NCBI GenBank assembly: GCA_949287925.1
Contig: CASEIR010000005.1
Span: 1-34,335, forward strand
Direction of reading: 5' to 3'
DNA from: an uncultured Lachnospiraceae bacterium
GTDB taxonomy: Bacteria; Bacillota; Clostridia; Lachnospirales; Lachnospiraceae
Length of the DNA stretch: 34,335 nucleotides
The translations under genes were made by a program, and so were the position numbers. Every line of letters begins with the position of its first letter. The first letter of the stretch is position 1. Of this stretch, positions 1 through 34,335 are shown in pieces. Below the pieces are notes generated by a model. It saw nothing but the letters and a program-made list of their open reading frames with translations, did no database searches and was not told the DNA's origin.

Positions 1-123
1 GGGGCCTCCGTATTTCATCGCCTCCGTAGGCATTTCGCCCGTGGTCAGAAATACAGCGTCTTCCCCGATCACCCCATGCTTAATGGAAGTGCCTCCGATA
101 TCGATACAGATATATTGTTTCAT
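1..123 (-). CDS. nanK: ROK-family sugar kinase, probable N-acetylmannosamine kinase (N-terminal part only)
   Basis: Only the first 41 codons are in the window; the rest lies beyond base 1. They begin MKQYICIDIGGTSIKHGVIG, which is the first ATP-phosphate loop of the ROK (repressor, ORF, kinase) superfamily, with DIGGTSIK at residues 8-15. The start at base 123 has an AAAGGAG site 7 nt upstream. It is the last visible gene of an operon holding nanE, nanA, an SSS transporter and a YhcH-type gene, so the expected reaction is N-acetylmannosamine plus ATP to N-acetylmannosamine-6-phosphate, feeding NanE. The superfamily is clear from the motif. The substrate is inferred from context, because glucokinases and ROK repressors share this motif (repressors carry an N-terminal HTH, absent here). 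Confidence 0.8.
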   Translation of the reverse strand, partial: MKQYICIDIGGTSIKHGVIGEDAVFLTTGEMPTEAMKYGGP

Positions 124-180
124 CTTTTTGCTCCTTTTTCCTTACAATCTCCTCGCGTCTCGCCTGTCCTGGAGCTCCGG

Positions 181-633
181 TTAACGGATTTTGACCTTGA
201 AAATTGCTTTCTTAATGGTCTCCGGGCTTCCCACCTGGACTGCCGTACGGTGTCCGTCCTTGGGATAGCAGAGCAGGAAATCTCCTTCCCGCAGCACTAC
301 ATGTCCGTTGGGTTCTCCATCCATAGGCAGGAAATCGTCCTTAGGAACAAATTCCTTCTGTTCCATGTTGTCAATGAAGTTCACATCGATCTGCTCTGCC
401 CCGCGCAGCATGAGATGCAGGTCCAGATACTGCCGGTGAGCCTCCCAGAACCGGTTTCCCGCTGTAGTCGTCTCATATTCCACAATATTGACGAAGAGGT
501 CGTCTCCTTCAATCTCATGGCTGCCTTTTTCATAGCCAAGAAGATCATGCTCTTTTGCATATTTAAAACATTTTAACACTTCTGCTTCCAGATAACCATA
601 GTCTTTCAGGTCACGAATATTTCCAAATACCAT
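181..633 (-). CDS. YhcH/YjgK/YiaL (NanQ-type) family protein
   Basis: A 150-residue protein of the YhcH/YjgK/YiaL cupin-like family, close to the family's usual 150-155 residues. Recognisable are the N-terminal MVFGNI, the central EAHRQYLDLHLMLRGAEQID with the conserved His/Glu residues, and the C-terminal FPKDGHR-like segment read here as CYPKDGHR. Members in sialic acid operons (NanQ) are known to speed anomer interconversion of N-acetylneuraminate. That role is inferred here from position between the transporter and nanK. An upstream in-frame ATG at 639 exists, but AGGAGG at 643-648 lies only 3 nt from it and 9 nt from the ATG at 633, so I chose 633. It is cytoplasmic, with no signal peptide. 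Confidence 0.88.
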   Translation of the reverse strand: MVFGNIRDLKDYGYLEAEVLKCFKYAKEHDLLGYEKGSHEIEGDDLFVNIVEYETTTAGNRFWEAHRQYLDLHLMLRGAEQIDVNFIDNMEQKEFVPKDDFLPMDGEPNGHVVLREGDFLLCYPKDGHRTAVQVGSPETIKKAIFKVKIR

Positions 634-704
634 AATCATTTTCCTCCTGATTCCTGATTCAGCCCGGTCTTTCTTAAGGCCGGGCTGACTGTAATTGCTG
701 TTGC

Positions 705-2216
705 TTAGTTTTTATAAATCGTTGTATACGGATCCGGAACGGACGTGTCGTTCTTGACCTTTCTCCAGATCAGACTGGCCGGAATTCCCACTACCAGGGA
801 TACGGCGATAGAGATGATAGAATAGGACCAGATGGACACTGCGTCAGCCGGAATGAAATACTTAATGTATACCATGACACCGGATGCTGCAATGAATGCC
901 AGCACTGCGCCAAAGGTATTTGCCACCTTGGTGAATACGCCAAGGATAAAGGTTCCGATCAGAATTCCCAGTACCAGTCCCATGAATCCGTTGAACCACT
1001 CATAAGCAGATTTGATATTTCCGTTCGCAAGTACCATAGCTACTACGATGGAGAAGATACCTACCAGCAGAGATACTCTCTGTCCGATCTTGGTCTGCGT
1101 CTCAAAGCTCAGCTGCTTTTTAGTCAGACGCTCCTGGATATCCAGCGTCCAGCTGGATGCCACAGAGTTCAGACCGGTGGACAGGGTGGACTGTGCCGCT
1201 GCGTAAATAGCTGCCAGCAGAAGACCGGTCACACCAACCGGAAGTTCAAATGCGATCCAGGATGCGAAGATCTGATCCTGCTGTGCTGCCGGCGGAAGCG
1301 GATTGCCCTGTACCTGATAGAATACGTAGAGTCCGGTTCCAATCAGATAGAATACGGTAGCGATGAAGATGGACAGACATCCGTTTGCCAGCATCATCTT
1401 GTTCAATTTCTTCGTATCGGTCGTGGTTGTAAATCTCTGTACAATGTCCTGGCTGGATACATAGGAGCCCATGGTGTTGAATCCGGCGCCTACGATCAGA
1501 AGGAATACGCTGTTCTTCAGAATGTTGATGTCGAAGATCGGCTCATTTTCTGCCAGGAATTTTTCGCCTGATGTAAATTCCTGGAAGATGGCTCCGATTC
1601 CACCGTCGATATTGGCCAGCAGGAAGATCAGGCCGAAGGTTACGCCAATCAAAAGCACAGAACCTTGGATGAAATCAGTCCAAAGTACAGACTTCAGACC
1701 GCCGGTATAGGAATAAATGATGGCGATGATTCCCATTACAATAATGAGGATATTCACATTCACTCCCATCAGGCTGGAAAGTACCATACACGGAAGGTAC
1801 ATGATAATGGACATACGTCCGATCTGATAAATGATGAACATGACAGCGCCCAGTACACGAAGGCCTTTGCTGTGGAAACGCAGCTCCAGATAGTGGTAGG
1901 CAGTGTCAATATCCAGTTTGCTATATACCGGCAGGAAGAACTTGATAGTTACCGGGATCGCCAGCAGCATACCCAGCTGCGCGAACCACAGGATCCAGGA
2001 TCCTGCATAAGAGTTCCCTGCCAGCGACAGGAAGGAAATGGGACTGAGCAGTGTAGCAAAGATGGATACGGATGTTACCCACCACGGCACCGTTCCGTCA
2101 CTCTTGAAATACTCTTTCCCCTTCATTTCTTTTTTGGCAAAGAACAGTCCCGCGAACAGTACTGCTGCCAGATACACGATCAGTATGATCAGGTCTATTA
2201 CTGTAAAGCCCTGCAT
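705..2216 (-). CDS. Sodium:solute symporter (SSS family), probable sialic acid transporter
   Basis: A 503-residue polytopic membrane protein of the sodium:solute symporter family (SLC5-like), of typical length and with about 13 hydrophobic segments. The family signature GGLKSVLWTDFIQ is at residues 172-184, and the N-terminal segment WWVTSVSIFATLLSPISFL matches the first broken helix of the LeuT-like fold. The start has an AGGAG site 7 nt upstream. It lies 31 bp downstream of nanA and upstream of the YhcH-type gene, so sodium-driven uptake of N-acetylneuraminate or a derivative is the likely job. Family membership is seen in the sequence; the substrate is inferred from the operon. No ABC or TRAP sialate transporter is in the window. 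Confidence 0.9.
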   Translation of the reverse strand: MQGFTVIDLIILIVYLAAVLFAGLFFAKKEMKGKEYFKSDGTVPWWVTSVSIFATLLSPISFLSLAGNSYAGSWILWFAQLGMLLAIPVTIKFFLPVYSKLDIDTAYHYLELRFHSKGLRVLGAVMFIIYQIGRMSIIMYLPCMVLSSLMGVNVNILIIVMGIIAIIYSYTGGLKSVLWTDFIQGSVLLIGVTFGLIFLLANIDGGIGAIFQEFTSGEKFLAENEPIFDINILKNSVFLLIVGAGFNTMGSYVSSQDIVQRFTTTTDTKKLNKMMLANGCLSIFIATVFYLIGTGLYVFYQVQGNPLPPAAQQDQIFASWIAFELPVGVTGLLLAAIYAAAQSTLSTGLNSVASSWTLDIQERLTKKQLSFETQTKIGQRVSLLVGIFSIVVAMVLANGNIKSAYEWFNGFMGLVLGILIGTFILGVFTKVANTFGAVLAFIAASGVMVYIKYFIPADAVSIWSYSIISIAVSLVVGIPASLIWRKVKNDTSVPDPYTTIYKN

Positions 2217-2247
2217 AATTTCTCTCCTTTTTCATCTCTCTTTCTGT

Positions 2248-3174
2248 TTACAGATACTTTTCCTTTGCTTCTTTTACCATGGCTGCGGCCTCGTGCGCGA
2301 TCTTCTTGTCCGCTTCCTGAAGGTTTTCCAGAGGCAATCTAACTCCGCCCAGATCCAGGTTCTCGTTGACACGCAGGATCTCTTTTGCAACTGCATACAT
2401 ATTTGCATGGCTGGAACACATTTTATAAATGATCTCGTTGATGTCATACTGCAGTGCGGTTGCTGTTTCTCTTTCTCCTGCCACGATCAACTCGTTCAGT
2501 TTCAGGAACAGTTCCGGCATAACCCCATAGGTCCCGCCGATTCCGCCGTCTGCACCGATGGCACGTCCTGCCACGAACTGCTCGTCCGGCCCATTAAACA
2601 CAATGAAGTCGCCCTTTGCGGCTTTTCCTGCAGCTTTGAACATCTGGATATCCTGGGTCGGCATGGAAGAATTTTTCACGCCGATCACCTGCGGATTCTT
2701 CATCATTTCCCCAAACAGACTCATGGTCAATGCGGTTCCGGCCAGCTGCGGAATATTGTAAATGATGAAATCTGTGTTAGGAGCGGCAGCGCTGATGGCA
2801 TTCCAGTAAGCTGCAATGGAATACTCCGGCAGGCGGAAGTAAATCGGAGGAATGGAGGCAATAGCGTCTACGCCTACGCTCTCGGAATGTTTCGCAAGTT
2901 CCACACTGTCTCTGGTATTATTGCAGGCAACATGGTTGATCACTGTCAATTTTCCCTTTGCCACTTCCATCACATTTTCAATGATGATCTTTCTCTCTTC
3001 AACTCCCTGGTAGATACATTCCCCGGAAGATCCGTTCACATACACGCCCTTTACTCCCTTGTCAATGAAGTACTGTGTCAGCGCGCGTACCCTTTCCGGA
3101 CTTACGTTTCCTTCCTCGTCATAGCATGCGTAAAATGCCGGGATAATTCCTCTGTACTTTTCCAAATTACTCAT
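2248..3174 (-). CDS. nanA: N-acetylneuraminate lyase
   Basis: A 308-residue class I aldolase of the DHDPS/NAL family, the usual length. It carries the pyruvate-carboxylate loop GSSGE at residues 48-52, the catalytic tyrosine in IIYNIPQLAG (Tyr139) and the Schiff-base lysine in VIGVKNSS (Lys167). The reaction is cleavage of N-acetylneuraminate to N-acetylmannosamine and pyruvate in the cytoplasm. AGGAGG stands 9 nt before the ATG. NanE is encoded 49 bp upstream and the transporter 31 bp downstream, which separates it from dihydrodipicolinate synthase and other aldolases of the same fold. Confidence 0.93.
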   Translation of the reverse strand: MSNLEKYRGIIPAFYACYDEEGNVSPERVRALTQYFIDKGVKGVYVNGSSGECIYQGVEERKIIIENVMEVAKGKLTVINHVACNNTRDSVELAKHSESVGVDAIASIPPIYFRLPEYSIAAYWNAISAAAPNTDFIIYNIPQLAGTALTMSLFGEMMKNPQVIGVKNSSMPTQDIQMFKAAGKAAKGDFIVFNGPDEQFVAGRAIGADGGIGGTYGVMPELFLKLNELIVAGERETATALQYDINEIIYKMCSSHANMYAVAKEILRVNENLDLGGVRLPLENLQEADKKIAHEAAAMVKEAKEKYL

Positions 3175-3223
3175 CGTTTGATTCCTCCTGATTTTTCTTG
3201 AATATATGTTACTATATGATTCC

Positions 3224-3925
3224 CTATTTACATTCTGCCTTTGCCATCTCGTCGGTAAATGATTTCGTAATCAGCTGTGGTCTGGTAATGATAGAACCTA
3301 CTACGACGCTGTAGCATCCTAACTCTACCACTCTTCTGGCTTTCTCCGGTGTGTTGATATTTCCCTCTGCGATTACTCTGTGTTTTGCCTGTGCCAGAAT
3401 CTTCCGGATAATCTCGAAATCATTGGTTTCAATCTTGTCGCCCTTGCTCTGCTCGGTATAGCCTACCAGCGTAGTCCCGATAAAGTCGAATCCCAGTTCA
3501 TCGGCGTGCAGCGCTTCTTCTACAGTAGAGCAGTCTGCCATCAGAAGCTGATCCGGATACTTTTCACGAATCTGTCCATAGAACTCATCCAGTGTGACTC
3601 CGCCCGGCCGAAGGGATATGGTTGCGTCAATGGCAATAATTTCCGGTTTTACTTCCATCAGCTCATCCACCTCTTGCATGGTGGGTGTAATGTAGACTTT
3701 GCTGTCATCGTAGTCCCGCTTCACAATTCCGATCACCGGAAGATCTACATTTTTCTTGATCTCAGTAATATCTTCTTTGGTGTTGGCACGGATTCCCAGC
3801 GCGCCTCCTTCTGCAGCGGCTCTCGCCATCCTTCCCATAATGAAGGAAGAGTGAAGCGGCTCGTGAGGAAGCGCCTGACAGGATACAATCAGATGTCCCT
3901 GCAGTTTTGCCAGTTTTTCATTCAT
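3224..3925 (-). CDS. nanE: N-acetylmannosamine-6-phosphate 2-epimerase
   Basis: A 233-residue TIM-barrel protein of the NanE family, the normal length. It reads [18 protein letters not shown] at the N terminus. GIVKRDY (Lys69) and VIAEGNI (Glu187) supply the lysine/glutamate pair expected in the active site, and PGGVTL and a phosphate-binding [10 protein letters not shown] lie near the C terminus. It converts N-acetylmannosamine-6-phosphate to N-acetylglucosamine-6-phosphate, which then enters amino-sugar catabolism. It is the first gene of the nan operon, about 60 bp downstream of the promoter at 3987-4014, with an AGGAG-type site about 10 nt before the ATG. The deacetylase and deaminase that would finish the route are not in the window. 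Confidence 0.94.
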
Positions 3926-3986
3926 CTCTCATCTCTCCTTTCCTTTTTACTCTCTATTTTGCTGTTCTTTACTTGCCTTTGACATC

Positions 3987-4014
3987 AGTATAACAAGTTT
4001 GAAAGTTATTTCAA
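3987..4014 (-). promoter_or_regulatory. Promoter of the nan operon with an overlapping inverted-repeat operator
   Basis: On the minus strand, a -35 TTGAAA (4009-4014) and a -10 TATACT (3987-3992) are separated by 16 nt. The -35 box is the left arm of a perfect inverted repeat TTGAAA-TAAC-TTTCAA (3999-4014). A repressor bound there would block RNA polymerase. Inverted TGAAA/TTTCA half-sites are of the kind bound by RpiR-family sugar-phosphate regulators, but no such gene is in the window, so the regulator is unknown. The rest of the gene-free stretch 3926-4282 holds AT-rich sequence and the hairpin at 4193-4230; I see no small gene in it. Confidence 0.6.
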
Positions 4015-4192
4015 TAGATTTTATTTTAATGAATGTTCTTTCATTTCATTCATCAAAACATCCAGTTTATTCCATTTATTTCCCCACTGGTATTGTGAAT
4101 AACACACAATTTCCCTTGCGTTCTTTTCTGATGGGTTCCCCCTGTATGTCTCCACCTCGCAGCGAAAGAAACGACTGGTTCTGCTGAACTTC

Positions 4193-4230
4193 AAAAGCAG
4201 GTGCAGTTCCTATGAGCTGCACCTGCTTTT
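4193..4230 (-). terminator. Rho-independent terminator after the GH2 gene (bidirectional sequence)
   Basis: A perfect 14-bp inverted repeat, AAAAGCAGGTGCAG at 4193-4206 and CTGCACCTGCTTTT at 4217-4230, surrounds a 10-nt loop. A-run and T-run flanks make it usable in both directions. It lies 53 bp downstream of the GH2 stop codon and upstream of the nan promoter, so it separates the two units. Confidence 0.85.
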
Positions 4231-4282
4231 GTTCAGGATGATCTATATAATATTAATGAATGTTCCCGGGCGGGTCTGCTGC

Positions 4283-6682
4283 TCAGAACTCCTTTTCCAG
4301 GGTTTCTGTTCCGTCAGCTACGACTTTCACGGTTATCTTTCCTTTTCCGACAGGCCGCACTGCCAGCTGTGCCCTTCCGTAAAATGATGTGTATTCGCCC
4401 AGTGTGAATTTTTCCGTGCTGGTCATAAGCGCACTGCCAAATCCCTGAAGGACGCCTTCTCCCTCTACACTCACAGTAAGCTTTCTGTCACAGTCTGTCC
4501 TTAAGATTCCATTTCTGTCCGTAAGACTCACTTCAAAAAACCGGATATCTCCACAATCCGTTCTTTCTTCTTCGCAGATACGAAGTTCCAGTTCATCTGA
4601 GGCTGTATCGATCCGGTATACCCCGGTTTTTTCCCCTGCAGTGTACAGGACCGCCTCAATATATCCAGGTTGATAGATGGTCTCAAACACGGTAACGCCT
4701 GCCAGAGATCTGCCTTCTGTCACCTTTCTGACTGCCTTGCGTCCCACGCTCTTTCCATTCACAATCAATTCGGCTTCATCACCGATCCCATATACTTCTA
4801 CAAGGGCTTTCTCCCCCTCGTGACCTTTCCAGCTCCAGCTTGAAACTACATCCGGCCAGGACCAGGGTGTCTTTATGGCTTTTTTTGCATCATGCTCCAT
4901 ATTGTAAACTGCCAGATACGGCGTTTTCCTGTGTCCAATTATACACTCACGATAATAGCTCTGCGGACGGCGGTACCCTGTTATGTCAAAATCCCCGCAG
5001 TTTGCTGTTTTATATGGAAAGACCTCATAGATATCTCCGCTCCGATTAACAGTTCCCCGGTTCCGTCCAAGTCCCGGTTCTCCCAGATAATCCCAGGAAG
5101 CCCAGGAAAAATCTCCCAGAATCGAGGGGTATTTTTTCACAAGTCCCCAGTTTTTGGCGATATCTTTCGGAAATGTCTCACTTCCCACACAGATCCAGTC
5201 CGTAAAAGTATTCATATCCAGGAGCTGCTTGTCCTCCGCATAATTATAGCCGACAATATCGAGAATACCGCTTGTCTCTTTCGTAGATTCCACCACAGGT
5301 TCAGCGCACTGCATTTCATTTATTTTATCCATAAGATCGAAGATTACCGTGTTAATATCCACTTCCTCTTTCTCCTCCGGTATGGCTGACGGACCGGGCT
5401 TTACTGTCAGCATGGAATTAATTCCCGCTGTAATAAAGCGGGCAGGATCAAGCTTACGGAATACGCGGGCAAGTTCCCGGCATACAGCTTTCCCGTCCGG
5501 GCGTCCCAGCTCCCGGATTTCATTTCCTATGGAATACATGACTACACTTGGGTGATTAAAACATACGTCCACCAGCGCTTCTGCAGATTTTTTCCAGTCT
5601 GTCTCAAAATTTTCACTGAAGTCATTTTCTGATTTCCTGTAATTCCACATATCCGTAAGTTCAGCCATAACAAGCATACCATATCTGTCACATGCCGACA
5701 TAAGGTCCTCGCTCATCGGGTTATGAGAGCAACGGACTGCATTATATCCGGCTTCTCTGAGCATTCGTATCTTCCTGTATTCCGCTTCTTTGAATGCCGC
5801 ACTCCCCAGGATCCCGTTATCGTGGTGAATACAGCCTCCATACATTCGCACAATCTCTCCATTTACACAAAACCCTTTTTTTCTGCTGACGGAAATCATA
5901 CGGATCCCGGTTTCTGTCTGCTCCTCTTCTACCGTCTTGCCTCCTTCCAGCAACTTTACTGTACATCTGTACATATGCGGGTGATCCGGACTCCAGAGTT
6001 TCGGATCATCCACATAAATTCTCCACGATGCACAGGTCGTCTCTCTGTCTTTCAGAGTAATCGGTCTTCTGCTGACCGCCGCGATATTCCCTTCTTCATC
6101 CTGAAGCTCAACCACCGCATCCACCGCATGGATAAACATATCTTCATTGCGGATATCCAGCTCTGTTTCAAGAACAGCTTCTTCATCATCAGCAGATCTG
6201 GTACTGAATCTGACTTTTCCAGGGCAGAAATGTATCTTTCCTCCCCGCAGCAGATAGACATTCCTGTAAATTCCTGCTCCTGAATACCAGCGGGAATCAC
6301 AGGACGTATCCGCTTCCACTGTGATCAGATTTATCTCTCCATATTTCAGAAGTGCCTGAACTTCTATGACAAAGCGGTCATATCCGCATCTGTTTCCGCC
6401 GGCATAAACTCCATTGACATACACCCTGGAATTTTTATATACACCATCGAACTGAAGAGCGATATATTCTCCTTCCCACTCTGGCTGTATATAGATCTCC
6501 TTTGAATATAGAAGATGCACGTTCGGGTAAAACCCTTTTTTCCTATCTCCATCCTCCGAACAATCAAGTCCGATCATCGCGTCATGCGGAAGACTGATCT
6601 TTTCCGCAGACCTGTCTGATATTTTATTCCCAATCGTTTTATATTTAAAATACCAATCTGAATTAAGTAATAATTTTTTCAT
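4283..6682 (-). CDS. Glycoside hydrolase family 2 enzyme, beta-galactosidase type with DUF4982-like domain
   Basis: A 799-residue cytoplasmic GH2 glycosidase with no signal peptide. Domain order is a sugar-binding jelly roll (about 1-150), an immunoglobulin-like domain (about 150-265), the TIM barrel (about 268-560), a DUF4982-like domain (about 615-690, around WPDVVSSWSWKG) and a final Ig-like C-terminal domain. The acid/base is Glu388 in SIGNEI and the likely nucleophile is Glu502 in VGSETFP. The latter context resembles beta-galactosidase-like GH2 enzymes more than beta-glucuronidases. The start codon is 1 nt after the symporter's stop, and its GGGGAG site is inside that gene, so the two are cotranscribed and perhaps translationally coupled. 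It probably cleaves the glycoside imported by the symporter. The exact sugar cannot be read from sequence. Confidence 0.88.
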   Translation of the reverse strand: MKKLLLNSDWYFKYKTIGNKISDRSAEKISLPHDAMIGLDCSEDGDRKKGFYPNVHLLYSKEIYIQPEWEGEYIALQFDGVYKNSRVYVNGVYAGGNRCGYDRFVIEVQALLKYGEINLITVEADTSCDSRWYSGAGIYRNVYLLRGGKIHFCPGKVRFSTRSADDEEAVLETELDIRNEDMFIHAVDAVVELQDEEGNIAAVSRRPITLKDRETTCASWRIYVDDPKLWSPDHPHMYRCTVKLLEGGKTVEEEQTETGIRMISVSRKKGFCVNGEIVRMYGGCIHHDNGILGSAAFKEAEYRKIRMLREAGYNAVRCSHNPMSEDLMSACDRYGMLVMAELTDMWNYRKSENDFSENFETDWKKSAEALVDVCFNHPSVVMYSIGNEIRELGRPDGKAVCRELARVFRKLDPARFITAGINSMLTVKPGPSAIPEEKEEVDINTVIFDLMDKINEMQCAEPVVESTKETSGILDIVGYNYAEDKQLLDMNTFTDWICVGSETFPKDIAKNWGLVKKYPSILGDFSWASWDYLGEPGLGRNRGTVNRSGDIYEVFPYKTANCGDFDITGYRRPQSYYRECIIGHRKTPYLAVYNMEHDAKKAIKTPWSWPDVVSSWSWKGHEGEKALVEVYGIGDEAELIVNGKSVGRKAVRKVTEGRSLAGVTVFETIYQPGYIEAVLYTAGEKTGVYRIDTASDELELRICEEERTDCGDIRFFEVSLTDRNGILRTDCDRKLTVSVEGEGVLQGFGSALMTSTEKFTLGEYTSFYGRAQLAVRPVGKGKITVKVVADGTETLEKEF

Positions 6683-6683
6683 T

Positions 6684-8069
6684 TTACTCCCCCTGCTTTT
6701 TTCCTGCTTCTCTCAGTCTCCTGTTTTCCTTTTCCACATTCAGGAAAACAAGTACGACCAGAGTTACCAGCGAAGGAATCGCAACCGCCAGAATATACCC
6801 ATAATTGATAACATTCACTGTAAAAGCAGACTGGGTTTCCACAGCGCCATTAAATTTTGCAAACTCAAGCAGGATACCTGTGGCAGCGGTTCCAAATCCG
6901 GTCCCCACTTTCAGTCCTACCGAGGAGCAGGAGTACATCATTCCTGTCACACGTTTTCCGAATTTCAGTACAGAATAGTCATCCGCAGCAGCGATCAGAG
7001 CATTTACTCCTCCCCGCATCGGCGCAGTTCCGGCTGACTTTCCTATAAGACCGATCACAATGGCCATAAAACAGTATTCTGTATTTCCTCCAATAAATGC
7101 CAGCGCACCACCTGCGATTCCAAATACTGCTCCCCAGATGGAAACCCTGCGGATTCCGAATTTTTCAGTGAGCTGAGGCACAAAAAGAAGAATCACCATT
7201 GCCGGGATCATTCCAACCATACTCAAAGTTCCCAGAAGTCCGGCGTTGTTCAGTTTATACGTTGTATAATAGATGCCAAGACCGCCTGTAACTCCGCTTG
7301 CAAGATACATCACAAGATACCAGATCAGAATCAGAAGGAAGTATTTATTTTTAAATAACAGTACAACTGATTCTACAAATCCGATTTTTTCTTCTTTCTC
7401 AGTACCGCTGCCGTTTTCCATCAGTTCATCTTCAGAAAGTTCTTTTACCGCCAAAACCGGAATAAAGAGGAAAACAAAACAGATTACTGAATAGATCAGT
7501 GATACGATTGTCCACCCGTGCTGTCCGCTGCCAAAATATTCTACCAGATCAGATGTAAATGTTCCGATCAGGATCACAGCCAGTCCCGCAAAGATAAAAC
7601 GATAGCTTCCCAGCTGAACACGTTCTTTCTGATTCTTTGTCACAAGAGCAGTCAGAGAAGAATATGCAATGTTGCTCATTGTGTAGAAAACAACTCCCAT
7701 AAGTGTATAAGCGATGAATATGTAAATATACTGTGTATTTTTTGTAAAGCCCGCCGGTACATTAAACAGCAAAAAAGTAAAAAAAGCTACCGGGAAAGCA
7801 CTGAGCGCATACCAGAATCTCGCCTTCCCCATTTTGCTTTTTGTCCGGTCGATGATTCGTCCCATGATCACATCTGATATTCCATCCAAAAATTTAGAAA
7901 GCATCATAATGACACCAATTACGCCTGAGCTGATTCCCAAAGTATTCGTACAGTAGATCATGATAAATGACGCCACAAAGGTCCAGCAATAATTCGAGCC
8001 AAGATCGCCGACTCCGTACCCCACCTTCTGGATAAGGGTTAAATATTTTTTCTCTGAAGTATGTTCCAT
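6684..8069 (-). CDS. GPH-family (glycoside-pentoside-hexuronide):cation symporter
   Basis: A 461-residue membrane protein with about 12 transmembrane segments. The N-terminal KVGYGVGDLGSNYCWTF and the loop DGISDVIMGRIIDRTKSKMGKARFW are the signature of the GPH/MelB-XylP branch of the major facilitator superfamily: the aspartates of the first helices bind the coupling cation, and the RxxxG/KxGKxR loop follows. The length is typical. It is the first gene of a two-gene unit with the GH2 enzyme and diverges from an AraC-type regulator 244 bp away, a standard arrangement for substrate-induced glycoside use. It probably imports an intact glycoside by sodium or proton symport. The substrate is unknown. 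Confidence 0.9.
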   Translation of the reverse strand: MEHTSEKKYLTLIQKVGYGVGDLGSNYCWTFVASFIMIYCTNTLGISSGVIGVIMMLSKFLDGISDVIMGRIIDRTKSKMGKARFWYALSAFPVAFFTFLLFNVPAGFTKNTQYIYIFIAYTLMGVVFYTMSNIAYSSLTALVTKNQKERVQLGSYRFIFAGLAVILIGTFTSDLVEYFGSGQHGWTIVSLIYSVICFVFLFIPVLAVKELSEDELMENGSGTEKEEKIGFVESVVLLFKNKYFLLILIWYLVMYLASGVTGGLGIYYTTYKLNNAGLLGTLSMVGMIPAMVILLFVPQLTEKFGIRRVSIWGAVFGIAGGALAFIGGNTEYCFMAIVIGLIGKSAGTAPMRGGVNALIAAADDYSVLKFGKRVTGMMYSCSSVGLKVGTGFGTAATGILLEFAKFNGAVETQSAFTVNVINYGYILAVAIPSLVTLVVLVFLNVEKENRRLREAGKKQGE

Positions 8070-8140
8070 TCCTGTTCTTCCGCCTTTCTTGTAAAGATTT
8101 TTTATGCTGTTCCCGGAAACATAAAATAAATGTTAAATCC

Positions 8141-8168
8141 ATATTACTTTCTTCCCCAAAATATCCAA
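8141..8168 (-). promoter_or_regulatory. Candidate promoter of the symporter-GH2 unit
   Basis: On the minus strand, TTGGAT (8163-8168) and TAATAT (8141-8146) are separated by 16 nt, about 70 bp before the symporter start. Both boxes are imperfect, which would suit an activator-dependent promoter controlled by the divergent AraC-type protein. This is pattern recognition only. Confidence 0.4.
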
Positions 8169-8231
8169 TAATAAAAACAGGACACAACAGCCGCTTTATA
8201 TCAAAAACGCGCCAAAATACAACAGAGTGCT

Positions 8232-8259
8232 TTGTGAAGTCCCCGCCTTATAGTATAAT
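8232..8259 (+). promoter_or_regulatory. Candidate promoter of the AraC-family gene
   Basis: TTGTGA (8232-8237), a 16-nt spacer and a consensus TATAAT (8254-8259) stand about 55 bp before the AraC-type start codon on the plus strand. The neighbouring symporter promoter points the other way within the same 244-bp intergenic region. Confidence 0.55.
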
Positions 8260-8313
8260 AAGTCCATTAAAAACGAAGATCCGCCCGGAGCGGCAGAAAG
8301 GAGTTCAGGTCAG

Positions 8314-9372
8314 ATGCACAATACTACCAACTATCAGAATATGTACCCGGGTCCTCAGAATGCATTCGATATCTATCATTCCGACAGTTCCATATCCGCT
8401 TTGTATGAGCTGAAATCCCCCTACCTGCTCATAAAAGAAGTTTTCGACTATGACAGAGATATCTTTCAGACATATGCAGCAGCCCCGCTTTATTTTTATC
8501 AGAATAATTATGTACTTTCAGAAACTATTGTTAATTTCTCCCGCCGGCATCAGCACAGTTTTTTTGAAATCATGTTTGTGATGAAAGGAAGTACGGAACA
8601 GCGGATCGAAAACCAGAAATACCTCTACCATGAAGGTCAGTGCTGCCTGCTGAACCATGCGGTCCGGCACCGTGAACTGCCTTTCCAGAATACTACTCTT
8701 TATTTCTTAATGCTTTCAGATGATTTTGTCTCGAAACTGATGGCAAATGATTTCTTCTTCAATGCGGACGGTGTGCTCAGTCAAAGGCAGAATACCATCT
8801 ACGATTTTTTTCAAAAATCACTGAACAGCCGGGACAAACAATATCTTGATTTCTATCCCAAGGTCCCTGCCGACAGGATAACTCCTGTACTGGAAGACTT
8901 TTTTGAAAAACTGACGGAAGAAAACCAGCATTTCTCCTGGGGAAGTTATGCGGCAGCACAAGGAATCACAGCTAAAATTCTAGGGGTAATGCTTGACTAC
9001 TCTCTTTATAAGTCCCGTAAAATATCGGTTAACAACAGTAAAGAGGAATATTTATTCATCCAAATCCAACGGCTTCTGGAATCCCACAGCGGCAAGATCA
9101 GCCGTCAGGAAATATCTGATATCCTTCATTACAGCGATAGTTATCTGAACAAAATTGTCAACCGTTCTGTAGGAATGAGCCTGCTTGAATACCGGAAATT
9201 TTTTATGATCAAAGAGGCTGCGCGGCTACTTTCCTGCACCGATAAGACTGTCTCTGAGATCATTGATGATCTGGGGTTTTCCGGACGCACCTACTTTAAC
9301 AGTTTTTTTAAAAAGCAGTACGGTGTTACACCTGCACAATATCGAAAAAACAGCCGGATTCAATCAGAATAA
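8314..9372 (+). CDS. AraC/XylS-family transcriptional regulator
   Basis: A 352-residue one-component regulator. The N-terminal part (about 60-170) looks like a cupin-type sugar-sensing domain, with the metal-site-like HQHSFFEIMFVMKGS followed by GQCCLLNHAVRHRE. The C-terminal 100 residues (about 255-348) hold the two helix-turn-helix motifs of the AraC family, ISRQEISDILHYSDSYLNK and VSEIIDDLGFSGRTYFNSF, ending in the conserved FKKQYGVTPAQYRK. AAAGGAG lies 10 nt before the ATG. It diverges from the GPH symporter and GH2 genes and most likely activates them when their substrate is present. The inducer is not deducible. Confidence 0.92.
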   Translation: MHNTTNYQNMYPGPQNAFDIYHSDSSISALYELKSPYLLIKEVFDYDRDIFQTYAAAPLYFYQNNYVLSETIVNFSRRHQHSFFEIMFVMKGSTEQRIENQKYLYHEGQCCLLNHAVRHRELPFQNTTLYFLMLSDDFVSKLMANDFFFNADGVLSQRQNTIYDFFQKSLNSRDKQYLDFYPKVPADRITPVLEDFFEKLTEENQHFSWGSYAAAQGITAKILGVMLDYSLYKSRKISVNNSKEEYLFIQIQRLLESHSGKISRQEISDILHYSDSYLNKIVNRSVGMSLLEYRKFFMIKEAARLLSCTDKTVSEIIDDLGFSGRTYFNSFFKKQYGVTPAQYRKNSRIQSE

Positions 9373-9410
9373 AGTTCCGGGAGATCTGTATTTTCTCTCG
9401 ACTTAATCGC

Positions 9411-9461
9411 AAAAAAAGTGGGCTGCCGCATCAATGATTGAACTCACAGATGCGACAGCCC
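9411..9461 (-). terminator. Rho-independent terminator closing the gcv-fnt operon
   Basis: On the minus strand, GGGCTGTCGCATC and GATGCGGCAGCCC pair over 13 positions with one mismatch (arms at 9449-9461 and 9420-9432) and are followed by seven T. It lies 16 bp after the stop of the formate/nitrite-family gene. The convergent AraC-type gene ends at 9372, and the same hairpin read forward is followed by ATCTTTT, so it may also stop that transcript. Nothing else is seen in 9373-9477. Confidence 0.88.
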
Positions 9462-9477
9462 ATCTTTTCAGGACTCT

Positions 9478-10098
9478 CTATTTCCCGACTATTTCCAGTT
9501 TCTTCACCGCCGGGATCAACATTCCTCCCAGACTGTTCCCTACCGTCATAATGAGCAGATACCCCACCGCCTTCAGGCTCCACATTCCCGCAAGGAAAAA
9601 GTAGAACATGTTGGCGACGCAGTGCTCAAATCCGGATAATATAAATACGCTCACGCATATGAACAAAATCAGAGGATTTTTCGTCTGCCGGTATCCTTCC
9701 ACCGCGGCGTACATTAACAGTCCACAGAAAATGGAAAGGATCAGGATGCTTACCGGTCCGTCCCCAAGCTTCACCTGGCACAATTCTGCGGCCCGGTCAC
9801 TTAAACCGGCAATCCTGGTCGCCGACAACATCCCCGCGCCGACGGCAGTTCCACTAAGGTTCCCCAGCCAGGTCAGAAGAAGGGTAACTCCATAAGTCCC
9901 CTTATCCTCTTCAACCACAACATATCCAATCTTCCCTGTGTATAAATAAAATCCATTCAACACGATCAGATACAATCCGATGGCGAATAAAAGTGATCCC
10001 ACAACCTTATTCTCTGCCGACAGATAAACCGTACCGCCAATGGAAATTCCAATCCCCGACATCACAGCCAGCAGAAATATTCCACATCTCTCTTTCAT
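9478..10098 (-). CDS. Formate/nitrite transporter (FNT) family channel, short form
   Basis: A 206-residue membrane protein with six hydrophobic segments. FNT hallmarks are SGFEHCVANMF (residues 155-165, with the pore histidine His159) and GNSLGG (187-192). It is shorter than FocA (about 280 residues): the amphipathic N-terminal cytoplasmic helix and long C-terminal tail are missing, so the first membrane helix begins almost at residue 6. It is the last gene of an operon of glycine cleavage and one-carbon genes that includes formate-THF ligase, so formate is a far more likely substrate than nitrite or hydrosulfide. It probably exports (or imports) formate. The start has only a weak AGG-type site and follows a palindromic repeat at 10117-10131. 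Confidence 0.87.
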   Translation of the reverse strand: MKERCGIFLLAVMSGIGISIGGTVYLSAENKVVGSLLFAIGLYLIVLNGFYLYTGKIGYVVVEEDKGTYGVTLLLTWLGNLSGTAVGAGMLSATRIAGLSDRAAELCQVKLGDGPVSILILSIFCGLLMYAAVEGYRQTKNPLILFICVSVFILSGFEHCVANMFYFFLAGMWSLKAVGYLLIMTVGNSLGGMLIPAVKKLEIVGK

Positions 10099-10116
10099 AT
10101 GACATTACCTAAAATC

Positions 10117-10171
10117 GGGGGTCAGACCCCCTGCGTGTTTTCGCCTGTTTCAGCTAGGGGGTCTGACCCCC
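10117..10171. repeat. Pair of 15-bp palindromic (REP-like) repeats at the folD-fnt junction
   Basis: GGGGGTCAGACCCCC (10117-10131) and GGGGGTCTGACCCCC (10157-10171) are reverse complements of each other. Each is itself a palindrome around one central base, and 25 nt separate them. The right-hand copy lies inside the folD reading frame and encodes its last residues, GGQTP before the stop; the left-hand copy lies just before the fnt start. The pair could fold as two small hairpins or one large one in the folD-fnt mRNA. The form is like the REP elements mobilised by Y1 (RAYT) transposases, but no such transposase is in the window, so the origin is an inference. Confidence 0.8.
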
Positions 10172-11008
10172 TCTTGCCCCGCGCAGTACATGGGCGGCCA
10201 ATACGGATGTGGTTACGCTGCCCACGCCTCCCGGCACCGGGCTGATATAACCGCAGGTTTCCTGTACTGATTCGTAATCTACGTCTCCGCACATGTTTCC
10301 TTCTTCATCCACGTTGATTCCCACGTCTGCTACCACGGCGCCCTCACCCACCATGTCCGCGCTGATCATTTTTGCTTTGCCTGCTGCCGCCACCAGGATC
10401 TCGGCTTCCCGGCAGGTTGCCGCCAGGTCTTTGGTCCGGGTATGGCAGATGGTCACAGTTCCGTGCTTTTTCAGCAGCATCATGGCCAGCGGCTTGCCTA
10501 CCACCATGCTTCGTCCTACCACAGTGACTTTCTTGCCACTAATATCGATCTGATAATGCTCCAGCATCTTCATGACTGCTTCCGGTGTACAGGGCGCATA
10601 ACCGGTCTCATCTCCGGAAAATACTTTGGCGATATTAACCGGACTCATACAGTCCACATCCTTTTTGGGATGGATCATCTGACACACCGGTTCTTCGTTA
10701 AGATGCGAGGGAAGTGGGCGGAACAACAAGATACCGTGTACCTCCGGGTCTTCATTCACCTGCCGGAACTGCTGTTCAAATTCCTCCTGGGAAATGTCTT
10801 CCGGCAACTCCAGTACTTCGCACCGGATTCCCACCAGTTCCATCCGCTTCTTCGCGCCTCTTTCATAAGCCAGATCATCCGGTCTTGCACCTACGCGGAT
10901 TATGGTCAGACAAGGTTCAACGCCTGCCTGTTTCAGTTCCTCTGTTTCCCGGATCAAAACCTCTTTCATGGCCTTCGCCACTTCTGCGCCTTTCATAATC
11001 ATACTCAT
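10154..11008 (-). CDS. folD: Methylenetetrahydrofolate dehydrogenase (FolD), cyclohydrolase residues missing
   Basis: A 284-residue FolD-family protein. The substrate tyrosine (Tyr48 in DDLAYERGAKK), PLPSHL, KKDVDCMSPVN, the Rossmann segment VVGRSMVVGKP and the final PGGVGSVTT are all present. The lysine four residues after the tyrosine (Lys54 of the E. coli enzyme) is Ala52 here, and the glutamine of the GILxQLPLP motif is Phe96, so cyclohydrolase activity is not expected. It probably only oxidises methylene-THF to methenyl-THF (or the reverse), with FchA next door doing the hydrolysis. An earlier in-frame ATG at 11041 would overlap fchA; AGGAGG 8 nt before 11008 decides the start. The C terminus runs into a palindromic repeat. 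Confidence 0.93.
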   Translation of the reverse strand: MSMIMKGAEVAKAMKEVLIRETEELKQAGVEPCLTIIRVGARPDDLAYERGAKKRMELVGIRCEVLELPEDISQEEFEQQFRQVNEDPEVHGILLFRPLPSHLNEEPVCQMIHPKKDVDCMSPVNIAKVFSGDETGYAPCTPEAVMKMLEHYQIDISGKKVTVVGRSMVVGKPLAMMLLKKHGTVTICHTRTKDLAATCREAEILVAAAGKAKMISADMVGEGAVVADVGINVDEEGNMCGDVDYESVQETCGYISPVPGGVGSVTTSVLAAHVLRGARGGQTP

Positions 11009-11024
11009 GCCTGTCTCCTCCTGC

Positions 11025-11651
11025 CTATTTGATCTTCTCAAGCACCGCCCCGTATATGGCTTCTTTCTTCCGCCGGCCTCCGTCGATCAGAGTTTCCGCA
11101 CGGGCATTCAATTCCTCCGCACGCTCCCGGTTCTTCATCATTTTTGTATTGATAAAAATATTCAAAGATGCGCCTTCCAGCGCCGCCTGGGCAAACAAAA
11201 TTCCAACTCCTACATCACTGACCGCCAGCCGGCTGCCTTTCTTCTCCAGCACCTCCAGAATATCCGCCGCCTTAGCAATGGTCTCCATGATCTGCAGCGG
11301 CGCCAGACTGGCTTCATAGAGAGCCTGTTCCATCACCCGTTCCTTTTCGGCCCGCTGCTCTTCTGTATCTTTCGGAAGACCATACGCTCTGGAAAGAGGC
11401 TCAAATGCCTTGGCATCCTCATCTGTCAGCCGGACCAATTCATCCTGCAGCCGGGCCAGCTCACTTCTGGCCGCCAGGATCTCTTCCTCATATTCTGCGT
11501 ATTTCTTCTTTCCAATGGTCAAATTAGCTACCATCATCCCCAGAGCCGAGGCAAATGCTCCTACGGCTGCAGAAGCGCCGCCTCCCCCCGGCACGGGACT
11601 GGCGGAAGACAATTCCGCCAGAAACTCTGTTGTTCGTTTTTCTAACATCAT
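11025..11651 (-). CDS. fchA: Methenyltetrahydrofolate cyclohydrolase (FchA), cyclodeaminase family
   Basis: A 208-residue helical protein of the cyclodeaminase/cyclohydrolase family. It has the glycine-rich SASPVPGGGGASAAVGAFASALG at residues 16-38, LTDEDAKAFEPL around 80 and DVGVGILFAQAALEGASLNIFIN near 145-168. It interconverts methenyl-THF and 10-formyl-THF. It lies 12 bp after fhs and 16 bp before folD, and the neighbouring FolD lacks cyclohydrolase residues, so this is likely the operative cyclohydrolase rather than a formimino-THF cyclodeaminase. AGGAGG stands 8 nt before the first of two adjacent ATG codons. Confidence 0.92.
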   Translation of the reverse strand: MMLEKRTTEFLAELSSASPVPGGGGASAAVGAFASALGMMVANLTIGKKKYAEYEEEILAARSELARLQDELVRLTDEDAKAFEPLSRAYGLPKDTEEQRAEKERVMEQALYEASLAPLQIMETIAKAADILEVLEKKGSRLAVSDVGVGILFAQAALEGASLNIFINTKMMKNRERAEELNARAETLIDGGRRKKEAIYGAVLEKIK

Positions 11652-11663
11652 AAGCTTATCCTC

Positions 11664-13343
11664 CTAGAAGAGTCCGGAGATTACGCCGTCCGCATCCACA
11701 TCGATCTTCTCCGCCGCCGGCACTTTGGGCAAGCCCGGCATCTTCATAATATCTCCGGTCAGAGCCACCAGGAATCCGGCTCCTGCAGAAGCGGTAATGT
11801 CCCGGATGGTAATACGGAATCCAGTGGGACGTCCCAGCTTCTTGGCGTCATCTGTCAGAGAATATTGATTCTTGGCCATACAGATGGGCAGCTCTCCCAG
11901 GCCGATAGCTTCCAGATTACGGATCTCTTTTTCCGCCTTTGTCGTATAATCCACTCCATCGGCGCCGTATACTCTTCCGGCAATGGCATCGATCTTTTCT
12001 TTAATCGGCGCCTTTACATCGTATACGAACTCCATAGTACTCTCACCTTCGCAGAGGCGTACCACTTCCTGGGCCAGTTCCTCGCCTCCGGCGCCGCCGT
12101 TGGCCCACACGTCAGACAGAGCCACATTCACGCCCAGTTCCTTACATTTCTCCCGTACCAGCGCAAGTTCTGCTTCCGTATCCGTGGGGAACTTGTTAAT
12201 GGCAACCACAGCCGGAAGGCGGTAAACCTGTGTAATATTCTCGATATGCTTCAGAAGATTCGGGATTCCCTTTTCCAGCGCTTCCAGATTCTCTTCCTGT
12301 AAATCATTTTTTGCCACTCCGCCATTGTACTTCAATGCCTTGATGGTTGCAACCAGAATAACTGCATTGGGACGAATTCCCGCCATCCGGCATTTGATAT
12401 CTACGAATTTCTCCGCTCCCAGATCCGCGCCGAAGCCCGCCTCCGTGATCATATAATCCGCCAGTTTCATTCCCATCTTCGTAGCAATGACACTGTTGCA
12501 CCCGTGCGCGATGTTGGCAAATGGTCCTCCGTGGATAAATGCCGGGGTTCCCTCCAGGGTCTGTACCAGGTTCGGCTTCAGCGCATCTTTCAGAAGCGCC
12601 GCTACCGCTCCTTCTGCGTGAAGATCACCGGCGGTTACCGGCTGACCCGAACGGGAATAGGCTACGATAATCCTAGATACCCGTTCCTTCAGATCCAGAA
12701 TGTCGCTGGCCAGGCAGAATACAGCCATAATCTCTGACGCCACCGTAATGTCAAATCCATCCTGACGGGTCACTCCGTCTGCCTTAGCTCCCAGACCGTC
12801 CACGATACTGCGCAGCTGGCGGTCATTCATGTCCACGCACCGTCTCCAGGTCACCCGGTTGGTATCGATATCCAGCGCATTTCCCTGGTGAATGTGATTG
12901 TCCAGCATGGCCGCGATCAGGTTGTTAGCCGCACCGATAGCATGCAGATCCCCGGTAAAATGCAGGTTAATGTCCTCCATGGGCACCACCTGGGCGTAAC
13001 CGCCTCCGGCCGCTCCTCCCTTAACGCCAAATACCGGACCCAGAGAAGGCTCCCGCAGCGCTACCATCGTCTTCTTGCCGATCCGGTTCAGCGCGTCTGC
13101 CACTCCGATGGTCGTGGTCGTCTTTCCTTCTCCTGCCGGTGTGGGATTAATGGCTGTCACCAGCACCAGCTTTGCGTCTTTGCGGTCTTTTAGTTCCTCG
13201 TTATAATAACGGTAATCTATCTTGGCTTTGTATTTTCCATAATTCTCCACATACTGATCTGGAATTCCGATCCGTTCAGCCACCTCGTTGATTACCTGCA
13301 TCTTCGCTTCCTGTGCAATCTCAATATCACTTTTAAATCCCAT
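11664..13343 (-). CDS. fhs: Formate-tetrahydrofolate ligase
   Basis: A 559-residue protein, the full family length. The nucleotide loop [14 protein letters not shown] is at 68-81, followed by [37 protein letters not shown], and the C-terminal region carries GFRITIRD and [15 protein letters not shown]. It couples formate, THF and ATP with 10-formyl-THF. In the direction glycine to formate it would make ATP by substrate-level phosphorylation; in the other direction it activates formate. It sits between lpd and fchA, 32 bp after lpd, with an AAAGGAAG site upstream. Confidence 0.97.
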
Positions 13344-13375
13344 ATCTGATCTTCCTTTCCCAAAAAAATCGGATG

Positions 13376-14782
13376 TTACAGTTTCTTCTTCGGCATAATA
13401 TGGATGGCGCCTCCTGCCAGCTCCTCCAGCGCCTCTCCCAATCCTTCGTTACAGGTAGGATGGGGACGCATGGCTTTCTGCATCTCATGCACCGTCAGTC
13501 CGGCCGCAATGGCAGTTCCCATCTCACCGATCATATCGGTGGCTCTTGCACACATCATCTGGCATCCCAGAATCACACCAGTTTCTTTATGCGCCACTAC
13601 TTTGATAAATCCCCGTTCCTCGCGCTCGATCAGCGATTTTCCATTGGCCGTCATGATAAATTTACCTGCGGATACCGGAATTCCTTCTTCCTTGGCCTGG
13701 TCCTCCGTATATCCCACCGACGCCAGCTCCGGTTCTGTGTATACACAGGCCGGCACCACATGAAGGTCGATGGATGGTTCCTGTCCGGCCAGCATCTCCG
13801 CCACCACGATTCCCTGGGCGCTGGCAAGATGTGCCAGCTGAAGTCCTTTGATCAGATCTCCGATGGCATAGACGCCTTCCAGGCTGGTACGAAACTGTTC
13901 GTCCACCACTATACGTCCACGGTCCATCTCCGGCTGGGCGCCTTCCGCAAACAGTCCTTCCGTATTGGGACGGCGTCCCACGGCACAGAGTACATACTCT
14001 GCTTCTGCCGTCTGTTCTTTTTCCTTCTCGATGTAACGGCAGGCATAGCCGTTTTCCGTCTTCTCCACACCCTGTACTGCCGCGGAGGTATGAATACCCA
14101 TCCCTTTCTTCTTCAGCAGCATCTTCAAGTTCTGGGACACGTCTTTGGCAAGACCGGGCACCAGCCGCGGCATAGCCTCCAAAATCGTAATCTGACAGTC
14201 CAGATCTGCAAATGCGGTGGCCAGTTCCACACTGATGACGCCGCCGCCGATAATCACCATGCTCTTCGGCGCTTCTTTCAGCGCAAACAGCTCGTCGCTG
14301 GTCAGGACGCCCGGAAGGTCCATGCCCGGAATGGGCAGGATGACCGGTTTGGAACCCGTGGCCAGAATAATCTTATCCGCTTCATATACACAGGTTCCTT
14401 CTTCGCCTGTCACTTCCACTTTCTTTCCCGGAAGCAAACGGCCTCTTCCGGTGATCCGGGTGACGCCATTTGCCTTCAGGAGCTGCTCCACACCGCCCAC
14501 CAGCTGGTCGGTAGTATCTTCTTTATATTTCAGAATCTTTTCATAATCATAGCTGACGCCCTCGGTCAGAACGCCAAATGTCTCCGCGTTCTTCGCCTGC
14601 TGATAAACAGCCGCCGCATGGATCATAGCCTTGGCCGGGATACAGCCCCGGTTCAGGCAGGTGCCTCCCACCCGGTCCGCCTCTACCAGCGCCGTCTGAA
14701 TTCCCAGCTTGGCCGCCTTGATAGCCGCCACATAGCCGCCCGGGCCTCCGCCGATTATGATCAGTTCAAAATGCTGTTCCAT
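13376..14782 (-). CDS. lpd: Dihydrolipoyl dehydrogenase (glycine cleavage L-protein)
   Basis: A 468-residue flavoprotein of the pyridine nucleotide-disulfide oxidoreductase family. The FAD loop GGGPGGY is at 11-17, the redox-active disulfide [13 protein letters not shown] uses Cys42 and Cys47, the NAD(H) loop [13 protein letters not shown] is in the middle, and the catalytic His-Glu pair is in [12 protein letters not shown] near the C terminus. It reoxidises dihydrolipoyl-GcvH with NAD+. There is no N-terminal lipoyl domain. It is the sixth gene of the operon, 36 bp after the lipoate ligase, with GAGGAGG 7 nt before the ATG, so it is most likely dedicated to the glycine cleavage complex. Confidence 0.95.
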
Positions 14783-14818
14783 GCATCATCCTCCTCTTCC
14801 ATCTTGAATGCTGCCTTC

Positions 14819-15814
14819 CTACATTTCCCACTCCCGGATCCAGGCGGCCGTTTCCCGGAGCAGCACGGCTCTTTCCCCATATGCCGTGCAGGAACAAAGC
14901 GCCCGGCTCAGTTCCGATCTCCGGAACGGACAGCCCTTCAGACATACCATCATCTCTGCCGCAAACCCTGCATCCAGCGCGTCACAATACACCTGAACGT
15001 CTGTGACCATTCCCCCGTCCACCATGAGCTGCAGCTGTACCTCTCCCCAGGAAAAGCGGTGGGAGAATTCCTGAGTAAATTCCAGTTTTCTCCCATACAG
15101 CCAATCCCAGGATGCATATTTCTCCCTTGTTTTTTCCAGCTCCTCTTTGCAGAGATCTTCCACCTTGAGGTCCTTCGCCGGAAGTCCGTACACCTGTTCA
15201 AACGCCGACCGCAGCGTTTCTTTCAGACGATCGATCGTCAACTCTGGAAGAAATTCCGTCAGATTCGCCACCCGGGACCGCACCGAAGCCACGCCTTTGG
15301 ACTTAAGCTTTTCTTTGGAAACGGTCAGGTATTTCCCCAGATCCTTCAGGTTCACCGACACCATCAGCGTACCGTGGTGATAACATCGGTCTCCCTGCCG
15401 GTAATAAGCATTTCCCGACACCTTTCTTCCATCCACAAGGACATCGTTCCTTCCCGACTTCTCCGCCCGGATCCCCAGTTTCTTCAGGGCGGTGACAATG
15501 ACTTCCATCTGCCGGTCCAGATCATAATTGTCCTGACGAACGATAAATGTAAAATTCAGATTCCCCAGATCATGGTAAACGGCTCCGCCTCCGGACAATC
15601 GTCTGGCCAGCCTTCCGCCGTCCTGTTCCAGCGCTTCCACCCTGCATTCCCTCCAGGCATTCTGGTTGCGCCCTACCACGATGGTATCCTGATTCTGCCA
15701 CAGATATAAGATACACTCATCAGCCTCACAGTGGAGGAGTAAGTACTCCTCCACTGCCAGATTCACATACGGATCAAATTGTCTGCTTTCTATATAAGTA
15801 ATACGATCTGTCAT
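14819..15814 (-). CDS. lplA: Lipoate-protein ligase
   Basis: A 331-residue enzyme of the LplA family. RRLSGGGAVYHDLGNLNFTF at 71-90 is the lipoate-binding loop, and Lys131 in GRKVSGNAYY is the lysine expected to contact lipoyl-AMP. A C-terminal accessory domain (about 245-331) is present, as in two-domain LplA proteins. It attaches scavenged lipoate to a lysine of GcvH (Lys63 there). The longer reading frame begins at 15829, but GGAGG lies 6 nt before the ATG at 15814, which I chose. Its place inside the operon means the glycine cleavage complex carries its own lipoylation enzyme. A transferase role from another lipoyl protein cannot be excluded. Confidence 0.92.
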   Translation of the reverse strand: MTDRITYIESRQFDPYVNLAVEEYLLLHCEADECILYLWQNQDTIVVGRNQNAWRECRVEALEQDGGRLARRLSGGGAVYHDLGNLNFTFIVRQDNYDLDRQMEVIVTALKKLGIRAEKSGRNDVLVDGRKVSGNAYYRQGDRCYHHGTLMVSVNLKDLGKYLTVSKEKLKSKGVASVRSRVANLTEFLPELTIDRLKETLRSAFEQVYGLPAKDLKVEDLCKEELEKTREKYASWDWLYGRKLEFTQEFSHRFSWGEVQLQLMVDGGMVTDVQVYCDALDAGFAAEMMVCLKGCPFRRSELSRALCSCTAYGERAVLLRETAAWIREWEM

Positions 15815-15843
15815 GCTCATCCTCCACATCTGTCATTGAGTTC

Positions 15844-17274
15844 CTAAGACTCAAATACATACCGCAGTACCGGATGTCTGGCGGCTCCCACTTCGTCCAG
15901 ACGGGTCACCGGTGTGGTCACCGGCGCCTGGTGCAGGCTCTCGGCATCCGTCTGGGCGCGCTCATACAGCTCGCGGAATACTGCCACCGCTTCATCCAGC
16001 GTTTCTTTGGATTCCGTCTCCGTTGGCTCTACCATCAACGCCTCTCCCACGACCAATGGGAAATACATGGTCGGCGGATGGATGCCGTTGTCCAGCAGGC
16101 CTTTGGCAATATCCATGGCGGATACGCCGGTAGCCTTCTTCAGATCTGACAGGCTCATGACGAATTCATGCATGCAGACTTCGTCATAGGCCATGGTATA
16201 CAGGTCTTTTAACTTGTTCATCATATAGTTGGCATTGAGTACCGCATTCTGGCTGGCCTCCGGGATTCCTTCCCGTCCCAGCGTCAGAATATAGGTAAGC
16301 GCTCTGACCACCACCAGGAAATTGCCGTAGAATTCTTTGATCTCTCCGATGCTGTGTTCCGGTTTCACGAAGGTCTTCTTCTCTTCTCCTTCCACCAGAC
16401 AGGAGGGCAGAAATTCTGACAGGCAGCTCTTGCAGCCCACCGGTCCGCTTCCCGGACCTCCGCCGCCGTGAGGCGTGGAAAATGTCTTGTGCAGATTCAG
16501 GTGGATTACGTCGAATCCCATATCTCCCGGCCGCACCGTTCCCATAACCGCATTCAGGTTGGCGCCGTCATAATAGCACAGACCGCCGCATTCATGAACG
16601 ATACTGGTGATCTCCAGAATATTTTTATCAAATAATCCCACCGTGTTAGGGTTGGTCAGCATCAGCCCGGCTACATCATCTCCGGCTGCCGCCCGCAACT
16701 TCTCCAGGTCCACACACCCGTCTGCTCCGGACGGGATGCTGACTACCGAATAGCCCGCCATAGCGGCGCTGGCCGGATTAGTTCCGTGGGCGGAGTCGGG
16801 TACCAGGATCTTGGTCCGCTTCGTATCGCCCCGATGGGTATGATAAGCCTTGATCAGCAGCAGCCCGACAAACTCTCCATGCGCACCGGCCGCCGGCTGG
16901 AAGGTCATATGGTCCATACCAGTAATCTCGCAGAGCAGCTTCTCCGCCGTCTGCAGAACCTCCAGACATCCCTGCACCGTATGCTCCGGCTGCAGCGGAT
17001 GAATCTGAGTGAATCCAGGCAGAGCTGCCATATCTTCATCCACCTTGGGATTATACTTCATGGTACAGGAACCCAGCGGATAGAATCCGTCGTTGACTCC
17101 GTGAGATTTCTTCGCCAATTCGGTGTAATGCCGGCTCAGTTCCCCTTCCGTCATCTCCGGAAGGTGCAGACTGGTCTGTCTTAAATCCTTGTCTTCCGGC
17201 AGGGTTACCGGAACTTCACATTCCGGGATCAGCAATGCTCCCCGTCCCGGCCGGCTCTTCTCAAATATCAGCAT
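15844..17274 (-). CDS. gcvPB: Glycine dehydrogenase (decarboxylating) subunit 2, GcvPB
   Basis: A 476-residue PLP enzyme, the C-terminal half of P-protein in organisms with a split subunit. Pyridoxal phosphate should be bound by Lys263 in HLNLHKTFSTPHGGGGPGSG. Other family marks are GFYPLGSCTMKYNPK, PAAGAHGEF and DSAHGTNPASA. With GcvPA it decarboxylates glycine and passes the aminomethyl group to the lipoyl arm of GcvH. It starts 3 nt after the gcvPA stop with AAGGAGGTG ahead of the ATG, consistent with tight coupling of the two subunits. Confidence 0.97.
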   Translation of the reverse strand: MLIFEKSRPGRGALLIPECEVPVTLPEDKDLRQTSLHLPEMTEGELSRHYTELAKKSHGVNDGFYPLGSCTMKYNPKVDEDMAALPGFTQIHPLQPEHTVQGCLEVLQTAEKLLCEITGMDHMTFQPAAGAHGEFVGLLLIKAYHTHRGDTKRTKILVPDSAHGTNPASAAMAGYSVVSIPSGADGCVDLEKLRAAAGDDVAGLMLTNPNTVGLFDKNILEITSIVHECGGLCYYDGANLNAVMGTVRPGDMGFDVIHLNLHKTFSTPHGGGGPGSGPVGCKSCLSEFLPSCLVEGEEKKTFVKPEHSIGEIKEFYGNFLVVVRALTYILTLGREGIPEASQNAVLNANYMMNKLKDLYTMAYDEVCMHEFVMSLSDLKKATGVSAMDIAKGLLDNGIHPPTMYFPLVVGEALMVEPTETESKETLDEAVAVFRELYERAQTDAESLHQAPVTTPVTRLDEVGAARHPVLRYVFES

Positions 17275-17277
17275 ACG

Positions 17278-18588
17278 TTACACCTCCTTCAGAATGGCGA
17301 TGACCCGATCCATCTCCGCCTTTGTATTCATCTCCGTACAGCACCACAGGATCCGGTGATCATCCAGCGGATATCCGCCCAGGATGTCCTGGGCTTCCAG
17401 CGCGGACAGTACCTGTTCGGATGTGACGTCAGATTCAGTTACAAATTCATGAAAATACGGTCCTGGATTCGTCACTTTGAATCCGATTTTCTCCAGCTCG
17501 CCCGCCAGATAATGGGCATTGGAGGTGCACAGCGTTCCAGCCTGCTTCAGCCCCTCATTTCCCATAGCCGCCAGGTAAACACCTACTGCCAGGGCGCACA
17601 GCGCCTGATTGGAACAGATATTGCTGGAAGCCTTCTCCCGGCGGATGTGCTGTTCTCTGGCCTGCAGGGTCAGCACGTACCCGGTCTTGCCGTTATGATC
17701 TACCGTCTGCCCTACGATCCTTCCAGGCAGCTTTCTGGTCATATCTGCCACACAGGCCATAAATCCCAGATAAGGGCCGCCGAAAGCAAGGGATAATCCC
17801 AGAGGCTGTCCGTCTCCCACAGCCACATCTGCGCCGTATTCTCTCGGTGTCTTCAGTACTCCAAGAGAGAGAGGCGCAACACCCATGATGTATTTTGCCC
17901 CTGCTTCATGGACGATTGTTCCGATCTCCCCGGCAGGCTCAAGGCTCCCGTAATAATTAGGATGCTGGATATATACGCACGCCGTTCCGGCATCTACATG
18001 CGCTTTCAGATATTCCAGATCTGTCAGACCGTCTTTTTCTGGAATGATATCCAGTTCCATCTCATTTCCAAAACAATAAGTCTTTATCACTTCTAATACA
18101 GACGGATGAATGGTGGCTGATACCAGCGCTTTCTTCCGCTTCCGGTCCTGGCACATGGCGATGCCTTCCGCCGCCGCCGTAGCTCCGTCATAAACCGACG
18201 CGTTGGAACAGTCCATGCCGGTCAGATCACAGATCATGGTCTGGTACTCGAAAATGGACTGAAGGATTCCCTGACTGATCTCCGCCTGGTACGGGGTGTA
18301 TGCCGTCAGGAAATTCTCCTTGGAGATTACACTTTTTACAATAGACGGAATGTAGTGCCTGTATGCGCCTGCGCCACGGAAAATGGTAGGGAATATCTTG
18401 TTCTTCCCGGCAATTTCCTGCAGCTTTCTAGTCACTTCCAACTCGGACGCTCCTTCGGGGATATTCAGGCCGTCCTTAATCTTCACTTCAGCGGGGATAT
18501 GCCCAAACAGGTCATCCATGGAGGAAAAACCAATCTCTTCCAGCATTTTCTTCTGTTCTTCTCTGGTGTTAGGAACATAACTTCCCAT
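17278..18588 (-). CDS. gcvPA: Glycine dehydrogenase (decarboxylating) subunit 1, GcvPA
   Basis: A 436-residue protein, the N-terminal half of P-protein in split form and of normal length. It opens with YVPNTREEQKKMLEEIGF and includes FRGAGAYRHYIPS, TAYTPYQAEISQGILQ, SNASVYDGATAAAE and QAREQHIRREKASSNICSNQAL, all typical of the subunit. It pairs with GcvPB encoded immediately downstream. The ribosome site is weak (AAGGCGGTG), so translation may be lower than for its neighbours. It lies 32 bp after gcvH. Confidence 0.97.
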   Translation of the reverse strand: MGSYVPNTREEQKKMLEEIGFSSMDDLFGHIPAEVKIKDGLNIPEGASELEVTRKLQEIAGKNKIFPTIFRGAGAYRHYIPSIVKSVISKENFLTAYTPYQAEISQGILQSIFEYQTMICDLTGMDCSNASVYDGATAAAEGIAMCQDRKRKKALVSATIHPSVLEVIKTYCFGNEMELDIIPEKDGLTDLEYLKAHVDAGTACVYIQHPNYYGSLEPAGEIGTIVHEAGAKYIMGVAPLSLGVLKTPREYGADVAVGDGQPLGLSLAFGGPYLGFMACVADMTRKLPGRIVGQTVDHNGKTGYVLTLQAREQHIRREKASSNICSNQALCALAVGVYLAAMGNEGLKQAGTLCTSNAHYLAGELEKIGFKVTNPGPYFHEFVTESDVTSEQVLSALEAQDILGGYPLDDHRILWCCTEMNTKAEMDRVIAILKEV

Positions 18589-18620
18589 CTTACTTCACCG
18601 CCTTTCTGTTCTTGTCTGTA

Positions 18621-18998
18621 TTACTGTTCACTCTCTACAAATGCCTCATACTCCTGTGCAGTCAGAAGCTCTTCCTGATCGGTGATATCCTTTACTTTTA
18701 TAAACCAGGCGTCATAAGGAGCTTCGTTGATGGACTCCGGTGCATCCAGCAGCTCTTCATTGATCTCGCATACTACGCCGGACACCGGAGAATATACGTC
18801 GGATACTGCCTTTACAGATTCCACATCCGCAAACGGCTCGCCTACAGTCACTTCGTCGTCTATCTCCGGCAGATTGACGAATACCAGATCTCCCAGTTCA
18901 GACTGCGCATAGTCTGTAAGACCGATCACTGCCACACCGTCTTCTTCCTTTACCCACTCGTGTGATTTTGAATACTTTAATTCTTCTCTTAATTCCAT
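18621..18998 (-). CDS. gcvH: Glycine cleavage system H protein
   Basis: A 125-residue lipoyl carrier, full length for GcvH. The lipoylated lysine is Lys63 in [13 protein letters not shown]. The N-terminal YSKSHEWVK and the [23 protein letters not shown] strands are typical. It shuttles the aminomethyl group and electrons between the P, T and L proteins. AGGAG stands 8 nt before the ATG. It follows gcvT by 38 bp. Confidence 0.97.
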
Positions 18999-19036
18999 GA
19001 TTTACTCTCCTTTTCTAATTCTTAAATTTTCACTTC

Positions 19037-20125
19037 TTACTTTTCTCTCTTATAAAATGGAAGCGGCACGATCTCAGCCTCTACCATCCGGCCTCTGACT
19101 TCTACCGATACCTTAGTTCCCGGCTCTGTGTAAGCTGCGTCCACCAATGCCATCGCCACCGGATAGCCCAGATATGGGCAGTGGGTTCCGGATGTAGTGC
19201 GGCCAACCTGCTTTTCTCCCACGAATACAGGCTGTTCCTCCCGGATAATTCCCCGTCCCGTTACTTTCAGTCCGATCCGCTTGCGCTTGGGCTCTCCTGC
19301 CGCTTCCAGAGCAGCCTTGCCGATGAAGTCTTCTTTCTTCATCTTCACTGCAAATCCCAGTCCGGTCTCCAGAGGCGCCACCTCGTCGTTCATCTCATGT
19401 CCGTAGAGAGGCATGGCTGCTTCCATTCGCAGGGTGTCTCTGGCGCCAAGCCCGCAGGGGATCAGTCCCTCCTCTTTGCCGGCTTCCAGCAGCGCGTCCC
19501 ACATATTCTCCGCGTCCTTGCTGTCCAGATAAAGCTCCACCCCATCCTCACCGGTATATCCGGTCTTGGAAATGATGCAGGGGATTCCTGCCGCCTGGGT
19601 ATCAAATACAGCGTGATAGTATTTCTTCGGGATATTCTCCTCGTCCGTCACCTTCTTCAGGATTTCCATAGCCTTCGGTCCCTGAAGCGCCAGCTGGGCA
19701 TACTGTTCCGATACATCGGTAAAAGTAACCTCGCCAAACTGATGGTCCAGCATCCACTGATAATCTTTATCCTTATTGGCCGCATTGACTACAATGAAAT
19801 AATGCTCCTCACAGCGCTTATACACGATCAGGTCATCCACCGTGCCTCCTTGTTCATTACACATAGGGCTGTATCTTGCCTGGCCGTCCACCATATTTGC
19901 GAACTGGTTCGTCAGGATCTGTTCCAGATTCGCCAGCGCATCCTTTCCTTCACAAAGAATCTCTCCCATGTGGGAAACATCAAACAACCCAGCCTGGGTA
20001 CGCACTGCCGTATGTTCCTTGATCACACCTGTCTGATACTGCACCGGCAGAAGATAGCCTCCGAAAGGAACAATCTTTCCACCAGCTTTCACATGAGCCT
20101 CATAAAGCGGGGTCTTTAATTCCAT
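19037..20125 (-). CDS. gcvT: Aminomethyltransferase (glycine cleavage T-protein)
   Basis: A 362-residue THF-dependent aminomethyltransferase of normal length. Marks are LFDVSHMGEI, the folate-site segment TVDDLIVYK, ISKTGYTGEDGVELY, GARDTLRMEAAMPLYGHE and TSGTHCPYLG near the C terminus. It releases ammonia from the lipoyl-bound aminomethyl group and gives methylene-THF. The frame extends upstream to 20146, but AGGAGG lies 9 nt before the ATG at 20125 and family members begin with the LKTPLY segment, so I chose 20125. It is the first gene of the operon, directly controlled by the glycine riboswitch. Confidence 0.97.
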   Translation of the reverse strand: MELKTPLYEAHVKAGGKIVPFGGYLLPVQYQTGVIKEHTAVRTQAGLFDVSHMGEILCEGKDALANLEQILTNQFANMVDGQARYSPMCNEQGGTVDDLIVYKRCEEHYFIVVNAANKDKDYQWMLDHQFGEVTFTDVSEQYAQLALQGPKAMEILKKVTDEENIPKKYYHAVFDTQAAGIPCIISKTGYTGEDGVELYLDSKDAENMWDALLEAGKEEGLIPCGLGARDTLRMEAAMPLYGHEMNDEVAPLETGLGFAVKMKKEDFIGKAALEAAGEPKRKRIGLKVTGRGIIREEQPVFVGEKQVGRTTSGTHCPYLGYPVAMALVDAAYTEPGTKVSVEVRGRMVEAEIVPLPFYKREK

Positions 20126-20192
20126 CCTTTTCTTCCTCCTTTTCAAATGCCTGCACGATTTTTCTAAGACCGGATAAAGATTACCTCCCCAA

Positions 20193-20243
20193 TGCCAGAG
20201 GGCACATCCCGGGATGTGTGAGCAGATGTCAGTGCCTCTGGCA
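20193..20243 (-). repeat. Long imperfect hairpin with an inner palindrome in the gcvT leader
   Basis: TGCCAGAGG (20193-20201) pairs with CCTCTGGCA (20235-20243), extendable to 12 bp with one bulge. Inside it lies the perfect 16-bp palindrome CACATCCCGGGATGTG (20203-20218). It sits between the riboswitch terminator and gcvT. No T-run follows on the minus strand, so it does not look like a second terminator. Confidence 0.6.
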
Positions 20244-20271
20244 AACCCGGACTTTGGATCGTTGCTATTAC

Positions 20272-20308
20272 AAAAAAACAGGGAAATACGTTTACTGTAT
20301 TTCCCTGT
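20272..20308 (-). terminator. Intrinsic terminator of the glycine riboswitch (leader terminator)
   Basis: On the minus strand, CAGGGAAATAC and GTATTTCCCTG form a perfect 11-bp stem (20297-20307 and 20279-20289) with a 7-nt loop, followed by seven T. It begins directly after the aptamer region and about 150 bp before gcvT, so it is the expression platform. By analogy with known gcvT riboswitches, glycine binding should prevent terminator formation and turn the operon on. Confidence 0.9.
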
Positions 20309-20309
20309 C

Positions 20310-20430
20310 CATCTCCAGAGCTACGTCCAAATCCGATCCCTTTGCCTGAGAGTTTCCGGTCATCACCTTGCCCCTTCGGCGTTACCATAGCCTCGCTAAG
20401 ATAATCTCTCACGGATTCTTCAACCGCGTT
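20310..20430 (-). ncRNA. Glycine riboswitch (single aptamer, gcvT type)
   Basis: The minus-strand leader carries the glycine aptamer core: GAGAG near the 5' side, ACGCCGAAGGGGCAAG, and AACTCTCAGGCAAAGGGATCGG. A closing stem AATCCG (20412-20417) with CGGATT (20330-20335) encloses one aptamer. The second aptamer of tandem switches is absent; a short remnant (TTGGACGTAGCTCTGGAGA) follows, like the ghost helix of type-1 singlets. A leader terminator follows directly. Bases 20126-20190 between this unit and gcvT hold only the ribosome site region and the start of a further hairpin at 20193-20243. Confidence 0.92.
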
Positions 20431-20460
20431 CTTTTCCAAATCCACCTTGAATCTGGTTAA

Positions 20461-20489
20461 ATTATAACTTTGGTCAAATAGTCTGTCAA
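20461..20489 (-). promoter_or_regulatory. Consensus promoter of the gcv-fhs-fnt operon
   Basis: On the minus strand, TTGACA (20484-20489) and TATAAT (20461-20466) match the sigma-A consensus perfectly with a 17-nt spacer. The expected transcript starts around 20454, about 37 nt before the aptamer's closing stem. A strong constitutive promoter fits an operon controlled mainly by transcription termination. Confidence 0.88.
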
Positions 20490-20565
20490 TAATAGTTTTT
20501 GTTTTAACGTTTTGGTTAAAAAAGCAACAATATTCAATTATTATATAATTTGTCGCATTTATTTA

Positions 20566-21198
20566 TTAACTAAATACAAGCAAAATGTTCATCAGCCACA
20601 TAAGAATAGATACCACGATTCCAATAATCGCACAGATCTGTCCTGCTTTCGCCCTGCCGGCCATGCTGGACCCCTTGCCCATCCGGACTCTGGACAACCC
20701 TACAACACTCAGAATAATACCAACGATGGGAATTAAAAATCCTGTTACAATACTCAGGATTCCGAACACCAGCGCCATCGTAGCCGCGCTGGTATTATCC
20801 ACGGTGCGTACCGGAACCGGCTGCGGTCCTGGCTGCATCCCCGGCTGCGATCCTGACTGTCCCATATTCTGGGGCGCAGGAATCGGCTGCCGTAAAGCCA
20901 CATACAACTGCTCCAGACTGTCTTTATACGGTTTCTTCTGCAGTGCGCCAACAAATCCATCCAGATCCATCTCTTTTCCAGTCACACTGGTCAGCCATGC
21001 CTCCACATGAAAAACACCATTCATATAGTACCATTTCAGATACCGGTATCCCTCCACCATGGCGTCTCCTGCCCGGAACACCTGCTCTCCTTTGTAATCC
21101 ATCAGTACATACTGATTCTTCTGCAGAAAATCATTCATAATAAACTGCACAAAATCGTCCGGCTGGTTCAGCACCAACTCATTCACATATCTGGCCAT
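20566..21198 (-). CDS. DUF4190-type membrane protein with Pro/Gln-rich linker
   Basis: A 210-residue protein of unknown function. Residues 1-103 form a soluble domain without a motif I can name, 104-130 are a Pro/Gln/Gly-rich linker, and 138-209 hold two membrane segments (about 140-166 and 186-209) joined by the basic loop SRVRMGKGSSMAGRAKAGQI. That TM-loop-TM block, with ILSIVTGFLIPIVGIILSVVGL, is typical of DUF4190 domains. AAGGAG is 8 nt before the ATG, and a promoter is proposed at 21262-21291. It seems to be a single-gene unit between the gcv promoter and a repeat. The short stretch 20490-20565 holds only AT-rich sequence. Confidence 0.75.
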   Translation of the reverse strand: MARYVNELVLNQPDDFVQFIMNDFLQKNQYVLMDYKGEQVFRAGDAMVEGYRYLKWYYMNGVFHVEAWLTSVTGKEMDLDGFVGALQKKPYKDSLEQLYVALRQPIPAPQNMGQSGSQPGMQPGPQPVPVRTVDNTSAATMALVFGILSIVTGFLIPIVGIILSVVGLSRVRMGKGSSMAGRAKAGQICAIIGIVVSILMWLMNILLVFS

Positions 21199-21261
21199 AT
21201 GTCTCTCTCCTTCCCGTCCGCAATTCTCTCATTCCACAAACTGCGGCAATCCACTATTTTA

Positions 21262-21291
21262 AGTATAATCCACCCCCCCTCTTTCTGTCCA
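21262..21291 (-). promoter_or_regulatory. Candidate promoter of the DUF4190-type gene
   Basis: On the minus strand, TGGACA (21286-21291) and TATACT (21262-21267) are 18 nt apart, about 65 bp before the start codon. The rest of the gene-free stretch 21199-21568 is AT-rich sequence with no reading frame I would call, a short AAAAGCC/GGCTTTT hairpin at 21484-21500, and the palindromic repeat at 21505-21570. Confidence 0.55.
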
Positions 21292-21504
21292 CAAAAACCG
21301 CTCTCAGAAATTGAAAAAACAACTTCACAAAACCAAACATTTTCAACTTTTCAAGAAATTAACAAACTTTATATATCCTTAAGAACCAAGTCACAAATCC
21401 CTCACAAATACGTTGTATATTCAGAATCAAACAAGCGGGAACGCTTTTTATAATAAATTAATCTCCTATCTCTGCCAGCGGCCAAAAGCCTCTGGCTTTT
21501 TTAT

Positions 21505-21570
21505 GGGACGTAGCAAATTGCAAATGGGGACGTAGCATTTTGTAAAAATGCTACGTCCCCATTTGCAATT
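21505..21570. repeat. 26-bp perfect inverted repeat (REP-like) overlapping the end of the aldo/keto reductase gene
   Basis: Bases 21516-21541 and 21545-21570 are perfect reverse complements with a 3-nt loop; each arm contains GGGGACGTAGCA or its complement. A further direct copy of GGGACGTAGCA lies at 21505-21515. The last bases of the inverted repeat belong to the stop codon region of the aldo/keto reductase gene (stop at 21569-21571). The RNA hairpin should be very stable. No long T-run follows on the minus strand, so it looks more like an inserted repetitive element than an ordinary terminator. Confidence 0.85.
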
Positions 21571-22702
21571 ATTCGAATTGTGCGGCTACTTTCTTCAATT
21601 CTTGTATGATATTCAGATGCTGTGGACAGACGGCTTCGCACTGGCCGCATTCGACGCAGTCGCTGGCTTTGCTGAAATTCTCTGTCAGACGCTGATAATA
21701 TGTCCCCTGCGGCGTCCATCCTTTTTCCTTGACCTCCTGTTTTTCTGCGTTGTACAAAGAAAAATATCTGGGAATCGGAATCTGCTGCGGACAGCCGTCG
21801 GTGCAGTAAGAGCATCCGGTACATGCGATCTCGATATTTCGGTTGATTCTTTCTGCCGCCTTGAATACGATCTCTTTTTCTTCTTCATTTAACGGCTGAA
21901 AGTCCTGCATAAAGCTCATGTTATCATTGATCTGCTCCATATTGCTCATTCCGCTCAATACCATCTTAACGTTCGGCTGACTCGCCGCAAATCGAATCGC
22001 CCAGGACGGCACAGACATATCCGGATGATACTCTCGGAACATCTGTTCCACACTCTCCGGCACATTTGCCAGGGTACCTCCTTTTACCGGTTCCATAACC
22101 ACTACCGGCTTTTTATGCCGTTCCGCCGTCTCATAACACAAGCGTGACTGCACGCCTTCGCTGTCCCAGTCCAGATAATTCAGCTGCAGCTGGACAAACT
22201 CCACATCCGGATGCTCGGTCAGCACTTTATCCAAGAATTCTGCTGTATCATGGAAAGAAAAACCGATATGTTTTACCAGCCCCTGCCGCTTCTTCTCTGC
22301 CAGCCACTCAAAGCATTCCAACTCCTGATAAATTTTATAATGATCTGCCCCTACGTCATGGATCAGATAATAATCAAAATACTCTACGCCAGTCTTTTTA
22401 AGCTGTTCCTGAAAAATTCTGTCTCTATCCTCTTTCGTTTTGATAAATTCCGCATGAAGCTTAGTCGCCAGCGTATAACTATCCCGAGGATACCGGTCTA
22501 CCAACACCTCTTTCACCGTCGGCTCGCTCTGAAAAGAGCAGTACATCCATGCCGTGTCAAAATAAGTAAATCCATGACGGATAAATGCATCCACCATCTG
22601 TTTGGTCTGCTCGATATCAATGCTCCCCGCGTCATCCGGGTTAAGCAGCGGCAGCCGCATCAGTCCGAATCCTAATTTTTTCTGATTTTCAAACAACTCC
22701 AT
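21569..22702 (-). CDS. Aldo/keto reductase with C-terminal 4Fe-4S ferredoxin-like domain
   Basis: A 377-residue protein. Residues 1-280 are an aldo/keto reductase TIM barrel with the catalytic set Asp49 and Tyr54 (FDTAWMY), Lys81 and His115 (YLIHD). Residues 290-365 carry two cysteine clusters, CTGCSYCTDGC (294, 297, 300, 304) and CVECGQCEAVC (349, 352, 355, 359), that should bind two iron-sulfur clusters. Such fusions are common in anaerobes, where electrons may come from ferredoxin rather than free NAD(P)H; the substrate is unknown. The frame extends to 22756, but AGGAGG 8 nt before 22702 sets the start. The Crp/Fnr gene lies 230 bp upstream in the same direction. Confidence 0.92.
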   Translation of the reverse strand: MELFENQKKLGFGLMRLPLLNPDDAGSIDIEQTKQMVDAFIRHGFTYFDTAWMYCSFQSEPTVKEVLVDRYPRDSYTLATKLHAEFIKTKEDRDRIFQEQLKKTGVEYFDYYLIHDVGADHYKIYQELECFEWLAEKKRQGLVKHIGFSFHDTAEFLDKVLTEHPDVEFVQLQLNYLDWDSEGVQSRLCYETAERHKKPVVVMEPVKGGTLANVPESVEQMFREYHPDMSVPSWAIRFAASQPNVKMVLSGMSNMEQINDNMSFMQDFQPLNEEEKEIVFKAAERINRNIEIACTGCSYCTDGCPQQIPIPRYFSLYNAEKQEVKEKGWTPQGTYYQRLTENFSKASDCVECGQCEAVCPQHLNIIQELKKVAAQFE

Positions 22703-22825
22703 TTCTTTATCCTCCTGTTTCTTATTACATATCAGATCATAGCTCTCCGCCACCATCCGGCGAATCTCCTGCGGTTCTTCCGGTATCTGAGAAGCACCCG
22801 GTTGGTATCGCCCCGGGACGGCATA

Positions 22826-22886
22826 TCGATATATGTATCGAGAAATGTCACATCAAAAGTATAGCACCAGAAATTATACCAGTAAA
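22826..22886 (-). promoter_or_regulatory. Candidate promoter of the aldo/keto reductase gene with downstream palindrome
   Basis: On the minus strand, TTTACT (22881-22886) and TATACT (22858-22863) are 17 nt apart. Just downstream lies the inverted repeat TCGATA-TATG-TATCGA (22826-22841), placed where a repressor would block early transcription. The region 22703-22932 otherwise has no gene I can support. Confidence 0.45.
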
Positions 22887-22932
22887 GCAGTGCGTTCACA
22901 CATTCCCAATCCGTTTCCACCAGAAACTCAAT

Positions 22933-23598
22933 CTAAAGCAGCTCTTTTAACTTTTTCTTGTCCAGAATCCGGATCTTTCCCCGCCCCAGGGACACGATTC
23001 CATCCTCCGCCAGATATTTCAGCACCTTGGAAACCACTTCTCTGGCGCTTCCGATGTACCGGGCGATCTCATCGTGGGTCATGGCGATCTCCTGACCCTG
23101 ATGCAAGGATTCGTCCCACAGGAAATGCGCCACCCGCTGGTCAATCCCCATAAACAAAATCTGCTGTATGGTCCACATCACATCTGAGAACCGCTCCGTT
23201 GCAGCTTTATATAAATAGAGTCCCACATAAGGATTCTGCTCCATCACCGGATGCAGAACATGAACCGGTATAATCAGAGCTTCCGTCTTCTGCACCGCTT
23301 CGATCATCATGTCAAAGGCGATGGAATCCAGCAGGCAGGAAGCCGACATTACACAGGATTCCCCTTCCCGGATACGGAATAAGGTAATCTCTCTTCCCTC
23401 TTCCGATACAATATAGACCCTCAACTGGCCGTCCAGCAGCAGGATGGCGCCCTTGCACTGCTCCTCCGAGCGATGGATCATCTCGCCCTTTTCATATGTC
23501 TTCGCCACGCAGTTCTCTGTCAGCCTCTTCTTCTCCTCATCCGTCAGATGAGGCCAAAACGGATAATTCTTCTCCAACGTTTTCTGTTTATCCAGCAT
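22933..23598 (-). CDS. Crp/Fnr-family transcriptional regulator
   Basis: A 221-residue regulator. Residues about 15-130 form a cyclic-nucleotide-binding-like beta barrel (YEKGEMIHRSEEQCKGAILLLDGQLRVY ... EITLFRIREGESCVMSASCLL). About 165-205 hold the helix-turn-helix MTHDEIARYIGSAREVVSKVLKYLAEDGIV, with the recognition helix REVVSKVL. There is no N-terminal cysteine cluster of the Fnr type, so the signal is unknown. The frame runs on to 23820, with starts possible at 23640 and 23616, but GAGGAG 6 nt before 23598 and the usual family length favour 23598. It lies 230 bp upstream of the aldo/keto reductase gene and may control it or itself. Confidence 0.9.
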   Translation of the reverse strand: MLDKQKTLEKNYPFWPHLTDEEKKRLTENCVAKTYEKGEMIHRSEEQCKGAILLLDGQLRVYIVSEEGREITLFRIREGESCVMSASCLLDSIAFDMMIEAVQKTEALIIPVHVLHPVMEQNPYVGLYLYKAATERFSDVMWTIQQILFMGIDQRVAHFLWDESLHQGQEIAMTHDEIARYIGSAREVVSKVLKYLAEDGIVSLGRGKIRILDKKKLKELL

Positions 23599-23815
23599 CA
23601 GTCTCTCCTCTGTCATATTCTCTGAATCTCCTGTCTTCATTGAAAGATCCCCGGCCCCGTTACTTGCATACGTCAACGATCCCGCTGCATCCGGCTGCCT
23701 TGCAGAGATCCTCCGGCGTAATGGCAATGGCACAGCGGTCCGTCCCGCCGGACGGAAATACCCAGGCTTTATCATACAGTTTAGCAAAATATTACATAAA
23801 TGAACAGTCATTACA

Positions 23816-23850
23816 TACAAAAATCAGGCGGCGAATTTTACTTCGCCGCC
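23816..23850 (-). terminator. Rho-independent terminator after the surface-protein gene
   Basis: On the minus strand, GGCGGCGAA and TTCGCCGCC form a 9-bp stem (23842-23850 and 23827-23835) with a 6-nt loop, followed by TGATTTTTG. It begins 15 bp after the stop codon of the LRR surface protein. Confidence 0.87.
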
Positions 23851-23865
23851 TTGCACTTTTTTCGG

Positions 23866-26800
23866 TTATTTATGTCTTGCCGATTTATTTTTTTTGCGAA
23901 TTGACGCTGCGCCAACCAAACTTCCAGACACAAGCAGCACTGCAATCCAAAGAATCAGATTGCTGTTATCTCCGGTTTTCTGAGCGCTTGTATCGCCTGA
24001 CTTGTCCGATTCTGCCGATGTTCCGGCAGCAGGTTTTTCATCACCTGATGCCCCGGCAGAAGGCTTCTCATCATCCGGTGTCTCGATAACCGGAATTTCA
24101 ACCGCCTCTTTCTTGTAACCGCAAATCGTGCATTCTTCATGCCTGGAGCCCTTTTCGGTCGCTGTGGCTTCTTTATCAATTACCCACTTGAAATTATGAG
24201 CCCCCAGTTCACCATACTCAAAGGTTTCTGTTCCCTTCTCACCGCATTTACAGGATTTATAATAGGTAGCTTTGGCCTGACAGGTCGCATTCGTTGCCTT
24301 ATATGCATCCGTTGCTACTTCCCGGTCAAACACATGCGTATGGGCAAGCTGTGGTTCAATCGTATAAGCACATACCGTGCATCGGATAGCATATTCCTCG
24401 GTCGCATGTCCTTCATGATCCGGGATATGTGCTGCAATATCAAACTTTTCTGTACAGTCCTGCGTCTGACAGGTATGCCAGTGCCCGGTTTCATCACAAG
24501 ACCAGACGGTAGATGGATTGTGAGCCGCTAAATCGCCGTACTCTACTCCGCAGACATCACACACGGCCTTATGCTGACAGGTTGCGGCATTTGTTCCGGT
24601 AGAGGTATGGGCTGCTTTGGTTCCTTCGATTTCATTCTGACAAACCGTACAGATCTTCCAGTGATTCTCTCCGTCACTGCTCCAGTCAGAAGCCGGCGTA
24701 TGTCCGGCAGGAATAACTTTCCACGTATCCAGATCTTTGATCTCAGTAGTACCTTCTTCATCTTCAAAGGCTTTGTTGCAGACAGAACAGGTATAGTAAT
24801 CCTTCGTTCCGTCTTCGGTGCAGGTAGCCGGTTTTCCCTGAACCCGTGTAAGGTTATGTTCATGAAGGGCGATCTTGAGATTTCCGTCCTCCCAGCTTCC
24901 GGTATAAATAGCCAGTGTGTCTGCAACGGTAATATTTTCAACCAGTGCATTTGTCACTTTACAGTCGGACTCTGTGATAAACGTACCGCCATTCAGTTCA
25001 ATACTCCCCTGTTCGTTCGGGTCAAAATACACTGCAGTTTTGGGATCCTCATAGTATTCAACACCGTCTTTTAAGGTTAAATTACCGTCGTTAAGCACAA
25101 ACTTACACTCCGTCTGATCTGAACCGCTTCCATTTCCCAGGGAAAGAGCGTTTGCCGTAACATTGGTATCCGCTCCCTCCACCGTAAGTATACTTTGGTG
25201 ATTGGCGGTAATCTTACCCGCCACAGTTACCTTTGCCCCGTTTTTAAATGTAATATTGTGGTGAACAAAGAGATAAGTCCCCACATTGACGGTTGCTCCA
25301 TCGATGGTCAGATCGCCGGTATCATTGTTACCGCCATAACCTGAGCTCCGGCCCAGATCCAATTGACCGTTTGTGGTAAGAGTACCGTCGCCAGTTATAA
25401 CGAGATTGCACCCCACATCTGTGTTGATGCTGTCGCCATTGGTATTAATCGTATTGTCTCCCACCAATACGATGGTAAGATTTTCATAACCTGAGTTGAT
25501 GGCTCCCCTATAGCCGTATTCGCCGCCGTATTTGGTAATGGATGCATTTGTCAGCGTAAGGGTATTGGCAGCCGGGTCAAACGCTGCCGTGCCGTCCCCG
25601 CAGACTACGGTCAGGTTGTCGCTGCGGATACGCTCGCCGTTGACATAGAGAGGATATTGCTGAATATTGTCCAATATGTACGGCGCGAAATCCTCTCCCA
25701 ACTCCTCAATATATGCATCCTCCGAGCCTTCCGGCACATGGATGCGGAAGGCTGGCTGTGTAGGTTTAAACGCAGTACTAAAAATTGTCGGCGGTGTAGC
25801 GCCTTCAAAAGTTACGCTGATCAGACTGGTACAGCCTTCAAACGCATAGTTGCCAATAAGGGTAACGGTATCGGGAACGGTGATCTTCGTCAGACCGGTG
25901 CAGTCGGCAAACATAGAATCGTTGACACGATTGGGAGCCTGTATCTCCGTCAGGGAAGAGCAGCCTTTGAACGCCCTTAACCCGCTGTCAGAAATCATAT
26001 CAAACGGAAAAGACGTGAGAGACGTGCAGTTTTCAAAGGCGTACATATCAATGTAGAAGCTTTCTCCGCCCTTCACGGTTACTGTAGTGAGTTTTTTACA
26101 GTTGTAGAAAGCCCAATCGGCAATACGAACAATTTCATTTGCGGAAAAGGTTTCAATGGCGCTCCCGGCAAAAGCCTGCGACACAATCCCCACTTTGTTT
26201 GCCGTGATATTTTTCAATTTCGTGTTGCCATAAAAAGCTTTACTGCTAATGCTCGTTACGGTGTCCGGAACGGTAAAATCCGTATCGGTTTTCCCTCCGG
26301 GGTAGGCCACAAGCCATGTTTTGCTTATGTTATACAGAACGCCATCCTCCACGCAATACTCTGTATTGCCGTCTTCCACCGTATAGGCGGCAAGGTTCGG
26401 ATATTCGCTTGCCAGGAAGCTGTCGCCTTTCACATTGGTGACATCTTTCCAGATATTCACGCCGTTAACGGACTGCTTATAATAGAACTGATAATACAAA
26501 TCCTGACTGCTCAGCCAGTTGTTCCAGTAGGTAAGACCCTTGTCGGACTCGAGGGTCAGGATTCCATACTCATCTAATGTCCACCAGTCCCATTCCGGAA
26601 TAGTTGTCTGAACTGTTTCACTTACGGTGCCGTCCTCGCCCTTGACAACCAGCCAGAACGTACATTCACTGGTGGTAGGTACGTCATCAACGGTAACTGT
26701 TACTTTCTTATTCGCCGTACAGGGTATGCCTGCGCCGGAGGTGTCGATATTGGGTGCCGCCGTTGATTCAGCCGGGTCTGTCACAGCATAATAATACTCA

Positions 26801-26967
26801 CCCGTAGTATCGCTGGTAAATTCCACCTGAACTTCGGTCCTCGTGTTTCTACAGAAATCGCCGAACATCACCGTCGGCTGTGCCGCGAAAGCGGTAACCG
26901 GTAAAAGTACCGCAGTCAGGCATATACAAAAGAGTAATGCCATCAGCCTTGTTTGAATCTTTTTCAT
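23866..26967 (-). CDS. Secreted BspA-like LRR surface protein with Cys-rich repeats and sortase-like C terminus
   Basis: A 1033-residue exported protein. A signal peptide (1-29, ending AFA-A) is followed by a beta-rich domain (30-130), a BspA/Treponema-type leucine-rich repeat region (about 230-405, with AFYGNTKLKNI, AFYNCKKLTTV, AFENCTSLTSF, AFEGCTSLISV), and a Gly/Asn/Thr-rich beta-helix-like region (about 440-690, with GDGTLTTNG and ADTNVTANAL). A run of Cys/His-rich units follows (703-955; CSVC 727, CTVC 773, CDVC 803, CTVC 863, CKCG 906, CTIC 946). A spacer rich in Asp, Ser and Lys leads to QKTGDNSN, a membrane helix (1003-1022) and a basic tail: a sortase-type sorting signal whose LP pair is absent. 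It probably sits on the cell wall and binds host or matrix ligands; the ligand is unknown. AGGAG is 10 nt before the ATG. Confidence 0.88.
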   Translation of the reverse strand: MKKIQTRLMALLFCICLTAVLLPVTAFAAQPTVMFGDFCRNTRTEVQVEFTSDTTGEYYYAVTDPAESTAAPNIDTSGAGIPCTANKKVTVTVDDVPTTSECTFWLVVKGEDGTVSETVQTTIPEWDWWTLDEYGILTLESDKGLTYWNNWLSSQDLYYQFYYKQSVNGVNIWKDVTNVKGDSFLASEYPNLAAYTVEDGNTEYCVEDGVLYNISKTWLVAYPGGKTDTDFTVPDTVTSISSKAFYGNTKLKNITANKVGIVSQAFAGSAIETFSANEIVRIADWAFYNCKKLTTVTVKGGESFYIDMYAFENCTSLTSFPFDMISDSGLRAFKGCSSLTEIQAPNRVNDSMFADCTGLTKITVPDTVTLIGNYAFEGCTSLISVTFEGATPPTIFSTAFKPTQPAFRIHVPEGSEDAYIEELGEDFAPYILDNIQQYPLYVNGERIRSDNLTVVCGDGTAAFDPAANTLTLTNASITKYGGEYGYRGAINSGYENLTIVLVGDNTINTNGDSINTDVGCNLVITGDGTLTTNGQLDLGRSSGYGGNNDTGDLTIDGATVNVGTYLFVHHNITFKNGAKVTVAGKITANHQSILTVEGADTNVTANALSLGNGSGSDQTECKFVLNDGNLTLKDGVEYYEDPKTAVYFDPNEQGSIELNGGTFITESDCKVTNALVENITVADTLAIYTGSWEDGNLKIALHEHNLTRVQGKPATCTEDGTKDYYTCSVCNKAFEDEEGTTEIKDLDTWKVIPAGHTPASDWSSDGENHWKICTVCQNEIEGTKAAHTSTGTNAATCQHKAVCDVCGVEYGDLAAHNPSTVWSCDETGHWHTCQTQDCTEKFDIAAHIPDHEGHATEEYAIRCTVCAYTIEPQLAHTHVFDREVATDAYKATNATCQAKATYYKSCKCGEKGTETFEYGELGAHNFKWVIDKEATATEKGSRHEECTICGYKKEAVEIPVIETPDDEKPSAGASGDEKPAAGTSAESDKSGDTSAQKTGDNSNLILWIAVLLVSGSLVGAASIRKKNKSARHK

Positions 26968-27018
26968 AACACATGATCTCCTTTGATTTGTTTTTTTAAA
27001 TGGTCATTTCATCCCAGT

Positions 27019-27098
27019 ATTCTACATGGAAACCTTGTATTATTGCAGTCCACATCCGTGCCATTCTTCAAAAACAGGGGGTTCACATGTGTGCCATT
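27019..27098 (-). promoter_or_regulatory. Surface-protein promoter region with two 18-bp direct repeats
   Basis: Two direct repeats, GTCCACATCCGTGCCATT (27048-27065) and GTTCACATGTGTGCCATT (27081-27098), written on the plus strand, match at 15 of 18 positions and are 33 bp apart, about three helical turns. A weak minus-strand promoter, TGCAAT (27042-27047) and TAGAAT (27019-27024) with 17 nt between, begins right beside the nearer repeat. This is the layout expected for an activator contacting RNA polymerase at a poor -35 box. The neighbouring LuxR-type membrane protein is the obvious candidate. Confidence 0.55.
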
Positions 27099-27113
27099 TT
27101 CATAAAATACATG

Positions 27114-27149
27114 AAAAAGGCGCTGCTTTCGGATAAAAACAGCGCCTTT
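27114..27149 (-). terminator. Rho-independent terminator after the LuxR-type gene
   Basis: On the minus strand, AAAGGCGCTG and CAGCGCCTTT form a perfect 10-bp stem (27140-27149 and 27116-27125) followed by TTC. It starts about 11 bp after the stop codon at 27161 and separates this gene from the surface-protein promoter, so the two genes are probably not cotranscribed. Confidence 0.82.
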
Positions 27150-27160
27150 GAGAATCTGTT

Positions 27161-28687
27161 CTATTTTTCTTTCTTTCCAAATCCTGCATAGCTTTGGAAC
27201 AGCCCGATACGGGTTTTTGTCTCCGTTTTTTCGTAAATGGAAGCGATATACCGCTGCAGCATGCGGCGGGAAATATAAAGGCTGTCTGCTATTTCCTGCA
27301 CACCATCCTCTGTTGTCAGCAGCTTTTCCAGGACTTCTGTTTCACGGGGCGTCAAAGAATGGCTCTCTGCATACAGCTTCAGCCGCTGCTGCGGCGTCAG
27401 GGCTGACTCCCTTTCCGGACTCATGCCTTGCTCCAGTTTTTCCGTCTTCTGGCCGATCAGCAGATACCCGCCTGCCGCCAGTGAAATGACTAACACGATA
27501 AACATCAGAATATCGATCCCGATAATGATATTCAGCGGAAGATCTGCGATACACGCCGCGGCCAGGACGCAATCTGCCAGTCCGCTGATGACCCGTCCCA
27601 TACCGGCCCAGAGTTCAGGCTGTCCGGTCTTTTGCGCAATGTTCCAGAACATTAAGTTGTAATAGGCAATATTTGCCCCAAGGCAGGTATAGTAAAGACA
27701 CATATTAAAATAATAGTCTTCCAGATCGCCAAATAAAATCGGGTTAAACACAGCAAACAGCGCTACGCACAATGTCGCTATCGGGACGTATTTTTGTTTC
27801 TTAATATCGCCTATGAATCCGATCAGAACATATCCGGCTATGACAAACAGCCTCGGCCATGAGTAATAATCGAATTCCTGATAATTTGTCTGCACATTCA
27901 GACGCGTCATCTGCGTATCATAAAATGTCCCAATAACAGAAAGGGCGACAACGGTCACCGACAGTATCAGCAGTTTTCTGCGTATATCTTTTCTTAATTC
28001 CGAAGATTCCTTCTCATAGGGCAGACAGTCTTCCCCCAGCCATGCCCACGGTTTCCTGACAGCAAGCCAGAGCGTTGCCGAAAACCCCAAAGCAAGCGCG
28101 ACCGGAATCCCAAACATCATATTCAGATGCTCCTGCAGCAGGTATTGAAGCAAAACCGCCAAAGAGGCGCCGACTGCCATAACTTTTCCCATATAAGAAG
28201 TCTGAGCCAGAGCCAGGGACATACAAAAATACACCATCCCGCCAAGCACTCCCAAAGAAAAAGCAGCCAGCATCGCCATAATGGAATAAGCGATCACAGA
28301 TTGTAAAAAGTATAGCGTAATCACGCTCAGGACATACACCAGATTTGGCAATATCAACAACCGGACCCTCATCTTCTCATCCTTGAAAATTTTGCGCAGC
28401 AAAGCAAAAAATACAAATCCCGCAGCCACAAGCACATAATCGATATAATGCAGTGCCAGCTGCCAGAAAGAATCGGAAACGCCAATATTATTCTGATCGA
28501 TAAAGGTAAGCGTCACCATATATTCAAACATATAGACCGCAAAGAAGGCGGTTAGGAAACTCCGCTTTTTTATTTTATCTTTGAGCATGATGATGGCAGA
28601 TGAAACACCTGCCGCTCTGGATAAAACGGCTTTTTTCATTTCCATGTCTCTAGGCTGTTTCCACAGCTTATAATACTGTACTTCCAT
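27161..28687 (-). CDS. Polytopic membrane protein with C-terminal LuxR-type DNA-binding domain
   Basis: A 508-residue protein. Residues about 25-435 contain some 12 hydrophobic segments arranged like a transporter, interrupted near the middle by the charged stretch YEKESSELRKDIRRK. The last 65 residues are a LuxR/NarL-type helix-turn-helix, SLTPRETEVLEKLL ... VQEIADSLYISRRMLQRYIASIYEKTETKTR. It should act as a one-component regulator that senses something in or at the membrane and binds DNA directly. The frame extends to 28792, but GAGG 8 nt before the ATG at 28687 and the start of the hydrophobic part favour this start. It lies next to the surface-protein gene and probably controls it. The signal is unknown. 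Confidence 0.85.
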   Translation of the reverse strand: MEVQYYKLWKQPRDMEMKKAVLSRAAGVSSAIIMLKDKIKKRSFLTAFFAVYMFEYMVTLTFIDQNNIGVSDSFWQLALHYIDYVLVAAGFVFFALLRKIFKDEKMRVRLLILPNLVYVLSVITLYFLQSVIAYSIMAMLAAFSLGVLGGMVYFCMSLALAQTSYMGKVMAVGASLAVLLQYLLQEHLNMMFGIPVALALGFSATLWLAVRKPWAWLGEDCLPYEKESSELRKDIRRKLLILSVTVVALSVIGTFYDTQMTRLNVQTNYQEFDYYSWPRLFVIAGYVLIGFIGDIKKQKYVPIATLCVALFAVFNPILFGDLEDYYFNMCLYYTCLGANIAYYNLMFWNIAQKTGQPELWAGMGRVISGLADCVLAAACIADLPLNIIIGIDILMFIVLVISLAAGGYLLIGQKTEKLEQGMSPERESALTPQQRLKLYAESHSLTPRETEVLEKLLTTEDGVQEIADSLYISRRMLQRYIASIYEKTETKTRIGLFQSYAGFGKKEK

Positions 28688-28716
28688 ATTGTTTACCTCA
28701 TTATCGTTATGACGGC

Positions 28717-28722
28717 AGTATA
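28717..28722 (-). promoter_or_regulatory. Extended -10 element for the LuxR-type gene
   Basis: TGCTATACT on the minus strand is an extended -10 box (TGn before TATACT), about 30 bp before the start codon. No good -35 box is seen at the usual spacing. No convincing promoter was found for the divergent coat genes; a sporulation sigma factor might read them. Confidence 0.4.
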
Positions 28723-28783
28723 GCATAAAAATCGAAATTACGCACACTCTATCATAGAAAAATAAAAAAAAGGAGGATATGTC

Positions 28784-28969
28784 ATGTCTCAACTATCAGA
28801 AAAAGAGTTATCTGCTCTTAATGATCTGCTTGCTGATGAAGAATTACTGACCAAAAAGTTCTCTATGCTTGCAACGCAAACGGAAGATACGGAAATTAAA
28901 GAAAAATATGAACAGATCTCACAGAAGCATCAGACACATTTTAATGCGCTGTATGAATATCTGAAATAG
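28784..28969 (+). CDS. Small helical protein, probable spore coat-associated partner
   Basis: A 61-residue acidic protein predicted to be two helices (SEKELSALNDLLADEELLTKKFSML and DTEIKEKYEQISQKHQTHFNALYEYL), a ferritin-like hairpin found in short coat-associated proteins of Clostridia. AGGAGG lies just before the ATG, with seven bases between. The next gene starts 11 bp downstream and is CotF-like, so the two are cotranscribed and likely act together. I cannot name its family with certainty; the role is inferred from its partner. Confidence 0.75.
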   Translation: MSQLSEKELSALNDLLADEELLTKKFSMLATQTEDTEIKEKYEQISQKHQTHFNALYEYLK

Positions 28970-28980
28970 GAGGTAGCATT

Positions 28981-29241
28981 ATGCAGGAATTTACCGATAA
29001 AGAAATCCTTGCGGACGGGCTTTCCGCGCAGAAATCCGCCACTGAAAAATTCAACACGTTTGCAGGAGAATGCGTACACACAGACCTGCAAGGAACCATG
29101 ATGAACATTCTGGAACAGGAACACAAGATTTCCAACGACGTGTTCCAGATGATGCACCAGCGGGGTATGTATGAAACGCCTCCGGCTGAGGAGAAAAAGA
29201 TTACTGAAGCAAAACAGAAATTCTCTCAGAGCATGAAATAG
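28981..29241 (+). CDS. CotF-like spore coat protein
   Basis: An 86-residue protein resembling the CotF spore coat family. It begins FTDKEILADGLSAQKSATEKFNTFAGECVHTDLQGTMMNILEQEHKISNDVFQMMHQRGMY, the usual helical pattern with NTFAxEC, NILxEEH-like and MxxRGxY motifs, then a short charged tail. AGGAGG precedes the ATG. It is the second gene of a two-gene unit, followed by a terminator at 29273-29297. Its presence implies a spore-forming ancestor or host, but coat-like proteins also occur in poorly sporulating Lachnospiraceae. Confidence 0.85.
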   Translation: MQEFTDKEILADGLSAQKSATEKFNTFAGECVHTDLQGTMMNILEQEHKISNDVFQMMHQRGMYETPPAEEKKITEAKQKFSQSMK

Positions 29242-29272
29242 CTTCTGACATGCCAAAGCAAATAATAAACTT

Positions 29273-29297
29273 AAGGCGGCATACTCTGCCGCCTTTT
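29273..29297 (+). terminator. Rho-independent terminator after the coat gene pair
   Basis: AAGGCGGC (29273-29280) and GCCGCCTTTT (29288-29297) form a GC-rich stem with a 7-nt loop and a T-run, 32 bp after the coat gene. The reverse direction could also stop the convergent P1 peptidase transcript. The remaining 80 bases up to 29378 hold nothing I can name. Confidence 0.85.
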
Positions 29298-29378
29298 CAT
29301 ATCTACAACTTCTATAACTACTATAATGATAAAGAACCTGGTATCGAAAATTTAACAAACTACTGCGGTTCTTTATAT

Positions 29379-30359
29379 TCAACAATTCTTCTGGTATAAA
29401 TCTTTCGCACATATATAACCATAGGCACTGTCAGCATTTTCCACTGCCCTTATAATCGCTTCTGCGATTACCCTGGCGCTGAGCGTACCCACCAGATCCA
29501 GATCTGCTTCTACCGCTCCCACTGACACGGCATAAATGCTGTCACCGTCCGCCGTCGTATGAACCGGACGTATGGCCCTTGCATATCCGTCATGCGCCAT
29601 ACCCGCAATCTTACACAGTTTCGTTTTGTCAAATTTCGCGTTGGTGATCACGACTGCAATCGTCGTGTTCCCAGTAAATTTATTCTCGATCACTTCCTGG
29701 GTCTGAAAGATCTCTTTTTCGGAGTCCAGGAATCCGGTTCCATCTTCCCCTAGAAGACCGGCGATCTTTTTCCCGTTTTTCCAGTCGTAGACGTCTCCCA
29801 GCGCATTGACTGCCACAACCACTCCGACCTTAAGCTCGCCCAATTCTACCGCATAGCTTCCGATTCCCGATTTCATACAGAAATCCATTCCTTTCCATTT
29901 TCCGACAGTGGCTCCCGTTCCCGCTCCGTAATTTCCATCCCTATAATTTCCTCGATCCGCATTTTTACAGGCTTCATACCCCATTTCCTTATCCGGGCGT
30001 GTAAAAGCGTCTCCCACCGTCAGGTCAAACAGCGAGGACTGACAGACCAGCGGAACCCTGGTAACTCCCACCGGGAATCCGATTCCCTTTTCTTCCAGAT
30101 ACTTCCTGACTCCTCCGGCCGCCTCGAGTCCGAACGCGCTTCCGCCGGCAAGAACAATCGCATGAATTTCCTGCGCCGCCGCAACCGGTTTAAGCAGCTC
30201 GCTTTCTTCTGACGCCGGACCGCCTCCTCGCACATCCAGACCAGCCGCTGCTCCTTGTTCAAAAACAAAGACCGTGCATCCTGTTCCTGCCTCTTCATTT
30301 TCACTGCTGCCAATTTTCACATTTTCAAAATCCGTAATCGAAATTTCCTTCATATTCAT
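29379..30359 (-). CDS. P1-family (DmpA/S58) peptidase
   Basis: A 326-residue protein of the DmpA/P1 N-terminal nucleophile family. It has the characteristic glycine-rich entry VLAGGSAFGLEAAGGVRKYLEEKGIGFPVG (70-98), GNYGAGTGATVGKW (142-155) and the expected self-cleavage region TGNTTIAVV (residues 229-237), where a Thr after Asn231 would become the N-terminal nucleophile. These enzymes are aminopeptidases or amidases acting on small peptides; the substrate is not deducible. No signal peptide is seen. GGGG stands 9 nt before the ATG, and a good promoter lies at 30401-30429. Confidence 0.9.
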   Translation of the reverse strand: MNMKEISITDFENVKIGSSENEEAGTGCTVFVFEQGAAAGLDVRGGGPASEESELLKPVAAAQEIHAIVLAGGSAFGLEAAGGVRKYLEEKGIGFPVGVTRVPLVCQSSLFDLTVGDAFTRPDKEMGYEACKNADRGNYRDGNYGAGTGATVGKWKGMDFCMKSGIGSYAVELGELKVGVVVAVNALGDVYDWKNGKKIAGLLGEDGTGFLDSEKEIFQTQEVIENKFTGNTTIAVVITNAKFDKTKLCKIAGMAHDGYARAIRPVHTTADGDSIYAVSVGAVEADLDLVGTLSARVIAEAIIRAVENADSAYGYICAKDLYQKNC

Positions 30360-30400
30360 ATCGTGATTCCCCTTAATCTGTCATGCATTTTCATATGACC

Positions 30401-30429
30401 ATTATAGCAGTCTAGAATATACTTTACAA
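30401..30429 (-). promoter_or_regulatory. Promoter of the P1 peptidase gene
   Basis: On the minus strand, TTGTAA (30424-30429) and TATAAT (30401-30406) are 17 nt apart. The -35 box overlaps the stop codon of the upstream ferredoxin gene, so the peptidase has its own promoter despite the 64-bp gap. Confidence 0.75.
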
Positions 30430-30867
30430 TGAAACGAGCTTTCCTGGATGGCTTTTGATTTGCCTGACAGCTGTCAACACGTCGGCATTCACTTTTCGTG
30501 CAAAATGCGGACACACAAAAACACAGCGCATACAAGAGATACACGCCTCACGATCCACCTTTTGAGGATTTACAGTATCAATAGCCTGAACCGGACACTG
30601 CTCTGCACATTTTCCGCAATTTACACACTCCTTGTCCGGTGCGGGCGCCATACCAGCACCTCCCCGCTCTTTATAAGGATAGCTGCCCGGAATTTCCGGT
30701 TTCTCCATATTCTGCTCAACTATCTTCTCCCGAATCTTTTTCACATATTCCATCAACTGCTCCCGGTCTAATTCGTCTGGTCTTCCCTCCGCAAACCGAC
30801 GGTCAATAGAGTACTCTGCTACAGCTGCGATTGTATGAAATCCCGCCTCCATTTCATAAATCTTCAT
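30424..30867 (-). CDS. Two-cluster ferredoxin, like the C-terminal half of an EFR1-type flavodoxin-ferredoxin
   Basis: A 147-residue protein with two 4Fe-4S motifs, CVNCGKCAEQC (Cys81, 84, 87, 91) and CISCMRCVFVC (Cys109, 112, 115, 119). The part before them, AGFHTIAAVAEYSIDRRFAEGRPDELDREQLMEYVKKI, resembles the linker found after the flavodoxin domain in EFR1-type proteins (about 250-270 residues). The flavodoxin half is absent: the upstream gene ends 36 bp away and leaves no room for it. The start still has an AGGAG site 5 nt upstream, so the short form may be translated. It probably transfers electrons and is cotranscribed with the alcohol dehydrogenase; a decaying remnant is the alternative. 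Confidence 0.8.
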   Translation of the reverse strand: MKIYEMEAGFHTIAAVAEYSIDRRFAEGRPDELDREQLMEYVKKIREKIVEQNMEKPEIPGSYPYKERGGAGMAPAPDKECVNCGKCAEQCPVQAIDTVNPQKVDREACISCMRCVFVCPHFARKVNADVLTAVRQIKSHPGKLVSL

Positions 30868-30903
30868 TTTCTCTCCTTGTCTTCCCCTTCTTGAGAGTCT
30901 TAC

Positions 30904-31950
30904 TCAATCGTTTACAAATATCGCATATTTCACTACGTGATCTTTTTTGTTCTCAAACACATCGTACGCTTCCAGAATATGCTCCAGATCACATCTGTGA
31001 GTGATGAGGAATTCTGTATCCAGCTTCCCGCACTCCGTCAGATCCATAATTTCCTGACAGAAGCTGCCATCGACTCCTCCGGTCTTAAATACAAGATTTT
31101 TTCCGTACATATCCGGAAGCGGCAGTACCTGCGGCTCCTCGTACATCGCCACAATAACCACAGCCGCATTGGGTCTGGCAATCTCCCACGCCATTTCAAA
31201 TGTATCTTTCCCTCCGGCCACTTCAAATACGGTATCGGCGCCCCTTCCTCCAGTCACTTTTCTAACCGTATCCTCAAGAGCATCTCTGCCCGGCACAAGC
31301 GTAATATCCGCCAGATTTCTGCTATTCGCAAGATCCAGCCGGCATTCGTCCGTATCGATCGCTATGATCTTGGCCGGTGTATACAATCTGGCGCAGAGCA
31401 TGGTGCAAAGCCCCGTTGGTCCGGCGCCGATCACGGCCACCGTGTCCGCAGGACTAATTTCTCCGATCCTCGCAGCCCAGTATCCGGTCGAAAGAATATC
31501 GCCGTTAAAGAGGGCCTGCTCGTCTGTCACCCCCTCCGGTATAACGGTGAGCCCGTTATCCGCGAACGGTATCCTGGCGTATTCCGCCTGCCCTCCATCG
31601 ATGCGGCATCCCAGCGCCCAGCCGCCATTTTCATCTGTACAATTATTTACAAAACCTTTCTTACAGAAAAAGCACTCTCCGCAGAAAGTTTCTACATTCA
31701 CTGCTACTCGGTCTCCCGGCCTTACCTTTTTCACTCTGTTTCCCACAGCCGTCACCACACCCACAAATTCATGACCCAGTATGGTCCCCGGAACTGCTGC
31801 AGGCACCGCTCCGTGTCTGATATGAATATCACTGGAACAGATCGTGGTAAGCGTCACCCGGACAATGGCGTCTCTCTCATCCAAGATCTGCGGCATGGGG
31901 CGCTCTTCCAGAGCGATCTGTCCATTTCCCTTATAAACAACTGCTTTCAT
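30904..31950 (-). CDS. Zinc-dependent alcohol dehydrogenase (MDR family)
   Basis: A 348-residue medium-chain dehydrogenase. Catalytic zinc ligands are Cys38 (TICSSDIH) and His60-Glu61 (GHEFVG). The structural zinc site is CGECFFCKKGFVNNC (Cys90, 93, 96, 104). The nucleotide loop VIGAGPTGLC lies at 173-182, followed by an acidic residue in IAIDTDECR that favours NAD(H). It oxidises an alcohol or polyol; the substrate is unknown. AGGAG is about 10 nt before the ATG. The ferredoxin gene follows at 36 bp. Bases 31951-32082 upstream show no clear promoter. Confidence 0.92.
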   Translation of the reverse strand: MKAVVYKGNGQIALEERPMPQILDERDAIVRVTLTTICSSDIHIRHGAVPAAVPGTILGHEFVGVVTAVGNRVKKVRPGDRVAVNVETFCGECFFCKKGFVNNCTDENGGWALGCRIDGGQAEYARIPFADNGLTVIPEGVTDEQALFNGDILSTGYWAARIGEISPADTVAVIGAGPTGLCTMLCARLYTPAKIIAIDTDECRLDLANSRNLADITLVPGRDALEDTVRKVTGGRGADTVFEVAGGKDTFEMAWEIARPNAAVVIVAMYEEPQVLPLPDMYGKNLVFKTGGVDGSFCQEIMDLTECGKLDTEFLITHRCDLEHILEAYDVFENKKDHVVKYAIFVND

Positions 31951-32082
31951 TCTTTCAATTCTCCTTTCCTCTTTTCTTCAGCAGGAATACACACAAATTG
32001 CTTTTTCTCGCAATCGCCACATCAGCTGCTGCCAGCCGCAGTAAATTGTTGAACTACATTCTTTCTGTTTAATTTTGGAATT

Positions 32083-32473
32083 TTATGTTTCTTTCCTAAA
32101 TTTCCCAAATAAGTAAATTGCACTTAAAACATCAAGCACAAAAATAAACTGGCATATTCCGCAAATAATCACTTGCTTTTTTGAAAGTGAACTTCTATTC
32201 GATACATAACTAAGACCGCTTATACCATACATGCTTGATGATAATAATAATGAATAATCAAATAAGACCAAAAATGGAATCGCCATTATACCAAGAATCA
32301 TCATCCCCATAAAAACACCTAACATAAATATCAGTATGTAAATCGGAATATGCGATAATTTCAATGTCATGTTCCAGAAAAATAAATCACGTTGCTTATA
32401 TCCATTTCGCTTCAGGACAAAAGCATATACCATATTGGGTATCAACACTGCTATTAGCATTATAAAATATTCG
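32083..32473 (-). pseudogene. Truncated small membrane protein gene (5' end replaced at a phage junction)
   Basis: The open frame reads up to 32520, but its first residues are antisense to the phage terminase fragment. The credible part is about 125 residues with four hydrophobic segments (LIAVLIPNMVYAFVLKRNGY, IPIYILIFMLGVFMGMMILG, FLVLFDYSLLL, VIICGICQFIFVLDVLSAIYL). It resembles uncharacterised four-helix membrane proteins of Lachnospiraceae (possibly DUF6652). No ribosome site precedes the first usable internal ATG (32460). I take it as the 3' part of a gene whose start was lost when the terminase segment joined here; use of the internal start cannot be excluded. Confidence 0.55.
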
Positions 32474-32942
32474 CATGACCTGTGGGAACAGCAAGGTGTA
32501 CTGATGACTACTGAGGGCAATGTTGTGCATTACGGCTACATTGAGAAATTTATCGAGCAGTTAGGAGAACGGTTCAATATCCGGGAGATCGCCTTTGACC
32601 GCTGGGGAGCCGTGCAGATGGTGCAGAACCTGGAAGGCATGGGATTCACAGTCGTTCCCTTCGGGCAGGGGTTTAAGGATATGTCCCCACCGACCAAGGA
32701 ACTGATGAAGCTGGTGCTGGAGGGAAAACTTGCCCACGGTGGGCACCCGGTGCTGCGGTGGATGATGGACAACATCTTCATCCGTTCCGATCCGGCGGGC
32801 AACATCAAGGCAGACAAGGAAAAATCTACAGAAAAAAATAGATGGAGCAATCGCCACCATTATGGGGCTTGACCGTGCAATTCGTTGTGGGAACGATTCA
32901 GGCGCTTCGGTTTATGACAGCCGGGGTCTGTTGTTTATCTGA
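32474..32942 (+). pseudogene. Phage terminase large subunit, C-terminal fragment with frameshift
   Basis: From HDLWEQQG onward the plus-strand frame reads as the nuclease-domain end of a phage terminase large subunit: TTEGNVVHYGYIEKFIEQLG, IREIAFDRWGAVQMVQNLEG and the following segment through DPAGNIKADKEKSTEK. At a run of seven A (32832-32838) the frame breaks. Dropping one base restores IDGAIATIMGLDRAIRCGND and SGASVYDSRGLLFI with a stop at 32940-32942. The N-terminal ATPase half is missing. It is a non-functional prophage remnant; portal and capsid genes do not follow. Confidence 0.88.
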
Positions 32943-32967
32943 CAGTGCATTTTTTGTCGAAAATGAT

Positions 32968-33022
32968 AAGTTTGTGCTATTGATAGCATAAACTTGATTT
33001 CATCGAGGGTTTGTGCTATGAT
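32968..33022 (+). promoter_or_regulatory. Promoter of the ATPase gene with a 28-bp palindrome
   Basis: TTGATT (32994-32999) and TATGAT (33017-33022) are 17 nt apart. A 28-bp inverted repeat with one mismatch (32968-32995; arms begin AAGTTTGTGCTAT) ends on the -35 box, and its half-site TTTGTGCTAT recurs at 33010-33019 over the -10 box. This suggests an operator with a second half-site, for example for autoregulation. Confidence 0.65.
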
Positions 33023-33045
33023 AGGAGCGACAGGAGGAATGCGCC

Positions 33046-34335
33046 ATGATAGAATCACATGAACTCAAGAACCGTGATCGATACTTGAAAAAGCTGATCG
33101 GTTTCCAGGACACGGAACCAGTAAAGGTTATCACCGGTATCCGACGCTGCGGCAAATCCAGCCTGCTAAAGCTGATGATTCGGCATTTGTGGGAAACCGG
33201 CATAGGACAGGAACAGATCGTGGAGATGAACTTTGAATCCCACGATTTTCGGAGCATGACCTCGGATGAGGTATACCACTACGTAAAGGAGAAAGCCATT
33301 CCGGGCAAGCGGATGTACCTCTTCTTTGACGAGCTGCAGCGGATAGACGCCTGGGAAGACGCGGTCAATTCCTTCCGGGTAGACTTGGACTGCGACATCT
33401 ACATTACCGGCTCCAATGCCTACCTGCTGTCCTCCGAGTATTCCACCTATCTCTCCGGACGATGTGTGGAGATCAAAATGCTGCCGCTCTCATTCCGGGA
33501 GTTCCTGGACTTCCACAACTTTGAAGTGCGGGAAACCAGCAGCGCCTTGGGCGGAACTCACCGGCAAGTGTTTGATCAAAACGGAGAACGCTATGACCTG
33601 CGGGAGGTGTTTGACGCCTATATGCGTTTTGGCGGGATGCCTGGAATCGCGGACATCGGATTGGATCAGGAAAAATCCTTGTCTCTTCTGGAAGGCATTT
33701 ACTCGACCGTGGTAGTACGGGATATCCTGGAGCGGGAAAAACGGCGCGGCCAGCGTCAGATCACCGACTCTGCGCTTCTGCGTAAGATTGTCCTGTTCCT
33801 TGCGGACAACATTGGCAGCAGTGTTTCAGTTTCCTCTATTGGCAACACGCTGATGAACGAGGGACTCCTGGAGGATGGCAAACGCAGAGGGACCCCCAGC
33901 ACCCACACGGTGCAGGCCTATATCGCCGCGCTGCTGGAAAGCTACTTCTTCTACGAAATCAAGCGGTTTGACATCAAGGGCAAGGAATACCTGCGCACGC
34001 TGGGCAAGTACTATATCGTGGACATCGGACTTCGGAATTTCTTGCTGGGATTCCGCAACCGGGATAGCGGACACGCTATTGAGAATGTGCTCTACTTCGA
34101 ATTGCTCCGCCGGGGCTATGACGTGGCCATCGGGAAGATTGACAATCAAGAGGTAGACTTCATCGCCACCACTGCTGACGACAAGCTCTATATCCAGGTA
34201 ACGGAATCTATGCAGAGCGAAGATGTCCGCAAGCGGGAGCTTGCCCCATTACAAAAGATCCGGGACAATTACGAAAAGATCGTGCTGTCCCTTGAGCCGG
34301 GGCTGGACGCCTCCTATGACGGTATCAAGTCCTTG
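33046..34335 (+). CDS. AAA-family ATPase with DUF4143 domain (runs off the window)
   Basis: 430 codons are open to the end of the window with no stop. Walker A is GIRRCGKSSL at 31-40, Walker B YLFFDE at 91-96 and a sensor-like TGSNAYLLSSE at 121-131, matching AAA_14. From about 215 on, the sequence fits DUF4143 (YFFYEIKRFDIKGKEYLRTLGKYYIVDIGLRNF, then GHAIENVLYFELLRRGYDV and a nuclease-like KIDNQEVDFIA). Such proteins are common in gut anaerobes; their role is unknown, though they are often found in mobile or variable regions. AGGAGG precedes the ATG. The family is about 400-450 residues long, so only a little is missing. Confidence 0.9.
   Translation, partial: MIESHELKNRDRYLKKLIGFQDTEPVKVITGIRRCGKSSLLKLMIRHLWETGIGQEQIVEMNFESHDFRSMTSDEVYHYVKEKAIPGKRMYLFFDELQRIDAWEDAVNSFRVDLDCDIYITGSNAYLLSSEYSTYLSGRCVEIKMLPLSFREFLDFHNFEVRETSSALGGTHRQVFDQNGERYDLREVFDAYMRFGGMPGIADIGLDQEKSLSLLEGIYSTVVVRDILEREKRRGQRQITDSALLRKIVLFLADNIGSSVSVSSIGNTLMNEGLLEDGKRRGTPSTHTVQAYIAALLESYFFYEIKRFDIKGKEYLRTLGKYYIVDIGLRNFLLGFRNRDSGHAIENVLYFELLRRGYDVAIGKIDNQEVDFIATTADDKLYIQVTESMQSEDVRKRELAPLQKIRDNYEKIVLSLEPGLDASYDGIKSL

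Follow-up and report, generated by a model that had tools for sequence, protein, structure and literature searches.

A glycine riboswitch operon in an uncultured Lachnospiraceae bacterium as the probable oxidative branch of a glycine dismutation that ends at formate

Introduction

In a 34,335-nt stretch of DNA from an uncultured Lachnospiraceae bacterium (the window, meaning the whole stretch that was analyzed), ten minus-strand genes from gcvT to fnt lie behind a glycine riboswitch. This arrangement raises the question of whether the operon serves to ferment glycine to formate, to build glycine by the same reactions run backwards, or to provide C1 units.

Genes and boundaries of the operon

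None of the ten ORFs, all on the minus strand, contains an internal stop, and each matched its expected family. The glycine cleavage system (GCS) is complete, its T, H, P (PA plus PB) and L proteins all exceeding their NCBIfam cut-offs: gcvT, encoding aminomethyltransferase (19037–20125; TIGR00528, 400 bits, cut-off 236, scanned from a longer TTG start); gcvH (18621–18998; TIGR00527, 141.5 bits, cut-off 116); gcvPA (17278–18588; NF001696, 580 bits, cut-off 364); gcvPB (15844–17274; NF003346, 728 bits, cut-off 441); and lpd, for dihydrolipoyl dehydrogenase (13376–14782; TIGR01350, 526 bits, cut-off 409). Between gcvPB and lpd lies lplA, for a lipoate-protein ligase (14819–15829; TIGR00545, 379 bits, cut-off 280). 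The predicted enzymes leading on to formate are all encoded as well: formate-THF ligase by fhs (11664–13343; NF010030, 927 bits, cut-off 652), methenyl-THF cyclohydrolase by fchA (11025–11651; FTCD_C, 213 bits, cut-off 24.5; NF045657, 171.5 bits, below its cut-off of 275) and methylene-THF dehydrogenase, probably without a second activity, by folD (10154–11008; best FolD models at about 285 bits, each of those listed falling below its own cut-off). Fhs thus passes its cut-off, and FchA and FolD are clear family matches under the equivalog cut-offs. The order fhs-fchA-folD resembles that of Acetobacterium loci.

For gcvT, the ATG at 20125 appears a better start than the TTG at 20146, and for folD the ATG at 11008 a better one than the TTG at 11041, each with a plausible ribosome-binding site upstream. 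With these starts the nine intergenic gaps measure 3–55 bp (38, 32, 3, 14, 36, 32, 12, 16 and 55). An intrinsic terminator (9411–9462, minus strand), consisting of a hairpin followed by seven U, closes the operon (76-nt fold, −38.4 kcal/mol, z −7.4), and the ten genes are predicted to share a single transcript.

The sequence-only reading had described a consensus promoter, a glycine riboswitch, ten same-strand genes and a strong final terminator, all of which were recovered here by motif, covariance-model, family and folding searches. Its statement that all gaps but one were under 60 bp gives way to the figures above, where none exceeds 55 bp.

Promoter and riboswitch leader

The leader begins with a sigma-70 type promoter, TTGACA-17-TATAAT (20461–20489, minus strand), matching the consensus at 12 of 12 positions. 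Promoter-like sites numbered 23 in the 14-kb region versus 13.0 in shuffled sequence, and the leader promoter was the sole 12/12 match; in the leaders of six relatives the promoter ahead of the aptamer scored 11 or 12 of 12. It is followed on the same strand by a single glycine riboswitch aptamer of the singleton type-1 kind (20324–20423; RF00504, 59 bits against a gathering score of 32, E 6.4e-10). Hairpin search and folding placed the expression platform at 20276–20323 (minus strand), where a CTCTGGAG motif stands 3' of the aptamer together with a terminator hairpin (20310–20276) that directly follows the aptamer (46-nt fold, −20.1 kcal/mol, z −5.7). The CTCTGGAG motif is putatively ghost-aptamer-like. 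In the operon leader and in six relatives a CTCTGGAG-like motif lies 31–33 nt past the start of the CTCTCAGGCA core, and the layout of aptamer, motif and terminator is alike in these six related gcv leaders. The minimum free energy fold of the leader retained the terminator and displayed no clear antiterminator. According to the accessible parts of PMC6944388 and PMC11477304, a singleton glycine riboswitch with a 3' ghost motif before gcvT usually switches on glycine catabolism. The leader studied here, by its singleton aptamer, 3' ghost-like motif and downstream gcvT, is of this usually activating kind, and its predicted logic is ON.

FolD, FchA and the formate channel

The operon FolD departs from the bifunctional signature: Ala replaces the cyclohydrolase Lys (YxxxK) and Phe the Gln (VQLPLP), residues retained in all four PDB FolDs displayed. 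FolD is therefore probably dehydrogenase-only, and the loss of its cyclohydrolase residues would explain the presence of a separate FchA in the operon. The other FchA-linked FolDs that were read likewise lack this Lys and Gln: of 94 loci entered, 8 without a FolD match were left out and 86 plus the operon were counted, a total of 87 that includes non-independent cases, namely duplicate contigs (L008/L128 and L009/L131, judged by their length) and strains of one species. The pattern suggests that FolDs adjoining FchA may be dehydrogenase-only, for example that of Clostridioides difficile, which is labelled bifunctional in the portion of PMC3633928 available.

The last gene, fnt (9478–10098, minus strand), encodes a short channel (206 aa) of the formate/nitrite transporter family, which passed the Pfam cut-off (PF01226, 93 vs 34.6 bits) and fell short of the FocA equivalog cut-off (61 vs 290 bits). 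It keeps a channel Lys (CQVKLGD) and a central His (GFEHCVANMF), residues that matter in channels of this family. The gene is the sole PF01226 match in the operon genome, and in all three genomes of the genus it is single-copy and adjoins folD. Where folD ends and before fnt starts, an inverted repeat spans the stop codon (10117–10171; 76-nt fold, −40.1 kcal/mol, z −5.2); it is an insertion missing in five relatives, and could act as an attenuator lowering the expression of fnt, or its co-expression with the genes before it.

Glycine reductase and electron sinks in the genome

Two glycine riboswitches were detected in the draft genome, one before the gcv operon and the other before a complete glycine reductase operon, grdX-grdE-grdB-trxB-trxA-grdA-grdC-grdD, next to a Na+:alanine/glycine symporter. 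With TGA read as selenocysteine, GrdB scored 731.6 on the glycine model, above the cut-off of 602, and stayed below the cut-offs of the models for sarcosine (718 vs 800) and betaine (555 vs 775), which assigns it by sequence to the glycine type. GrdA scored 277 against a cut-off of 130, GrdC and GrdD were over their cut-offs and GrdE gave a Pfam score of 708 bits. Components A, B and C of glycine reductase, by which Stickland dismutation of glycine is recognized, are hence all encoded. D-proline reductase and hydroxyproline dehydratase genes, also found, mark an amino-acid fermenter, and D-proline reductase is probably a further sink for reducing equivalents. Contigs C5 and C66 are assigned to one organism solely on composition (tetranucleotide r 0.93–0.95) and on the presence of grd in both congeners; the tetranucleotide correlation does not separate congeners, since a stretch from congener G002 was as similar to C5 (r 0.93–0.94), and the GC content differs (48.5% vs 45.0%).

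The family matches uphold the earlier claim of a complete enzyme set from glycine to formate, CO2, NH3 and ATP. By contrast, the claim of a self-contained module was rejected, because the two reducing equivalents from each glycine must be taken up by enzymes encoded beyond the operon (glycine reductase, probably also D-proline reductase): no electron sink lies within it, and grd is located elsewhere.

Formate dehydrogenase (TIGR01591) had no match in the operon genome (83.6% complete) or in congener G001, and one below cut-off in G002; this is weak evidence of absence, since the operon assembly is incomplete, with 6.4% contamination. Acetyl-CoA synthase (CdhC/AcsB) was matched in none of the three genus genomes, against controls in which 2 of 14 genomes matched, both archaea, with no acetogen as a positive control. 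With CdhC/AcsB unmatched in these genomes, a role in the methyl branch of the Wood-Ljungdahl pathway was rejected, in spite of the Acetobacterium-like gene order. Two PflB genes, from five PFL-like matches of which four were classified and a short fifth left out, offer formate a source other than glycine. A second fhs copy, at contig C6, could serve biosynthesis.

Distribution among Lachnospiraceae

Of the 11 genomes whose gcvPB was closest (at least 78% identity, operon genome included), 10 also had GrdB; among the remaining 29 with gcvPB, 1 did, the 40 being defined at a self-set threshold of 1e-100 (1e-40 and 1e-60 served as further search thresholds). In the 299-genome family sample this amounts to 11 overlaps where 4.1 were expected (Fisher p 7.6e-4, relatedness ignored). 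Of 16 grd loci, 9 were scanned with Rfam, and 8 of these had an RF00504 aptamer ahead of grd, as did L127.

Linkage of gcv to fhs-fchA-folD was seen in eight loci, operon included, among the best 80 of 157 fchA relatives, where some contigs are short and gcv could lie out of sight. Of nine linked gcv operons, L123 and L006 lacked a glycine aptamer even at E 0.5. This joining is not the rule, since none of a further 18 gcvPB neighbourhoods taken from the family had fhs, fchA or folD beside gcv, and since congener G002 (L120) carries the fhs-fchA-folD-fnt block without adjoining gcv, its gcvPB (38% identity) being elsewhere. Besides these 18, the 40 gcvPB genomes comprise the operon genome (G000), four covered through fchA (G007, G037, G087 and G126), G233 (L002 by coordinates), G150 (taken to be L001, 75% fchA identity) and 15 outside the neighbourhood comparison. 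In G001 (L119) the same block begins at the contig edge and gcvPB had no match.

Role of the operon and direction of flux

Genes, families, leader elements, linkage and co-occurrence rest on sequence, and from these the operon is probably the oxidative branch of a Stickland-type dismutation of glycine, switched on by glycine itself. A branch ending at formate is the most likely reading because a second riboswitch precedes grd, gcvPB and GrdB co-occur, and formate dehydrogenase and acetyl-CoA synthase are unmatched in the incomplete assembly. Glycine binding would prevent termination in the leader, and the GCS (GcvT, GcvH, GcvPA and GcvPB with Lpd) would convert glycine to CO2, NH3, NADH and methylene-THF, with LplA loading scavenged lipoate onto GcvH. 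A dehydrogenase-only FolD would yield methenyl-THF and NAD(P)H, FchA would hydrolyze methenyl-THF to formyl-THF, and Fhs in reverse would release formate and ATP, the formate presumably leaving through the FNT channel as exported product. Glycine reductase, from its own riboswitch-led operon, would use up the NAD(P)H by reducing two further glycines, which would yield acetyl phosphate and ATP. The predicted balance is 3 glycine to 2 acetate, formate, CO2 and 3 NH3, with about 3 ATP by substrate-level phosphorylation.

The sequence-only reading had favoured catabolism while allowing for the reverse route; the leader context and the link to grd support that preference, though with all the reactions reversible, flux may also run the other way. 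In the reductive direction, identical enzymes (Fhs-FchA-FolD-GCS) would make glycine from formate, CO2 and NH3, and glycine reductase would turn it into acetate as an electron sink, with formate from PflB or from import through FNT. The two PflB genes, the presence of grd and the reversal of the GCS in Clostridium drakei (cited in the available text of PMC12674515) agree with this, but a glycine-responsive activator before a glycine-making route would let the product drive its own synthesis by positive feedback, formate dehydrogenase for making formate from CO2 was undetected and CdhC/AcsB was unmatched, so that this direction is judged unlikely. About as improbable, and placed just behind it, is a role in C1 supply (purines, serine) or glycine detoxification with formate as a minor overflow. 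Glycine-ON gcv operons detoxify in Bacillus subtilis and Streptomyces griseus (PMC11477304, accessible sections), and relatives have gcv with glyA in place of fhs (L002) or the order riboswitch-glyA-gcv (L157, L159 and L160); the linked FNT, the second fhs in the genome and the association with glycine reductase speak against it.

Least likely of all would be transcription of fhs-fchA-folD-fnt mainly from an own or internal promoter, outside glycine control. The gcv-free block of L120, the contig-edge block of L119 and promoter-like sites inside the operon matching 9–10 of 12 positions fit such an arrangement, yet the lpd-fhs gap spans just 32 bp, and the gaps from gcvT to folD hold none of the minus-strand terminator-like sites.

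If the oxidative-branch reading is true, it would point to gut-type Lachnospiraceae that may convert glycine to formate with a gain of ATP, and the signature gcv-lplA-lpd-fhs-fchA-folD plus grd, both under glycine riboswitches, would predict a formate-producing glycine fermenter. A wider proposal is advanced tentatively, with slightly more doubt than confidence: that formate-terminated glycine dismutation without formate dehydrogenase occurs in Lachnospiraceae, that two glycine riboswitches co-induce the oxidative and reductive operons, and that the operon-encoded channel feeds formate-using neighbours.

Comparison with known systems

As described in the available portion of PMC12674515, Peptoclostridium (Eubacterium) acidaminophilum shares the GCS with glycine reductase, the route from methylene-THF through formyl-THF to formate, and the clustering of gcvT-H-PA-PB-fhs. 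Its formate goes on to CO2, whereas no formate dehydrogenase was detected in the operon genome; lpd and lplA homologues were not found in its gene region as given there, and the operon here adds lplA, lpd, fchA, folD and fnt. The reductive glycine or glycine synthase-reductase pathway, as in C. drakei (PMC12674515) and Desulfovibrio desulfuricans (PMC7547702), shares the core enzymes in reverse; it differs in that here formate dehydrogenase was undetected and the leader context is of the glycine-ON type. In C. difficile, gcv, grd and an AGCS symporter each have a glycine riboswitch of their own (PMC11477304, in part), but in the four loci fetched its fhs-fchA-folD stands with an lpd homologue, with gcvT and gcvP unmatched. 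Anaeropeptidivorans aminofermentans (Lachnospiraceae) shares Gcv, glycine reductase and ATP formation by Fhs from 10-formyl-THF, as proposed from its genome, and formic acid was measured as a product; the accessible sections of PMC9682168 do not describe such an operon, riboswitch or formate channel. The chemistry is already known from P. acidaminophilum and proposed for a Lachnospiraceae isolate, and it is the make-up of the operon that is new.

Organization of the operon and its leader

The operon occupies positions 20489-9411 of the minus strand. Its 5' end carries a perfect match to a sigma-70 type promoter, with one glycine riboswitch aptamer (RF00504, 59 bits) upstream of gcvT and a terminator hairpin 13 nt 3' of the aptamer, and its 3' end, on the 9411 side, a hairpin followed by seven U (z -7.4), all on that strand. 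Ten intact ORFs, spaced by 3 to 55 bp when ATG starts are assumed for gcvT (20125) and folD (11008), were identified with NCBIfam and Pfam as gcvT, gcvH, gcvPA, gcvPB, lplA, lpd, fhs, fchA, folD and a gene for an FNT-family channel; FchA, FolD and FNT did not reach NCBIfam equivalog cut-offs, family membership being clear for all three. The promoter, glycine riboswitch, ten same-strand genes and terminator of the sequence-only reading were thus borne out.

An inverted repeat precedes fnt. Between 10117 and 10171, two copies of the near-palindrome GGGGTCWGACCCC surround the folD stop and could form a 16-bp stem. The repeat was not found in the folD-fnt gaps of five relatives and is present as a single copy in one further fchA locus (L132); the segment looks like a small inserted repeat.

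The draft genome comprises 2.2 Mb in 105 contigs (83.6% complete, 6.4% contamination), and its closest fchA relatives are Faecalicatena, Dorea, Coprococcus and Hespellia records, all Lachnospiraceae, which points to the same family for the window. Elsewhere in the window, positions 705-9372 encode a sodium/solute symporter, a neuraminate-lyase-like protein, ManNAc-6-P epimerase, a beta-galactosidase-like protein, a GPH symporter and an AraC-type regulator, a probable sialic acid/galactoside utilisation cluster, and positions 23866-26967 a BspA-type leucine-rich repeat protein of 1033 aa.

Linkage of gcv and fhs among relatives

Among the best 80 of 157 fchA relatives, gcvT-H-PA-PB was found upstream of fchA on the same strand in four (loci L001, L002, L003 and L006), and it was also linked in four (L121, L123, L124 and L125) of 14 additional fchA loci, at least two of which are duplicate contigs of the first 80. 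Counting the window, these sets give nine linked operons, eight with fhs-fchA-folD; in L002 (7278-8525) a serine hydroxymethyltransferase gene occupies the position held by fhs in the others. A glycine aptamer reached the gathering score in seven of the nine, and none was detected in L123 or L006 down to E 0.5. All ten genes stand in this order in four of the nine: the window, L003, L123 and L125. The leaders of the window and of its relatives L001, L002, L003, L121, L124 and L125 have in common a promoter matching at 11 or 12 of 12 positions and a CTCTCAGGCA core, followed 31-33 nt on by a CTCTGGAG-like motif and then a terminator.

In the family, gcv and the fhs block are not joined as a rule: in 18 other gcvPB neighbourhoods, gcv is never adjoined by fhs, fchA or folD, and three of them (L157, L159 and L160) are led by a riboswitch and glyA. 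One feature that therefore varies among gcv operons is the outlet for methylene-THF, which leads either to formate by way of Fhs or to serine by way of GlyA. In the same-genus genome G002 (L120, C10:379000-398900), fhs-fchA-folD-fnt occurs without gcv, next to a tRNA and a lysA-like gene; the gcvPB homologue of G002 lies away from this block, with only 38% identity.

Glycine reductase under a second riboswitch

The sole other glycine riboswitch detected in the genome precedes grdX, grdE, grdB, trxB, trxA, grdA, grdC and grdD, adjoined by a Na+:alanine/glycine symporter gene. An in-frame TGA in grdB is followed by a SECIS_4 element; read with selenocysteine, GrdB passed the glycine reductase model and failed those for sarcosine and betaine, and GrdA passed its own. 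This contig (C66) and the window's (C5) are attributed to the same organism from their composition, which would not tell congeners apart, and from the occurrence of grd in both congeners, GrdB being present in all three genomes of the genus.

Of 299 genomes of the family, 31 have GrdB, 40 have gcvPB and 11 have both, against 4.1 expected (p 7.6e-4, which overstates independence because the genomes are related). GrdB is present in 10 of the 11 genomes whose gcvPB shows at least 78% identity (window included) and in one of the remaining 29. Contigs C7 (L138) and C81 (L194) of the window's genome carry prdA, prdB and prdD (D-proline reductase) and trans-4-hydroxyproline dehydratase, which fits an amino-acid fermenter.

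Another locus, L180, has at 6952-7127 a riboswitch of the glycine-GGAnGA variant type (RF03166, 159 bits), downstream of a grdE/grdB pair on the same strand; the pair shows only 54-58% identity to that of the window's genome, and an RF00504 scan of the locus gave no match.

FolD proteins linked to FchA

Monofunctional dehydrogenases occur in some acetogens. Relative to Campylobacter FolD (3p2o), the window's FolD has Ala for the YxxxK Lys and Phe for the VQLPLP Gln. In the FchA-linked set (L001-L080 and L119-L132, window included; 8 of 94 loci dropped for want of a FolD match; rows not independent), the Lys is missing in 87/87 and the Gln in all 86 readable proteins, and the Asp is retained in 85/85. 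The FolDs of C. difficile and Acetobacterium are among the proteins of this set that lack both residues; four PDB FolDs keep them. One study assigns the lysine roles in both activities (PMC3368264), and another questions whether it is catalytic in the dehydrogenase (PMC9173628). The window's FolD may be dehydrogenase-only.

Direction of the pathway and fate of formate

By established chemistry, the operon would convert glycine, 2 NAD(P)+, ADP and Pi to formate, CO2, NH3, 2 NAD(P)H and ATP. Each NAD(P)H would allow glycine reductase to reduce one glycine, so that 3 glycine are calculated to yield 2 acetate, formate, CO2 and 3 NH3, with about 3 ATP. Breakdown is favoured by the riboswitch context (a singleton aptamer with a ghost-like motif on its 3' side, ahead of gcvT), a type that usually activates glycine catabolism (PMC6944388), by the grd partner and by the lack of a match to formate dehydrogenase (TIGR01591) in the 83.6% complete genome, in which CdhC/AcsB likewise gave no match. 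The direction is less than certain because the reactions are reversible, G002 has the fhs block without gcv, PflB may supply formate and an inverted repeat lies 5' of fnt.

The single-copy FNT gene adjoins folD in all three genus genomes. The window's protein is short (206 aa) and retains the channel Lys and central His; among proteins of solved structure, LCIA and channels of the formate/nitrite family are nearest to it in sequence. As two PflB genes exceed the family cut-off in the window's genome, pyruvate is probably an additional formate source and the channel is not assignable to glycine alone.

Comparison with known systems

In the portions covered of the open-licence literature searched, no ten-gene operon was described that includes lplA, lpd, fchA, folD and fnt and is headed by a single glycine riboswitch. 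The metabolism itself is already known from several precedents. In P. acidaminophilum, gcvT-H-PA-PB adjoin fhs and glycine is dismutated with glycine reductase (PMC12674515); in C. acidurici, a two-aptamer glycine riboswitch lies 5' of gcv and one-carbon units go to formate (PMC3519856); C. difficile has gcv, grd and a symporter each under glycine riboswitches (PMC11477304); and for a Lachnospiraceae isolate that produces formic acid, Gcv, glycine reductase and Fhs-derived ATP have been proposed (PMC9682168).
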